This document shows positions 1-64,000 of a stretch of 64,000 bases of DNA, one piece after another. The translations under genes were made by a program, and so were the position numbers. The stretch comes from Novosphingobium sp. CF614. GTDB taxonomy: Bacteria; Pseudomonadota; Alphaproteobacteria; Sphingomonadales; Sphingomonadaceae. Below the pieces are notes generated by a model that made no database searches, was not told where the DNA came from, and saw only the letters and a list, made by a program, of their open reading frames with translations. The stretch lies in the NCBI RefSeq assembly GCF_900113255.1, contig NZ_FOOR01000003.1, positions 124,001 through 188,000 of the forward strand. The letters run 5' to 3'. How positions within the stretch are numbered: the first letter of the stretch is position 1; every line of letters starts with the position of its first letter.

Positions 1-1
1 G

Positions 2-85
2 GGATTGATTATCGGCGCGCTGCTGATCGCCGGGTTCTTCACCTTTCCGTTCGAGCGGCTGCTGGGGCATTGGCTGTTCGGGTAG
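2..85 (+). CDS. C-terminal end of a membrane protein (partial)
   Basis: The window opens inside a reading frame that runs 27 codons to a TAG at 83-85. The visible residues form a hydrophobic segment (LIIGALLIAGFF) followed by a short polar tail, which fits the last transmembrane helix of an inner membrane protein. The gene starts upstream of the window, so the family cannot be named. It converges on the regulator gene that follows on the other strand. Confidence 0.4.
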   Translation, partial: GLIIGALLIAGFFTFPFERLLGHWLFG

Positions 86-100
86 GGGAAGGGCGGGACC

Positions 101-802
101 TCAGCCCGCCTCGGCGACCAGCGCCTCGAAATCAAGGATCGTCACCACGCGGCGCGAAGGCAGGTCGATCACGCCTTCGTTCTTGAGCCGGGTGAACTGG
201 CGGCTTACCGTCTCGATCGTCAGGCCCAGCACATCGGCAATCTGCTGGCGCGAGAACGGCAGTATCAACTGGTGCTGGCCGGGCTTGTCGCCATCGGCCC
301 CGCAGCCCGACCCACCCAACCGCTCGACCGTTTCGACCAGGAAGCTCGCCAGCTTCTCCGGCGCGGACTTGCGGCCCAGCAGCAGCATCCAGCGCCGCGT
401 GCGATCAAGCTCGCCCAGGGTCCGTTCCAGCAGCTTGTGCTCAAGCTTGGGGTGTTCGCGCGCGAAGGCGTCGAAGTCGCGGCGCGAGAAGACGCAGACC
501 TTGGCGTCGGTCAGCGCCGTCACGCCGTGGCCGGATTTGCCGCCGAACGGCCGGCCGATGAAATCGGATGGATAGACCACCCCGACGATCTGCTCCCGCC
601 CGTCCTCGGTATTGGTGGAAAGCTTGAGCACGCCTTCGATGACGTTCGCGACGAGCACCGAATCCTCGCCTTCCCAGATCAGCGATTCACCCGGGCCGAC
701 CTTGCGGGTCCGTCCGATCGAATTGAGGACTTCAAGCTCCTTCGCATCGAGCGAAGCGCAAATCGCGCGGTTGCGAACGACGCAAAGGTCACAGTTGGAC
801 AT
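101..802 (-). CDS. Crp/Fnr family oxygen-responsive regulator (FnrL/FixK type)
   Basis: A 233-residue transcription factor. It begins with a Cys cluster (C4, C7, C15, spacing CX2CX7C) and has a further Cys in the cyclic-nucleotide-type beta-roll, the set that FnrN/FnrL proteins use to hold an oxygen-labile 4Fe-4S cluster. The C-terminal helix-turn-helix carries the family signature ADVLGLTIETVSR. The frame stays open further upstream, but the ATG at 802 places the Cys cluster at the extreme N-terminus as in the family, so it was chosen. The protein probably switches genes on low oxygen; no clear TTGAT-N4-ATCAA box was seen next to it. The Fe-S function is inferred from the cysteines alone. 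Confidence 0.85.
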   Translation of the reverse strand: MSNCDLCVVRNRAICASLDAKELEVLNSIGRTRKVGPGESLIWEGEDSVLVANVIEGVLKLSTNTEDGREQIVGVVYPSDFIGRPFGGKSGHGVTALTDAKVCVFSRRDFDAFAREHPKLEHKLLERTLGELDRTRRWMLLLGRKSAPEKLASFLVETVERLGGSGCGADGDKPGQHQLILPFSRQQIADVLGLTIETVSRQFTRLKNEGVIDLPSRRVVTILDFEALVAEAG

Positions 803-927
803 AGTTGACGGATACCTGCGCCCAGAAATCATCGGAGGAAAATCATCTGACAAGGCCCCGATAGCGTAACCGGGAGAGCGTGAAAAGCATTCCGCCCGAA
901 GCCGCGGCCCGCTCCAGCCGCGACGCA

Positions 928-959
928 GCAGGGCGTGCGCTTCGAAGTGCACGCCCTGC
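928..959 (-). terminator. Hairpin downstream of gltD
   Basis: Perfect 11-bp stem (GCAGGGCGTGC at 928-938 pairing with 949-959) around a 10-base loop that is itself nearly self-complementary. It lies about 30 bases beyond the gltD stop and before the fnr-type gene. No T-run follows, so intrinsic termination is only probable. Confidence 0.5.
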
Positions 960-991
960 GATCGGATTTCGGCCAATGAGCCCAGCGCGTC

Positions 992-2425
<1,434 letters not shown>

Positions 2426-2452
2426 CTTCTTTAATCCCAATGCTCAGATCGT

Positions 2453-2532
2453 TTCGTCATCGCGGAGCGGCGGGGCAATCCAGCGCGTTGCCGCGCCCGA
2501 CCGGATTGCCTCGCTTCGCTCGCAATGACGAA
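2453..2532. repeat. REP-like imperfect palindrome between gltB and gltD
   Basis: Two arms of about 30 bases (2453-2482 and 2502-2532) are reverse complements with a few mismatches and one indel. Both read outward as TTCGTCAT...GGCAATCC, the dispersed palindrome type seen in many proteobacterial genomes (GTCATTGCGAGCG...GCAATCC). In the transcript it would fold into a long hairpin between gltB and gltD and could stabilise or attenuate the message. Only one copy was noticed in the window. Confidence 0.6.
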
Positions 2533-2550
2533 GGACGGGAGTCCAAAGTC

Positions 2551-7203
<4,653 letters not shown>

Positions 7204-7438
7204 CGATAGTAATCCGTCCTGTCATTTACCGGGATGCACCCTACACGTCGCAACTGGCGCGCACGAATCGTGCATCGGCTTCGCGCGACATAGGGGCCCC
7301 AAGGTCCCCATGACGATTAGACGGGAGTTTTGCAACCGCGAAGGCGGCGGCGGCGCAGGATTGCGCGCGTGGACGGCGGGAAATGCGGCATTTTATTATC
7401 GCAAGCCGATCCCGGCCGGCCTTGCGACGACCGGTCAA

Positions 7439-7477
7439 GGGGGGGCCAAAGGGGGTACAAGGGGGGTCAAGAGGGGG
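7439..7477 (+). repeat. Four-run G tract (G-quadruplex type), 10-base period
   Basis: Runs of 7, 5, 6 and 5 G at 7439-7445, 7451-7455, 7461-7466 and 7473-7477 are separated by 5-6-base A/C/T linkers, so the block repeats at about 10 bases. It starts three bases beyond the stop of the minus-strand gene that follows, whose template strand is the G-rich one. The rest of 7204-7479 holds the gltB promoter area and no gene. Confidence 0.7.
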
Positions 7478-7479
7478 TG

Positions 7480-9381
7480 TCAGGCGGCGCCGCTCATGCG
7501 TTGAAGCGTGGCGAGCGCGGCACGCAGGGCCCGTTCGGTCTCCTCCGGAGCGGGCTTGCCGGGCGCGTCGAACAGCCGCTCGGCGGGCCGCACCTGCTCG
7601 ATCGAAGCGGCAGGCGGCGGCGCGGCGTCCTCGCCGGGGAAGGCCGCCGGCGGCTGGCGGTTTCCGGCGGGCCGCGACAAATCGAGCAGCGAGGAATAGC
7701 CCTGTTCGAGAGCCTGGCTCTCCTCCTCGTCCTCCTCTTCGGCATCCTCGCCGGCAGAGCCGTGGGCGAGATCGCCGGCCGGCTCGCTCGCGGCGAAAGC
7801 CAGATCCGCGGCACCGCCCGGCGCCAGCCCGATATGCCGGGGCGGAATGTATCCGGGCAGTGAATCGTCCTCGGCATCGGAAGCGAAGGCTTCGAAACCG
7901 ACCGGGCGCAGCGCGGCGGGAATGCGCGGCGGCGGCGCGATCGCGGCGGGTTCGACCGGCGCCGCATCGAAGCGGGGCGCTTCCGAGGAGAGCCGTTCGA
8001 ACGCCAGCGGCGCGGACGCGGCCGGATCGAACCGGGGCTCGGCCCGGGGTTCCGGCAGAACTTCGGGTTCCGGCGAGACTTCGGGTTCGGGTTCGGGTTC
8101 GGGTTCGGGTTCGGGTTCGGCCACGACGGGCGCGAGGGCGGCAAGCCTTGCCTGCTCGCGGCGGTGCGCCATGGCCAGCGCGAGGCGTTCGAGCAGTTCG
8201 ATCTGCGAAAGCTGGTCGAGTTCGGCGGCAACGATGCGCTCGGCTGCCGAGCGCCGCTCGCCGAACGGGCCCTGTTCGGGCTCGGAAGCCTCCGGCATCA
8301 CGGCGTCCGCAGCTTCGGCATCGGCGACATCGGCCGCTGCGAGCGTGGAAGCGTGCTCGAACGCCGGCGCGTGCTCGTCCGTGGCGGCGGCATGGCCGGC
8401 CGCATCCTGGCCGCGCCCATCCTCGTTTCGTTCGTTTGGCCGCTCGATTGGCCGTTCGTCGGGCCATTCGTCAGGACTGAAGCGCGGAAGGAGCGTGAAG
8501 CCGGGCTTCGGAGCTTCGGGGGCCGCGATCCGCTGCGAATAGGTCTCGAACAGGCTGCTGCTGAGCGTCCTCGATGCCCCTTCGCCGCCGGTTTCCCGCG
8601 CCGCCGAGAAATCCCGAGCGGATTGGAAGACCTGCGCGCCCGAATGCGCGGCGCCGCTGGAAGTCCGGCGCATGAACGAGGCAGAGGCCTGCTCGATCGG
8701 CATGCCGATCGTTTCGCCGGCATCCCCGCCCAGCCCGGGGTTCCCGGCTTCGGAAGAGGGCGCGCGCCTTTCGAAGGCGGGTTCGTCCCCGGCGGCGGCA
8801 CTTTCCTGGAAACCGTCGAGATCGAATTCGGCGACGTTCAATATCCCCGCGTCCGGCAGCCCCGCGTCCCGGCCCGGCATGGGCGCGCGGCCGGAGCCAT
8901 CGTCCACCGGCGCATCCACCGGCGCATCGGACAGGAGGGCAAGGGCGCGGCGGCGGCCGCCGGGCTTGCCGACCGGCATCTCGCGGATGGGGTTCGCGGG
9001 GGCGGATTCCGGACAATCCTCCGGGGCGACGGAGGCGCCGCCGCGATGGCGTTCGCGCGGCTCCGGATCCAGCCGGGTCAGACGACGCGCCACAACCGCG
9101 CCGACGATCCCGCCGATGCCGGTCATGGCCAGCGCAATGAGTATCCGCGTGGTCGTGCCGAGCGGCGGCGCCGCCATCGGAATCACGCCGTCGATGCCGA
9201 GCGCCAGGACGGCGCGCTCGATCAGTTCGGGGCGGATGGCGACACTGCCCAGGCCGGACAGCGCGGCGAACCAGAGCGCGACGATGGCCGGGAACAGGGG
9301 ATGGCGGCTGATCGGCTGGTTTCCGCCCGGCGTGCCCCTCCTGTGTTCGGAAAGCCTGTGTTCGGAAATCTGTTCGGACAC
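7480..9381 (-). CDS. Large membrane-anchored protein of unknown function
   Basis: 633 residues, family not recognised. Two hydrophobic helices lie near the N-terminus (about residues 30-48 and 80-102). A long acidic, Pro/Ala-rich and probably disordered region follows, with an (EP)n stretch near residue 425 encoded by a perfect hexanucleotide repeat. The helix pair plus long low-complexity tail suggests an inner membrane protein with a cytoplasmic or periplasmic disordered domain. Codon use resembles that of its neighbours. It lies between gltB and an exosortase-associated glycosyltransferase on the same strand, but nothing in it points to that system. The ATG at 9381 is the first in the frame and was taken as the start. 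Confidence 0.65.
   Translation of the reverse strand: MSEQISEHRLSEHRRGTPGGNQPISRHPLFPAIVALWFAALSGLGSVAIRPELIERAVLALGIDGVIPMAAPPLGTTTRILIALAMTGIGGIVGAVVARRLTRLDPEPRERHRGGASVAPEDCPESAPANPIREMPVGKPGGRRRALALLSDAPVDAPVDDGSGRAPMPGRDAGLPDAGILNVAEFDLDGFQESAAAGDEPAFERRAPSSEAGNPGLGGDAGETIGMPIEQASASFMRRTSSGAAHSGAQVFQSARDFSAARETGGEGASRTLSSSLFETYSQRIAAPEAPKPGFTLLPRFSPDEWPDERPIERPNERNEDGRGQDAAGHAAATDEHAPAFEHASTLAAADVADAEAADAVMPEASEPEQGPFGERRSAAERIVAAELDQLSQIELLERLALAMAHRREQARLAALAPVVAEPEPEPEPEPEPEVSPEPEVLPEPRAEPRFDPAASAPLAFERLSSEAPRFDAAPVEPAAIAPPPRIPAALRPVGFEAFASDAEDDSLPGYIPPRHIGLAPGGAADLAFAASEPAGDLAHGSAGEDAEEEDEEESQALEQGYSSLLDLSRPAGNRQPPAAFPGEDAAPPPAASIEQVRPAERLFDAPGKPAPEETERALRAALATLQRMSGAA
8079..8120. 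repeat. Perfect hexanucleotide repeat TTCGGG coding (Glu-Pro)n
   Basis: About seven uninterrupted copies of TTCGGG (CCCGAA on the coding strand), with related imperfect copies just before. It lies inside the coding region of the 633-residue membrane protein. Being six bases long, copy-number change would alter length without a frameshift. Confidence 0.8.
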
Positions 9382-9424
9382 TCAACTTACCCCGTGCTTG
9401 TCCTGGAGGGACCCGTTCGTGCGG

Positions 9425-10717
9425 TCATGCCGCGACATCGCCTCTTCCTTGAACCGCCATTCGTGACAGCATTTGGTAAACGTCTTGATAACGGCGGGCG
9501 TTCGCGGCCCAATCGTGCCGGCTTTCCACATGATCGCGGCCTGCGCGGCGGTAACTATCCCACAGGCCCCGTTGTTCCAGCAAGCGCGCCAGCGCCGCCG
9601 CGCAGGCGGCGGGATCGTCGGGCGCGAACAGCGTTCCGGTCACGCCGTCGGCGATCAGTTCGCGGTGGCCGCCGACGTCGCTGGCGGCGACCAGCTTGCC
9701 CTGGGCCATCGCCTCCAGCGGCTTCAGCGGGGTGACGAGATCGGTCAACCGGCTGTGCTTGCGCGGATAGGCCATGACGTCGCACTGCGCATAGTAGCGA
9801 TCGACCTCGTGATGCGGCACCCGGCCGATGAACCGGATCGCCCCCGCCGCCGGCGAGGCTTCCGCCTGGGCGCGCAGCGACGCTTCCATCGGACCGCCGC
9901 CGACCAGCAGCAGGCGCGCGTCGGGCTGCCGTGCGACCAGCGCGGGCATCGCTTCGATCAGTACGTCCAGCCCCTCGTAATCATAGAAGCTGCCGATGAA
10001 GCCGATAACCGGACAAGGCCGTCCCTCCGCCTCGAAGCCGAGTTCGCGGGCCAGCGCCGGATCGCGATCGAGCGGCTGCCCAAGCAGCGCCAGGTCGACG
10101 CCGTTGGGCATGACCGTGATCTTGTCCCGCGGCGTGCCGCGCGCGAGGAGATCGCGGCGTAGCCCCTCGCAGATCGTCACCACCGCATCCGCCTCTCGCA
10201 CCACGTGGCTTTCCAGCTTGCGGGTCAGCCGATAGCGGAGCGATCCTTCGCTGCCGGCGCCGTTGCCCACCGCGGCATCTTCCCAGAACGCGCGAATCTC
10301 GTAGACCAGGGGGATGCCAAGCCGGCGCGCCACGCGCAGCGCCGCCTGCCCGCACAGCGCCGGCGAGTGGGCATGCAGGACGTCCGGCCGCCAATCGCGC
10401 GCGATGCGTTCGATTCCCCGCGCGAACACGCCGATCTCGCTCCACTCGCGCAAGCCGGCGATGCGGTCGGTGATATGGCCGGCGATGCGGCCCGCCGGGC
10501 CTTTCACCTGGCCCACGGTGCGATGGAACAGCAGGCCGTCGGCTTCCTCGGCCGGCGGACCTTCCGCCGTATGCCGCAGGCCGGTGACCCCGCGCACGTC
10601 GAGCCCCATCGCCGACTGCGCCTTGAGAATGGCGCGGGTGCGGAAGGTATAGCCGCTGTGCATCGGCAGCGAATGATCGAGCACGTGAAGGATCTTCAGG
10701 GACGGGTCGCGGGTCAT
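9425..10717 (-). CDS. Glycosyltransferase, exosortase A system-associated
   Basis: 430 residues, GT4-type (GT-B fold). The N-terminus (KILHVLDHSLPMHSGYTFR) is the signature of the exosortase-A-associated glycosyltransferase family. The C-terminal half holds the nucleotide-sugar site with the GFIGSFYDYEGLD segment and the TPLKPLEAMAQGK motif with its conserved Glu. Such enzymes add sugars to an exopolysaccharide or glycoprotein intermediate at the cytoplasmic face of the membrane in gene sets that also encode exosortase XrtA. It is divergent from the O-glycosylation ligase, which belongs to the same system. The remaining exosortase genes are not in the window. Confidence 0.88.
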   Translation of the reverse strand: MTRDPSLKILHVLDHSLPMHSGYTFRTRAILKAQSAMGLDVRGVTGLRHTAEGPPAEEADGLLFHRTVGQVKGPAGRIAGHITDRIAGLREWSEIGVFARGIERIARDWRPDVLHAHSPALCGQAALRVARRLGIPLVYEIRAFWEDAAVGNGAGSEGSLRYRLTRKLESHVVREADAVVTICEGLRRDLLARGTPRDKITVMPNGVDLALLGQPLDRDPALARELGFEAEGRPCPVIGFIGSFYDYEGLDVLIEAMPALVARQPDARLLLVGGGPMEASLRAQAEASPAAGAIRFIGRVPHHEVDRYYAQCDVMAYPRKHSRLTDLVTPLKPLEAMAQGKLVAASDVGGHRELIADGVTGTLFAPDDPAACAAALARLLEQRGLWDSYRRAGRDHVESRHDWAANARRYQDVYQMLSRMAVQGRGDVAA

Positions 10718-10783
10718 GATGGGCGAAGTCCTAGCCGCATAACGCTTAACGTGCCGTCAACTCGGCGGTGCTACCGCAGCCCC

Positions 10784-10930
10784 ATGGTCGATATCTTCGC
10801 CCTTGCCGTCAGCCACGGGCTGCTTGCGCTCGCCGTGTGGCGGCTGATGTGGCGTGACGACTTGTACGACGAGACAGGCAAGGACCAGCGCCGTCCGCTC
10901 CGCCGCCGGGAGAACGGGCGCGATGATTGA
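10784..10930 (+). CDS. Small membrane protein upstream of and overlapping the ligase gene
   Basis: A 48-residue frame with one hydrophobic helix (VSHGLLALAVWRLMW) followed by a highly charged tail. Its stop overlaps the ligase start as ATGATTGA, the arrangement typical of translational coupling. No clear Shine-Dalgarno precedes its ATG, so it could be a leader peptide or fortuitous. No family was recognised. If real, it would be a one-helix partner of the ligase. Confidence 0.4.
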   Translation: MVDIFALAVSHGLLALAVWRLMWRDDLYDETGKDQRRPLRRRENGRDD

Positions 10931-12302
10931 CCTGGCCCTCACCGGCTTCTTCCTCTGCCTGATCGCCGCCGGGTTCAAGCGCCCCTTCGTGTGGATGCTG
11001 TGCTATGTCTATGTAGACATCCTCCAGCCCCAGATCATCTCGTGGGGCTTGCTGTCGCGCCTGCCCGTCTCGCTGATCGCCTTCGCGATGGCATTCCTCG
11101 GCTGGCTGGTGTTCGACCACAAGGAGGATACGCGCTTCACCTTCCGCCAGGGCCTGATGGTGCTGCTGCTGCTCTATTGCGGCTACACCACGATCGCGGC
11201 GGCCTATCCGGTGGACGCGCCTGAGAAATGGGCATGGGTGTGGAAGGCCCTGCTCTTCGCGATCTTCATGCCGCTGGCCCTGCGCACGCGCCTGAGGATC
11301 GAGGCGGTGGCGCTGGTGATGGTGCTGGCCGCCAGCGCCCTCATCATCGACGGCGGCCTCAAGACCGTGGCCGGCGGCGGCGGCTATGGCACGCTGCGCA
11401 TCTTCGTGGACAGCAACAACGGCCTGTTCGAAGGCTCGATCATCTCCTGCGTCGCCATCGCCATCATCCCGATCGTGATCTGGCTGGCGAAATACGGCAC
11501 GATCTTCCCGAGCGACTGGCGGGTCTGGAGCTTCGCCGCCGCGCTGATCTTCGCCTGCTCGCTGATTCCGATCGGCACGCAGGCGCGCACCGGCCTGGTC
11601 TGCCTGGCGATCCTGTGTGCGCTCTATCTCAGGACCGCGCGGCACCGGTTCCTCATCGCCGGCGGCATGGCGCTTGCCATGGTCATCGCCGTGCCGTTCC
11701 TGCCCCAGTCCTTCATGGCACGCATGGGCACGATCCAGAACCACCAGTCGGACCAATCGGCCGGCACGCGCGTCGCGATGTGGAGGTGGACCTGGGAATA
11801 CGCCAAGCACCATCCGATGGGCGGCGGCTTCTACGCCTACCAAGGCGCCAAGGTGAAATACGACACTTACGTCTCCCAGACGGTCGGCAGCACCACGGTC
11901 ATTACTTCGTCCCCGGTCGAGGAGGCGGGGCGGGCGTTCCATTCCAGCTATTTCGAAATGCTGGGCGAACAGGGTTATCCCGGCCTGGCGCTGTGGCTGC
12001 TGCTGCAGGTTTCAGGCCTGGCGCAGATGGAGCTGATCCGCCGCCGCTGGAAGGACCGCAAGGGCCCGGACGAAGCCTGGGCGGCGCCGCTGGCCAATGC
12101 CCTGCAGCTTGCCCAGGTCGTCTACCTGATCGGCTCGCTGTTCGTCGGCATCGCTTTCCAGCCGTTCATCCTGATGCTGATAAGCCTGCAATGCGGCCTC
12201 TGGAGCTATCTCAAGCGGATCGAGCGGCCCGTGCCGGAGGCGCGCCAGGCGGCGGGCCGGATGCGGGTGAGCCCGCCCGCCCGGGAAGCCTCCACCGCCT
12301 GA
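10923..12302 (+). CDS. O-antigen ligase-like protein, exosortase A-associated O-glycosylation ligase
   Basis: 459 residues with about ten transmembrane helices and a large loop between late helices (about residues 290-345), the layout of Wzy/WaaL proteins. The loop region holds the conserved ligase segment around MWRWTWEYAKHHPMGGGF, and HSSYFEMLGEQGYPG follows. The start was moved to the internal ATG at 10923 (MIDLALTGFF), which gives a clean first helix; the longer frame would prepend an Arg/Thr-rich stretch. Members of this subfamily sit in exosortase XrtA gene sets and are thought to transfer glycan chains in the periplasm. It is divergent from the matching glycosyltransferase. Confidence 0.85.
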   Translation: MIDLALTGFFLCLIAAGFKRPFVWMLCYVYVDILQPQIISWGLLSRLPVSLIAFAMAFLGWLVFDHKEDTRFTFRQGLMVLLLLYCGYTTIAAAYPVDAPEKWAWVWKALLFAIFMPLALRTRLRIEAVALVMVLAASALIIDGGLKTVAGGGGYGTLRIFVDSNNGLFEGSIISCVAIAIIPIVIWLAKYGTIFPSDWRVWSFAAALIFACSLIPIGTQARTGLVCLAILCALYLRTARHRFLIAGGMALAMVIAVPFLPQSFMARMGTIQNHQSDQSAGTRVAMWRWTWEYAKHHPMGGGFYAYQGAKVKYDTYVSQTVGSTTVITSSPVEEAGRAFHSSYFEMLGEQGYPGLALWLLLQVSGLAQMELIRRRWKDRKGPDEAWAAPLANALQLAQVVYLIGSLFVGIAFQPFILMLISLQCGLWSYLKRIERPVPEARQAAGRMRVSPPAREASTA

Positions 12303-12430
12303 CCGCGCGATGCCCTGGATTTGCTCCGGACTTCGGCAGGCGGCCAAGCGTTGCGCGCGCCTTAACCTTTCTCGTTTGCCGCCGTTTTAGGATTTGCCGC
12401 GCGCAATGCACGGTAAGGCGACGCCGCGAT

Positions 12431-12457
12431 GCCCGGGTTTTTTGGGGAAACCCGGGC
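12431..12457. promoter_or_regulatory. Perfect 10-bp inverted repeat upstream of ctrA
   Basis: GCCCGGGTTT (12431-12440) pairs exactly with AAACCCGGGC (12448-12457) around the loop TTTGGGG. No T-run follows on either strand, so it is a weak terminator candidate for the ligase gene. It could equally be a protein site in the ctrA control region. Confidence 0.5.
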
Positions 12458-12479
12458 TTAGTCCAGCGTTTACGGCAAA

Positions 12480-12512
12480 TTAACCTTTAACCTTCATTGG
12501 TCCTATGGTTAA
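12480..12512. promoter_or_regulatory. Cluster of TTAA(CC) half-sites upstream of ctrA
   Basis: TTAACC occurs at 12480-12485 and 12487-12492, and TTAA (GGTTAATT) at 12509-12512; another TTAACC lies near 12363. CtrA of alphaproteobacteria binds TTAA-N7-TTAA and often controls its own gene. The half-sites here do not have the exact N7 spacing, so autoregulation is an inference. No GANTC site was seen in 12303-12578. Confidence 0.4.
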
Positions 12513-12578
12513 TTGGCGGCAATGTCCGTTTAGACGAGGTTACCGTCTGCGGACAAAAGGGGCAAAAGGGGGACACCC

Positions 12579-13274
12579 ATGCGAGTGCTGTTGATCGAGG
12601 ATGAACCGACCACGGCCCGGGCCATCGAGCTCATGCTTACGGCCGAAGGTTTCAATGTCTACTCCACGGATCTGGGCGAGGAAGGCCTCGATCTGGGCAA
12701 GCTCTACGACTACGACATCATTCTTCTCGACCTCAACCTGCCCGACATGCATGGCTACGACGTCCTGAAGAAGCTGCGCGTCGCCAAGGTCCAGACACCG
12801 GTGCTGATCCTTTCGGGGATCTCGGAGATGGACAGCAAGGTCCGCTCGTTCGGTTTCGGCGCCGACGACTATGTGACCAAGCCGTTCCACCGCGAGGAAC
12901 TGATCGCGCGGATCCACGCCGTGGTGCGCCGTTCGAAGGGCCATTCGCAATCGGTCATCCGCACCGGGAAGCTGATCGTCAACCTCGATGCCAAGACGGT
13001 CGAGGTCGATGGCGCGCGCGTGCACCTGACCGGCAAGGAATACGCCATGCTCGAGCTGCTCAGCTTGCGCAAGGGCACCACGCTGACCAAGGAAATGTTC
13101 CTCAACCACCTCTACGGCGGCATGGACGAACCCGAACTGAAGATCATCGACGTCTTCATCTGCAAGCTGCGCAAGAAACTGGCGCATGCCTGCGGCGGCG
13201 CCAACTACATCGAAACGGTATGGGGCCGCGGCTATGTGCTGCGCGATCCCGACGAGGCGGCCGAAGCGGCCTGA
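12579..13274 (+). CDS. ctrA: Cell cycle response regulator CtrA
   Basis: 231 residues. The N-terminal receiver domain has the phospho-acceptor Asp51 ([14 protein letters not shown]), the acidic pair at E7/D8 and the switch Lys ([13 protein letters not shown]). The C-terminal OmpR-type winged helix (about 125-220) contains the CtrA-typical [20 protein letters not shown] and [20 protein letters not shown] segments. CtrA is the essential or developmental regulator of cell division, motility and related genes in alphaproteobacteria, activated by a phosphorelay through CckA and ChpT. It is monocistronic here, with a long upstream control region. Confidence 0.97.
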
Positions 13275-13309
13275 CGCGGAACGGCATTGCAGTGTGTACC
13301 AGCGGCCTG

Positions 13310-13340
13310 CCCCGAAAGGGCGGGCCGCTCCCGTTCGGGG
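13310..13340 (+). terminator. Hairpin downstream of ctrA
   Basis: CCCCGAA (13310-13316) pairs with TTCGGGG (13334-13340), and further G/C pairs form inside the loop. It starts 36 bases beyond the ctrA stop. No clear T-run follows. The rest of 13275-13486 is GC-rich and shows no gene. Confidence 0.45.
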
Positions 13341-13486
13341 CGCCGCCGGCCAGCGCGCTTCGGTTCGGGCCGGGAGCGGCGGCGCAAGCGCATTGAGGAT
13401 CGGCGCGGCGCGGATCGGCCCGGCGCATCCACGCGGATTCCGCTCCCCATTGACCCTTGCCGGTATCGCTGCCATCGCGCCGCGCC

Positions 13487-14212
13487 ATGACGGCTTCCAA
13501 ATCGGGCAAATCGGGCGATCCCACCACGCTCAACCGCCTCTACGGCCGCGCCAAGGGCAAACCCCTGCGCGCCGGGCAGCAGGCGCTGGTCGACAACCTG
13601 CTGCCGCGGATCGCGGTGCCCGCCGAAGGTCCGATCACCGCCGAGCGGCTGTTCGGGCACGATTGCCCGCTGCACTTCGAAATCGGTTTCGGCGGCGGCG
13701 AGCACATGGCCCAGCGCGCCGACATGCTGCCCGACCATGGCTTCATCGGCTGCGAGCCCTTCGTCAACGGCGTCGCCCAGGCGCTTGTCCACGTCTCCGG
13801 CGACAACGGCATGCATCCGCCGATCGGCAACGTGCGCATCCACCACGGCGACGCGCTGGACGTGCTGGCGCGCGTGCCGGACGGAGCGCTCTCGTTCCTC
13901 TACCTGCTCCACCCCGATCCCTGGCCCAAGGCCCGCCACGCCAAGCGGCGGATGATGAACGACGGCCCGGTGGACATGTTCGCGGCAAAGCTCAGGCCCG
14001 GCGGCGAATTGCGCTTCGGCACCGATCACCCCGTCTACCTGCGCCACGCGCTGATGGTCATGCAGCGCCACGGCGAACAGTTCGCCTGGCTCTGCGACCA
14101 GCCCGCCGACTTCCAGAAACGCCCCGGCGGCTGGCCCGAAACCCGCTACGAAGCCAAGGCCCGCCGGCTGGGGCATGAGGTGTGGTACTTTAGATACCGG
14201 CGTGAACCATAA
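13487..14212 (+). CDS. trmB: tRNA (guanine-N7-)-methyltransferase; island integration target
   Basis: 241 residues. It methylates G46 in the variable loop of tRNAs using S-adenosylmethionine. The SAM-binding motif EIGFGGGEH lies near residue 65, and the tRNA/catalytic segment LLHPDPWPKARHAKRRMMN near 140. The ATG at 13487 was preferred to an in-frame start ten codons upstream. The last codons (VWYFRYRREP) are partly written in rare codons (TTT AGA). The same peptide VWYFRYRR is encoded 21.7 kb downstream with different codons, which marks the 3' end as a site-specific integration point where the element rebuilt the gene end. The protein should therefore remain functional. Confidence 0.93.
   Translation: MTASKSGKSGDPTTLNRLYGRAKGKPLRAGQQALVDNLLPRIAVPAEGPITAERLFGHDCPLHFEIGFGGGEHMAQRADMLPDHGFIGCEPFVNGVAQALVHVSGDNGMHPPIGNVRIHHGDALDVLARVPDGALSFLYLLHPDPWPKARHAKRRMMNDGPVDMFAAKLRPGGELRFGTDHPVYLRHALMVMQRHGEQFAWLCDQPADFQKRPGGWPETRYEAKARRLGHEVWYFRYRREP
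14179..14190 (+). other. attL candidate (left core repeat in trmB)
   Basis: GGTGTGGTACTT inside the last codons of trmB. Four bases downstream the similarity with the right copy resumes (TACCGGCG), so the repeat is about 24 bases with a variable middle. Confidence 0.7.
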
Positions 14213-14494
14213 ACACACAACGCCAGAACACCGGCGAGCGTTTCGACATCCGGGCAGTTCGTCTCGCTCGACGTGCAAACTCTCAGCGTCATGGTCGATC
14301 GCGGCGTATCGCGCCGGATTTGAGGGTGCGTCAGCCCGTCGACTTGATCTGCTAACGCACCACCCAATGACTGATCGCCAAGGTGACCGGACGCGCCGAT
14401 GTCACCGACGAACGGTCGATCCGGATGCCCTCGAAGTGGTCGAGCGTGAATCGACAGCTTTTGATCGGGCGCTGTTCTGATCTAAGGTAAGCAA
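14213..14494. other. Left island junction, no gene recognised
   Basis: 282 bases between trmB and the IclR gene. Short open frames exist on both strands, but none has a convincing start, composition or known motif. It may hold remnants of an integration or transposition module and the IclR promoter. Confidence 0.4.
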
Positions 14495-15271
14495 ATGACG
14501 GAAAAAGCAGAAGGTGAGGCGGATAGGCGCCGCCGAGGTATCCAGTCGGTCGAAATCGGCTTTGCAGTGCTCGAAGCGCTGGCTGCGCTTGGCGAGGCAT
14601 CGACGCTCGGCGCGATCGCGCAGGCGAGCGGATTGTCCGGGTCGCAGACACACCGCTACCTCGCCAGCCTCACCGCGGCGGGAATGACGCAGCAGGACCG
14701 CACCAGCGGCCGCTATGATCTCGGCCCGGCCGCGCTCAAACTGGGCCTCAGCGCGCTGGCACGCACCGATGCGTTCCGGGTCGCCGATACCGCGATCGAG
14801 GCCTTTGTGCGCGAAACCGGCCGCACCGTCCAGGTCGCTGCCCTGGGACCGCAGGGGCCGACGGTGGTGCGCTGGCATATGGGCCGACCGGCGGTGATGA
14901 CGTCGTTCGGTGTCGGTGCGGTGCTCCCGCTGCTCTATTCGGCGACCGGACATGTTTTCCTGAGTTTCGTGCCCGAGGTGGAAACAGATCCGCTGCTTGA
15001 GCGCGAGCTCTATGACAGCGGGATGACCAGATCCGAGGTCGACGTGATCAAGGCACGGGTCCGGGCGGAGGGGCGAGCCTGTGTCGAAGGAACGGTGATC
15101 CCTGGGCTCCGTGCCGCTGCCTTTCCAATCTTCGACTTCCAGGGTCGCGCGATCCTGAGTGCCACGGCGCTCATGCCCGGTGCGTTCAAGTCCGACGGCA
15201 GTGGCGCGGTGCTCGAAAAGCTCGCAACGGCCTGTCGCGACGTCAGCCGGAAGCTCGGCTGGAGCAATTGA
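14495..15271 (+). CDS. IclR family transcriptional regulator
   Basis: 258 residues. The N-terminal winged helix-turn-helix (about 15-75: GIQSVEIGFAVLEALAAL..., then SGLSGSQTHRYLASL) is followed by the C-terminal IclR effector-binding domain (about 90-250) with its conserved Cys-containing segment (GRACVEGTVIPGLRAAAFPIFD). It lies 89 bases upstream of the gentisate dioxygenase gene on the same strand, so it most likely senses gentisate or a related aromatic acid and controls that operon. The effector is inferred from context. Confidence 0.88.
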   Translation: MTEKAEGEADRRRRGIQSVEIGFAVLEALAALGEASTLGAIAQASGLSGSQTHRYLASLTAAGMTQQDRTSGRYDLGPAALKLGLSALARTDAFRVADTAIEAFVRETGRTVQVAALGPQGPTVVRWHMGRPAVMTSFGVGAVLPLLYSATGHVFLSFVPEVETDPLLERELYDSGMTRSEVDVIKARVRAEGRACVEGTVIPGLRAAAFPIFDFQGRAILSATALMPGAFKSDGSGAVLEKLATACRDVSRKLGWSN

Positions 15272-15298
15272 AATCGTTTGACATCAGCCAATGTATTA

Positions 15299-15317
15299 CG
15301 CAGTGCAGAATCCTGCG
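15299..15317. promoter_or_regulatory. Candidate IclR operator in the gentisate promoter region
   Basis: Inverted repeat CGCAG-N9-CTGCG (15299-15303 and 15313-15317) lies 16-21 bases downstream of a TTGACA hexamer (15278-15283) and 44 bases upstream of the dioxygenase start. IclR proteins bind short palindromes of this kind; the assignment is by position only. Confidence 0.4.
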
Positions 15318-15360
15318 GTGATCCTCTCCCGCCGAACGACCCAATTCTGCGAGCATCGGC

Positions 15361-16407
15361 ATGACCCTGGCCAACGACCAGCGAGCGCAACTTGAAGCGC
15401 TGTACCAGGAGATGGCCCCGGCGAACCTGACCCCGCTCTGGGAGTCACTGGCCGATTTAGTGCGGCCGCAGCCCCAGTCGCCCGCCAAGGTTCACCGTTG
15501 GTCCTACGACGAGGTGCGCGACCATCTGATGCGCGCCGGCGACCTGATCTCGGCCGAGCAGGCCGAGCGGCGCGTGCTGATCCTCGAAAATCCGGGTTTG
15601 CCGGGGCAATCGGCGATCGTGCCGAGCCTCTATGCCGGGCTCCAGCTCATCCTGCCGGGCGAAGTGGCGCCCAGCCATCGCCACACCCAGTCGGCGCTGC
15701 GCTTCGTGATGGAGGGGGATGGCGCCTTTACTGCGGTCGACGGCGAGAAGGCAATAATGCGCCCGTTTGACCTGGTGCTCACGCCTGGCTGGCAATGGCA
15801 CGATCATGGCAACCCTAGCAGCAAGCCGATGATCTGGCTCGACGGGCTCGACATCCCGACGGTGCGGCATTTCGACGCGAGCTTCGCCGAGCATCTGGAA
15901 AGCAGCGAGCACCCCGAGACCGTGCCGCCGGGCGATACGCTGGCGCGCTATGGAAACAATATGCGCCCGGTGCGCGGATCGGTGGCGGATCGCCGTCCGG
16001 CGCACCAGCCGCTGTTCCATTACCCTTATGTCGACTGGCGACCCGCGCTCGACGCGATGGCGGCCTCGGCCGGGATCGACCCGCATCTGGGACACGCGCT
16101 GGAGTTCCTCAATCCCGCCAATGGCGGCCCGGTGATGCCCACCATCGCCGCGCATGTTCGCCTGTTGCCCGCTGGCTTTGAGACCCGGCCGCGACGCACC
16201 ACCGACGGCACCGTGTTTGTCGTGGTCGAAGGCAGTGGCACGGCTGTGATCGAGGGGCAGGAGATTGCGCTCCATCCCCGCGATATCTTCATCGTGCCCT
16301 CGTGGCACGCGCTGCGCCTTCAGGCCGCGAACACACTCGTGCTGTTCGGCTATTCGGACAAGGCGGCGCAGGAAAAGCTCAACCTCTACAAGGAGCAGAA
16401 CGCGTGA
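15361..16407 (+). CDS. Gentisate 1,2-dioxygenase
   Basis: 348 residues, a bicupin Fe(II) ring-cleavage dioxygenase that converts gentisate to maleylpyruvate. The first cupin (about 90-165) holds metal ligands H106 and H108 (SHRHTQSALRF) and the H147/H149 pair (WQWHDHGN). The second cupin (about 245-340) has the VEGSGTAVIEGQ...HPRDIFIVPSWH pattern. The length is normal. It is the first gene of a tightly packed operon: its stop overlaps the GTG start of the hydrolase that follows. No salicylate or 3-hydroxybenzoate hydroxylase that would supply gentisate is present nearby. Confidence 0.92.
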   Translation: MTLANDQRAQLEALYQEMAPANLTPLWESLADLVRPQPQSPAKVHRWSYDEVRDHLMRAGDLISAEQAERRVLILENPGLPGQSAIVPSLYAGLQLILPGEVAPSHRHTQSALRFVMEGDGAFTAVDGEKAIMRPFDLVLTPGWQWHDHGNPSSKPMIWLDGLDIPTVRHFDASFAEHLESSEHPETVPPGDTLARYGNNMRPVRGSVADRRPAHQPLFHYPYVDWRPALDAMAASAGIDPHLGHALEFLNPANGGPVMPTIAAHVRLLPAGFETRPRRTTDGTVFVVVEGSGTAVIEGQEIALHPRDIFIVPSWHALRLQAANTLVLFGYSDKAAQEKLNLYKEQNA

Positions 16408-17102
16408 CGACCCTTTTTCCCCCTCAGGTGCCGACCCTTGCCGCGACGAGCGACGGGCACGAGTTCCCGGTTCGGCGTGTGTTCTGCATCGGTCGCAACT
16501 ATGCCGCTCATGCGCGCGAAATGGGCCGCGATCCCGATCGCGAGGCGCCCTTCTTCTTCACCAAATGGGCCGAGACCGTGGTACCAAGCGGCACTACCGT
16601 CGCCTATCCGAGCGAGACGACGAACTTCCATTATGAAGCCGAACTGGTGGTTGCGATGGGTAAGGCTGGCCGCTCCATCGCTGCGACAGACGCGCTCAAC
16701 CATGTCTATGGCTATGCGACCGGATTGGACATGACGCGCCGCGACCTTCAGTTCGAGGCGCGCGACAAGGGCCGTCCCTGGGACGCCGGCAAAAACGTCG
16801 AGCAGTCCTCGCCACTCGGACTGATCCATCCCGCGCCCGAGGTCGGCCATCTCGAGAGCGGCAGCATCAAGCTGACCGTCAATGGCGCGGTGAAGCAGGA
16901 CGCGGACCTCAACGAGTTGATCTGGGATGTGCCCGACGTCATCGCCTATGTCTCGCGCTTCTACCGGCTCGAGCCGGGTGACCTGATCTACACCGGCACG
17001 CCCGCGGGCGTGGGGGCGGTGGTCGCGGGCGACGTGGTGACGGTATCGATCGCCGGGCTTTCCGACTGCACGATCACGGTGGGCGTGCCGGCGAATGCCT
17101 GA
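16404..17102 (+). CDS. Fumarylacetoacetate hydrolase family protein, probable fumarylpyruvate hydrolase
   Basis: 232 residues after a GTG start that overlaps the previous stop (GTGA); the frame upstream of it lies within the dioxygenase gene. It carries the FAH fold with the FCIGRNYAAHAREMG entry segment, the acidic metal ligands in NFHYEAELVV, and the C-terminal PGDLIYTGTPAGVG motif. In this operon it should split fumarylpyruvate to fumarate and pyruvate, the last step of the GSH-dependent gentisate pathway. Acylpyruvases share the same fold, so the exact substrate comes from context. Confidence 0.9.
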   Translation: MTTLFPPQVPTLAATSDGHEFPVRRVFCIGRNYAAHAREMGRDPDREAPFFFTKWAETVVPSGTTVAYPSETTNFHYEAELVVAMGKAGRSIAATDALNHVYGYATGLDMTRRDLQFEARDKGRPWDAGKNVEQSSPLGLIHPAPEVGHLESGSIKLTVNGAVKQDADLNELIWDVPDVIAYVSRFYRLEPGDLIYTGTPAGVGAVVAGDVVTVSIAGLSDCTITVGVPANA

Positions 17103-17733
17103 CGCGGTCACGCTGCACGGCTATTTCCGTTCGGGCGCTTCCTACCGCGTGCGCATCGCGCTCAACATGAAGGGCATGTCCTATGCCGATGTCTTTCACC
17201 ACTTGCGCAAGGGGGAGCAGCAAGCGCCGGCATATCGCGCGCTGAATCCGCAAGGACTGCTGCCCACGTTGGAGGTCGATCACGCGGTGCTGACCCAAAG
17301 CCTGGCGATCTGCGAGTATCTGGAGGAGACACGGCCGGAGCCTGCGCTGTTGCCCGCCGATCCGGTCGCCCGTGCCAGGATACGTGCCTTTGCCCAGGTG
17401 ATTGCATGCGACACGCATCCGGTACAGAATTTGAAGGTGCTCGCCAATCTGCGTGCAATGGGCCTCAACGAGACGGCAGTCACTACCTGGGCGGCGAAAG
17501 TGATCGACGAGGGGCTGAGCGCCTGCGACGCGCTGGTCGCTGGCCAGGTCGGCCCTTATTGTTTTGGTGAAACGGTGACGCTGGCGGATCTGTTCCTGGT
17601 GCCGCAGCTCGTCAACGCGCGGCGCTTCGGCGTCGAGCTCCGCTGGCCGCGGTTGCTGGAGATAGAGCGCGCCTGTCTGGCGCTCGACGCGTTCGTCAGA
17701 GCAGCGCCGGAGAACCAGCCCGACGTCGAATAA
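17095..17733 (+). CDS. Zeta-class glutathione S-transferase, maleylpyruvate (maleylacetoacetate) isomerase
   Basis: 212 residues. The N-terminal thioredoxin-like domain carries the zeta-class GSH site SGASYRVRIALNMKG (residues about 13-27), and the C-terminal helical domain contains TLADLFLVPQLVNARRFG. It catalyses GSH-dependent cis-trans isomerisation of maleylpyruvate to fumarylpyruvate. The ATG overlaps the end of the hydrolase gene by eight bases. With the dioxygenase and hydrolase it completes gentisate to fumarate plus pyruvate. The homologous tyrosine-pathway enzyme acts on maleylacetoacetate; context favours maleylpyruvate here. Confidence 0.92.
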   Translation: MPDAVTLHGYFRSGASYRVRIALNMKGMSYADVFHHLRKGEQQAPAYRALNPQGLLPTLEVDHAVLTQSLAICEYLEETRPEPALLPADPVARARIRAFAQVIACDTHPVQNLKVLANLRAMGLNETAVTTWAAKVIDEGLSACDALVAGQVGPYCFGETVTLADLFLVPQLVNARRFGVELRWPRLLEIERACLALDAFVRAAPENQPDVE

Positions 17734-17867
17734 GCTGAACCGGAATTGGATAGAAGGGAGGGCAGGACGCGGGAATCGAAGCTCAGCCACCGCACGATGA
17801 TCGGAGCGGCCGGGCGACCGTCCTGGCGGACTTCAGCCGCACTCTGCGGACAGGATCAGTCGTTGCG

Positions 17868-19559
17868 CTACCACTGTAGTTGTTCCTCACCGCAAAATGC
17901 GTCGACCGGGCTGACCCCAGCGAATGGAGCCTCGCCGACGAGTCGTTCGACCAGCGCGTGCTGGTTGATATCCTGCCCTGAATAGGCGTTGATATAGGTC
18001 GCGTAATTAGGGGCATCGTACAGGTAGAATGGCTGGCCGAACGACACCAGCAAAGTCGGCAGCTCGCGGTTCAGATGTTGCATCGCCGCGCGTGGGCCGC
18101 CGTGCAGCTTGGCGAAATCGATGTGGATCTCGCCAAGCCCCGGCGTCGCTTCCTGCCCGATCAGGTAGATCAGCAGATCGGCATCGGCGACCGAGGGCGG
18201 CGCATCGGTGTCGAAGGTCCTCACCTCGAATCCCCGCGCGCGCAGCGCGTCCGCCAGCGGCGTGAAACTGCGCTCCGGCGCGCCGAAGAAGAAGCTCCAT
18301 CCCGGGTCGGCGGCAACGACGACGCGCCGGTGGCGCCGTGGATCGATCGGGATGAGCGCTTGGGTGTCTTTTACCAGCGTCAGGCTGCGTCCCGCCGCCT
18401 GCTGGCTCAGGTCCATCGCCTTGTCGGTACGCAGCGCCGCGCTGACCGTGCCCAGCTCCGGCACGCGCGCCTCCGCGCTCCGCTCGTGCAGCCCGAGCCG
18501 CGCCTTCAGCGTCAGCATCCGCCGGACGGCTTCCTCCAGCCGCTCTTCCGACAGCCGGCCGTCGCGCAGGCCATCAAGCATCAGCGCCATGTCGCGCGCC
18601 GGCTGGCGGCTGAACAGGAAGGCGTCGCAGCCATTCTCGATCACCGCAGGAACCGCCTCCGCCCGGTCGAGCCAGCTGGTCAGGCCGCCCATCACGGTGG
18701 CGTCGGAGACGATCAGGCCGCGAAAACCCAGCCGTTCGCGCAGGAGATCGTGGTTCAGCAGCCTTGAGACCGACGCCGGGGTGAACGCATCCCGGCCGGC
18801 ATCGGGCCGCATCGCCCGGACGAAGGCTGGCAAGGCGATGTGCGCCGACATCACCGTCATCACGCCGTCGGCGATCAGCCCGCGGTAGATTCGCCCGAAC
18901 GTCGCCTCCCATGCGTCCATCGACAGCGGGTTGACGGTGGTGACCAGATGCTGGTCGCGCGGATCAAAGCCCTCGCCCGGCCAGTGCTTCGCGGTCGCGG
19001 CAATGCCATGATCCTGCAGAACGCGGACATAGGTGCGCGCCTGCGCCAGCACCGCGTCGGGATCCGATCCATAGGAGCGCGTGCCCACCACGGCGCTGCG
19101 GAAGGCGATGTTGAGATCGACGACCGGCGTGAAGCTCCAGTCGTAGCCGAGTGCCCGGCTTTCACGCGCGATGACGTCGGCCAGCGCCGCCGACAATTCC
19201 AGGTCGTCGCAGGCGGCGATCCCAAGCTGGTTGGGGACGGGGCTGGCGAAGGGATAGTTGACGGCACCCCCTTCGATATCGCCGCTGATGATCGGGGGGA
19301 CCGCCGCCTGCTCGATCACCGCGCGCGTCTCGCGCACGACCGCGGCAAGGTCCTGGGTCGGGAAGCGGTGGACCCCGCCGGGGCGCAGCCGGGTCAGCTC
19401 CGCCGTTTCCTCGGGGGTGTCGTGGCGGCTGTAGAGAATGAAGAGCTGGGCGATCTTGTCCTCTACCGACATCGCATCGCTGGTTCGCGTGACCCAGGCC
19501 TGGGCCGCCGCGTCGATGGCAAGCGGATCGAGGGTTGCGCGATCGGTAACGTCATGCAT
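17868..19559 (-). CDS. Glycoside hydrolase family 3 protein
   Basis: 563 residues. The GH3 TIM barrel (about 25-360) contains KHWPGEG at 191-197 and the His204 of the NagZ-type catalytic dyad (RDQH). The candidate nucleophile is Asp285 (LIVSDATVMGG). A C-terminal alpha/beta domain follows (about 400-560). The His dyad points to the beta-N-acetylglucosaminidase-like branch of GH3, which may also act as a phosphorylase; the substrate is not certain. There is no signal peptide, so it acts in the cytoplasm on imported glycosides. A LacI-type palindrome lies 21 bases upstream of its start. Confidence 0.88.
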   Translation of the reverse strand: MHDVTDRATLDPLAIDAAAQAWVTRTSDAMSVEDKIAQLFILYSRHDTPEETAELTRLRPGGVHRFPTQDLAAVVRETRAVIEQAAVPPIISGDIEGGAVNYPFASPVPNQLGIAACDDLELSAALADVIARESRALGYDWSFTPVVDLNIAFRSAVVGTRSYGSDPDAVLAQARTYVRVLQDHGIAATAKHWPGEGFDPRDQHLVTTVNPLSMDAWEATFGRIYRGLIADGVMTVMSAHIALPAFVRAMRPDAGRDAFTPASVSRLLNHDLLRERLGFRGLIVSDATVMGGLTSWLDRAEAVPAVIENGCDAFLFSRQPARDMALMLDGLRDGRLSEERLEEAVRRMLTLKARLGLHERSAEARVPELGTVSAALRTDKAMDLSQQAAGRSLTLVKDTQALIPIDPRRHRRVVVAADPGWSFFFGAPERSFTPLADALRARGFEVRTFDTDAPPSVADADLLIYLIGQEATPGLGEIHIDFAKLHGGPRAAMQHLNRELPTLLVSFGQPFYLYDAPNYATYINAYSGQDINQHALVERLVGEAPFAGVSPVDAFCGEEQLQW

Positions 19560-19579
19560 GAGGGTGTCGCCAGTTCTTA

Positions 19580-19593
19580 TGAAAAGCTTTACG
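19580..19593. promoter_or_regulatory. LacI-type operator, GH3 gene
   Basis: TGAAAAGCTTTACG, centred on a CpG-like GC, lies 21 bases upstream of the GH3 ATG on the minus strand. It matches the other island palindromes, which share the pattern TG(T/A)AAA(C/G)(G/C)TTT(A/T/G)C. Confidence 0.6.
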
Positions 19594-19688
19594 TACCGAT
19601 CTACGCTCCTCGGCAGGAGCCGACAATATGTCTTCTTCCCACGCGCGGAATTCGGCGTCGGGAGAGACTGTCATGTGCCGGTAAAGTC

Positions 19689-19702
19689 TGTAAACGGTTA
19701 AA
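19689..19702. promoter_or_regulatory. LacI-type operator, weaker copy
   Basis: TGTAAACGGTTAAA lies in the divergent region between the GH3 gene and the dehydrogenase operon. The left half matches the consensus; the right half is degenerate. Confidence 0.45.
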
Positions 19703-19742
19703 ATCCGCGGCGTGCGCGCGCCGGTCGGCCAGTCGCGGCAAA

Positions 19743-19892
19743 GACGGGATCACCTTTCCGGACAGGAACCACATCGATGAGATGTTGCTGCAGCTGCTCG
19801 CGGACCGGACCGTTCCGGCGCGCAAGCAGGTGCTGCGCACGTAGCTCGTCATCCGGGGATCGACCGCACCACCCGGAAACCGGCGCTCCTGA
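19743..19892 (+). pseudogene. C-terminal relic of a LacI family regulator
   Basis: A plus-strand frame reads a typical LacI-family C-terminus: DEMLLQLLADRTVPARKQVL, then RT, a TAG stop (19842-19844), then LVIRGSTAPP in the same frame up to a TGA at 19890-19892. Family members end as ...VPPR-VVLPT-LVVRGST, so the stop replaces one codon of a once-continuous gene. About 50 codons survive out of the usual 340, and the DNA-binding domain is gone. It sits among the LacI-type operators that its ancestor may have bound. The rest of 19560-20025 holds operators and promoters and no gene. Confidence 0.65.
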
Positions 19893-19965
19893 CACCGGCG
19901 GCAAGCGCGACCGGCGCCAATATCCCGTGCGATGTTGCACCTCCGTGATTGCGCTGATACAGCTA

Positions 19966-19979
19966 TGTAAACGTTTACC
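19966..19979. promoter_or_regulatory. LacI-type operator, dehydrogenase operon
   Basis: TGTAAACGTTTACC contains the perfect 12-bp palindrome GTAAACGTTTAC (19967-19978), a classic LacI/GalR family site. It lies 47 bases upstream of the first gene of the plus-strand operon. Confidence 0.75.
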
Positions 19980-20025
19980 TAGCTCGGTGCGATGCTGGCT
20001 TGAAACTAGGATTGGATTACAGACT

Positions 20026-21177
20026 ATGGCGTCGAGCCCTTCGCTCGTTAGGATGGGGATGGTCGGAGGTGGGCTCGGTTCGTTCATCGGACCGGTCCAT
20101 CGCATGGCAGCGACGCTCGACGGCGAGATCGCGTTCGTCGCCGGCGCATTTGGCAGCAGCGCCGAAAGCTCGCGCGCCGGCGGGGCGCGCTACGGCCTTG
20201 ATCCTGCCCGCGTCTATGACGACTGGCGCGCGCTGTTCGCCGCCGAGCGCGAACGCCCCGACCCGATCGATTTCGTCGCCATCACCGCCCCCAACCACGT
20301 CCACTTCCCCGCCGCGCGCGCGGCGCTGGAAGCGGGCTTCGCGGTGCTGAGCGACAAGCCCGCCACCGCGACGCTGGCTGAGGCGCTGGCGCTGGCGGAA
20401 ATCGTGGCCGCGACCGGGCGACCTTACGGCCTGACCTATACCTATACCGGCTATGCGATGGTCCGGCACGCACGCGAGATGGTGCGCGTCGGCACGCTGG
20501 GCGCGATCCGCAAGATCGTGGTCGAATATGAGCAGGGCTGGCTCAGCCGCCCGATCGAGCAGGCCGATGATCGCCAGGCGAAATGGCGCACCGATCCCGC
20601 AACGGCGGGGATCGGCGGCTGCCTCGGCGATATCGGCGTCCATGCGCACAACCTCGCCGAGTTCGTGACGGGCGAGCGCGTGATCGAGCTATGCGCCGAA
20701 GTGTCGCGGTTCGGGCCGGGCCGGGCGCTGGACGACGACGCCAACGTGCTGCTGCGTTTTGCCGGTGGCGCGCGCGGGGTGCTCATATCCTCGCAGATAT
20801 CGGCCGGCGCGCGCAACGGCATCCGCCTGCGGGTCTACGGCGAGAATGCCGGGCTGGAATGGTCGCATGAGAACCCCGACCGGCTGACGCTGTCGCCGCT
20901 CGACGAGCCCCAGCGCGTGATCCACGCCGGCATGCCCGGCCTGTCGGACGCGGCGCGGCGCGCCACGCGCCTGCCCACGGGGCATCCGGAAGGGTTGATC
21001 GAGGCGTTCGCCAATATCTACCGCGATTTCGCCACGTCGATCCGGTCGGGCGATGCGGGCGAGCGCGCGCTGGTGCCGGGCATCGACGAGGGCGTGCGGG
21101 GCATGACGTTCATCGACCGCGCGCTGCGGTCAGGCGCGCAAGGCGGCTGGGTCGCCATGGATATGGGGGCAGAATGA
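20026..21177 (+). CDS. Gfo/Idh/MocA family oxidoreductase
   Basis: 383 residues. The N-terminal NAD(P)-binding Rossmann domain begins GMVGGGLGSFIG and carries the sugar-dehydrogenase Lys in a DKP motif (VLSDKPATAT, around residue 110). The C-terminal alpha/beta substrate domain has the conserved GGCLGDIGVHAHNL segment whose His lies in the active site. Such enzymes oxidise a ring hydroxyl of sugars or glycosides, often at C3. The frame is open upstream, but the ATG at 20026 gives the usual short lead-in. Its stop overlaps the next gene (ATGA), and a LacI-type operator precedes it. Confidence 0.9.
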   Translation: MASSPSLVRMGMVGGGLGSFIGPVHRMAATLDGEIAFVAGAFGSSAESSRAGGARYGLDPARVYDDWRALFAAERERPDPIDFVAITAPNHVHFPAARAALEAGFAVLSDKPATATLAEALALAEIVAATGRPYGLTYTYTGYAMVRHAREMVRVGTLGAIRKIVVEYEQGWLSRPIEQADDRQAKWRTDPATAGIGGCLGDIGVHAHNLAEFVTGERVIELCAEVSRFGPGRALDDDANVLLRFAGGARGVLISSQISAGARNGIRLRVYGENAGLEWSHENPDRLTLSPLDEPQRVIHAGMPGLSDAARRATRLPTGHPEGLIEAFANIYRDFATSIRSGDAGERALVPGIDEGVRGMTFIDRALRSGAQGGWVAMDMGAE

Positions 21178-22226
21178 AGACGTTGCAGGGGCCGGGACTC
21201 TTCCTGGCGCAATTCGCGGGTGACAATGCACCGTTCGACACGCTCGAAGGGCTGGCCGGCTGGGCGGCGGCACTTGGCTATGTTGGGCTGCAGATCCCCA
21301 CCCACATGCCGCGGCTGTTCGACCTCGAGGCAGCGGCGGCGAGCGACGGATATTGCGACGACGTCGCCGGGATGCTGGCCGACAAGGGCTTGCGCATCAC
21401 CGAGTTGTCCACCCATCTGCAAGGGCAGCTGATCGCTGTCCATCCCGCCTATGACGCGCTGTTCGACGGCTTCGCGCCCGAGCAGGTGCGCGGCAATCCC
21501 GCCGCGCGCCGCGCGTGGGCGGAGCGGCAGTTGATGCTGGCCGCCGAAGCGAGCCGCAAGCTGGGCCTCGCCGCCCATGCCACCTTTTCGGGTGCGCTAG
21601 CGTGGGGATTTCTCTATCCTTGGCCGCAACGTCCCGCCGGGCTGGTGCAGGAGGCGTTCGACGAACTCGGCCGGCGCTGGCTGCCGATCCTTGACCGGTT
21701 CGAGGACGCCGGGGTCGATCTGTGCTACGAAATCCATCCCGGCGAGGATTTGCACGACGGCGCGACCTTCGCCCGTTTTCTCGACACGGTGAAGGGCCAT
21801 CCCCGCGCCAACATCCTGTACGATCCCAGCCACCTGCTGCTCCAGCAGATGGATTATCTGGGCTTCATCGATCATTATCACGATCGCATCCGCGCGTTTC
21901 ACGTCAAGGACGCCGAGTTTCACGCGACCGCGCATTCGGGCGTGTACGGTGGATATCAGGACTGGATCGACCGGCCCGGCCGGTTCCGCTCGCCGGGCGA
22001 CGGACAGGTCGATTTCCGCCAGATCTTTTCGAAGCTGGCGCAATATGACTATCCGGGCTGGGCGGTGCTGGAATGGGAATGCTGCCTCAAGCATCCCGAG
22101 GACGGCGCACGCGAAGGCGCCGGCTTCATCCGCGATCACATCATCCGCGTAACCGACCGGGCGTTCGACGATTTCGCGAGCGTCGGCGACGATCGCGAGC
22201 GCAACCGCGTCATCCTGGGCCTTTGA
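21174..22226 (+). CDS. Sugar phosphate isomerase/epimerase-like TIM-barrel protein
   Basis: 350 residues of the xylose isomerase-like TIM-barrel (AP endonuclease 2) superfamily. Metal-ligand segments are visible: CYEIHPGEDL (about residue 185), YDPSHLLLQ (about 220), FHVKDAEFH (about 243) and the late Glu in VLEWECC (about 305). It is translationally coupled to the dehydrogenase upstream. Pairs of Gfo-type dehydrogenase and this type of isomerase process 3-keto sugars in several bacteria, which suggests this role; the substrate is unknown. Confidence 0.85.
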   Translation: MKTLQGPGLFLAQFAGDNAPFDTLEGLAGWAAALGYVGLQIPTHMPRLFDLEAAAASDGYCDDVAGMLADKGLRITELSTHLQGQLIAVHPAYDALFDGFAPEQVRGNPAARRAWAERQLMLAAEASRKLGLAAHATFSGALAWGFLYPWPQRPAGLVQEAFDELGRRWLPILDRFEDAGVDLCYEIHPGEDLHDGATFARFLDTVKGHPRANILYDPSHLLLQQMDYLGFIDHYHDRIRAFHVKDAEFHATAHSGVYGGYQDWIDRPGRFRSPGDGQVDFRQIFSKLAQYDYPGWAVLEWECCLKHPEDGAREGAGFIRDHIIRVTDRAFDDFASVGDDRERNRVILGL

Positions 22227-22242
22227 GGCAGGAAGGCCGGCT

Positions 22243-23163
22243 ATGGGAAACCGGATCGAAATCGGCCGCAGCCCCGGGCGCCAGGCGTTGCAGCCCGGCC
22301 AGGTCTCGCGGCTCGTCACGGTCCACCGGTCGGGCGCGGACCGCGTCACGGTGCTCGAAAGCGACCGGCTGGTCGAGGCGCCGAACTGGACGCGCGACGG
22401 CGCATGGCTGATCGTCAACGAAGGCGGGTTGATGCACCGTGTGCCCGCCGACGGCAGCGGCGGGCTGGAACCGATCGACACGCAGGACGTGGTGACGTGC
22501 AACAACGACCATGTGCTGTCGTTCGACGGACGCAGCATGTTCGTCAGCGCCAGCGGCCAGCTATATGAAGTGCCGATCACCGGCGGCGCGCCGCGCCGCG
22601 TGTCCAACCTCTACGACCCGCCTGAGCGCTATCGCTACTTCCTGCACGGCGTGTCGCCGGACGGCGCGGAGCTGGTCTATGTCGCGGTCGAGCCGCTGGG
22701 CGCCAATCCGTTCGGCATCCGCTATATCGCGACGATCCCGGCGGCCGGCGGGACCGAGGCGGCGCTGACCGATCGCGCGATCGCTGCGGACAGCCCCGAA
22801 TATAGTCCGGACGGCGCGTGGATCTATTTCAACTCGGAAATGGCGGCGCAGCGCCCCGGTCACGCGCAAATCTTCCGCATGCGGCCCGACGGATCGGAGG
22901 CGACCCAGCTCACCTTCGACGACCGCGTCAACTGGGCGCCGCATTTGTCCCCCGACGGCCGCTGGATGCTCTATATCAGCTATGCGCCCGGCACGCTGGG
23001 CCATCCCGCCGACATGGACGTGCTGCTGCGCATCGCGCCTACGGAAGGCGGCGAGGCGAAGACGGTGGTCGCCGCATTCGGCGGCCAGGGCACGCTGAAC
23101 GTCAACAGTTGGTCGCCCGACAGCGAGCGTTTCGCCTATGTCGAATATCCGCCGCTACACTGA
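22243..23163 (+). CDS. TolB-like beta-propeller (PD40/WD40-like) protein
   Basis: 306 residues with repeated propeller motifs of the form SPDGxxLxYVxx (GVSPDGAELVYV, YSPDGAWIYF, LSPDGRWMLYI, WSPDSERFAYV). It has no signal peptide, unlike true TolB, so it is probably cytoplasmic. Members of this group occur in carbohydrate-use loci, including oligogalacturonide lyase-like propellers with a metal site. Here it is the third gene of the operon with the dehydrogenase and isomerase. Its role is not established: it could be an enzyme (lyase or lactonase) acting on the oxidised sugar. Confidence 0.7.
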   Translation: MGNRIEIGRSPGRQALQPGQVSRLVTVHRSGADRVTVLESDRLVEAPNWTRDGAWLIVNEGGLMHRVPADGSGGLEPIDTQDVVTCNNDHVLSFDGRSMFVSASGQLYEVPITGGAPRRVSNLYDPPERYRYFLHGVSPDGAELVYVAVEPLGANPFGIRYIATIPAAGGTEAALTDRAIAADSPEYSPDGAWIYFNSEMAAQRPGHAQIFRMRPDGSEATQLTFDDRVNWAPHLSPDGRWMLYISYAPGTLGHPADMDVLLRIAPTEGGEAKTVVAAFGGQGTLNVNSWSPDSERFAYVEYPPLH

Positions 23164-23172
23164 ACCCGCGAC

Positions 23173-24015
23173 TTAAAGCTCACACACAAGGATGTTGCGC
23201 CACCGGCATTTGGCGCCATGGCCCCACCGCGCCAGTCCGAGCACCGAATCATTGTCATGCACTTCCAGCGCGATGTGCCCGCGCGGACCCAATAGCGCAC
23301 GGATCTGTTCGGCGTCATAATCGGGCGCGACCATCGTCGCGGCGTCAAGTTCGGCGATCTTCACCTCGTTGACCCATGTCGTCAGCACCGGCAGTTCGCC
23401 GACACAGCGGATGCGGAAGCTGTTCCAGTCGTCCCAGCGCCACGCGGCGATGAAATCATCGACATCGGCGGCGTAGGACAGCCGGTCGATCTTGTCCTGC
23501 GTCACCGGCTCGATCGAGGTCGCGGGGTCGTCGGGGCGGAGCCCGACCACCGCCCCGGTCGCGTCCCGGCGCGCCGCGATGGCAAATGGCAATGCGGCAA
23601 AGCTGCCGAGGCCATTGCCGAAGAAGCCGCCGATGCCGCCGCTTTCCCGGTGGTCGAGCAGGATCTGGAAGCCAGCCCAATCATCAAGCAGGCGGCGCAC
23701 CATGATGCCGGTATCGGCCGGCCAGTCCGGGCGCGCCTCGATCGACAGCTCGAAATCGCCGAAGGTCTCGTCGCTGACCAGATAGCCGCCATAGCCGCTG
23801 CCCGGCGCGCTCTGCTCGCCGACGATATAGCCGTCCTCCACGTGCCAGCGCGCGAGATTGCGCTCCGGGTGCTGCGGCAGTCCGAAGCCGCGCTGCGCGA
23901 GCAGCTCCGCGACGCTCGGTCCGCCGGGATATTTCGCACCATAGACGCGCGGCGCGGGATGCCAGCCGTCGAGCGTCACGCCGTCGAACAGCGACCGCCA
24001 CTGGGCGTCGGCCAT
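23173..24015 (-). CDS. DUF1080 family protein, probable 3-keto-glycoside hydrolase
   Basis: 280 residues with the concanavalin-like DUF1080 fold: WRSLFDGVTLDGW at the start, DFELSIEARPDWPADTGIMV in the middle, and WNSFRIRCVGELPVLTTWVN near residue 205. Members with known activity cleave 3-keto-glucosides and 3-keto-disaccharides made by a glycoside 3-dehydrogenase. It lacks a signal peptide. The ATG overlaps the stop of the transporter gene (ATGA). It is the last gene of the long minus-strand operon and ends 9 bases from the convergent propeller gene. Confidence 0.85.
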   Translation of the reverse strand: MADAQWRSLFDGVTLDGWHPAPRVYGAKYPGGPSVAELLAQRGFGLPQHPERNLARWHVEDGYIVGEQSAPGSGYGGYLVSDETFGDFELSIEARPDWPADTGIMVRRLLDDWAGFQILLDHRESGGIGGFFGNGLGSFAALPFAIAARRDATGAVVGLRPDDPATSIEPVTQDKIDRLSYAADVDDFIAAWRWDDWNSFRIRCVGELPVLTTWVNEVKIAELDAATMVAPDYDAEQIRALLGPRGHIALEVHDNDSVLGLARWGHGAKCRWRNILVCEL

Positions 24016-25301
24016 CAGCGCGACCGCTTCACCGGCAGGATCGCTGCGGCACCGATGATCGAACACAAAGCAGCCACGGCATAGAGCACCGGGTAATTGC
24101 CCCCGGCCGCGCCGGCGGTCGCGCCGATCGCGAGCAGGATCGGCGCGATACCGGGCGCGACCGACTGCGGCAGCGAATTGGCGATCTGGAAAATGCCCAG
24201 ATCCTTGGCCGCGTCCTTGCGGCTCGGCAGGATCTCCGCGACGAGCGCGAGATCGACGCCGAAATACAACCCCTTGCCGAGGCTGGCGACCGCCACGCCG
24301 ACGAGGAACTGATCGACCGTGCCCGTCGTCGCGATCAGCAGGAAGCCCACGCCCTCGATCGCCGCCGCAGCAAAGACGATCGGCTTGCGCCGCCCGATCA
24401 GGTCGCTCAGCACGCCGCCCACGATCGACATCGAAACCGTGGCGATCGCGACGACCGCGCTCGATTTCACCATCACCGCGAGAGCTGCGGCGCGATCGAG
24501 ACCGAGCCGATCGGTGAGGAAGAAGAGCTGGTAGGTCAGCAGGAAGAACCAGGCCAGCATGATGAGGAAACGGCTGACGAACGCCCAGTTGAAATCGGCG
24601 TCGCGGAATGGCGTCATCATCGACGCCAGCAACCGGCCGACGCCGCGTTCGTGCATCGGCGGGGGCGGCCCTTCCAGCGGCGCATCGCGTAGGACCATCA
24701 CGAGCGTCATGACCGTCACGACGGTGATCCCGTACGGCGCGAGGAACATCAACAAGCTCGACGACTGGGTATATTGCGTCAGCCAGGTGCCCGCAAAGAC
24801 GCCCGCAGTGGTGGTCATGCCAAGCAGGCCCGATACGCGGCCCTGCTGCCGGCTTGGGACGACATCGGGCAGGATCGCCATGATCGCGGCCTGCATGGCG
24901 TTGAAGCTCGCCTGGCACAGCAGCCAGCCGATGCCGACCATCCAAATGCTCTGCGCTGATCCCAGGATGACCAGGCCAATGCCGCTACAGACCAGCCCGC
25001 CGACGAGCCACGGTCGCCGCCGTCCGAACCGGGATCGCGTCCGATCGGACAGCGCCCCCCAGATCGGCGCCGACACGACAGCGAAAAAGGCGCCGATCGC
25101 GAGCACGGTGCCGAGACTGCGCGCCTTGCCCGCTTCGCCCGCGATCTCCCCGACCTGCAAGGCGATCGTCAGGACGACGGGTGTCAGCAACGCCAGCCAA
25201 ATGCCGAACTGTGCCAGGACGTAGATCGCGATGAAGCCATTCGACACCGCCGGCTTTTCGTCCGCCCCGCTGGCATCGACGGTCGGGAGCACGGTCACCA
25301 T
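24015..25301 (-). CDS. MFS transporter
   Basis: 428 residues with about 12 transmembrane helices. The loop between helices 2 and 3 has the MFS signature GALSDRTRSRFGRRRPW, of the kind found in sugar:cation symporters (GPH-like), and the mirrored motif GGVLSDLIGRRKP occurs after helix 8. The start at 25301 overlaps the end of the upstream gene by 7 bases; longer in-frame starts lie within that gene. It presumably carries the glycoside, or a product released in the periplasm by the sulfatase, across the inner membrane. Confidence 0.88.
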   Translation of the reverse strand: MVTVLPTVDASGADEKPAVSNGFIAIYVLAQFGIWLALLTPVVLTIALQVGEIAGEAGKARSLGTVLAIGAFFAVVSAPIWGALSDRTRSRFGRRRPWLVGGLVCSGIGLVILGSAQSIWMVGIGWLLCQASFNAMQAAIMAILPDVVPSRQQGRVSGLLGMTTTAGVFAGTWLTQYTQSSSLLMFLAPYGITVVTVMTLVMVLRDAPLEGPPPPMHERGVGRLLASMMTPFRDADFNWAFVSRFLIMLAWFFLLTYQLFFLTDRLGLDRAAALAVMVKSSAVVAIATVSMSIVGGVLSDLIGRRKPIVFAAAAIEGVGFLLIATTGTVDQFLVGVAVASLGKGLYFGVDLALVAEILPSRKDAAKDLGIFQIANSLPQSVAPGIAPILLAIGATAGAAGGNYPVLYAVAALCSIIGAAAILPVKRSR

Positions 25302-26107
25302 GTTACATTGCCCATCATATCCAGGGTGCGCAACGCCTGCGCGAATTGATCGAGGTCGGCGCGCGAACCCGGTCCCGCCACCGCATCGCGCAATCGCCGC
25401 CATGCCAGCCGATCGGCGCTTTCGTAGATCGGGGGGCGGCGGCTCTCCCCGTCGATCGTGGCGCGGAACGCGGTTGCCGGGCGCCATGTATCGGTATCGG
25501 GCAGCGCCAGTTCCAGTGCCTGCGTCGCGCAGAGCAGCCGCAGCGTGAGGTTCGCCGGCTGCGTGGAGCGGGCCGCGCCGATCGCGACGGGGCGTCCCTC
25601 CGCCGTGAGCGCCCGTGCGATGATGGCATCGTCGCTGTGCGCATCGAGTCGCAGCGCCCGCACCGGGCCGGCGACCTGCGCGAGCAGGTAGAGTTGTTCG
25701 AGCACGGCATCGCCGAGCCGGTCGATCGCTCCGGTCGCCAACGTATCGACCAGGACGAGCCCCTCACCTACCGGCGACCAGGCAGCGACGGCGTCGGCGA
25801 CGGCGGGATGTGACGACCAGCGCCACCGCAGCACGGCGCTGGCGCCGGCCTTCTCCGCCTGGGCGATCAGCGATTCCAGATCGGCAAGCGCGACGATGCC
25901 GGGACGGTTCACCACTATGCCTTTGGCGCCCTGGTCGATCGCGCACGCCGCGGCCTTGCACCAGTCTCCATTGCCCGCCACCGCCGCAAGTTCGCCGTCA
26001 TCGGCGACCGATAGCGACGTGGGAAGGCTGGCGACGACCAGCGCCACCGATCGCGCCAACGCCGGGTCAGCGGGGTGACGGATATGCATCGAATTGCCCG
26101 GGGTCAT
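25295..26107 (-). CDS. Degenerate Gfo/Idh/MocA-like protein of unknown function
   Basis: 270 residues, no clear family. The segment GIVVNRPGIVALADLESLIAQ, followed by AGA-rich helix and SSHPAVADA, lines up with the EKP region of Gfo/Idh/MocA dehydrogenases (VEKP...TLAEA..LI..A...HPAV). The catalytic EKP is NRP here, and the glycine-rich NAD loop is missing from the N-terminus. It reads like a non-catalytic paralogue of the neighbouring dehydrogenase, possibly a subunit or regulator. It overlaps both neighbours by 4-7 bases, so it belongs to the operon. The homology is by eye and uncertain. Confidence 0.6.
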   Translation of the reverse strand: MTPGNSMHIRHPADPALARSVALVVASLPTSLSVADDGELAAVAGNGDWCKAAACAIDQGAKGIVVNRPGIVALADLESLIAQAEKAGASAVLRWRWSSHPAVADAVAAWSPVGEGLVLVDTLATGAIDRLGDAVLEQLYLLAQVAGPVRALRLDAHSDDAIIARALTAEGRPVAIGAARSTQPANLTLRLLCATQALELALPDTDTWRPATAFRATIDGESRRPPIYESADRLAWRRLRDAVAGPGSRADLDQFAQALRTLDMMGNVTW

Positions 26108-27180
26108 GCGGCGTGCTCCTCGCGGGCCTTCGAACCGGCCGCCTCCGCGATTCCGACGGCAAAGACCAGATCGTCGGTGAGGCTCGACAGATCCTGCGAC
26201 AGCACGGCGCCTGCGGTCAGCACAGCGTGCAGATGCCGCCACTCGCCCTCATAACCATTATGATCCGCCGCCGGCAGTGCGACGACGCCGTCTGGGCCAT
26301 GGAGCGTCGCGACGGCCGAGCCGGCGTGGACGAAGGACGGGGTGAATTCGACCCGCACCACCGACGATGCGCCAAAGCATTCGAGCGTCCATTCCGGCCG
26401 CGCATGACAATGCATCGTCGCCAGCAGCTGCACCGGCACGTCGCCGGCAATGGCGTGGATCATATAGCCGAACGGCGCCAGCGGCGTTGCCGACACGACG
26501 GTCAGGTCGCGCCACTGCGGCAGCATCGAACGGATCAGTGGCAGATTGTGGATCGCCAGGCCCAGCGTGCCGCCGGCGATCGCGGCTTGGCGCATGTCGG
26601 GCTTGGTCAGGTCGCGCGGCGGCGGCGGCGGGCCGCGTTCGGCGACTTCGGTTGCCCAGTCCTCAAAACGGGCGTTCATCGGCAGGACGATGCTCGACCG
26701 GATCAGCCGTGGGTTAGCGAACGCCTCCGGCCAGGCGGTGCGCGCGGCTATCCAGCCCGGATCATAAGTGTGCATTGCGCCGACCATGACGGGAACGCCA
26801 CACTCCGAGGCCAGGCGTGCGACCGCTTCCGCCTCTTCGCGCGTGGTCGCGAACGGCTTCTCGACGAACACCGCGCGTTTGCCGGCGCGGATCGCGGCTG
26901 TGGCCTGCTCGGCGTGGAGCGGCGGCGGGCTGTTGATCGCGACGACATCGACGGCCTCATCGGCCAGCAGCGCATCGAGCTTGGTCGAATGCCGTGCCCC
27001 GACGCGGCTGGCGACGGTCCGCGCCGTCGCCTCGTTCACGTCCATCACGTGGGCGACGCGGTACATGGCGCCCAGCCGGGCGATCGTCGGCAGGTGGATC
27101 GCCTGGGTGACGGGGCCGGCCCCGACAAAGCCTATGCCCAGCCGCGGTACCGGCGTCGCTGCCTGATCGTTCAAGGTCAT
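26104..27180 (-). CDS. Gfo/Idh/MocA family oxidoreductase
   Basis: 358 residues. Rossmann motif GFVGAGPVTQAIH, then the catalytic VEKPFATT (around residue 105), then the C-terminal domain with GGTLGLAIHNLPLIR where the His of the active site would lie. It probably oxidises a hydroxyl of a sugar or glycoside with NAD(P)+. The ATG at 27180 overlaps the upstream isomerase stop (ATGA), and its own stop overlaps the degenerate paralogue. It is one of three full dehydrogenases of this family on the island. Confidence 0.9.
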   Translation of the reverse strand: MTLNDQAATPVPRLGIGFVGAGPVTQAIHLPTIARLGAMYRVAHVMDVNEATARTVASRVGARHSTKLDALLADEAVDVVAINSPPPLHAEQATAAIRAGKRAVFVEKPFATTREEAEAVARLASECGVPVMVGAMHTYDPGWIAARTAWPEAFANPRLIRSSIVLPMNARFEDWATEVAERGPPPPPRDLTKPDMRQAAIAGGTLGLAIHNLPLIRSMLPQWRDLTVVSATPLAPFGYMIHAIAGDVPVQLLATMHCHARPEWTLECFGASSVVRVEFTPSFVHAGSAVATLHGPDGVVALPAADHNGYEGEWRHLHAVLTAGAVLSQDLSSLTDDLVFAVGIAEAAGSKAREEHAA

Positions 27181-28073
27181 GGTGCTCCGACCGTTGTCGC
27201 CGGTTCGCCTGCGACGCGAGCGGACAGCCATTCGAACGAACGGCGCGCCGCGATCTCCGGTCCGTCGTCGCCGGCGATGTCGATTTCGGCGATCGCCCAG
27301 ATATCCAGCCCGCGCAGCACCGCTAACACCGCTTCACAGTCGATGTCGCCGCTGCCGGGGACGGTCCACAGCCCGCCCCATGTGGTCTGCCGGTATCCCC
27401 ATCCCTCCGCCCGGCCGCGATCGGCCACGGCGCGCCGGATGTCCTTCAGATGCACCACGCCGATGCGATCACGATACCGCGTCAGCATTCCCACCGGATC
27501 GGCGCCCGCCCAGCTCAGATGGCCGATGTCCGGCCCGAACAGCAGTCGATCGGATGCGATCGCGTCGAGAACGAAACACGCCTCGTCCTCGGTTTCGATC
27601 GCGGTGCCGACATGCTGGTGCAGGCAGGGAAGCACGCCCTCGGAGTACATCGCATCGGCGACAGCCGACAGCCCGGTGACGATCTGGTCGAGCCGCGCCG
27701 GATCGGCGCCCGCGCCCATCGTGGGGGCCGCGATCCGCACCGGATCGGGAAACTGCTGCGCGACAAATATCCGGTCGAGCCCAAGCGCGCGGTGCTGACG
27801 CGCGATCCCGCGCGCCGCCTCGACGACGGGCGCGATATCGGCCTCAGCGAAGTCCGCCTGGAAATAGCCCGGCGCCGGCGCCAACCCATGCGTCGCCAGC
27901 ATCGCGGCATAGTCCTCGGGCGATGTCCCGGCGGGCACTTCGGCCGGAACCCCCGCATAGCCCGCCGCCGCGATCTGCCGCAGTATCTCGTCGAGCGGGG
28001 GTGCCAGATCGGGGCGAAGGCCGTCAGGTGTGATGTAATAGGGGAACGGACTGAAGCCGAGGCGAAGCGTCAT
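27177..28073 (-). CDS. Sugar phosphate isomerase/epimerase-like TIM-barrel protein
   Basis: 298 residues, xylose isomerase-like TIM barrel (IolE/AP endonuclease 2 type). Visible metal-site segments are LHQHVGTAIET (about 150), FGPDIGHLSWAG (about 180), VVHLKDIRR (about 206) and a terminal AEIDIAG (about 265). It forms a coupled pair with the dehydrogenase after it, repeating the dehydrogenase-isomerase pairing of the plus-strand operon. Likely steps are epimerisation, isomerisation or C-O/C-C bond cleavage of a keto-sugar; the substrate is unknown. Confidence 0.85.
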   Translation of the reverse strand: MTLRLGFSPFPYYITPDGLRPDLAPPLDEILRQIAAAGYAGVPAEVPAGTSPEDYAAMLATHGLAPAPGYFQADFAEADIAPVVEAARGIARQHRALGLDRIFVAQQFPDPVRIAAPTMGAGADPARLDQIVTGLSAVADAMYSEGVLPCLHQHVGTAIETEDEACFVLDAIASDRLLFGPDIGHLSWAGADPVGMLTRYRDRIGVVHLKDIRRAVADRGRAEGWGYRQTTWGGLWTVPGSGDIDCEAVLAVLRGLDIWAIAEIDIAGDDGPEIAARRSFEWLSARVAGEPATTVGAP

Positions 28074-28141
28074 GATCTACCCATCTGGCTACGAGGTACG
28101 GAATGCGCCGGCGGAGCATGACCGCCGACGCGTGCAACCGA

Positions 28142-29863
28142 TCACTTCGGCGGCGGCGGCGCCACCGGGCCACTCGGCCGATAGGATCGCCCTTCGGCAT
28201 TGGCCGCATTCTTGGCGGCCGTGTCGGGGAACATATCGTTCATCCGGCCCGGCAGGTTCGGCGCGCGATACCAACTCGCCGGAAAATCGGCAGCATGCGG
28301 ACCATTGGCGTTGCGGTAAACCAAGCCCGAGCTCGATCGTTCGGTCAGCGGCACCGCGCGTCGGCCATTGGAGTCGGCGATCTGCGCGAACAAGGCGGCA
28401 CGCAGCGTCCGCTTCGTTTCGAAATAGGCCGGATCGTCGATCAGGTTGTGCATCTCGTCCGGGTCTTTGCGCAGATCATAGATCTCCTCGGTGTCCCACA
28501 CGCCCTGATACTGGATATATTTGATGCGATCGCGTTCGATTGCGAAGGTGGTCGGCGTCTGCGGGACGGTCCAGTCCCAATAATATTCATAGATCAGGTC
28601 GCCCGCGTTCCACTGCCCGGCGGCGACATCTCCGCGCGCCAGCGGCAGCCAGCTGCGGCCTTCCATCCGGGCGGGCTTCGCGACACCCGCCGCGTCGAGG
28701 AAGGCGGGCGCGAGATCGAGGTTGCGGACCAGCGCGTCGTTGGTCACACCCTTGGCGAACTTACCCGGCGCATAGGCGATCATCGGGACCCGGATCGAGG
28801 GTTCATAGGCATTGCGCTTATCGACCAGGCCGTGGTCGCCGATCAGATAACCATTGTCGCTGTAGAAGACGACCATCGTCTCGCGCTCGAGCCCGTTCTT
28901 CTTCAGATAGGCGACGATCCGGCCCAGGCTCTCATCAACCGCGGACAGCGTGCGATAGATATCGCGGACCTGCTCGGTAACCGGCCGGTCGGTGCCGGAC
29001 GGATAATCGACGCCGTGCCAGCTGTTGCGCTGATTCTGCACCCACAGCGGCTTGCCGGCATTGTTTTCGGGCGTGTTCGCCATGCTGGCGGGCAGGTCGA
29101 TCTTCAGGTCGGTATATTGGGCCTTGTGCCGCTCGGCCGGCACGGCGTCCGAATGGACGGCCTTGTGGCTGAGGTAGAGGAAGAACGGACGGCGCTTGTC
29201 ACGGCCATTCTGCAGCCAGTCCATCGCATAGTCGGTCAGCTCGTCGGTGATGTAGCCAGTCCGGTTGACGCGCTTGCCATCGACGTTCAGCGTCTGCCGC
29301 ATTCCCGCCGCGACCTGCACCGGCGACAGATTGTCGGTGGGCAGGTATGTCCCCTGCCCCTTGAAGCTCACCCAATGGTCGAACCCTGGCCTTGGCGCAT
29401 CGTCGTCATAGCCCATGTGCCACTTGCCGAAGAACGCGGTCTGGTATCCGGCCTGCTGAAGGTAACTCGGGAAGAATATGAGCCCCTTCTCGGTGGAATT
29501 GGTATTGTCGACCACGCCGTGGTTGCGCACCGACTGCCCGGTCAGGATCGTCGCGCGGCTGGGTGAACATAGCGACGAGGTGACCACGGCGTTGCGGAAA
29601 TACACGCCGTTCCTGGCCAGGAAATCGATGTTCGGGGTCTTCACGCCGCGCTGCAGGAACCCGAGCATGTCATAGCGCAGATCGTCGACCAGCACGAAGA
29701 TCATGTTCATCGGCCGCGCTTTGGGCACCGCCGGCGCGGGGGACGCGGGCACCGCGCCGGTTTGGGCGGCACCCGCTGCGGCGGCAGGGGATGCGATCGA
29801 CACCGCCACCAGACAAGCGGCACCCGCCAATCGCATCCATTTCTTCGCGCGTCCCAATGTCAT
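28142..29863 (-). CDS. Secreted type I (Cys-type) sulfatase
   Basis: 573 residues. A signal peptide (MTLGRAKKWMRLAGAACLVA... ending near AAAAGA) directs export. The alkaline phosphatase-like fold has metal ligands D60/D61 (LVDDLRYD), the sulfatase signature C99-S-P-S-R whose Cys is oxidised to formylglycine, GKWHMG, and YSDNGYLIGDHG. The start at 29863 was chosen because the longer frame puts a charged stretch ahead of the signal peptide. A formylglycine-generating enzyme is encoded on the same island (34260-35231). It removes sulfate from a sugar or aryl ester in the periplasm or outside; the substrate is not evident. It lies 25 bases after the TonB receptor gene. Confidence 0.93.
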   Translation of the reverse strand: MTLGRAKKWMRLAGAACLVAVSIASPAAAAGAAQTGAVPASPAPAVPKARPMNMIFVLVDDLRYDMLGFLQRGVKTPNIDFLARNGVYFRNAVVTSSLCSPSRATILTGQSVRNHGVVDNTNSTEKGLIFFPSYLQQAGYQTAFFGKWHMGYDDDAPRPGFDHWVSFKGQGTYLPTDNLSPVQVAAGMRQTLNVDGKRVNRTGYITDELTDYAMDWLQNGRDKRRPFFLYLSHKAVHSDAVPAERHKAQYTDLKIDLPASMANTPENNAGKPLWVQNQRNSWHGVDYPSGTDRPVTEQVRDIYRTLSAVDESLGRIVAYLKKNGLERETMVVFYSDNGYLIGDHGLVDKRNAYEPSIRVPMIAYAPGKFAKGVTNDALVRNLDLAPAFLDAAGVAKPARMEGRSWLPLARGDVAAGQWNAGDLIYEYYWDWTVPQTPTTFAIERDRIKYIQYQGVWDTEEIYDLRKDPDEMHNLIDDPAYFETKRTLRAALFAQIADSNGRRAVPLTERSSSGLVYRNANGPHAADFPASWYRAPNLPGRMNDMFPDTAAKNAANAEGRSYRPSGPVAPPPPK

Positions 29864-29888
29864 CGATCCTTTCGCGACCCTGCTCCGG

Positions 29889-32393
<2,505 letters not shown>

Positions 32394-32483
32394 ACCACCT
32401 TCTCCCCAACCGGAGGTATGATCCTCCGTGTGTAGCGCCACCCAGCCGGGCATCTTGGCTTTCGTAATTCAGGGCGCACGAAA

Positions 32484-32497
32484 TGTAAAGCTTTGCA
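32484..32497. promoter_or_regulatory. LacI-type operator, TonB receptor-sulfatase operon
   Basis: TGTAAAGCTTTGCA, palindromic except for one pair, lies in the 149-base gap between the dehydrogenase at 32543 and the receptor gene. The gap holds no other visible element. Confidence 0.65.
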
Positions 32498-32542
32498 TTG
32501 ATGATCGGCCGGTCGCACGTTCACCCGGCCCTGCCGGTCTCG

Positions 32543-33571
32543 CTAGCTCGTTAAAACCACCGGACTGCGTGCCGCTAGCCAGGAGTCGAGCGAGCGCGCA
32601 TTGTTCAGACTGTCGGCAACCGTCATTGCCGGATAGCTGAAGCTCGAAGCACGCCGGCCGATCGCATCGTTGGCGGCCTCAAACTGAAACGAATACAGGC
32701 TGCGCGGCTCGATAACCGCGAAGGTTTGGCGATTTCCATCGTGACGAAAGGAACGGATCGTCGCGACGCCCCCGCTTTTCCCTCCGGCGAACCAGAACTG
32801 ATCGATTTCCATCCGCCCAGCGGTCCCCATCAAGTGAAGGACATTGTCCTGACGCAGCGAGATGGAGCAGGACAACTCGGCTAGCACGTCGTTTGGGAAC
32901 GCCAGTACGGCACATGCCCATTCGTCGACCCCGGTCGGACCGACATGGGTCACCGCCCGCAGCGTGGTCGGTTCGATCGGCTCCGCCCCAATTTGGCAGC
33001 CCGCCAGAAGCCGCGCCATTGACAGCGGATAGCCGCCAACATCGAGGATTGCTCCTCCGCCCAACGTCGGCGAGAACAGGCGGGACGCTGGATCCCCAGA
33101 CGGCGCGATGAAACCCATGCTCGACCGGATCAGTCGCAGATCGCCGATCTCGCCTGCTTGGATGAGGTCGATGATGCGCATCGTCAGCGGGTGGGACCGA
33201 TACATGTACGCCTCACCAAGGAACGTTCCCGCCGCCGCTGCCGCATTGAACATCCCTGCAACCTCAGCGGCCGTGACACCCATCGGTTTCTCGCACAGCA
33301 CGTGTTTTCTGGCACGGGCCGCCGCAACCGCCCATTTGGCGTGCAGCGTGTGCGGAGTCGCGATATAGATCGCGTCGATATCGGGATCGGTCAGCAGCGC
33401 ATCGTACCCGCGCAGAACGCGCGCGCCCGGAAAGTCGGTGCGTAACCCGGGCCTGTCGACGTTGCGGGTGGCAATCGCGGTTATTGTGCCTGTCGCCGAA
33501 CCGCGCGCGCCCGCAAAGAAATCGCGCGCCACTGCCCCCGGTCCGAGGATGCCCCAGCGGACGACCGTCAT
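32543..33571 (-). CDS. Gfo/Idh/MocA family oxidoreductase
   Basis: 342 residues. Rossmann motif GILGPGAVARDF, catalytic CEKPMGVTAAE (about residue 95) and a C-terminal domain with GGAILDVGGYPLSMA. It belongs to the trans-1,2-dihydrobenzene-1,2-diol/xylose dehydrogenase-like branch by its short, compact form. The ATG at 33571 (MTVVRWGILG) follows a G-rich Shine-Dalgarno region and was preferred to the ATG 21 bases upstream. It follows the UPF0303 gene by 25 bases. The role is inferred as oxidation of a sugar released by the island's hydrolases. Confidence 0.9.
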   Translation of the reverse strand: MTVVRWGILGPGAVARDFFAGARGSATGTITAIATRNVDRPGLRTDFPGARVLRGYDALLTDPDIDAIYIATPHTLHAKWAVAAARARKHVLCEKPMGVTAAEVAGMFNAAAAAGTFLGEAYMYRSHPLTMRIIDLIQAGEIGDLRLIRSSMGFIAPSGDPASRLFSPTLGGGAILDVGGYPLSMARLLAGCQIGAEPIEPTTLRAVTHVGPTGVDEWACAVLAFPNDVLAELSCSISLRQDNVLHLMGTAGRMEIDQFWFAGGKSGGVATIRSFRHDGNRQTFAVIEPRSLYSFQFEAANDAIGRRASSFSYPAMTVADSLNNARSLDSWLAARSPVVLTS

Positions 33572-33596
33572 CGCCCCCCGCCCCCCGATCACGGCG

Positions 33597-34088
33597 TCAC
33601 GATGCGCGGTCGTCGCCGCCGCGCTGCCGGGATTGCAGTGCGCTCAGCGATTCGACGACGAGGCGGTGGTCCTCCTCCTGCGGCAGCCCGCTGACGGCGA
33701 CCACCCCGACCACGCCCGTACCCGCGACCCGGATCGGCACGGCGCCGCCGCCGATGGTATGGCTGCGATGATCGAGGCCGAACCGTTCGAACATGCCCGG
33801 ACTAGCCCGCATCATGATGCCGACGGCGTAGGTCGATCGCTCGAACCGCGCCGCGACCGCGATCTTGCGGCGGATCCATTGCAGGTTGTCGTCGGTCGCG
33901 CCCGGCAGGACCGAGGTGAACAGCCGGGTCGTGCCGCGGTGGATCTCGATCGCGACTGCAGCCGCACGTCGCGTCGCTTCGGCACGTAAGTGGCAGCCGA
34001 GCCACCAGGCGTCCTCCGTGTCGAAATGGTCGAGCGTCAACGCGCGCTCTTCGGCATCAATGGCTGCCGCCTCGTCGATCTCGCTCAT
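33597..34088 (-). CDS. HbpS/UPF0303 family (heme-degrading domain) protein
   Basis: 163 residues from the ATG at 34088 (MSEIDEAAAI). It has the UPF0303 pattern: a start helix with LDHFDTEDAWWLG, the core IRRKIAVAARFERSTYAVG, and the end GGAVPIRVAGTGVVGVVAVSGLPQEEDH. The fold is shared with heme-binding HbpS and GlcG proteins, but many members occur in carbohydrate or diol operons without a proven job. It is the first gene of the minus-strand unit and shares a control region with the divergent formylglycine-generating enzyme. Confidence 0.82.
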   Translation of the reverse strand: MSEIDEAAAIDAEERALTLDHFDTEDAWWLGCHLRAEATRRAAAVAIEIHRGTTRLFTSVLPGATDDNLQWIRRKIAVAARFERSTYAVGIMMRASPGMFERFGLDHRSHTIGGGAVPIRVAGTGVVGVVAVSGLPQEEDHRLVVESLSALQSRQRGGDDRAS

Positions 34089-34151
34089 ACGCCCTTTCCC
34101 TCGCCGACATAGCGATCCCGGCAACCGCAAATTAGCCGATACCTCAACGAA

Positions 34152-34165
34152 TGAAAACGTTTTCT
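34152..34165. promoter_or_regulatory. LacI-type operator in divergent control region
   Basis: TGAAAACGTTTTCT holds the perfect palindrome GAAAACGTTTTC (34153-34164). A further half-site (CCGTTTACA) lies about 14 bases to the right. It could control both the UPF0303-dehydrogenase unit and the activating enzyme gene. Confidence 0.7.
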
Positions 34166-34259
34166 AATTAAAATTCTCCGTTTACATATTGCGGCGTGCC
34201 TGTCCGCAAAAGGGCGTTCATCAAAATTTACCTGACCGAATGGAAGGATCGGGATCCAG

Positions 34260-35231
34260 ATGGTTGGAAATTTCAATACCGTTCCATTTGCTCCGCCCGG
34301 CATGAAGCCGGTAGCAGGCGGCATATTCACAATGGGTTCAGACCGCTTCTATCCCGAAGAGGCGCCGCCGCGCCGGGTAAAGGTTGACGATTTCTGGATC
34401 GACGATGCGCTCGTCACAAATCGCGAGTTCGCACGTTTCGTTGCGGAAACTGGCCATGTGACGATGGCAGAGATCGCACCCGATCCGAGCCTGTATCCCG
34501 GCATGCCCGCATCGCTGGCAGCGCCCGGATCGCTCGTGTTTGTCAAACCTGCCCAGCCCGTCGAAATTGGCGACCCCTCCGCTTGGTGGCGTTTCATACC
34601 CGGTGCGGACTGGCGTCATCCGGCCGGACCCGGAAGTAGTATTGCCGATCTTGACGACCATCCCGTCGTCCATATCGCCTATTCCGACGCCGAGGCCTTT
34701 GCAGACTGGGCCGGCAAAGCGCTGCCAACCGAGGCTGAGTTCGAATATGCCGCGCGCGGTGGGCTGGAGGGATGCGACTATGCCTGGGGCGACGTGTTGG
34801 CCCCAAGCGGCGCGATGCTGGCAAATTACTGGCAGGGGTTGTTCCCCTTTGCCAATCAGAGCCTCGACGGATGGGAGGGTACCTCTCCCGTTCGCAGTTT
34901 TGCGCCGAACGGCTTCGGTTTGTATGACATGGTCGGCAACGTGTGGGAATGGACTCAGGACTGGTGGTCAGAAGCGTCACATCCGGGCAGCGACAGGCGC
35001 AAGCCGTCGTGCTGCGCAATAAACAATCCGAGGGGCGGCAAGGTCTTCCACAGCTACGATCCCGAGCAGCCGGGCACGCGGATTGGGCGCAAGGTTATCA
35101 AAGGTGGATCGCACCTGTGCGCCGAAAACTACTGCCGCCGTTATCGCCCCGCGGCGCGGCAGCCGGAGACGGTCGAAACCTCGACGGCGCATCTCGGCTT
35201 CCGATGCGTCGTCCGCCTTCCCGTAACATAG
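34260..35231 (+). CDS. Formylglycine-generating enzyme family protein (sulfatase-activating)
   Basis: 323 residues, SUMF1/FGE fold: PVAGGIFTMGSDRFYPEEAPPR at the start split by loops, LPTEAEFEYAARGG mid-protein, NGFGLYDMVGNVWEWTQDWW, and the active-site block GGSHLCAENYCRRYRPAAR near the end. Cys287 and Cys292 match the copper-binding Cys pair of true FGEs, so it should be active rather than one of the many domain relatives. It oxidises the sulfatase Cys (CSPSR) to formylglycine before export. It has no signal peptide. It is divergent from the UPF0303 gene, with a LacI-type palindrome between. Confidence 0.9.
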   Translation: MVGNFNTVPFAPPGMKPVAGGIFTMGSDRFYPEEAPPRRVKVDDFWIDDALVTNREFARFVAETGHVTMAEIAPDPSLYPGMPASLAAPGSLVFVKPAQPVEIGDPSAWWRFIPGADWRHPAGPGSSIADLDDHPVVHIAYSDAEAFADWAGKALPTEAEFEYAARGGLEGCDYAWGDVLAPSGAMLANYWQGLFPFANQSLDGWEGTSPVRSFAPNGFGLYDMVGNVWEWTQDWWSEASHPGSDRRKPSCCAINNPRGGKVFHSYDPEQPGTRIGRKVIKGGSHLCAENYCRRYRPAARQPETVETSTAHLGFRCVVRLPVT

Positions 35232-35317
35232 CCTCATGGGTTAGGTAGCCTGCGGATCGGTAGCCGGGCTCAAGACGCTTTCATTTCACCCGCGTGCTCA
35301 AGCGCTCGACGGGTGGC

Positions 35318-35656
35318 CCACCTCAGTGGGGCAGGTCAAAGCCCATGCCCAAGATGATGGTGGTCGCCCAGCCCCGGAATGGCGGCGCGGTCACGGTGCG
35401 CAGCTTTATTCCCCATCGCGCCCATGCCCCGATCGGCGTGCTCGGCGCAATCAGCGTCGCCACGGCCTGCCTCATCGAGGGGTCTCCTGCAGCCGATGTG
35501 GCGACGGTGCCGAAGGGCCGGCGCAAGTTGATGTCGGTCGAGCATCCCACGGGCGAAACCAGCTGCGTCATGGAAGTGGATGAAAGTGGAGCCGTCGCCA
35601 GCGCCGCGATGTTGCGCACCGCGCGCAAGCTGATGGATGGAGTGATTTTCGCATGA
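35318..35656 (+). pseudogene. C-terminal remnant of a PrpF-type protein (4-oxalomesaconate tautomerase-like)
   Basis: About 110 codons match the C-terminal third of the PrpF/GalD family: KPMPKMMVVAQPRNGGAVTV, then SFIPHRAHAPIGVLGAIS, SVEHPTGETS and a final LRTARKLMDG. The N-terminal 250 or so residues are absent upstream, where 35232-35317 shows no coding signal. The family isomerises 4-oxalomesaconate or aconitate-type acids in aromatic acid breakdown, so it may once have belonged to an aromatic pathway carried by the island. Confidence 0.65.
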
Positions 35657-35792
35657 GCGCGCAGACCGGCGTGCCGCTCTCTGTCGGGGCGTCTGCCAAA
35701 TCATGGCGTTCATACTTCCATCCCCGCCAACGGGGCGCAGAAGCGCGATTTTGTGTCAAAATTGGTGATTACCCGGTGATTACATTCTCGAA

Positions 35793-35838
35793 TCTCTGCC
35801 CATATATAAGATATTTCTCTGCCCATATATAAGATATT
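35793..35838. repeat. Perfect tandem 23-base direct repeat near attR
   Basis: Two identical 23-base units (35793-35815 and 35816-35838), each beginning TCTCTGCCCATATATAAG. They lie 43-88 bases inside the right island end, in strongly AT-rich DNA. Directly after them TTGATTT-A-AAATCAA (35841-35855) forms an inverted repeat. The place and form suit accessory (arm-type) sites of a tyrosine recombinase, but no recombinase is encoded here. Confidence 0.7.
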
Positions 35839-35880
35839 CTTTGATTTAAAATCAACATCTTGTTTGTAATTTGCTCTTGT

Positions 35881-35911
35881 GGTGTGGTACTTCCGTTACC
35901 GGCGGATTTAG
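35881..35911 (+). other. attR candidate with duplicated trmB 3' end
   Basis: The core repeat GGTGTGGTACTT (35881-35892) is followed by CCGTTACCGGCGGATTTAG. Read in frame from 35879 this gives VVWYFRYRRI and a stop, the displaced original end of trmB, with normal high-GC codons (TTC CGT) where the copy in trmB has TTT AGA. Confidence 0.75.
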
Positions 35912-36037
35912 CGCGATATCGGCTTTGCCGCGGCCTGGCCGGTGCGCGCGGCGATCTCCGTAACATCCCCAATGCCACGCCTTGCTGCGCTGCGGTAGCA
36001 CGCTGGCGACCGAGACGCGCGAGCGCCGCACAGGAGC

Positions 36038-36784
36038 ATGGCAATGGCTTCCGCACCCAAACCCCGCCGCGTCGCCGTCGTGACCGGCGGCACCACCGGC
36101 ATCGGCGCCGCGACCTGCCGCGCGCTCCAGGGGGCGGGCCTTGCCGTGGCCGCCACCTATCCCGACGATGACGCCCGTGCCGCCGCCTTCACGCAGGAAA
36201 CCGGCATCGCCGCGTTCAAATGGTCGGTCGCCGATTATCAGGCCTGCGCCGATGGCATCGCCCGGGTGGAGGCGGCACTCGGCGCTGTCGACGTATTGGT
36301 GAACAATGCCGGCATCACGCGCGATTCGAGCTTCGCCAAGATGCGGCCCGAGCAATGGCGCGAGGTGATCGACGTCGACCTGATCGGCTGCATCAACATG
36401 GCGCATGCCGTCTTCGCTGGGATGCGCGCGCGCAAATGGGGCCGGATCGTCAGCATCAGTTCGATCAACGGCCAGGCCGGGCAGTTCGGGCAGGTCAACT
36501 ATGCCGCCGCCAAGGCCGGCGTACTCGGCTTCACCAAGGCACTCGCGCTCGAAGGCGCACGCAGCGGCGTGACCGTCAACGCCGTCGCGCCGGGCTATAC
36601 CGATACCGACATGGTCCGCGCGGTGCCCGCCGACATCCTTGCCGGGATCGCCGCCAGAATCCCCGTGGGCCGGCTCGGCGAGCCGGAAGAGATCGCGCGC
36701 TGCGTCGCCTTCCTGTGCGCCGAGGAGGCAGGTTACATCACCGGCGCGACCCTGTCGGTGAACGGCGGGCAATACATGGCGTGA
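36038..36784 (+). CDS. phaB: Acetoacetyl-CoA reductase (NADPH)
   Basis: 248 residues, short-chain dehydrogenase. It has the cofactor motif TGGTTGIG, the NNAG motif (VLVNNAGITRDSSF) and catalytic Ser/Tyr/Lys in SINGQAGQFGQVNYAAAKAG. The GITRD and NGQ-GQFGQVNY segments are typical of PhaB, which makes (R)-3-hydroxybutyryl-CoA for polyhydroxyalkanoate. AGGAG lies directly before the first ATG, so the second ATG (36044) may be the real start. The PHA synthase gene lies 7 kb downstream on the same strand, separated by an export system. Confidence 0.9.
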   Translation: MAMASAPKPRRVAVVTGGTTGIGAATCRALQGAGLAVAATYPDDDARAAAFTQETGIAAFKWSVADYQACADGIARVEAALGAVDVLVNNAGITRDSSFAKMRPEQWREVIDVDLIGCINMAHAVFAGMRARKWGRIVSISSINGQAGQFGQVNYAAAKAGVLGFTKALALEGARSGVTVNAVAPGYTDTDMVRAVPADILAGIAARIPVGRLGEPEEIARCVAFLCAEEAGYITGATLSVNGGQYMA

Positions 36785-36905
36785 AATCCGGTAGCCCGCC
36801 GGCCCACCCGCGCCCGGCCGAGGCTAAGGACTATCCCTCATATCGCAGTGCAACATGGTCGGCGAGACTGCGCCATCACAACCTTCATTCGGAAAGGAGC
36901 CCGCC

Positions 36906-37058
36906 ATGAGCTACCCCTTCGATCGGTTTGCCGCGCTTGCGCAGGTCGCCCGGACCGGCGGCGTGAAGTGCGGCGTGAACTGCGCCCAGTTCGGCGCCAG
37001 CCCGTTCAGCCCGGTCGCGAAAGCGCCGCGGCCAGCCTGGACCTCGCGGCACTTATGA
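36906..37058 (+). CDS. Small protein of unknown function (50 residues)
   Basis: A 50-codon frame with a strong Shine-Dalgarno (GGAAAGGAG, six bases before the ATG). It has two close cysteines (KCGVNCAQFG) and a Pro-rich basic end; no membrane helix and no family recognised. It stands alone in the 340-base gap between phaB and the export operon. The good ribosome site and normal codon use favour a real gene, but its size leaves doubt. Confidence 0.4.
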   Translation: MSYPFDRFAALAQVARTGGVKCGVNCAQFGASPFSPVAKAPRPAWTSRHL

Positions 37059-37126
37059 AACCTGCTGCCCGTGGTTGAGTGGGAACCGGCTCCATGAAAT
37101 CCGAACCAGGGACAGGGAAGGGGCAT

Positions 37127-38599
37127 ATGGCCGTTCGAGCGATCACCAGGCTCCGGCACGCAAGGCGCGGGATTGCGGGAGCTTGTGCCGTCATGCCGAT
37201 AGTCCTGGCCGGCTGCGGCTTCGCGCCCGCCTATGTCCGTCCGCCACAACCGGTTCCCGATCGCTATGCGGAGCAGGCATCGCCGGGAAATTCGATCGCG
37301 CGGATCGGCTGGCGGGACTTTTTTCGCGACCCCCAGCTCCAATCTCTCATCACGCAGGCACTGGCGAACAACCGCGACATCCGCATCGCCGCCGCGCGCG
37401 TGGCGGAGGCGCGGGCGTCCTGGCGGATCGAGGGCGCTGCGCTCTATCCGCAGCTCGATGCCGTGGGCACGGGCACGCGCGGGCGTTCGCTCTTCAACCT
37501 GCCCGGCAGCGGCACCCTGCCCATCGACCAAAAGCAGGTCAGCGCGCAGCTCAGCGCGGGCTGGGAGCTCGATTTCTGGGGGCGCCTGCGCAACCTGCGC
37601 CAGGCGGCCCGCGCCCAGTATCTGGCATCCGAGGAGTCGCGACGCGCGGTCGCGACCGATCTCATCGCCCAGGTCGCGAACGGCTATCTGCTCGATCGCG
37701 AATATGAGGAGCGCGCCGCGCTGGCCCGCCGCTCGATCGAGACCCGCGTGGAATCGTTGCGGATCATGCGGCGGCGCTATGAGGTGGGCTCGGGCTCCAA
37801 GCTCGACATGATGCAGGCTCAGGCCCTGCTGGCCCAGGCCCAGACGGCATTGCAGGCGCTCGACCAGGATCGTGGCATCAACCGCGACGCGCTCGCCCTG
37901 CTGGTCGGGCGCACCGTGGACATGGCGCCGGAATCGGCGGGGCTCGCGGGGTCCTGGCCGGATCTGACATTGCCGGCCGGCCTGCCTTCCGAGCTTCTGG
38001 CCAACCGGCCCGATATTCTCGCCGCTGAGCATCAGCTCATCGCCGCCAACGCCAATATCGGCGCGGCACGCGCGGCCTTCTTTCCCAATATCAACCTGAC
38101 GGGCGCCTATGGCGCGGCGAGTCCCTCGCTGGACGATCTCTTCAAGGACGGCGTGAAGGTATGGAGCTTCACGCCGACGATTACCTTGCCGCTGTTCAAC
38201 GCCGGACGCCTGAAAGGGAATCTGGGGGTGGCGGAGGCGCGGCGGGACAAGGCGGTCGCCGAATATGAGCAGGCGGTGCAAACGGCCTTCCGTGACGTGT
38301 CCGACGCCCTGGTGCGCAAGCGCCAACTCGCGCTCCAGATCGACAGCACGGCGCTGTTGCTGGAGGCGCAGCGGGAGCGCGCGCGGCTTGCCCAGCTTCG
38401 CTTCGACAATGGCCGGTCCACCTATCTGGAGGTGCTGGACGCCCAGCGCGACCTGTTCGACGCGGAGCAAACGCTCGTCCAGCTCCGCCGATCCGAACTG
38501 GCGAGCGTCATCGCGCTCTATTCGTCGCTAGGCGGCGGCTTCGCGGCCGATCCGGTGTTCGACATCAATGCAAGCCAAGGCGGAGGCCAGGGGAAATGA
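37127..38599 (+). CDS. NodT family outer membrane efflux lipoprotein
   Basis: 490 residues. A lipoprotein signal ends in the lipobox VLAGC (near residue 28), and FAPAYVRPP follows as usual for NodT/OprM proteins. Two homologous TolC-like repeats, each with long coiled-coil helices, make up the rest. It forms the outer membrane channel for the HlyD adaptor and ABC proteins encoded next. The ATG at 37127 was chosen for its GAAGGGG ribosome site; ATGs at 37079 and 37094 lack one. Its stop overlaps the HlyD gene by 4 bases. Confidence 0.92.
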
Positions 38600-39669
38600 A
38601 CAGGGCCTTGAAAACGTGGTTCATCCGGGGCGGCATCGCGGCCGCCGTCGTCATTGCCGTCATCGTCATCTGGCAGCTCCTCAAGCCCTCCGGCCTGCCC
38701 GAAGGCATCGCCAGCGGCAATGGCCGCATCGAGGCGGTGGAGATCGACGTATCGGCCAAGTCGCCGGGCCGGATCCGCGACATCCTGGTGGACGAGGGCC
38801 AATTTGTCCGGGCGGGGCAGATCGTCGCGCATATGGATACCGACGTGCTCCAGGCGCAGAAGTCCGAGGCCCAGGCCCAGCTCGCCGAGGCACAGAACGC
38901 GGTTCTGATCGCGCAGACCGATATTTCGCAGCGCCAGAGCGAGCGCGCCGCCGCGCAGGCGACAGTACGGCAGCGCGAGGCCGAGTTGAATGCCGCGCGC
39001 AAGCGATTCAGCCGTTCCGAAACGCTCGCGCGCGAGGGCGCAACCTCGATCCAGGACCGCGACGACGATCAGACCCAAGTCGAGAGCGCGGCCGCGACGC
39101 TCGAGGCGGCCCGCGCGCAGCGCGCGTCCGCCGATTCGGCCATAGCGACGGCCCGCAGCCAGGTGATCGGTGCCCGGTCCAGGGTCGATGCCGCCCGCGC
39201 CACCATCGAGCGGATCGAAGCCGACATCAAGGACAGCGACCTGCGCGCGCCCCGCGCCGGCCGCGTGCAGTTCCGTGTCGCGCAGCCGGGCGAGGTGGTC
39301 GCCGGCGGTGGGCGGGTACTGAACCTCGTCGACCTCACCGACGTCTACATGACCTTCTTCCTGCCGGAAACCGTGGTCGGCCGCGTAGGGCTGGGCAGCG
39401 AAGTACGGATCGTCCTCGATGCGGCGCCCGGCCTTGTCATCCCGGCAAAGGTCAGCTTCGTCTCGGATGTAGCCCAGTTCACGCCCAAGACGGTGGAGAC
39501 CCAGAGCGAGCGCCAGAAGCTGATGTTCCGCGTGAAAGCCCGTATCGATCCGGCCCTGCTGCGGAAATACATCACACAGGTCAAGACGGGCCTTCCGGGC
39601 ATGGCCTATGTGCGTGTCGATCCACGGACGGAATGGCCGGCGACACTCGCGCGCACCGTTCGTGACTAG
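38596..39669 (+). CDS. HlyD family membrane fusion protein (YhiI-like)
   Basis: 357 residues. One N-terminal helix (about 12-30) anchors it, followed by a lipoyl half-domain ([17 protein letters not shown]), long alpha-helical hairpin rich in Ala/Gln/Arg (about 90-205), the second lipoyl half ([21 protein letters not shown]) and a beta-barrel. It bridges the inner membrane ABC complex to the NodT channel. The gene order with the double-ATPase/permease and ABC-2 permease matches yhiI-rbbA-yhhJ of enterobacteria. Confidence 0.92.
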
Positions 39670-42415
39670 CGCCGCCACTCCCCACGCAGCCGATCGGGCA
39701 GGCCCGGTTGTCCGGGTCGCCAGCCTGCATCTGCGCTACGGAAAGACCGAGGCACTATGCGGCGTCGATCTCGACATTCCGGAAGGGCGGATGGTCGGCC
39801 TGATAGGCCCGGACGGCGTCGGCAAGTCCAGCTTGTTGTCGCTGATCTCGGGCGCCCGCGCCGTGCAGGACGGGACCGTGCATGTCCTGGGCGGCGACAT
39901 GGCCGCGCGGCGGCACCGCGAGGCGGTCTGCCCGCGCATCGCCTACATGCCGCAAGGGCTGGGCAAGAACCTCTACCCGACGCTTTCGATCGAGGAGAAT
40001 CTTCAGTTTTTCGCGCGGCTGTTCGGCCATGACAACGCCGAACGGCGGCGGCGTATCGACGAGCTTACGCGAAGCACGGGTCTCCATCCCTTTCTGTCGC
40101 GACCGGCGGGCAAGCTTTCGGGCGGCATGCGGCAGAAGCTCGGCCTGTGCTGCGCGCTGATCCATGATCCCGACCTTTTGATCCTCGACGAGCCCACCAC
40201 CGGCGTCGACCCGCTCGCCCGCGCGCAGTTCTGGGACCTGATCGCCCGCATTCGCCGGCAGCGTCCCGGCATGACCGTGATCGTCGCCACCGCTTACATG
40301 GACGAGGCCCAGCGCTTCGACTGGCTGGTGGCGATGGATGACGGACGGGTATTGGCCACCGGTGCGCCGGCCCAACTGCTGGAACGGACCGGCAGCGCGT
40401 CGCTGGAAGCCGCGTTCATCCAGTTGCTTCCGGAGGAGAAGCGGCGCGGCTATGCGCCGGTCGTGATCCCGCCGCTGGAGACGGACGGAAGCGACGTTGC
40501 CATTACGGCCGACAATCTCACGATGCGCTTCGGAGATTTCGTGGCGGTCGACCATGTCAGTTTCCGCATCGAGCGCGGGGAGATCTTCGGGTTTCTGGGG
40601 TCGAACGGGTGCGGCAAGACCACCACGATGAAGATGCTCACCGGCCTGCTGCCCGCCAGCGAAGGGCAAGCCTGGCTGTTCGGCCATGACGTCGATCCGC
40701 GTGATATCGCGACACGCCGCCGGGTCGGCTACATGAGCCAGGCCTTCTCGCTCTATACCGAGCTTTCGGTTCGGCAGAACCTGGAGCTGCACGCCCGCCT
40801 GTTCCATGTTGCGCCCGACCAGATTCCCGGCCGGGTCGAGGAAATGGCGGAGCGCTTCGGCCTTGCCGGTATCATGGATGCGCTGCCGGACGCGCTGCCG
40901 CTCGGCCAGCGCCAGCGGCTGAGCCTGGCGGTCGCGATGATCCACAAGCCCGAGCTTCTGATCCTCGATGAACCGACTTCCGGGGTCGATCCGATAGCGC
41001 GCGACGCCTTCTGGCGCCTGCTGGCGGAACTTTCGCGTCGCGACCGGGTGACGATCTTCATCTCCACCCATTTCATGAACGAGGCCGAGCGCTGCGACCG
41101 CATCTCGATGATGCACGCCGGCAAGGTGCTCGACAGCGACGAGCCCGCCAGGCTCATCGCGAAGCGCGGGGCGAGGACGCTGGAGGAGGCTTTCATCGGC
41201 TACCTGGTCGAGGCCGAAGGCGCCGATCCGACCGACGAGCCGGATCCGGCGGGAATACCGGCACCGCATGAAGCCGCACGCGCCGGCGGAACGTTCAGCC
41301 TGCAACGGATGCTGAGCTATGTGTGGCGCGAGGCGCTGGAGCTGCAACGCGATCCGGTGAGGGGAACCCTGGCGCTCGCAGGGTCGGTGATCCTGATGCT
41401 GGTGATGGGCTTCGGCATCAGCACCGACGTCAACGAGCTGCGCTATGCGGTGCTGGACCGCGACCAGAGCACGTTCAGCGAGAGCTATCGGCTTGACATC
41501 TCCGGCTCGCGCTACTTCGCCGAGCAGCGGCCGATCACCGACTATGCCGATCTCGACCGCAGGATGCGACGCGGCGAGCTGGCGCTCGCGATCGAGATCC
41601 CGCCCGGTTTCGGACGTGATCTCCTGCGCGGAAGGCAGATAGCCATTGCCGCCTGGTTCGATGGGGCGATGCCCCAGAGGGCCGAGACCGTGCAAGGCTA
41701 TATCCAGGGCCTTCATCAGCACTGGCTCGACGAACAGACGAGCATGCGCGCCGGCGCGAATTCCACCAGCGACATCTCCGTGGAGAACCGCTTCCGCTAC
41801 AATCCCGACGTGGCGAGCCTGCCTTCAATGGTTCCGGCCGTGATCCCGATGCTGCTGCTGATGATGCCGGCGATGCTGGCGGCGCTGGCGGTGGTTCGCG
41901 AGAAGGAAATGGGCTCGATCATCAACCTTTACGTGACCCCCGTCACGCGCTCGGAATTCATGCTCGGCAAGCAGCTGCCCTATGTGGTGCTGGCGATGGT
42001 CAACTTCACCGTCATGGTCCTGATGGGCGTGTTCCTGTTCGGCGTGCCGATCACCGGCAGCCTTCCCCTGCTGGTCCTCTCCGCACTGCTGTTCAGCATC
42101 ACCGCCACAGGCATGGGGCTGCTGGCGTCCGCCGTCACCAAGAGCCAGATCGCGGCCCTGTTCCTGGCCATGGTCGGCACGCTCATCCCGGTCGCGCAGT
42201 TCGGCGGCATGATAGATCCCGTGTCCTCGCTGACCGGCGCCGGCCGCATCATCGGCGAAATCTATCCGGCGAGCTACATGTTCACGATCAGCCGCGGCGT
42301 GTTCAACAAGGCGCTGGGCTTTAGCGATCTCCTGGGCTCGCTGTGGCCGCTGGCCTTGTCGGCGCCGGTCATCGTCGGCCTCGCGATCCTGCTGCTCAGG
42401 AAGCAGGAGCACTGA
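39662..42415 (+). CDS. ABC transporter, two ATPase domains fused to ABC-2 permease (RbbA/YhiH-like)
   Basis: 917 residues from a GTG that overlaps the HlyD stop; an ATG at 39608 would add 18 residues. ATPase 1 (about 15-240) has [19 protein letters not shown] and [13 protein letters not shown]. ATPase 2 (about 275-500) has GSNGCGKTT and [13 protein letters not shown], but a weak signature ([10 protein letters not shown]). The C-terminal third is an ABC-2 type permease with about six helices and a large periplasmic loop. The E. coli relative RbbA (911 residues) was linked to ribosomes, but the operon with HlyD, a second permease and an outer membrane factor argues for export of an unknown substrate. 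Confidence 0.9.
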
Positions 42416-42416
42416 C

Positions 42417-43544
42417 ATGCGGCAAACGCTCGCCAACATCTATCGCCTGGGGGTCAAGGAACTGTGGAGCCTGTGGCGCGACCCGACCATGCTGTTCCTG
42501 ATCGTGTTCACCTTCACTTTCGCGGTCTACAGCTCGGCGTCGTCGATGCCCGAAACGTTGCACAATGCACCGATCGCGATCGTGGACGAGGACAATTCCC
42601 CGCTTTCGCAGCGCATCGTCTCGGCCTTCTATCCCCCGCACTTCATGAAGCCGGTGATGATTGCGCCGGCCCAGATCGATCCCGGCATGGACTCCGGCTC
42701 CTACACGTTCGCCCTCTATATTCCCGAGGGATTCCAGCGAGACGTGCTGGCCGGACGCTCGGCCCGGATCCAGCTCAACACCGACGCCACCCGGATGACC
42801 CAGGCTTTCACCGGCAGCGGCTACATCCAGCAGATCGTGATGGGGGAGATCACCGAATTCACGAACCACTATCGCGGCCAGGCCGTGTCGCCGGTAAATC
42901 TGGAAATGCGCGCGCGCTTCAACCCGACGCTGAACAAGTCGTGGTTCGGCAGTCTTTCCCAGATCATCAACCAGATCGCGATGCTGTCCATCATCCTGAC
43001 GGGCGCCGCGCTGATCCGCGAGCGGGAGCATGGCACCGTCGAGCACTTGCTGGTCATGCCCGTCACGCCGCTCGAAATCATGCTGTCGAAGATCTGGTCG
43101 ATGGGTCTGGTGGTGCTCGTGGCCTCCGCCGTTTCCCTCAATTTGGTCGTGCGCTGGCTTCTGGGCGTGCCGGTCGCGGGCTCGCTGCCGCTGTTCTTCA
43201 CCGGCGCGGCGCTGGTGCTGTTCGCCACCACCTCGCTCGGCATCTTCATGGCGACGATCGCGCGCAACATGCCGCAGTTCGGCATTCTGGCCGTCCTGGT
43301 GCTGTTGCCGCTACAGATGCTTTCGGGTGGAACCACGCCGCGCGAAAGCATGCCCGAACTGGTGCGAACCATCATGCTGGCGGCGCCCACCACGCATTTC
43401 GTCGAGCTTGGCCAGGCCATCCTGTTCCGCGGTGCCGGCTTCGACGTCGTCTGGCCGCAGTTCGTTGCTGTCACCCTGATCGGAGCCGTCTTCTTCGGAA
43501 TTGCGCTCACCCGCTTTCGCAAGACGATTTCCGCAATGGCCTGA
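42417..43544 (+). CDS. ABC-2 type permease (YhhJ-like)
   Basis: 375 residues with one N-terminal helix, a large extracytoplasmic loop (about 50-180) and five further helices. REREHGTVEHLLVMPVTPLEIMLSK is the coupling segment typical of ABC-2 permeases. It probably pairs with the permease part of the preceding fusion protein, which supplies both ATPase domains. It starts one base after that gene's stop and closes the four-gene export operon. Confidence 0.92.
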   Translation: MRQTLANIYRLGVKELWSLWRDPTMLFLIVFTFTFAVYSSASSMPETLHNAPIAIVDEDNSPLSQRIVSAFYPPHFMKPVMIAPAQIDPGMDSGSYTFALYIPEGFQRDVLAGRSARIQLNTDATRMTQAFTGSGYIQQIVMGEITEFTNHYRGQAVSPVNLEMRARFNPTLNKSWFGSLSQIINQIAMLSIILTGAALIREREHGTVEHLLVMPVTPLEIMLSKIWSMGLVVLVASAVSLNLVVRWLLGVPVAGSLPLFFTGAALVLFATTSLGIFMATIARNMPQFGILAVLVLLPLQMLSGGTTPRESMPELVRTIMLAAPTTHFVELGQAILFRGAGFDVVWPQFVAVTLIGAVFFGIALTRFRKTISAMA

Positions 43545-43677
43545 TCGCTGGCCGAAGCATCCGTTGGCCTCAGGACTTCTACGGATGCTGCACCGCGGCA
43601 TGACGCCTTAGAATCGGCGTGAACGATGGGGTCGGCACGGGCCGACGCCGATGGCGCGAGCCGGGAGTCGGATTGTC

Positions 43678-45462
43678 ATGAAGCACGCCCTCATCGAAGC
43701 CGAAGCACGCGGCGGCGGCCCGCCGGGTGGCCGTATCGCCGATCCCGCTGGCGAAGGCCCGGTCCTGCTGGCCGGTCTCGACCAGCGCTTCCACGCCTTG
43801 GAAGGAAGGCTCACCGGCGGCGTCGCGCCGATGGCGGTGTGGATGGCGATGTTCGACTGGTCCTTCCACCTGCTCAACGCGCCCGGCCGGCGGATCGGGC
43901 TGGCGATGGATGCCGCGCGGCAATTGGGCAAACTCGGGGCGGCGGCGTTCGGCAGCGAGGAAATCGCGCCCACCCAGGGAGACCACCGATTCACCAGCCC
44001 CGCGTGGCGCGACCTCCCCTTCAGCCTGGTCAAGCAGGCATTCCTGCTTTGCGAGCAATGGGCCGACCGGGCAACCAGCGGCGTACCCGGCGTGACGCCG
44101 GCGAACGAACGGATCGTCAATTTCACCGCGCGGCAGTGGCTTGACATGTTTTCCCCCTCCAATCTGCCATGGCTCAATCCCGAAGTCATCCAGGCGACCT
44201 GGAACGAGCAGGGCCAGAATCTCGGCAGAGGTGCGCGCAACTATCTCAACGATCTGGCACACCTGATCGGATCGTCGCCCGCCAGCGCCGGTGGCGAAGC
44301 CTTCGTCCCGGGCAAGCAGGTCGCCATCACGCCGGGCAAGGTGGTGTTCCGCAACGATCTGATCGAACTCATCCAATATGCGCCGGCGAGCGACAGGGTC
44401 CGGGCCGAGCCGGTGCTGATCGCGCCGGCCTGGATCATGAAATACTACATCCTCGACCTTTCGCCGCACAATTCACTGATCCGCTACCTGACCGAACAGG
44501 GGCACACCGTCTTCTGCATTTCATGGCGCAATCCCGGTGCCGAAATGCGCGACACGCCGTTCGACGCCTATCGCAGCGACGGCTTCATGGCGGCGCTGGA
44601 CGCCGTCGGCGCGATCTGCGGCGACGCGAGGGTGCATGCCTGCGGCTATTGCCTGGGCGGCACGCTGCTGGCGATCGCCGCCGCGGCAATGGCCCGCGAC
44701 GGCGACGAGCGGCTCGCGAGCGTCACGCTGTTCGCGGCGCAGACCGATTTCACCGAGGCGGGCGAACTCCAGCTCTTCACCACGGAAGCACAGATCGCGT
44801 TCCTCGACGATATCATGGCGACGCGGGGCTTTCTCGACGGGCGCCAGATGGGCGGCGCGTTTCAGCTGTTGCAGTCGCGCGATCTGATCTGGTCGCGCCT
44901 GCTCAAAAGCTACTGGCTTGGAGAGACCGACGCGCCGAACGATCTGATGGCGTGGAACGAGGACGCGACCCGCATGCCGGCACGGATGCATACCGAATAT
45001 CTGCGCGCGATGTTCCTTCACGACGATCTTTCGGAGGGGCGTTATCTGGTCGAAGGGCGACCGGTCGTGATCGAGGACATTCGGGTGCCCTTCTTCGTGG
45101 TCGGCACCGAGACCGATCACGTCGCGCCGTGGCGGTCGGTCTTCAAGATCCACTTGCTCAATCCGGGCGAAGTCACTTTCGTGCTGACCTCCGGCGGCCA
45201 CAACGCGGGCATCGTGAGCGAGCCGGGCCATGCTCATCGCCAATTCCGAATGGCGACGCGGATGGCCGGCGAAGCCTATGCCAGCCCGGATGCCTGGAGC
45301 GAGCAAGCGCCGGCATATGAAGGGTCGTGGTGGCCCGCCTGGACCGCATGGCTGGCCGAACGCTCGAGCCCGCAAGATCGCGCGCCCCCATCGATGGGCG
45401 CCCCCGGTCACGGCTTTCCGCCGCTCGAGGATGCCCCGGGCCGTTACGTGCTGGAACGGTGA
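43678..45462 (+). CDS. phaC: Poly(3-hydroxyalkanoate) synthase, class I
   Basis: 594 residues. An N-terminal domain (about 30-210) is followed by an alpha/beta-hydrolase domain with the synthase box GYCLGG holding nucleophile Cys325, a late Asp (VGTETDHVAPW) and His (GGHNAG). The length and single-subunit form fit class I enzymes, which polymerise short-chain 3-hydroxyacyl-CoA. An ATG 27 bases upstream is possible. It lies 134 bases after the export operon; phaB lies before it. No phasin or phaR was seen in the window. Confidence 0.93.
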   Translation: MKHALIEAEARGGGPPGGRIADPAGEGPVLLAGLDQRFHALEGRLTGGVAPMAVWMAMFDWSFHLLNAPGRRIGLAMDAARQLGKLGAAAFGSEEIAPTQGDHRFTSPAWRDLPFSLVKQAFLLCEQWADRATSGVPGVTPANERIVNFTARQWLDMFSPSNLPWLNPEVIQATWNEQGQNLGRGARNYLNDLAHLIGSSPASAGGEAFVPGKQVAITPGKVVFRNDLIELIQYAPASDRVRAEPVLIAPAWIMKYYILDLSPHNSLIRYLTEQGHTVFCISWRNPGAEMRDTPFDAYRSDGFMAALDAVGAICGDARVHACGYCLGGTLLAIAAAAMARDGDERLASVTLFAAQTDFTEAGELQLFTTEAQIAFLDDIMATRGFLDGRQMGGAFQLLQSRDLIWSRLLKSYWLGETDAPNDLMAWNEDATRMPARMHTEYLRAMFLHDDLSEGRYLVEGRPVVIEDIRVPFFVVGTETDHVAPWRSVFKIHLLNPGEVTFVLTSGGHNAGIVSEPGHAHRQFRMATRMAGEAYASPDAWSEQAPAYEGSWWPAWTAWLAERSSPQDRAPPSMGAPGHGFPPLEDAPGRYVLER

Positions 45463-45704
45463 ACGCGGCGATGCCAGGAATAATCGAGAACCGGACTTTC
45501 GGCGAGAATGCCGCCGAGACCCCGGCGCATCATTGATCTCGCAACCATGAACCCCACCGTGCGGCCACGCGCATCGAGCGCGCCTTTGACGATTTCGACG
45601 CGTTCGCCGTTATCCTCGCCGTCAATACCGAGATAGGTGCCTTCGCCGGCGCAGGGAATGCCGTCCGGGGCGGCTGAACAATGCCTCTTCGCCCGGCCGG
45701 ACAT
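45444..45704 (-). CDS. Possible small gene or gene remnant (86 codons)
   Basis: An open frame with coding-like, GC-rich third positions, in otherwise empty DNA between phaC and the molybdenum hydroxylase gene. It overlaps the phaC end by 19 bases. No ribosome site, signal or known motif was recognised. It may be the end of an old gene. The rest of 45463-45722 shows nothing else. Confidence 0.25.
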   Translation of the reverse strand: MSGRAKRHCSAAPDGIPCAGEGTYLGIDGEDNGERVEIVKGALDARGRTVGFMVARSMMRRGLGGILAESPVLDYSWHRRVHRSST

Positions 45705-45722
45705 GCGCTCGATATGGACCTG

Positions 45723-47921
45723 TCAGGTCGAAGCCTCGTCAAGTCGCATGGGCAACGAGCGTATCCGCCTGCCGGTCGCCGCGTAGATCGCGTTCGCGAG
45801 CGCCGGAATGACGGGGGGCAGTGCCGGCTCGCCCAGCCCGGTCGGCGGGAACGGCGATGTCACGAACTTCACCGCCACCTCCGGCGGCGCCTCGTTGATG
45901 CGCAGGAGCGGGAAACCATCGAAGTTCTCCTGCACGATGGCGCCGTCGACCTGGTCCACCTTCTGCCCGATCATGGCCTGGGAAAGACCGTCGATGACCG
46001 ATCCCTGCACCTGGTGCTCGGCATTCAGCGGGTTGATGACCTGGCTTCCGATATCGCCCACCACCCAGATCTTCTCGATCCCGATTTCGCCGGTCCCCGA
46101 TACGGTGGCATCCACGACTTCGGCGAAATAGCCCGCATGGCTGAAATAGAAGCCGAACCCCCTGCCCTTGCCGGTACGGCCCTTGGAGCGGCCGCCGTCC
46201 CAGCCGGCGAAGGCGCAAGCTTCTGCGATCACCTTGCGGGCGCGGCCGGTGTTGAACTGGGGCGCGCGGTCCACCGCCGGCAGCATCCGGTCCTCGCCCA
46301 GCGTGCGCAGGACGAACGTCGGCAAGTCCACCTCGGCGGCCTCCGCGGCTTCGTCCAGAAAGGACTGGAAGACGAAGGCCATGGCGTTGGAGGTCGGCGC
46401 GCGCAACCAGCCGGTGGGCAGGTTGGTCGGCAGATAGGTGACGCCGAAATGGACGTTCGGGACGATCTGCGCCGGAAATTCGGTTTCCTCCATCTCTGCG
46501 GCGCGGACCGGCTCGCCATCGGCGCCGAAGCTCACGAAATGGTCCGACAAGGCGACGAGGCGGCCATCCTTGTCGAGGCCGGCCGTCAAGTCGTGCCATC
46601 CCGCCGGCCGGTAGTAATCGTGGCGGATGTCGTCCGCGCGCGTGTAGATCATCTTGACCGGCTTGCCCGGCACCGCCCGCGCGATCTGGGCGACCTGCAC
46701 CATGTAGTCGCTCATCAGCCGGCGACCGAAACCGCCGCCGATGCGCGTCATGTGGATCGTGATCGACTCCGGCGGCAGGCCGAGGATGTCGGCGACCTGC
46801 CTGCGCCCGTTCGCCGGCGACTGTGCCGGCGCCCACAGCGTCAGCGCTCCGTCCTGGAACAGGCCCGTGCAGTTCTGCGGTTCGAGCGTGGCATGCGCCA
46901 GGAACGGATAGTCGTACTTCGCGGACAGCGTCCTGGCGGCGCCGGACAGGGCTGCCGCGACGTCTCCCTTCCTCAGGATGTCGCCTTGCGGCGGACCGCC
47001 CTGGGCCGCAAGGGCCTGCGCGGCATAGCCCTGGGTGGAGAACCTGGTCTGCGCCGCGGTGTCCCAGTCGATCTTCAGCAGCTTGCGGGCCTGCTGCGCT
47101 GTCCACCAACTGTCGGCGACGACGGCGAGTGCATCGGACTTGCCCTTGGGCACGAGGCCGCTGTTGATCGGCACGACCGCGAGGACGCCCTTCACCGCCC
47201 GTGCCGCGTCGCCGTCGAACGATGCGATGGTGCCCTGGAAGACGGGGCAGGCCTCGATCGCAGCATGGACCATCCCGGGCAGCGCGGTATCGATGCCGAA
47301 CAACGGCTTTCCTTGCAGAATGGCCGGAGTGTCGACGCCGCGTCGGGGCGTGCCGATGATCCTGAAGGTACTGTCGGGCTTCAGCGGCACCGAATCGAGC
47401 GGCGGCGGCGGGACCGCCGACGCGGCGGCGGCCAGCGACGCATAAGTGGCGGAGCGGCCGCTGGGCGCGTGGCGAACCATACCACCGCCCGTCGTGATCG
47501 CATCGGCCGCGACGCCCCATTGCGCCGACGCGGCGGCGACCAGCATCTGCCGCGCGGTAGCTCCGGCCTGGCGCATCGGCAGCCAGTTGACCGGTGTCGC
47601 GCGACTGCCGCCCGCACTCTGCGGCCCGTAGAGCTTGTCGTTGGCCAAAGTCTGCTCGATGCGGACCTGTTCCCAATCGACATCGAGTTCCTCGGCGATG
47701 AGCATCGGCAGCATGGTCTTGACGCCCTGTCCGATCTCGGGGTTCTTCGCGCCGATGGTCACGGTATTGTCCGGATTGATCCGCACGAAAACATTGAGGA
47801 CACCGGCGCCGGCCCCTGCTTCGTCCGCCAGCGTCAGCCGCGCGCGGAAACACAGCGCGGCGCCCGCGACCAACGAGGCCGAAAGAAACGACCGGCGGCT
47901 GACCGCGACCAGGGCGGTCAT
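45723..47921 (-). CDS. iorB: Molybdenum hydroxylase large subunit, isoquinoline 1-oxidoreductase type
   Basis: 732 residues, xanthine dehydrogenase family molybdopterin-binding subunit in the membrane/periplasm-directed IorB branch. A twin-arginine signal (RRSFLSASLVAGAAL) exports it folded. Cofactor-binding motifs include GGGFGRR (about 385), GWLRAPTSNAMAFV (about 495) and the active-site Glu region GLGEPALPP near the C-terminus. Relatives oxidise N-heterocycles or aldehydes. With the 2Fe-2S subunit and cytochrome c encoded upstream it forms one operon. Next to two amine dehydrogenase systems, aldehyde oxidation is the likely job; this is inferred. Confidence 0.88.
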   Translation of the reverse strand: MTALVAVSRRSFLSASLVAGAALCFRARLTLADEAGAGAGVLNVFVRINPDNTVTIGAKNPEIGQGVKTMLPMLIAEELDVDWEQVRIEQTLANDKLYGPQSAGGSRATPVNWLPMRQAGATARQMLVAAASAQWGVAADAITTGGGMVRHAPSGRSATYASLAAAASAVPPPPLDSVPLKPDSTFRIIGTPRRGVDTPAILQGKPLFGIDTALPGMVHAAIEACPVFQGTIASFDGDAARAVKGVLAVVPINSGLVPKGKSDALAVVADSWWTAQQARKLLKIDWDTAAQTRFSTQGYAAQALAAQGGPPQGDILRKGDVAAALSGAARTLSAKYDYPFLAHATLEPQNCTGLFQDGALTLWAPAQSPANGRRQVADILGLPPESITIHMTRIGGGFGRRLMSDYMVQVAQIARAVPGKPVKMIYTRADDIRHDYYRPAGWHDLTAGLDKDGRLVALSDHFVSFGADGEPVRAAEMEETEFPAQIVPNVHFGVTYLPTNLPTGWLRAPTSNAMAFVFQSFLDEAAEAAEVDLPTFVLRTLGEDRMLPAVDRAPQFNTGRARKVIAEACAFAGWDGGRSKGRTGKGRGFGFYFSHAGYFAEVVDATVSGTGEIGIEKIWVVGDIGSQVINPLNAEHQVQGSVIDGLSQAMIGQKVDQVDGAIVQENFDGFPLLRINEAPPEVAVKFVTSPFPPTGLGEPALPPVIPALANAIYAATGRRIRSLPMRLDEAST

Positions 47922-48394
47922 GCCGCGCTTCCCTTGGCCTGGGCATTCGCCGCCTGCCTGATCGCCTTGCGGATGCGCAGGTAAGTCAAGCAGCGGCAGA
48001 TGTTTCCGCTCATCGCCGCGTCGATTTCATCGTCCTTCGGTTGCGGCATCTGGCCCAGCAGCCAGGTCGCCGACATGATCTGCCCGGCCTGGCAATATCC
48101 GCATTGCGGCACGTCCAGATCCGCCCAGGCCTCCACGACATGGCGGCCGGCGGGCAACGAAGCCACATCCTCGATCGTGGTGACGGCCGCTTCCCCGACC
48201 GACCCGACCGGCGTCTGGCACGAGCGCACCGCCTGACCGTCCAGCAGCACGGTGCAGGCGCCGCACAGCCCCGCGCCGCAGCCGAACTTGGTGCCGGGCA
48301 AGTGAAGATCCTCTCGCAGCACCCAGAGCAGCGGCTTTTCGGGATCCACCGAAACGCTGTGCCGGTTCTGGTTCACCTTCAGGTTGATCGCCAT
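47918..48394 (-). CDS. iorA: (2Fe-2S)-binding subunit of the molybdenum hydroxylase
   Basis: 158 residues. The N-terminal plant-type ferredoxin domain has CGAGLCGACTV and a following C (RSCQTP); the C-terminal helical domain has CGYCQAGQI and GNICRCLTY, giving the usual two 2Fe-2S clusters. It passes electrons from the molybdenum centre to the cytochrome c. Its stop overlaps the large-subunit start (ATGA). Confidence 0.93.
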   Translation of the reverse strand: MAINLKVNQNRHSVSVDPEKPLLWVLREDLHLPGTKFGCGAGLCGACTVLLDGQAVRSCQTPVGSVGEAAVTTIEDVASLPAGRHVVEAWADLDVPQCGYCQAGQIMSATWLLGQMPQPKDDEIDAAMSGNICRCLTYLRIRKAIRQAANAQAKGSAA

Positions 48395-48447
48395 GCTTTC
48401 CCTGTACGACCCTTTCTAGAGATTGTCCTCCCGGCAGGAGATACGAC

Positions 48448-48915
48448 TTATGGAATGGCGCCCCGGGCAGCCGCCGCTGCCCGGGCCTTGGCCACTCCGG
48501 CAGCCGTCAACGACCCCGCAGCGCGGGCAGCCTTCACCTCACCGGCAGTGAAGGACGCCACGGCCTTTTTCGGCTTTTCCAGCATGACCGCAAAGTTGAG
48601 CGTATCGGCGACATCCTGGTCGCTCATCGATCCCAAGGCCGGCATCATGCCGCTGATTCGCTTACCGTCGACTTCGATGGGCCCGAACATGCCGAACAGC
48701 ACCACCTTGATGAGGTATGCCCGGCCTTCCTTGCTGGCGGCGATTGCCCCCATCCGGCCCTTGAGACGCGGAAACTGTCCCGGCAGGCCCGCGCCGTTCG
48801 CCTGATGGCACATCGCGCAGCGAGAAGCGAAAGTCTGCGCACCGGCGGCATGGGCAGGCATGGCCCAGCACGCGGCGGCGGCAAGCATGCCGGCCCGAAA
48901 TCGCTTAACGATCAT
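48448..48915 (-). CDS. Class I cytochrome c, electron acceptor of the IorAB-type enzyme
   Basis: 155 residues from the ATG at 48915, chosen because it starts directly with a signal peptide (MIVKRFRAGMLAAAACWAMPAHA). One heme motif CAMCH follows, with GLPGQFPRLKGR and the GMMPALGSMSDQDVADTLNF segment that supplies the Met ligand. The C-terminus is Ala/Lys-rich. It is the first gene of the unit with iorA and iorB and is preceded by the shared amine-regulon promoter. Confidence 0.88.
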   Translation of the reverse strand: MIVKRFRAGMLAAAACWAMPAHAAGAQTFASRCAMCHQANGAGLPGQFPRLKGRMGAIAASKEGRAYLIKVVLFGMFGPIEVDGKRISGMMPALGSMSDQDVADTLNFAVMLEKPKKAVASFTAGEVKAARAAGSLTAAGVAKARAAAAARGAIP

Positions 48916-48949
48916 ATCGGCCAAGGATATCCTCTTGAAATGGGTGCGG

Positions 48950-48983
48950 ACAAATCTGGACAAACATCCAGATTTCGTCAAGC
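48950..48983 (-). promoter_or_regulatory. Amine-regulon promoter and operator A (cytochrome c-iorAB unit)
   Basis: Read on the minus strand: TTGACG (48981-48976), a 17-base spacer and CAGATT (48958-48953). The palindrome TCTGGAC-AAAC-ATCCAGA (48955-48972, plus strand) overlaps the spacer and -10. The flanks extend the palindrome to a 9-bp stem (48952-48975). The cytochrome start codon is 38 bases beyond the -10. Copies B (51001) and C (54579) share the layout. Confidence 0.75.
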
Positions 48984-49097
48984 GTCAATCGCCCGCTTCC
49001 GCACGGTGATGCCGACGGGACTGGCCGATAGGAGCGGACCGAACGCGAATGGGCCAATAGGGGTGGCCCCGACGCGGATTGACGCCTAAATAGGCGC

Positions 49098-49760
49098 ATG
49101 ACCGATACCGATCTCGCCCCGGCGCGCCCGGGCATCTATTCGCGCGGCACCGAAACGGTCGACACCATTCTGAAGGCCGCGCTCGACGTGCTGATAGGCG
49201 AAGGGGCCGAGGCGTTCACCATCCGCCGCGTCGCCGCCGCGTGCGGCCTGCGCGTGGGGAACGTCAGCTATCATTTCCCGAAGAAGGAGATGCTCGTCCA
49301 GGTGCTGCTGGACGAGATCATGGAGAAGTACGACGCCAAGCTTGAAGTCAACGTCCGCCAGCCCGAGCTTTCGGACGAGGACCGGCTTCGGCTGGTCATC
49401 ATCATCTGCCTCGACGACATCTGCACCAAGCGCACCACCCGCCTGTTCACCGAGCTGTGGGCGCTTGCGAACCACAACGACTTCATCGCCGAGCGTGTCC
49501 GCAGCTTCTATGCCAAGGTTCACTGCGTGATCGGCGAATATGTGCAGCGCATCAATCCCGCGCTCAGCGCCGACGAAGTCCAGACGCTTTCGCTGTTCAT
49601 CAGCGCCTCGATGGAAGGCACCACGCCCTTTCTCGGCTTTCAGAAGCCATGGAACGCGAAGATGCCGGCGATCACCGCCATTTCGGCGGCCTGGTTCATC
49701 CATCTTGTCAAATCGATGAAGCCCGGCGAGATTGCGGAACTGACACAAGCATTGAACTAA
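49098..49760 (+). CDS. TetR family transcriptional regulator
   Basis: 220 residues. The N-terminal DNA-binding domain reads AFTIRRVAAACGLRVGNVSYHFPKK (split over the HTH), followed by an all-helical ligand-binding and dimer domain. It is divergent from the cytochrome c-iorAB unit, whose promoter holds a palindromic operator, and upstream of the MFS and amine dehydrogenase genes, whose promoters hold similar operators. It is the most natural regulator of this regulon, probably released by an amine or aldehyde; that is inferred from position. Confidence 0.88.
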   Translation: MTDTDLAPARPGIYSRGTETVDTILKAALDVLIGEGAEAFTIRRVAAACGLRVGNVSYHFPKKEMLVQVLLDEIMEKYDAKLEVNVRQPELSDEDRLRLVIIICLDDICTKRTTRLFTELWALANHNDFIAERVRSFYAKVHCVIGEYVQRINPALSADEVQTLSLFISASMEGTTPFLGFQKPWNAKMPAITAISAAWFIHLVKSMKPGEIAELTQALN

Positions 49761-49832
49761 CCGAGTCGGGAAGGATGCCTTGATGGCGATGGGGCGCCCC
49801 GGGGGGGTGCCGCCTCCGTCAAGGGGAGTCCC

Positions 49833-51026
49833 GTGCGCCAGTTTGCCAACGAACGTCTCATGCTTCCCGCGGTCGCCCTCGCCAGTCTGGGCTGCCTGCA
49901 GCCGGGGATCGATCCGGTATTCCTGACGCTGCTGTCCTCTGCGCACGGCCTCGCGCCCGAATTGCACGGCTGGGTCGTGAGCGCCACGCAGACGGGAATG
50001 GCGGCCGGCGCCGTCGTCGTCTGGCGCTGGGGGACCCGCCTGCCGGAATTCGGCTTCGTGCTGGCGGCCCTCGTCGCGTCCGTCGCGGCGCTGGCGACGA
50101 CGCAGACCGGCTACCTGCCCGCGCTGCTGGCCCTGCGCGGCCTCTATGGAACGGCGATGGGCCTGCTCTATACCCATGCCATGAGCACCGCCGCCACCTG
50201 CCGCCCGCATGGGGCCTATGGCGCCGTGTTCCTGCTGCAACTCGTCCTTTCCACGGTCATCGCCCTGGTCCTGCCGGCGATCGCCGACTTTGCCGGCCCC
50301 AAGGCCGCGCTGGCTGCCTTGGCGCTGGCCCCGCTTTCCGCACTCGCCCTGGCCGCGTGGTCCGCGCGATCGGCACACAGGCGCGTGGCGCACATGCCGC
50401 AGGCACCGGCGACCGAGCAGGGCGACGCCGGGCCCAGGGCATGGGCAACGGCCGGGGCGACGCTGCTCTTCATCTGCGCGACGATGATGGTGTGGACATT
50501 TTCCGGCGCGCTTGCGGTCGGGGCCGGTATCCCCGAGGACACGATCGGCACCGCCGTGGCGCTGGGATCGCTGGCGGGCGCGGCTACCGCACTGCTGGTG
50601 ATGCGCGAACAGCCCCTGGTGCCGCCGCCGCTCACGGGATTGCTGGCCGGACTTTCGCTGCTCGGCCCGATCGTGGCGACGCAAGGCGGCGCCGCGCCGT
50701 TCATTGTCGCGATCGTGCTGCTGAACATCGGATCGACCGCCATCATCGTCCGCAGTTCGGGCCTGGCCAGCGCCGCCAGTCGCGGCAGCCTGTTCCGCCG
50801 CTTCGTCGCGTGCACCCATCCCCTGGGCATGATCCTCGGGCCGCTGGCCGGCTCGGTCGCGACAACCACTTTTGGGCACGCAGGCCTTCTGCTCGCCGCC
50901 ATCGCGACGATCGCGGCGGCCTGTCTGCTGCTGGCTGCCGGACAGGCCCGGTCGCTGCCATTCCGCCGGCGCCCGAAGCGTCAAGAATCGCTTGACGAAT
51001 TCTTGACGTATGTCCAGACTTCGTAA
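49833..51026 (+). CDS. MFS transporter
   Basis: 397 residues from a GTG with a good ribosome site (AAGGGGAG). About 12 transmembrane helices; the usual GRR motif between helices 2 and 3 is weak. It lies between the TetR gene and mauB, on the same strand. The tail overlaps the mauB promoter: its last codons (ESLDEFLTYVQTS) are part of operator B. Likely transport of an amine, or export of a product; the substrate is unknown. Confidence 0.8.
   Translation: MRQFANERLMLPAVALASLGCLQPGIDPVFLTLLSSAHGLAPELHGWVVSATQTGMAAGAVVVWRWGTRLPEFGFVLAALVASVAALATTQTGYLPALLALRGLYGTAMGLLYTHAMSTAATCRPHGAYGAVFLLQLVLSTVIALVLPAIADFAGPKAALAALALAPLSALALAAWSARSAHRRVAHMPQAPATEQGDAGPRAWATAGATLLFICATMMVWTFSGALAVGAGIPEDTIGTAVALGSLAGAATALLVMREQPLVPPPLTGLLAGLSLLGPIVATQGGAAPFIVAIVLLNIGSTAIIVRSSGLASAASRGSLFRRFVACTHPLGMILGPLAGSVATTTFGHAGLLLAAIATIAAACLLLAAGQARSLPFRRRPKRQESLDEFLTYVQTS
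50990..51020 (+). promoter_or_regulatory. Amine-regulon promoter and operator B (mauBEDA)
   Basis: TTGACG (50992-50997), 17-base spacer, CAGACT (51015-51020). The palindrome TCTTGAC-GTAT-GTCCAGA (51001-51018) has one mismatch between half-sites. It lies inside the 3' end of the MFS gene, 28 bases before the mauB ATG. Confidence 0.75.
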
Positions 51027-51047
51027 AGGCAGCACAGGGGGACCGGG

Positions 51048-52238
51048 ATGAAGTCTTACTCGGGTTTTCGTTTCGGCGTCGTGGCTGCGCTCGCCCTGAG
51101 CGGCCCCGCCCTGTACGGCATCGCCGCGTTCGCCCCGGCGGCGAATGCCAAGGATCCGAACGGGCTTGAGCCCGAGGAAAGCGACACGGCGACGATCGAG
51201 GCACCGCAGGCGGGCTGGTTTTACGTGCGCGGCGGCTGGGAGGTCGACGGCACGGCCATCTACGACGGCAAGTCCGGCAAGATGAAGGGCATCGTGGCTT
51301 CCAGCCAGCTGTCCGACATGGCGATCGATCCGGCCGGCAAGTATTACTATATATCGGAAACGATCTGGTCGAAGGGCAACCGGGGCACGCGTCAGGACAT
51401 GGTATCGGTCTACGACAGCCAGACCCTCAAGCTGGTGACCGAAATCCCCATTCCCAGCCGCATCCTGGTGGACGAGCGAAAGCAGAATTTCGTCCTGAGC
51501 GCGGACGGCAGATGGGGCTTCATCTACAGCTTCAGCCCGGCCCAGGCGGTCAATGTCGTCGACCTTGCCAAGCGCAAGTTCGTCAAGACCGTGGAACTTC
51601 CCGGCTGCGCCGCGCTGATTCCCAATCCGGGCGTGGGCTTCTCCGCGCTCTGCTCGGACGGAACCATGGCGACCGTCACCGACCCTGCGGGCAAGGCTGC
51701 CATTACCCATGGCCCGGCCTTTTTCGCGGCGTCGGACGATCCAATCTTCGAGAACTTCGCCTATGACAAGGCGAAGAACACGGCGATCTTCGTCAGCTAT
51801 ACCGGCCTTGTCTACACGGCCAAGATGGGCGCCTCGCCGGAGGTTTCCGCGCCCTTCTCGCTGCAGGAAGCGGCCGGCTACGCCCCGGCGGTCACGAAGC
51901 CGCTGAGTGTCGCCTGGTATCCCGGCTCGCGCCAACCGGCAGCGTACAATGCCGCCTCGGGTGAACTCTTCGTGCTGATGCACATGGGCGAATACTGGTC
52001 CCACAAGGCATTCGGCGACGAGATCTGGGTGCTCGACGTCGCCGCCAGGAAGGTCGTGCGGCGCCTGGCGCTCAAGGAACCGGTCGGCCATATCGAAGTG
52101 ACCCAGCAGGCCGAGCCCCTGATTTTCGTGAACGACGAAAAGAGCGAGGGCATGATACTCGATGGCCGGACGGGCGAGGAACTCCACCGCATAGAGACGG
52201 CCGGTTCCGGCGTGATTAGCGTGGCTTCCGGTTCGTGA
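51048..52238 (+). CDS. mauB: TTQ amine dehydrogenase, large (beta-propeller) subunit
   Basis: 396 residues with a signal peptide (cut near AANAKD). The rest is the seven-bladed propeller of MauB/AauB with a GWFYVRGGWEVDG start, DVVNVVDLAKRK-like blade repeats and a late GDEIWVLDVAARKVV. The large subunit holds the TTQ-bearing small subunit in the periplasm. The gene order B-E-D-A then a small cytochrome, without mauF, C, J or G, matches the aromatic amine dehydrogenase (aau) cluster of Alcaligenes faecalis more than the methylamine cluster, so aralkylamines are likely substrates. Confidence 0.88.
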   Translation: MKSYSGFRFGVVAALALSGPALYGIAAFAPAANAKDPNGLEPEESDTATIEAPQAGWFYVRGGWEVDGTAIYDGKSGKMKGIVASSQLSDMAIDPAGKYYYISETIWSKGNRGTRQDMVSVYDSQTLKLVTEIPIPSRILVDERKQNFVLSADGRWGFIYSFSPAQAVNVVDLAKRKFVKTVELPGCAALIPNPGVGFSALCSDGTMATVTDPAGKAAITHGPAFFAASDDPIFENFAYDKAKNTAIFVSYTGLVYTAKMGASPEVSAPFSLQEAAGYAPAVTKPLSVAWYPGSRQPAAYNAASGELFVLMHMGEYWSHKAFGDEIWVLDVAARKVVRRLALKEPVGHIEVTQQAEPLIFVNDEKSEGMILDGRTGEELHRIETAGSGVISVASGS

Positions 52239-52798
52239 TGACGGCGCCGGAGGTCGCGCTGGCCATCCTCACGCGGGCCGCCGCGATCGGGTGCGGCCTG
52301 ATATTCCTCACGGCCGGGATCGAGAAGGCGCGGCATCGGCACGTCCTGCCCGGCGTCATCGCCAACTACCGGATACTGCCGCCCGCGCTGGTCGGCCCCG
52401 CGTCGATCGGGCTGCCGCCGCTGGAGTGCGTCGTCGGCATCATGCTGCTGTCGGGATGGACGCCTGCCCCGGTGATCGCCGGGGCGGCACTGCTGATGGT
52501 CTTCGCGGCGGCCATGGCGGTGAACCTGCTGCGCGGGCGCCGTGCCATCACCTGCGGTTGCGGCCGGCTCGACTTGCGGCAGCACCTGCGCTGGCCATCG
52601 GTCGCGCGCAATGCGCTGCTGGCCGCGCTGCTGCTCGCCTCGCCGGCCTTTGCCGACCCGCTCGATCCCATCCCGCTCGATCCCATGTCGATCGCCAGCG
52701 CGGCGTTCGGCGGCATCGCCATCTGGATCGCCAATCTGCTTTTCGAGGCCATCGGCACGCTCGCCGCGACCGCCGTCTCGATGCACCGGAGTCATTGA
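52238..52798 (+). CDS. mauE: Amine dehydrogenase maturation protein MauE
   Basis: 186 residues with four to five transmembrane helices, beginning with a DoxX-like segment (LTAGIEKARHRHVLPGVIANYRILP, split) and containing the Cys pair CGCG at about residue 105. MauE and MauD are needed for disulfide formation and stability of the small subunit, which has six disulfides in known enzymes. The ATG at 52238 overlaps the mauB stop by one base; a GTG one codon upstream is also possible. Confidence 0.9.
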   Translation: MTAPEVALAILTRAAAIGCGLIFLTAGIEKARHRHVLPGVIANYRILPPALVGPASIGLPPLECVVGIMLLSGWTPAPVIAGAALLMVFAAAMAVNLLRGRRAITCGCGRLDLRQHLRWPSVARNALLAALLLASPAFADPLDPIPLDPMSIASAAFGGIAIWIANLLFEAIGTLAATAVSMHRSH

Positions 52799-52801
52799 CC
52801 G

Positions 52802-53404
52802 ATGCTCGTCTCCCTCATCATCGCCCAGATCGTCAGCTGGATCGTCATACTGGCGTTCGGCGTGGCCCTGGTCGCGCTGGCCCGGCAAGTCGGCATCCTC
52901 CACATGCGCGTCGCCCCCGCCGGGGCCCTCGCGACCTCCGGCGGGGCCTCGGTCGGCGACGATACCGCCGGCCTCATGGGCCAGACGCTTTCCGGCCAGA
53001 CCCTGGCGCTGGGCGGCCCCAGGCCGGGTATCCCGCTCAGGCTGCTGATGTTCGTTTCCGCCCAGTGCCCACTCTGCAAGGGGCTGATACCGGTCGCGAA
53101 ATCTTTCGCGAAGCATGAACGGGTCGAACTGATCTTCGTGGGCGACGACGAACCGGCGGCGCAGCACGGATTGATCGCGCAGCACGGGCTGACGGCGTAC
53201 CCGTTCGTCAACGACGCGGCGGTCGGGCGGACGCTGGGCGTATCAAAGCTGCCCTTCGCGGTGCTGCTCGACGAACAGGGGCAGATCCTGTCGAAAGGGC
53301 TGGTGAACAGCCGCGAACATCTGGAAAGCCTGATCGTAGCCCATGAAATGGGTGTGCGGACAGTGCAGGACTATATTTCGGGGCTTCGGCATGCGGCCGC
53401 ATGA
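52802..53404 (+). CDS. mauD: Amine dehydrogenase accessory thiol-disulfide protein MauD
   Basis: 200 residues: one N-terminal membrane helix, then a periplasmic thioredoxin-like domain with the active-site CPLC (SAQCPLCKGLIP, about residue 85) and the cis-Pro loop (VSKLPFAVLLD). It works with MauE in disulfide formation of the small subunit. It starts three bases after mauE and is followed by mauA after 24 bases. Confidence 0.92.
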   Translation: MLVSLIIAQIVSWIVILAFGVALVALARQVGILHMRVAPAGALATSGGASVGDDTAGLMGQTLSGQTLALGGPRPGIPLRLLMFVSAQCPLCKGLIPVAKSFAKHERVELIFVGDDEPAAQHGLIAQHGLTAYPFVNDAAVGRTLGVSKLPFAVLLDEQGQILSKGLVNSREHLESLIVAHEMGVRTVQDYISGLRHAAA

Positions 53405-53428
53405 ACCGGTCAATCTTGAGGACGACCG

Positions 53429-53974
53429 ATGAAGAAATTCGACGCCGACGCCGTATGCGAGAAGCTGCTTCGCAAGCAGGCGGGCCGCACTTCGCGCCGC
53501 AGCCTGATCTCGCGCCTGGGCATCGCCCTGGTCGCCGCGCCGGTCTTTCCGCTGCTGCCGGTGAGCCGGGCCGAAGCCGCCAAGCCCGATCGCTCGCCGG
53601 AGGCCAAGACCGCGTTCGCCCGCAGTGCGCAGACTGAAGATGATACCGAGTGCACCTACTGGCGATATTGCGCGATCGACGGCGCGCTGTGCTCGTGCTG
53701 CGGCGGCGGCATCCACACCTGCCCCGCCGGTTCCGAGCCTTCGCCCGTGTCGTGGGTGGGCACCTGCATCAATCCCGACAACGGCAAGGCCTATCTGATC
53801 GCCTACCGCGATTGCTGCGGCAAGCCGATGTGCAACCAGTGCCTGTGCGACAATACCGACCGGGAAACCCAGCTCTACACGCCGCAGCTCAACAACGACA
53901 TCATCTGGTGCTTCGGCACGCAGAGCATGCAGTACCACTGTTCGACGGCAGTGTTGGTCGGCGGGGCGGAATAG
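53429..53974 (+). CDS. mauA: TTQ amine dehydrogenase, small (catalytic) subunit precursor
   Basis: 181 residues. A twin-arginine leader (TSRRSLISRLG) precedes the mature domain. Cys-rich core as in MauA/AauA (CAIDGALCSCCGG, YRDCCGKPMCNQCLC). Trp109 (VSWVGTC) and Trp160 (DIIWCFG) correspond to the two Trp that form tryptophan tryptophylquinone, and Asp128 to the catalytic base of aromatic amine dehydrogenase. The C-terminus (IIWCFGTQSMQYHCST) differs from the common NWCMAN, so it is a divergent member. No mauG, the diheme enzyme that completes TTQ, lies in the window; the aau cluster also lacks one. Confidence 0.92.
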   Translation: MKKFDADAVCEKLLRKQAGRTSRRSLISRLGIALVAAPVFPLLPVSRAEAAKPDRSPEAKTAFARSAQTEDDTECTYWRYCAIDGALCSCCGGGIHTCPAGSEPSPVSWVGTCINPDNGKAYLIAYRDCCGKPMCNQCLCDNTDRETQLYTPQLNNDIIWCFGTQSMQYHCSTAVLVGGAE

Positions 53975-53983
53975 GCGCCAGCC

Positions 53984-54508
53984 ATGTCCGCCCGGAACCG
54001 GCAGTACTTGTTGCTGGCCGCGGGATGCCTGTTGGGGATCGCCAGCTATGCTTCCGCAGGCGATCCGGCGCCGGCGCCGCGGTTCGGCATGCTCGATCCG
54101 GCGCTCGCGCGCTCCGACTATATCGAGAACTGCGGAGGCTGCCACGGCGTGACCGGAAGCACTGCCCCTGCCGCCGTACCCGAGTTGCGCGGCCGGGTCG
54201 GCTACTTCCTGTGCACGCCCGAGACCCGTGCCTATCTGCTGCGGCTGCCCAACGTCGCGCACAGCCGCATCGGCGACGACCAGCGGCTTGCCGAAGTCAT
54301 GAACTATGTCGTCTTCGTGCTCGGCGGGGCCAGCGCGCCGCCTGGCCGCCTCCCCTTCGACGGCGCCGAGGTAGCCCGGGAACGCCGCCACGCGCTGAGC
54401 GCCGCCAACCTTACCGACGAGCGCGCGCGCAACGTCCGGATCGTCATGCGGCAGTGCAACGGGCCGGCGTCCCTGCGGTCGATGTACGATCCGCTCCACT
54501 CAAGATAG
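53984..54508 (+). CDS. Small cytochrome c of the amine dehydrogenase cluster
   Basis: 174 residues with a signal peptide (cut near ASYASAG) and one heme motif CGGCH in YIENCGGCHGV. The C-terminal half is Arg-rich and hydrophilic. It lies 9 bases after mauA, the position of the small monoheme cytochrome in the aau cluster, so it probably carries electrons from the dehydrogenase to the respiratory chain. It could instead help in cofactor maturation, since mauG is absent; a single heme motif argues against a MauG-like role. Confidence 0.85.
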   Translation: MSARNRQYLLLAAGCLLGIASYASAGDPAPAPRFGMLDPALARSDYIENCGGCHGVTGSTAPAAVPELRGRVGYFLCTPETRAYLLRLPNVAHSRIGDDQRLAEVMNYVVFVLGGASAPPGRLPFDGAEVARERRHALSAANLTDERARNVRIVMRQCNGPASLRSMYDPLHSR

Positions 54509-54569
54509 GCGGCAGTGCCGCGCGGTTTGCGGGCATCCCGGCCTTCTTTCGCAAGTGCAATAAAGTGGC

Positions 54570-54598
54570 TTGACCAAATCTTGACGATCGTCCTATCT
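54570..54598 (+). promoter_or_regulatory. Amine-regulon promoter and operator C (qhp operon)
   Basis: TTGACC (54570-54575), 17-base spacer, CTATCT (54593-54598). Palindrome-like TCTTGAC-GATC-GTCCTAT (54579-54596) has the same spacing as copies A and B but a degenerate right half. It lies 57 bases upstream of the qhpA ATG. Confidence 0.7.
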
Positions 54599-54655
54599 TC
54601 GCGTTGACCGGCGGGGATTCCCCGGCTTTCTCCAACTCTGGGGGACACAGCGAAC

Positions 54656-56437
54656 ATGAATTTCGCGCTACGGCCGCGCCTTGGCAACCACCGCGCCATG
54701 ATCCTGCCCTTGCTCGCCGGCATGGTGCTGTCGGCCTCGGTCGTCACGGCGCAGGTCGCCGATCAAGCCGCCGTCGACGAAGCTGGCAAGGATCCCTCGG
54801 ACTGGGCGGAGAAGGAAACCGGCATACCGGTGACGGACAGGCTGACGATCGAGAAGTGCGGATCGTGCCACGCCCCTGACGACAAGGGCAATCTAACGCG
54901 GATTTCCTGGATCCGCGCCACACCCGAAGGCTGGTCGCAGACGATCAAGCGCATGGTCAAGCTCAACGGCCTGGCGATCACGCCGGAGGAAGCGCGCGCG
55001 GTGGTGAAATACCTGGGCACCTGGCACGGGCTTGCTCCGGACGAGGCCAAGCCGGTCATGTACTTCGCCGAACGGCGCGTCCAGGACGAAACGATCATCC
55101 CGAACGAGAACCTGCGTACGAGCTGCGCGGGATGCCACGCCTTCGCTCAACCCATGTCCTCGCGCCGCAGCCACCGCGAATGGGCGCTGCTCCAGAACAT
55201 GCACAAGGCGCTCTATTCGCAGGCGGAGTTTCAACTGAATCGCCCGGCGGACGAGCAGCCTGCGGATAACAAGCCGCCCAAGAAGCCCCTTACCCAGGGC
55301 CAGATCGCCCTGGCATGGCTGAGCAAGGAGGCCGATCTGGGCAGCGCGGCCTGGGCCCAATGGCGTCCGCGCATCCGCACGCCCCGGCTTGGCGGCAAGT
55401 GGATCATTTCCGCGAGCCTGCGCGGGCACGGCCGTTTCGTGGGCACGATGACGATCACCCCTTCGGGCGACGACTTCACCACCACCACGACCTTGCGCTC
55501 GCTCGATACTGGGGCAACCTCCACGCGCACCGGCAAGGGGCTCGTCTATGCCGGCTATTCCTGGCGCGGCACATCGGGCGGGGGGCAGTCCGCCAAGCCG
55601 GACGACATCACCGGGGCGCTGCGTGAGACCATGTGGTTCTCGCCGGACCAGACATTTGCCGAAGGCCGCTGGTACTGGGGCGAGTACCACGAATTCGGCC
55701 TGGACGTGAAAATGACGCGCGCCACCGGCGGCCCGGTGATCGCCGCGGTCTCGCCCAGCGCGGTCAAGATCGGGGCCAAAGGCACCGAAGTGCACATCTA
55801 CGGCGACGCCCTGCCCTCCGCGCTGTCCGCCGACGATCTCGATTTCGGCAGCGGCGTGACGGTGCGCAAGGTCGTGACCCTCTCGCCTTCCGAAGCGGTC
55901 GCGACGGTCGATGTATCGGCGGACGCGATCGCCGGCCTGCACGACGTCGCCGTGAACGGCGTGACGCTGACCAAGGCCCTGCCGGTGTACGGCAGCATCG
56001 ACTATCTGAAGGTGGTTCCCGAAACCTCGCTCGCGCATCTGGGCGGCATCAAGTACGGCAAGGGCTACGAGCAGTTCGAGGCCGTGGCCTGGTCGAACGG
56101 TGCGGACGGCAAGCCCAATACCGGCCCCGATACCGGCGATGATTTCCCGGTCATGCCGATCGCCGCCGACTGGACGATGGGAGAATTCCCGACCGTCACT
56201 TACGACGACGACGTCAAGTACGTCGGCACGCTCGGCACGGCCGGTTTCTTCACGCCGAACGTCGAAGGGCCCAATCCGGAGCGCCGGTTCAGCCGCAACA
56301 ACTATGGCGAGGTCTGGGTGGTCGCGACCGCCAGGACTCTCAAGGACAAGCTCGGCAAGCCGCTGAGCGCGCGGGCCTACCTTGTCACCACGGTGCCGAC
56401 GTATCGGCGCTGGGACCAGCCGGAGGTTTCCCAATGA
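54656..56437 (+). CDS. qhpA: Quinohemoprotein amine dehydrogenase, alpha subunit (diheme)
   Basis: 593 residues with a signal peptide (ends near VVTAQ). Two c-type heme motifs, CGSCH at 68-72 and CAGCH near 158, form the N-terminal diheme domain. Three beta-sandwich domains follow (Ig/OB-like, about 230-590), as in the Paracoccus and Pseudomonas enzymes. It accepts electrons from the CTQ cofactor in the gamma subunit and passes them on in the periplasm. It is the first gene of the qhp operon, and its stop overlaps qhpD (ATGA). Confidence 0.94.
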   Translation: MNFALRPRLGNHRAMILPLLAGMVLSASVVTAQVADQAAVDEAGKDPSDWAEKETGIPVTDRLTIEKCGSCHAPDDKGNLTRISWIRATPEGWSQTIKRMVKLNGLAITPEEARAVVKYLGTWHGLAPDEAKPVMYFAERRVQDETIIPNENLRTSCAGCHAFAQPMSSRRSHREWALLQNMHKALYSQAEFQLNRPADEQPADNKPPKKPLTQGQIALAWLSKEADLGSAAWAQWRPRIRTPRLGGKWIISASLRGHGRFVGTMTITPSGDDFTTTTTLRSLDTGATSTRTGKGLVYAGYSWRGTSGGGQSAKPDDITGALRETMWFSPDQTFAEGRWYWGEYHEFGLDVKMTRATGGPVIAAVSPSAVKIGAKGTEVHIYGDALPSALSADDLDFGSGVTVRKVVTLSPSEAVATVDVSADAIAGLHDVAVNGVTLTKALPVYGSIDYLKVVPETSLAHLGGIKYGKGYEQFEAVAWSNGADGKPNTGPDTGDDFPVMPIAADWTMGEFPTVTYDDDVKYVGTLGTAGFFTPNVEGPNPERRFSRNNYGEVWVVATARTLKDKLGKPLSARAYLVTTVPTYRRWDQPEVSQ

Positions 56438-57900
56438 CCAGCATGACCGCACTCACTTCGGGTCGCTACCGCCGTGGGGAACTGCATGAGTTCGAAGCCG
56501 CCGGGCAGCCGTTCATGTACCTGGTTTCCGCCGGGGCCATCTTCGCCCTCGACGAAGGTGCCAATGCGGTCCTGCGCAAGCTCGGGCAAGTGGACATGAG
56601 CCACGCCGAGCTTGCGCAGGCTCTGCGGGATGCGGGGTACGACCGGGCGGACGCGGAGGAACTGATCCGTGAGCTGCTCTTCGTGCAGGGCATCGTCTCC
56701 GACGCGGTGCGCCCCGCCGTCGCGCCGTCGCCGGCAACCCCGCCCGCCGACTTCCCACTCCAGGCACTGGTGCTCAACGTCACCAACCAGTGCAACCTCG
56801 CCTGCACCTACTGCTACGAATTCGGGGCCGACAAGATCGCTACGCCCCAGGGCAAGCCGAAATTCATGACCCCGGAGACCGCCAAGGCCTCGGTCGATTT
56901 CCTGCTGGAGAAGTCGGCCGGCCACCAGGCGGTGCACATCACCTTCTTCGGCGGCGAGACGCTGATGAACTTCAAGCTGCTGCGCGAAGTCGTGCTCTAC
57001 GCGCGCGGGCGTGCCGAAGCGCAGGGGCGGACCATCGGCTTCAGCCTCACCACCAACGCCACGCTGCTTACGGACGAGATCATCGCGTTCCTCTCCGAAC
57101 ACGAGATCGGCGTCACCGTCAGCATGGACGGTCCGCCGGACTTGCAGGACAAGCACCGCGTGTACAAGTCCGGCAAGGGTTCCTACGCCGTCATCGAACC
57201 GCGCCTTCGCAAGCTGATCGCGCAGCATCGCACGCGGGCGATCACCGCGCGCGTGACGCTGACCGACGGCGTCACCGACGTGATCCGCATTTACCGGCAT
57301 CTGAAGGACGACCTGGGCTTTCACGAGGTCGGCTTCGCGCCCGTCACCAATTCGGGCGACCGGGACTACATGATCGGCGACGGCGCCATGGACGAAGTGC
57401 TGGCCCAGTTTCACGAGCTTGCCGCCGAATGGCTGGAACATGCCCTGCGCGGCGAGATGCACGGCTTCTCCAATGTCAGCGAGACGATCGGCGAACTGAT
57501 CCAGGGCGTCAACAAGTCGCACCCCTGCGGCGCCGGCCTGGGGCTGCTGGGGGTAAGCCCATCGGGCGACCTTTCGCCGTGCCATCGCTTCACCGACGCC
57601 GACACCCACACGCTTGGCCATATCGCCACGGGGATCGACGCGGACAAGCGCGAGGATTTCCTCTCGCGCGGCCACGTGAGCGCCAAGTACGAATGCCAGA
57701 CGTGCTGGGCACGCCCGCTCTGCGCCGGGGGATGCCACCACGAGGCTTTCGTGCGCTACGGCGACACCGGCCATGCCAACCTTCATTATTGCGACTGGAT
57801 CCGGGAATGGACCGACGCCTGCTTGCGCATCTACGGCGCGGTCAGCGTGCAAAATCCCGATTTCCTTGAGCGCTTCGCAGCACGAAAGGGCCTGTCATGA
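56434..57900 (+). CDS. qhpD: Radical SAM maturase of quinohemoprotein amine dehydrogenase
   Basis: 488 residues. The radical SAM motif CNLACTYC (about residues 118-125) is followed by SPASM-type auxiliary cluster cysteines (CGAGLGLLG, SPCHRF, CQTCWARPLCAGGC). The N-terminal 95 residues form a small PqqD-like recognition domain. QhpD makes the three Cys-to-Asp/Glu thioether crosslinks in the gamma subunit before export. The qhpC start overlaps its stop. Confidence 0.95.
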   Translation: MTSMTALTSGRYRRGELHEFEAAGQPFMYLVSAGAIFALDEGANAVLRKLGQVDMSHAELAQALRDAGYDRADAEELIRELLFVQGIVSDAVRPAVAPSPATPPADFPLQALVLNVTNQCNLACTYCYEFGADKIATPQGKPKFMTPETAKASVDFLLEKSAGHQAVHITFFGGETLMNFKLLREVVLYARGRAEAQGRTIGFSLTTNATLLTDEIIAFLSEHEIGVTVSMDGPPDLQDKHRVYKSGKGSYAVIEPRLRKLIAQHRTRAITARVTLTDGVTDVIRIYRHLKDDLGFHEVGFAPVTNSGDRDYMIGDGAMDEVLAQFHELAAEWLEHALRGEMHGFSNVSETIGELIQGVNKSHPCGAGLGLLGVSPSGDLSPCHRFTDADTHTLGHIATGIDADKREDFLSRGHVSAKYECQTCWARPLCAGGCHHEAFVRYGDTGHANLHYCDWIREWTDACLRIYGAVSVQNPDFLERFAARKGLS

Positions 57901-58229
57901 AGCATCTCCGCCCCGTCAACCGGAAGGCAGCGCGGATCGACGCCACTGCGTCGCTGCTGGAAGAGGACGTCGTCGCGCTGCAGCAGCAGCCCCCCAAGCC
58001 GCATATCCCGATGGGCTGCACCTTGTCCTTTTCTCCCGGCTGGGAAGTCGATGCGGGCGGCGGCACGGCGGGCCTGTGCCAGCCGGTCGAGCGCGACATC
58101 TACGATTGCTACGTCACCTGCTTCTGGCCGGTGCAAGTGCCCGACCACGTCAACTATTCGCCCGACTGGGCCAGCAACTGCGCGGTCGCGACCAAGGACT
58201 GGCGCAACCTGGACCTTGTTTTCCCCTGA
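57897..58229 (+). CDS. qhpC: Quinohemoprotein amine dehydrogenase, gamma subunit precursor (CTQ peptide)
   Basis: 110 residues. A leader of about 34 residues starts MKHLRPVNRKAARID and is removed after crosslinking. All crosslink residues of the Paracoccus enzyme are kept, offset by 34: Cys41-Glu50, Cys61-Asp67 and Cys75-Asp83 for the thioethers, and Cys71 with Trp77 for cysteine tryptophylquinone. One extra Cys lies at SNCAVATKDW. The protein has no classical signal peptide, in line with a dedicated exporter (qhpF). Confidence 0.96.
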   Translation: MKHLRPVNRKAARIDATASLLEEDVVALQQQPPKPHIPMGCTLSFSPGWEVDAGGGTAGLCQPVERDIYDCYVTCFWPVQVPDHVNYSPDWASNCAVATKDWRNLDLVFP

Positions 58230-58280
58230 TCGACGGGCCGCACCGGACCCGACGCATTTCACGAGGAAGAGCCACGTAGC

Positions 58281-59366
58281 ATGAAGACGCTTCGCCTTGC
58301 ACTCGCGGCCCTGTTGACCGCATCCGCCGCGGCTTCGTCCGATGCTGCCACGATCGTGCTGGGCGGCTATCCCGACCAGATCCAGTTCGTCGGCGACGCC
58401 GACGGCAAGGTGGTGCAGAAAGTCACGCTGGCGTCCGGCCTTCCGACCAACCTCCAGCTTTCGGCGGACGGCAAGCGCATCTACATCACCACGCTGAGCA
58501 CCAGCGGGATCGAGGTGATGGACGCGGCCACGCGCAAGATCGTCACCAGCCTCAGCCTCAACACGCCGACGACCCGCTACCGGTTCACCGGCGGCGTGCC
58601 CGATCCCACCGGCCGTTATTTCTACATCGTCGGCACGCGGATGGACAAGGAGATCGACCGCTACCGCATCAGCAAGCCCCGCTTCATGACGGTCGACCTC
58701 AAGACCAGGCAGATCGTCCGTGAGGTCGATGTCGACCCGCAGGACGAAACGCCCGCCTACCGGACGCGCCTCGCCATTTCCCCGGACGGCAAGTCTCTCT
58801 ATCTGTTCCAGAAGAAAGTGCTGATCGTCGACACCAGCAATTTCAAGGTGGTCGACCGCATCGACCTCGAAAAACCGGATTTTCCGGGCATGCAGGAAGT
58901 CGGCATCGGCGGCAGCCTGGAGACTCTGCGGGAACCGGGTGTCTACGTCTCGCTGTTCAATGCCGAAGATCCCTACATCCACAACAAGGTGTTCGGCATC
59001 GCCCGGTTCGACCTGTCTTCGCGGGCGTTCACCTTCAAGCCGATCGGCCCCGCGCCCGCGCAGATGGCGGGACTGGAAGTGACGCCCGACGGCAAGGACG
59101 GCTACACCGTCGCGGTCACCGGCGAGTACGGCAACAAGCGCTGCGAGTTCTGGCATTTCGATCTCGCGACCAACGCGGCGCTGGAAAAGGCCGAGTTTCC
59201 CTGCCGTTCCCGCTTCTACTTCGGCATGTCCCGCGACGGCCGAAAACTGTATATCTACGGCGCGGGCTACGACATCGCCGTCTATGACGCGAAGACACTG
59301 AAGATCGAGCAAGATTGGGAACTTACGAACGACATCACGATGGCGGGGATACTGACCCTGCCTTGA
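58281..59366 (+). CDS. qhpB: Quinohemoprotein amine dehydrogenase, beta subunit
   Basis: 361 residues with a signal peptide (cut near SDAAT). The rest is a seven-bladed propeller with repeated (LS)xDGKxxYI segments (LSADGKRIYIT, ISPDGKSLYLF, MSRDGRKLYIY). The propeller covers the gamma subunit and shapes the active-site cavity. It starts 51 bases after qhpC, the largest gap in the operon, with a usable ribosome site (GAGGAAGAG). Confidence 0.94.
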   Translation: MKTLRLALAALLTASAAASSDAATIVLGGYPDQIQFVGDADGKVVQKVTLASGLPTNLQLSADGKRIYITTLSTSGIEVMDAATRKIVTSLSLNTPTTRYRFTGGVPDPTGRYFYIVGTRMDKEIDRYRISKPRFMTVDLKTRQIVREVDVDPQDETPAYRTRLAISPDGKSLYLFQKKVLIVDTSNFKVVDRIDLEKPDFPGMQEVGIGGSLETLREPGVYVSLFNAEDPYIHNKVFGIARFDLSSRAFTFKPIGPAPAQMAGLEVTPDGKDGYTVAVTGEYGNKRCEFWHFDLATNAALEKAEFPCRSRFYFGMSRDGRKLYIYGAGYDIAVYDAKTLKIEQDWELTNDITMAGILTLP

Positions 59367-60364
59367 GCGAGCCCTGGACTGTCACGATCACTGGCGGCGG
59401 CGTGGCGGCGGCATGCTGCAAGCATCTGCTGCGCGAACAAGGCGCGGCGGTCCATGGGACGGCCGACGCCCGGTTGCCCGTGCCGGCGATCATGCTGAGC
59501 GATCCCGCACGGTCGCTGCTGCGCGAATGCCTTGCCAAGCCAGCCCTGTTCGAAAACAATGCCCGGATCACCCGGCGCTTCGTCGCCTGGGGCGGGCATG
59601 AACCGGTCTGCCTGCCGCACGGCGCCGTCATGCTGGGCGCCGGCGACCTGGACTTCGCGTCGCCCGATGCCGGCCCGGCGCCGCGCGCGGCGGACTTCAC
59701 CATCCGGACCTCGCGCCCCGCGCCGGACGAACCCTTGCTGCGCTTCGGGGAACGGATGGGAGAGACAGTCCCCGTGCGCCTGCTCATGCCGGAAGATGCC
59801 GATGCCTGCTGGATCGAATCGGTCGAAGACGGCTGGCTGTTCATGATCCCGTCTGCCGGACAGGGCGGCTGGCTGCTGGCCGTGGGCGCGCCCTGTGCGG
59901 TGCTTCTCGAACAGAGCCGCCATCTCGCCGCCCGTGTCCGAATCGAAGCGCGGCAGGCTGCGCGGTTCGATACCGCCCCGCGCATGCTCGCCGCCATGGC
60001 GGGCGGCGGCTGGCTTGCCTGCGGCTCGAGCGCGATGGCCTTCGATCCGATCTGCGGCGACGGCACCGCGCTCGCCGTGCGGCAGGCCATACTGGCCTGC
60101 GCCGTCGCCCTGGCATGCCGGGAGGGCGAGGACGCCGGCGCGCTGCTCGGCCACTACGAGGCGATGATGACGGCGGCGATGCGCCGGCACTTGCGGCACT
60201 GCTGCGAATTCTATGGTTCCGGCGGAACCGGTCCATGGTGGTGCTTGCAGCAACAGGCGCTGGCGGACGGGTTCGCGGCCTGCACTGCCCGGCTGGAGCG
60301 GGAGCCGCCACCGCGTTTCGCGCTGGAAGGCTTTCGTCTCGTGCGGCGGGAACTGGCGGCATGA
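59363..60364 (+). CDS. qhpG: FAD-dependent monooxygenase QhpG, CTQ biogenesis
   Basis: 333 residues from a TTG that overlaps the qhpB stop (TTGA), giving the start SEPWTVTITGGGVAAACC with an FAD-binding glycine motif; ATGs upstream lie within qhpB. Later flavin-monooxygenase features include GDGTALAVRQAILAC (about residue 230). QhpG dihydroxylates the Trp of the crosslinked gamma subunit on the way to CTQ. Two near-terminal cysteines (HCCEF) are present. Recognition rests on operon position plus the flavoprotein motifs. Confidence 0.88.
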   Translation: MSEPWTVTITGGGVAAACCKHLLREQGAAVHGTADARLPVPAIMLSDPARSLLRECLAKPALFENNARITRRFVAWGGHEPVCLPHGAVMLGAGDLDFASPDAGPAPRAADFTIRTSRPAPDEPLLRFGERMGETVPVRLLMPEDADACWIESVEDGWLFMIPSAGQGGWLLAVGAPCAVLLEQSRHLAARVRIEARQAARFDTAPRMLAAMAGGGWLACGSSAMAFDPICGDGTALAVRQAILACAVALACREGEDAGALLGHYEAMMTAAMRRHLRHCCEFYGSGGTGPWWCLQQQALADGFAACTARLEREPPPRFALEGFRLVRRELAA

Positions 60365-62094
60365 ACGCCGCCGCGAACGCCAGTCCGCCAGATTCCGCCA
60401 CCGCCATTCCCGGCTGGCGCAGCTATGCCAGGCTGCTTCCTTTCCTGCGTCCATATCGGCGCGCGCTTGCCGTGGTGCTGGTGGTCAGCCTGCTCGCGAC
60501 CGCGCTCAACCTCATGCAGCCCTATCTGTCCAAGCTGATGATCGACAAGGCGCTGCTGCGCGGCGACATGGGGGCGCTCGTAGAGATCGCGGGCGCCATG
60601 ATCGCGATCTCGCTGGGCGGCTTCGCGCTCAACATGTTCGCGAGCTATCGCTACGTCTCGGCCTCCGCCGCCATGCTGTTCGATATTCGCGCGGCCTTGC
60701 TGCGGCACCTGCAGCGGCTTTCCCCGCGCTTCTATGCGCGCTTCCGCCTGGGGGACCTCATGTCGCGGATCAACAGCGACGTAAGCGACATCCAGCGTGT
60801 CACGGCCGATTCGCTCCTCTCCGTTCTCAGCAACCTGCTGATGCTGGCCGGATGCGTGGCGATGATGCTGTGGCTCGATCCCGTGATGTTCGTGATCGGC
60901 GTGGTCGTCATACCGGTCTGCATTGCCCTTTTCCTCTACTTCCAGCGGAAGCTGACCGAACTGAACCGCGTGATGCGCGAACGGGGTGCCGACTTGGGCA
61001 GCCTGCTGGTCGATACGGTGATGGGCATGCGGACAGTGACTTCGCTGCGCGCCGAGGAGCATGAAATCAACCGGTTCCGCCAGCGCAACGGCGCCTTCGT
61101 CTCGACGATGCTGACGATGCAGCTCACTTCCTTCATGGCCGGCGCGCTGCCGGGCACGCTGCTGACCGCATCCACTTCGGCGATCATTCTATATGGCGGA
61201 ACGCAGATCATCGCGGGCAAGATGACGATCGGCACGCTGGTGGCTTTCATGACCTACCAGTCACGGCTTTTTTCGCCCATCCAGGTGCTGATGGGGCTGG
61301 GATCGGGACTTGCATCGGCGCGGGTTTCGCTGGGCCGGATTTTCACGCTGTTCGACACATGCCCCGATGTCGTCGAACGTCCGGCCGCCTTGCCGTTCAA
61401 GGACATGCACGCGGGCCTTCGCTTCAACGAGGTGACCTTCCGTCATGATGGCAGAACCATCCTGAACTCGGCCAACCTGTTCATCCCCGCCGGCACCTTC
61501 TGCGCCATCGTCGGGCCGAGCGGGATCGGCAAGTCCAGCATGGCCGACCTGATGGTGCGCTACCTCGATCCGGACGAAGGCAGCATCGAAGTGGACGGAA
61601 TCGATCTTCGCGCGCTGAAGATCGACGATCTGCGCCGTGCGATCGTGCTGGTCGACCAGTCGCCGCATCTTTTCAACGACAGCTTGGCGAACAACATCGG
61701 ATTCGCCTGTTCGGGTGCCTCGGACGAGGCCATCGCCAAGGCTGCCAGGCTGGCCGGGCTCGCGCCGCTTGTCGCGCGCCTGCCAGAGGGCCTTGAAACC
61801 CGCGCCGGCGAACGCGGGCTGGCCCTTTCCGCCGGCGAGCGGCACCGGGTTGCCGTCGCGCGCGCGCTGCTGCGCCGCCCCTCGGTCCTGATTCTCGACG
61901 AGCCTACCGCCGCCCTCGACAGCGAGACCGAACGCCTGGTCGCACATGGTCTTCGCGAAGCGCTGCCGTTCGCCACGATCATCGTCATCACGCACAAGCC
62001 CGCGCTGGCGGAGCTTGCGGACATGGTGGTGACCTTGGGCGACGAGAGGCTGGAAGCAGGGCAAATGTCGGCACGGACCGGCAAGGCGGAATGA
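60361..62094 (+). CDS. qhpF: ABC transporter QhpF (ATPase-permease fusion)
   Basis: 577 residues, ABCB type. Six helices fill about 35-310, followed by the ATPase (about 345-570) with GPSGIGKSS, signature LSAGERHRVAVA, Walker B VLILDEPTAALDSE and the switch His (VITHKPA). It is thought to export the crosslinked gamma subunit to the periplasm. The ATG overlaps the qhpG stop by four bases. In another context it would be called a lipid or drug exporter. Confidence 0.92.
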   Translation: MNAAANASPPDSATAIPGWRSYARLLPFLRPYRRALAVVLVVSLLATALNLMQPYLSKLMIDKALLRGDMGALVEIAGAMIAISLGGFALNMFASYRYVSASAAMLFDIRAALLRHLQRLSPRFYARFRLGDLMSRINSDVSDIQRVTADSLLSVLSNLLMLAGCVAMMLWLDPVMFVIGVVVIPVCIALFLYFQRKLTELNRVMRERGADLGSLLVDTVMGMRTVTSLRAEEHEINRFRQRNGAFVSTMLTMQLTSFMAGALPGTLLTASTSAIILYGGTQIIAGKMTIGTLVAFMTYQSRLFSPIQVLMGLGSGLASARVSLGRIFTLFDTCPDVVERPAALPFKDMHAGLRFNEVTFRHDGRTILNSANLFIPAGTFCAIVGPSGIGKSSMADLMVRYLDPDEGSIEVDGIDLRALKIDDLRRAIVLVDQSPHLFNDSLANNIGFACSGASDEAIAKAARLAGLAPLVARLPEGLETRAGERGLALSAGERHRVAVARALLRRPSVLILDEPTAALDSETERLVAHGLREALPFATIIVITHKPALAELADMVVTLGDERLEAGQMSARTGKAE

Positions 62095-62095
62095 C

Positions 62096-62803
62096 ATGAC
62101 CGGCACTGCGACGGGACGCGGCGTTCGCATCGCCGTCATCGACAGCGGCGTCAATCCGGACCACGCTCATATCGAGGCTTCGCGCCTTGCCGCCGGCGCC
62201 GGAATACGCGGCGACGGCAGCGTCGAGCTGGGGGCGGAGGCCACGCTCGACCGGCTGGGCCACGGGACGGCGGTAATGGCGGCAATCCAGGAAAAAGCCC
62301 CCGGCGCCACCTGCATTCCCATCCGCGTGTTCCACGATAGCCTGAGGACCACCGGCCTGGGGCTCATCGCGGCGCTCGACTGGGCGATCGCGCAGCGCGT
62401 GGACGTCATCAACCTCAGCCTGGGCTCGACCACCCCGGCCCATGCGCCGGCCTTTGGCGCGGCGATAGAACGGGCAAACCGCGCGGCCACGATCGTCGTG
62501 GCGCCCCGTGAGGTTGACGGAGCGCCCTGCTATCCCGGCGCGATCGACGGCGTCATCGGCGTGGGCATCGACTGGGACTGCCCGCGTGCGGCATTTCGCG
62601 TCGCCGAAGACCAAAGGCATTTCCTGGCCTCCGGCTATCCCCGCCCGATACCCGGCGTGCCGCCGCGCCGAAATCTCTACGGCATCAGCTTTGCCACGGC
62701 CCAGCTATCCGGCTTTGCCGCCTGCGCGCTCGAAAACCTGCCCTCGGCAGGCCCCGCCAGAATCACCGCGCTGCGAACCGCGCTATACGCGAACGCCCGA
62801 TGA
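62096..62803 (+). CDS. qhpE: Subtilisin-like protease QhpE
   Basis: 235 residues, S8 serine protease with the catalytic Asp16 (AVIDSGV), His in RLGHGTAV (about residue 60) and Ser in YGISFATA (about 200). It is small and has no propeptide or signal, consistent with cytoplasmic removal of the QhpC leader after crosslinking. It starts one base after qhpF and ends the operon. No qhpR-type AraC regulator is present here. Confidence 0.93.
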   Translation: MTGTATGRGVRIAVIDSGVNPDHAHIEASRLAAGAGIRGDGSVELGAEATLDRLGHGTAVMAAIQEKAPGATCIPIRVFHDSLRTTGLGLIAALDWAIAQRVDVINLSLGSTTPAHAPAFGAAIERANRAATIVVAPREVDGAPCYPGAIDGVIGVGIDWDCPRAAFRVAEDQRHFLASGYPRPIPGVPPRRNLYGISFATAQLSGFAACALENLPSAGPARITALRTALYANAR

Positions 62804-62808
62804 AGACG

Positions 62809-62834
62809 CCCGCCACGCTGAGCAGCGTGGCGGG
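62809..62834. terminator. Hairpin between qhpE and the convergent TonB receptor gene
   Basis: Perfect 11-bp stem CCCGCCACGCT (62809-62819) with AGCGTGGCGGG (62824-62834), loop GAGC, six bases after the qhpE stop. There is no T-run, so it may act as a bidirectional pause or end-protecting hairpin. Confidence 0.6.
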
Positions 62835-62851
62835 TGAATACAGCCGAGTTC

Positions 62852-62881
62852 CATCGATCGGAACCCGGGTTCCGATCGATG
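62852..62881. terminator. Perfect 30-base palindrome after the TonB receptor gene
   Basis: A 15-bp half (beginning CATCGATCGGAACCC) is followed by its exact reverse complement with no loop. It lies 11 bases beyond the receptor stop on the minus strand, beside the qhpE hairpin. It may serve as terminator for the receptor gene; a site for a DNA-binding protein is the alternative. Confidence 0.55.
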
Positions 62882-62891
62882 CTCCCTGCTA

Positions 62892-64000
62892 TCAGAACTT
62901 CTGGCCGAATCGCATGCCGAAGAATTGCGGCTTGATCGTGAAGGTGCGGGACGAGCCCGCGCAGAAATCGATTGAGCAGAACGTGTTCTTGGTCAGCCCG
63001 CCGCGCTTGTCGAAGGCGTTCTGGAGGAAAAGCGTAAAGCTCCAACTGTCCTTCTTCACCCCAGCCGAAAAGTCGAAGCTGACGAAACCCTTGGTGTTGC
63101 CGAGCAGCGCGTTGTTGTCGACGTTCAGGTCCTGGGTCGCGCCCGTCTGGTACAGCGCCGCACCCTGGAGATAGGTCTCAAAATCACCAATGATGGTATC
63201 ATAACGGATAGAGGTCGTACCCTTGAATTTCGGTTGGCGAGGCAGGCGCGTACCGTTGGCGGCGGCAACCTGAGGGGTCGGCGGGCTCGACCCTGGCACA
63301 TCCTCGCCAAGCGTACAGCTCGGCAATTGCGAGATGGTTGCGGTCGACCTGTCGAGCGCGAAGTTGCAGAAGTTCCCCTTCAGCTTGCCGTCATTGTAAG
63401 CGCCGGAACTCGATATGGTGACCTTGCCCAGCTTCAAGTCGGCATCATATTCGATGCCCTTGACCTCGGCCTTGCCGGCATTGCCGGTCATGCCCGCGCC
63501 CTGTGCGCCCGAAACCACGACGCTATATTGGATATTGTTCCACTTTTCGAGATAGACGGCGGCATTCAGGCGGAAGACACTGCCCCAGGTCGTTTTCACG
63601 CCCACTTCGAAGTTTGTCAGCGTCTCGGACTTGTAGGGCGCCACGTCCACCGGGCCATAGCCGCGAATACGCAGCGGCCGATTGAAACCACCGGGCCGGA
63701 AACCAGTCGAATAATTGAAATAGAGCATCTTGTCCGGCTGGAACTGCCAATCCAGCGCGACCTTGTGCGTTTCGCCGCTTTCCTTGTAGCGACCGGTTTC
63801 GTCCGTAGCCCGGAAGTTGGTGTTGAGGCACTGCAGTCGCGCCGCCGGCAGTGGCGTCGGGCAGCCGAAGGTCCCGGTCGGCACGTACAGCGAAGTGACG
63901 GTGTTGGCGGCGGAAGCCGCCACGCCGGCGAAACCCACGACGGCATAATCGGTCCAGAAATAGCGGATACCGCCCGTGATCTTCAGTGAAGGCGTAATAT
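62892..64000 (-). CDS. TonB-dependent receptor (C-terminal part; gene continues beyond the window)
   Basis: About 369 codons of the C-terminal barrel are visible. The segment WQFQPDKMLYFNYSTGFRPGG is typical of sphingomonad receptors, and the protein ends in the outer membrane signature aromatic (FGQKF). The frame is open to the right edge of the window (position 64000), so plug and signal lie outside. It converges on the qhp operon. A role in uptake of an aromatic amine or of a cofactor is possible but not shown. Confidence 0.9.
   Translation of the reverse strand, partial: ITPSLKITGGIRYFWTDYAVVGFAGVAASAANTVTSLYVPTGTFGCPTPLPAARLQCLNTNFRATDETGRYKESGETHKVALDWQFQPDKMLYFNYSTGFRPGGFNRPLRIRGYGPVDVAPYKSETLTNFEVGVKTTWGSVFRLNAAVYLEKWNNIQYSVVVSGAQGAGMTGNAGKAEVKGIEYDADLKLGKVTISSSGAYNDGKLKGNFCNFALDRSTATISQLPSCTLGEDVPGSSPPTPQVAAANGTRLPRQPKFKGTTSIRYDTIIGDFETYLQGAALYQTGATQDLNVDNNALLGNTKGFVSFDFSAGVKKDSWSFTLFLQNAFDKRGGLTKNTFCSIDFCAGSSRTFTIKPQFFGMRFGQKF

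Follow-up and report, generated by a model that had tools for sequence, protein, structure and literature searches.

How is TTQ made in an enzyme whose gene cluster carries no mauG? The question is posed by a locus of Novosphingobium sp. CF614 that lies in a stretch of 64,000 nucleotides (the window; contig NZ_FOOR01000003.1, positions 124,001 to 188,000). Five genes run in the same direction on the plus strand between positions 51048 and 54508 of the window. They encode a MauB-like large subunit (51048-52238; PF06433, 149.7 bits; TIGR02658, 156.5 bits, below the MADH cut-off of 454.45), two maturation proteins, namely the membrane protein MauE (52235-52798; PF07291, 85.5 bits) and the thioredoxin-like MauD (52802-53404; TIGR02661, 150.8 bits, below the cut-off of 188.6), the TTQ-bearing small subunit MauA (53429-53974; 181 aa; PF02975, 178.3 bits, cut-off 25) and a one-heme cytochrome, here called Cyt-A (53984-54508; 174 aa), with one CxxCH motif and a signal-like N-terminus. 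The segment singled out by the original prediction, 53429-54508, holds two of these genes, mauA and the cytochrome.

MauA has the features of the PF02975 family: two TTQ tryptophans, a catalytic aspartate and the cysteine-rich make-up of the small subunit. In an alignment of 15 sequences from MADH and aau-type systems, W109, W160, D84, D128 and most cysteines are invariant, which bears out the original prediction that Trp109, Trp160 and Asp128 are kept. The protein matches the solved light chains of both MADH (E 8e-51) and AADH (E 5e-41), structures of the latter including 2agl, and its TIGR02659 score of 190.4 bits lies just below the MADH cut-off of 196.85. It had also been proposed that the cluster has no di-heme mauG and a one-heme cytochrome instead; this holds, since a di-heme HMM found no match at 44000-64000 and no PF03150 protein lies on the window's contig (C23 in the genome-wide search). 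With no di-heme gene in that interval and with MauB and MauA below the MADH cut-offs, the locus does not have the make-up of a MADH (mau-type) cluster, and going by ORF naming no window ORF is a mauF or an amicyanin gene. Its order, mauBEDA and then a one-heme cytochrome without mauG, is that of AADH (aau-type) clusters, and loci annotated aauA/aauB (L063) have the same layout. The aau cluster of Alcaligenes faecalis reportedly lacked mauG as well, and a one-heme cytochrome is said to have been noted there in the 2001 paper; we take that cluster to resemble the window in its mauB-E-D-A order, its TTQ residues and its downstream one-heme cytochrome (orf-2). By sequence, the window cluster is an aromatic-amine-dehydrogenase-like (aau-type) TTQ system, for which mature TTQ and aromatic-amine activity are predicted.

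One way out would be a MauG encoded elsewhere in the genome. A whole-genome search with PF03150 returned two CCP_MauG proteins, neither of them near the mau genes. The first, on contig C33 (L001), is of the CcpA type, is closest to cytochrome c551 peroxidases (E 2e-117) and has Met at the place of MauG Tyr294; the second, on contig C50 (L002), is MbnH-like (294.5 bits, below the cut-off of 362.85) and has no Tyr at that place. The best PDB matches of the two are ordinary peroxidases and the di-heme enzyme 6e1c. MauG and ordinary peroxidases reportedly differ in the ligands of their six-coordinate heme, Tyr-His in the former and Met-His in the latter, although this is not the sole determinant (PMC6405878). 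By this mark neither protein qualifies as a MauG, the Tyr294 that serves as second ligand of the six-coordinate heme being absent from both. On contig C50 of this genome (G000) the gene of the MbnH-like di-heme protein adjoins a 188-aa ORF without Pfam or NCBIfam match (1093-2079 and 2087-2653, both on the minus strand). These two perhaps make up an MbnH/MbnP-like pair.

The position of Tyr294 was used for classification because the TIGR03791 cut-off (443.85 bits) is useless as a divider: MauG of P. denitrificans scores 94.6 bits, Paracoccus MauG proteins range from 94.6 to 115.1 bits, and Methylobacterium MauG alone passes. Annotation by TIGR03791 will therefore under-call MauG. Across 397 genomes of the family, mauA (PF02975) was found in 39, at 51 places. 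Some TIGR03791 match, never above the cut-off, is present in 21 of these 39; the remaining 18, including one of the same genus (G361), have no match to either TIGR03791 or PF03150, and some CCP_MauG-free route must therefore exist. Tyr occupies the Tyr294 place in four of the 39 (G056, G175, G099 and G020), whose proteins could be MauG-like, and in a CCP_MauG protein of G438, outside the family. We also examined 80 named loci, the closest of at least 593 relatives. Among the 48 genomes behind them, which overlap the family genomes in part, 12 have no TIGR03791 match; PF03150 in turn finds nothing in 11 of these and, in the remaining one, a partial match at the edge of the cut-off. The Tyr294 classification covers the matches in family genomes, with the weaker TIGR03791 matches behind the named loci standing outside it. 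Judged by these searches, a mau cluster without mauG is the rule in the family. The idea of a MauG elsewhere in the genome is therefore disfavoured by the residues at the Tyr294 place and by the 18 relatives without a match, and the broader proposal, that an enzyme other than MauG makes TTQ, gains support in general.

Cyt-A is the gene that accompanies mauA. It lies right after mauA on the same strand at all 51 family places, a count that includes L102, which is outside the position filter of the tree set and carries Cyt-A a short way downstream of mauA, on its strand. An alignment of 35 diverse Cyt-A members (A2), searched over the 397 family genomes, matched all 39 with mauA, always at 117.7 bits or more, and none of the 358 without; part of its rows come from the genomes searched, so that the positives are partly training data. 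The sole remaining matches, at 55.8 and 55.2 bits, fall in two family genomes without mauA. A sample of 398 genomes from the phylum gave full mauA in 11, our own included. All 13 full mauA places there, window included, are of the Cyt-A kind, with Cyt-A beside mauA at each of the 12 outside the window, and A2 found Cyt-A in 11/11 genomes with full mauA and in 0/387 others. In the A2 searches of family and phylum, scoring was confined in most genomes to the ten top-ranking candidates of a first look, and the counts include related genomes, which are not independent. Weak PF02975 matches in G698 (24.5 bits) and G727 (22 bits) have no Cyt-A in either genome, and G296 carries an additional Cyt-A close to the end of a contig, where the stretch examined contains no mauA. 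In G698, a genome of 1.2 Mb, the locus L224 contains a short MauA-like frame (127 aa; 50.9 bits to a MauA HMM) that is perhaps a remnant.

The pairing also extends to the named loci, where Cyt-A is present at 77 of 80; this number includes L175, whose Cyt-A match (101.6 bits) has no in-frame CxxCH, perhaps through a draft frameshift. At L155 the locus is cut by a contig end. The other two loci, L172 and L185, have no Cyt-A beside mauA, and a second mauBEDA-CytA cluster, this one complete, is present in both genomes. Besides a full cluster elsewhere, each of two related genomes has an extra mauB-mauA pair from which mauE, mauD and Cyt-A are all absent, a joint absence seen at two sister loci and perhaps arising in one event. 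A full mauBEDA-CytA set in G442 has a mauB-mauA pair immediately in front of it. The di-heme HMM, applied to up to 10 kb on each side of the named loci, found no di-heme gene in any of the 80. The 14-kb stretch around mauA at L117 (G201) contains a remote di-heme relative (44.7 bits), apparently the protein in which Phe occupies the Tyr294 place.

Clusters for MADH provide the counterpart. The mau cluster of Paracoccus methylamine dehydrogenase (L061) has homologous B, E, D and A genes and the same TTQ residues; it differs from the window in having mauF, amicyanin, mauJ, mauG and two NapG/NapH-like genes, and no Cyt-A. We examined 18 of 30 plasmid records with mauA. Each of the nine MADH clusters, on nine plasmid records from Paracoccus, Methylobacterium and Indioceanicola, has mauF and a MauG-type gene, and Cyt-A is absent from all nine; the residue at the Tyr294 place is Tyr in all five of their MauG-type proteins that were checked. 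Conversely, a di-heme gene is missing from all nine aau-type plasmid loci, each of which has Cyt-A. The pNL2 cluster of Novosphingobium aromaticivorans DSM 12444 (L071) contains mauBEDA and Cyt-A. Immediately behind mauA, eight of the nine MADH loci have amicyanin, and the Indioceanicola locus has mauJ. In the loci seen, Cyt-A and a MauG-type gene beside mauA are mutually exclusive.

What kind of protein is Cyt-A? It has the CxxCH of a class I c-type cytochrome, with C15, C18 and H19 invariant among the 35 members of A2; the other five of its eight invariant positions are G17, G23, P31, N72 and R112. No Met, Tyr or extra His is among them, nor is there an invariant acidic or aromatic distal residue like Glu113 of MauG. 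The Pfam family Cytochrom_C is matched by 28 of the 35 members and not by the one in the window, which has no Pfam or NCBIfam match at all; with a single CxxCH and no CCP_MauG domain, it does not belong to the CCP_MauG family. A model of Cyt-A alone, without heme or partner, has a mean pLDDT of 90.6. Foldseek gave no PDB match at E <= 0.001, the best being cytochrome c552 of Thermus thermophilus (1c52, 4.1e-3), whose fold resembles the model (Z 11.0, rmsd 2.7, 112 residues aligned). A Cyt-A profile matches the same cytochrome (2fwl) at E about 3e-24 and skips chain residues 52-72, the region in which the Met ligand of that protein (Met69) presumably lies. Compared with MauG (di-heme, PDB 3l4m), Cyt-A thus differs in its single CxxCH, its lack of a CCP_MauG domain and its cytochrome c552-like fold, and any likeness between the two is confined to the job proposed below.

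The gap in the profile match recurs when Cyt-A is compared with a Met-type relative, which we call Cyt-M. The conserved Arg-to-Asn segment measures 23-24 residues in 142 distinct Cyt-A sequences, as against a median of 41 in Cyt-M, and contains MP or MQ in 1/142 Cyt-A and in 60/63 Cyt-M; these counts leave out L179 and matches without an in-frame CxxCH, and four of 67 Cyt-M were too short. Some Met is present in this segment in 90 of the 142 Cyt-A, mostly right before the Asn in the examples inspected, and there is no conserved Met column. By sequence, then, Cyt-A is missing a loop of about 18 residues before the last conserved helix, the loop that would bring a Met sixth ligand. Because this Met-ligand loop of its relative is missing, the heme of Cyt-A probably has an open sixth site.

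Cyt-M itself is found downstream of Cyt-A on the same strand in 59 of 151 places with Cyt-A. The minus strand of the window encodes, at 48448-48981, a Cyt-M-like one-heme cytochrome with a Met-Pro loop (GMMPALG). It scores 59.8 bits against the first Cyt-A HMM and is possibly a partner of Cyt-A placed here outside the mau operon. In one locus (L179; Ferruginivarius sediminum, NZ_QPMH01000025.1) an ORF from about 10371, directly after mauA, encodes a Met-type cytochrome fused to Cyt-A as a single chain that bears two CxxCH motifs. It is the sole such fusion seen and does not match the di-heme HMM. With Cyt-M at 59 of 151 places and one fusion, a di-heme enzyme split into Cyt-A and Cyt-M is not supported as a general rule.

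We propose, with a confidence that stops a little short of an even chance, that Cyt-A does the job of MauG as a non-homologous replacement rather than as a member of the MauG family. MauA would be exported and its disulfides made by MauE and MauD. The heme of Cyt-A, through its open sixth position, would then react with H2O2 or O2 and oxidise the two tryptophans of pre-MauA, carrying out the second hydroxylation, the cross-link and the oxidation to the quinone; Cyt-M, where present, might act as a second, electron-storing heme or as the electron acceptor of the enzyme. Four observations argue for such a maturation role: no locus seen has both Cyt-A and a MauG-type gene beside mauA; where Cyt-A is missing from the extra pairs, mauE and mauD, which are known maturation genes, are missing as well; a heme that is probably open is better suited to reacting with H2O2 or O2 than to simply carrying electrons; and L179 fuses a Met-type cytochrome to Cyt-A. 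Against it, MauG is taken to require a pair of hemes, whereas a downstream Cyt-M is present at just 59 of the 151 places; Cyt-A shows no invariant counterpart of the distal Glu113 of MauG; and four of the 39 family genomes do encode a CCP_MauG protein with Tyr at the Tyr294 place.

A wider version of this proposal, which we consider less probable than its opposite, is that most TTQ enzymes are made without MauG, and that Cyt-A, alone or with a Met-ligated partner as a split di-heme machine, would be a second and perhaps older maturase, MauG being a later replacement in MADH. It draws on the 13 of 13 full mauA places of the Cyt-A kind in the phylum sample and on a midpoint-rooted tree of 160 MauA sequences, in which the MADH branch falls within the diversity that carries Cyt-A. 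All five MADH sequences of this tree are united in one clade (support 1.0), nested in a ten-member group (0.9) whose other members are L179, L172, L185, L195 and L198. Support drops to 0.237 at the node surrounding that group; the MADH branch is long, and the position of the root is conjectural.

The near-constant company of mauA and Cyt-A could also be read differently. Cyt-A may be a dedicated electron acceptor or docking partner that takes the place of amicyanin in MADH, TTQ being made by another factor, and we regard this as somewhat unlikely though a serious contender: amicyanin does come right after mauA in eight of nine MADH loci, the nearest solved relative of Cyt-A is an electron carrier (cytochrome c552), and a dedicated acceptor would also track mauA. 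However, the lack of a Met-ligand loop would be unusual for a carrier, and the Met-type cytochrome, the more natural acceptor, comes and goes (59/151) while Cyt-A stays. The absence of Cyt-A along with mauE and mauD from the extra mauBA pairs points the same way, though a shared acceptor could be lost likewise. It is less probable still, and in our view unlikely, that TTQ arises by self-processing at the expense of O2 or H2O2 once MauE and MauD have driven folding, or that an unlinked enzyme of a family other than CCP_MauG makes it, with Cyt-A serving another role such as stability or export. Such a route would fit the 18 of 39 mauA-bearing family genomes that have no CCP_MauG match, but it leaves the constant pairing of mauA and Cyt-A unexplained.

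Two further readings assign the task to enzymes already present in this genome. We think it very improbable that the CcpA-type protein of C33 or the MbnH-like protein of C50 makes TTQ. Both exist, and MbnH-type enzymes oxidise a tryptophan in a partner protein; on the other side stand the Met, or lack of Tyr, at the Tyr294 place, the PDB matches to peroxidases and 6e1c, the distance from the mau genes, and the 18 relatives, G361 among them, that manage without any such protein. Hardly any credence is left for the suggestion in the original prediction that the qhp maturation proteins next door modify MauA. They are indeed adjacent: qhpD lies at 56434-57900 (plus strand; TIGR03906, 678.2 bits, cut-off 453) and a gene for a divergent QhpG-like flavoprotein at 59315-60364 (plus strand; NF049967, 47.5 bits, cut-off 240). 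QhpG and QhpD likewise give rise to a tryptophan-derived quinone, that of quinohemoprotein amine dehydrogenase, and QhpG is reported to hydroxylate a tryptophan of QhpC twice (PMC7876137). Yet QhpD is present in only five of the 39 family genomes with mauA and missing from 34, and for this reason the idea fails; moreover, as reported in the same paper, QhpG acts on its target QhpC in the cytoplasm and not without QhpD, whereas the TTQ of MADH is made in another compartment, the periplasm (PMC7876137). We judge that qhpD and the qhpG-like gene are not part of the TTQ system; the better candidate is Cyt-A, which the original prediction named just as what the cluster carries in place of mauG.

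As far as we have seen, five points about Cyt-A are new here: it pairs almost perfectly with mauA, it lacks the Met loop, it and mauG exclude each other, it is absent jointly with mauE and mauD, and it occurs fused to a Met-type cytochrome. A search of titles and the starts of abstracts, in a collection whose coverage leaves out most subscription journals, found no publication on TTQ formation without MauG or on a replacement of MauG. Recombinant AADH was reportedly made, in a 2005 paper, in Paracoccus, which is said to have its own MauG. Looking ahead, the gap left by the missing MauG is narrowed to a single gene family open to deletion and assay. For MauG, oxidising two tryptophans at a distance is explained by the bis-Fe(IV) chemistry of its two hemes. 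Were Cyt-A the maturase, a protein of about 150 residues with a single heme would perform this remote oxidation, and TTQ enzymes could be built with a simpler tool; were it an acceptor only, the maturase is to be sought in the genomes without any CCP_MauG protein.

Some minor observations concern the neighbouring genes and MauG itself. The MauG proteins of Methylobacterium and Indioceanicola (L066, L065) have Lys at the place of Trp199, possibly through a slip of the alignment; in P. denitrificans MauG we take Trp199 to be a hopping residue. The QhpG-like protein of the window (349 aa, no Pfam match) is very divergent from the curated QhpG model, and qhpC (PF08992) is also part of the downstream qhp cluster. 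The mau and qhp clusters lie head to tail at 51048-62803, and a frame with two CxxCH motifs, like the qhpA-type gene of the window, also follows Cyt-A in L003 (G057) and L015 (G237), two genomes in which qhpD is close by.
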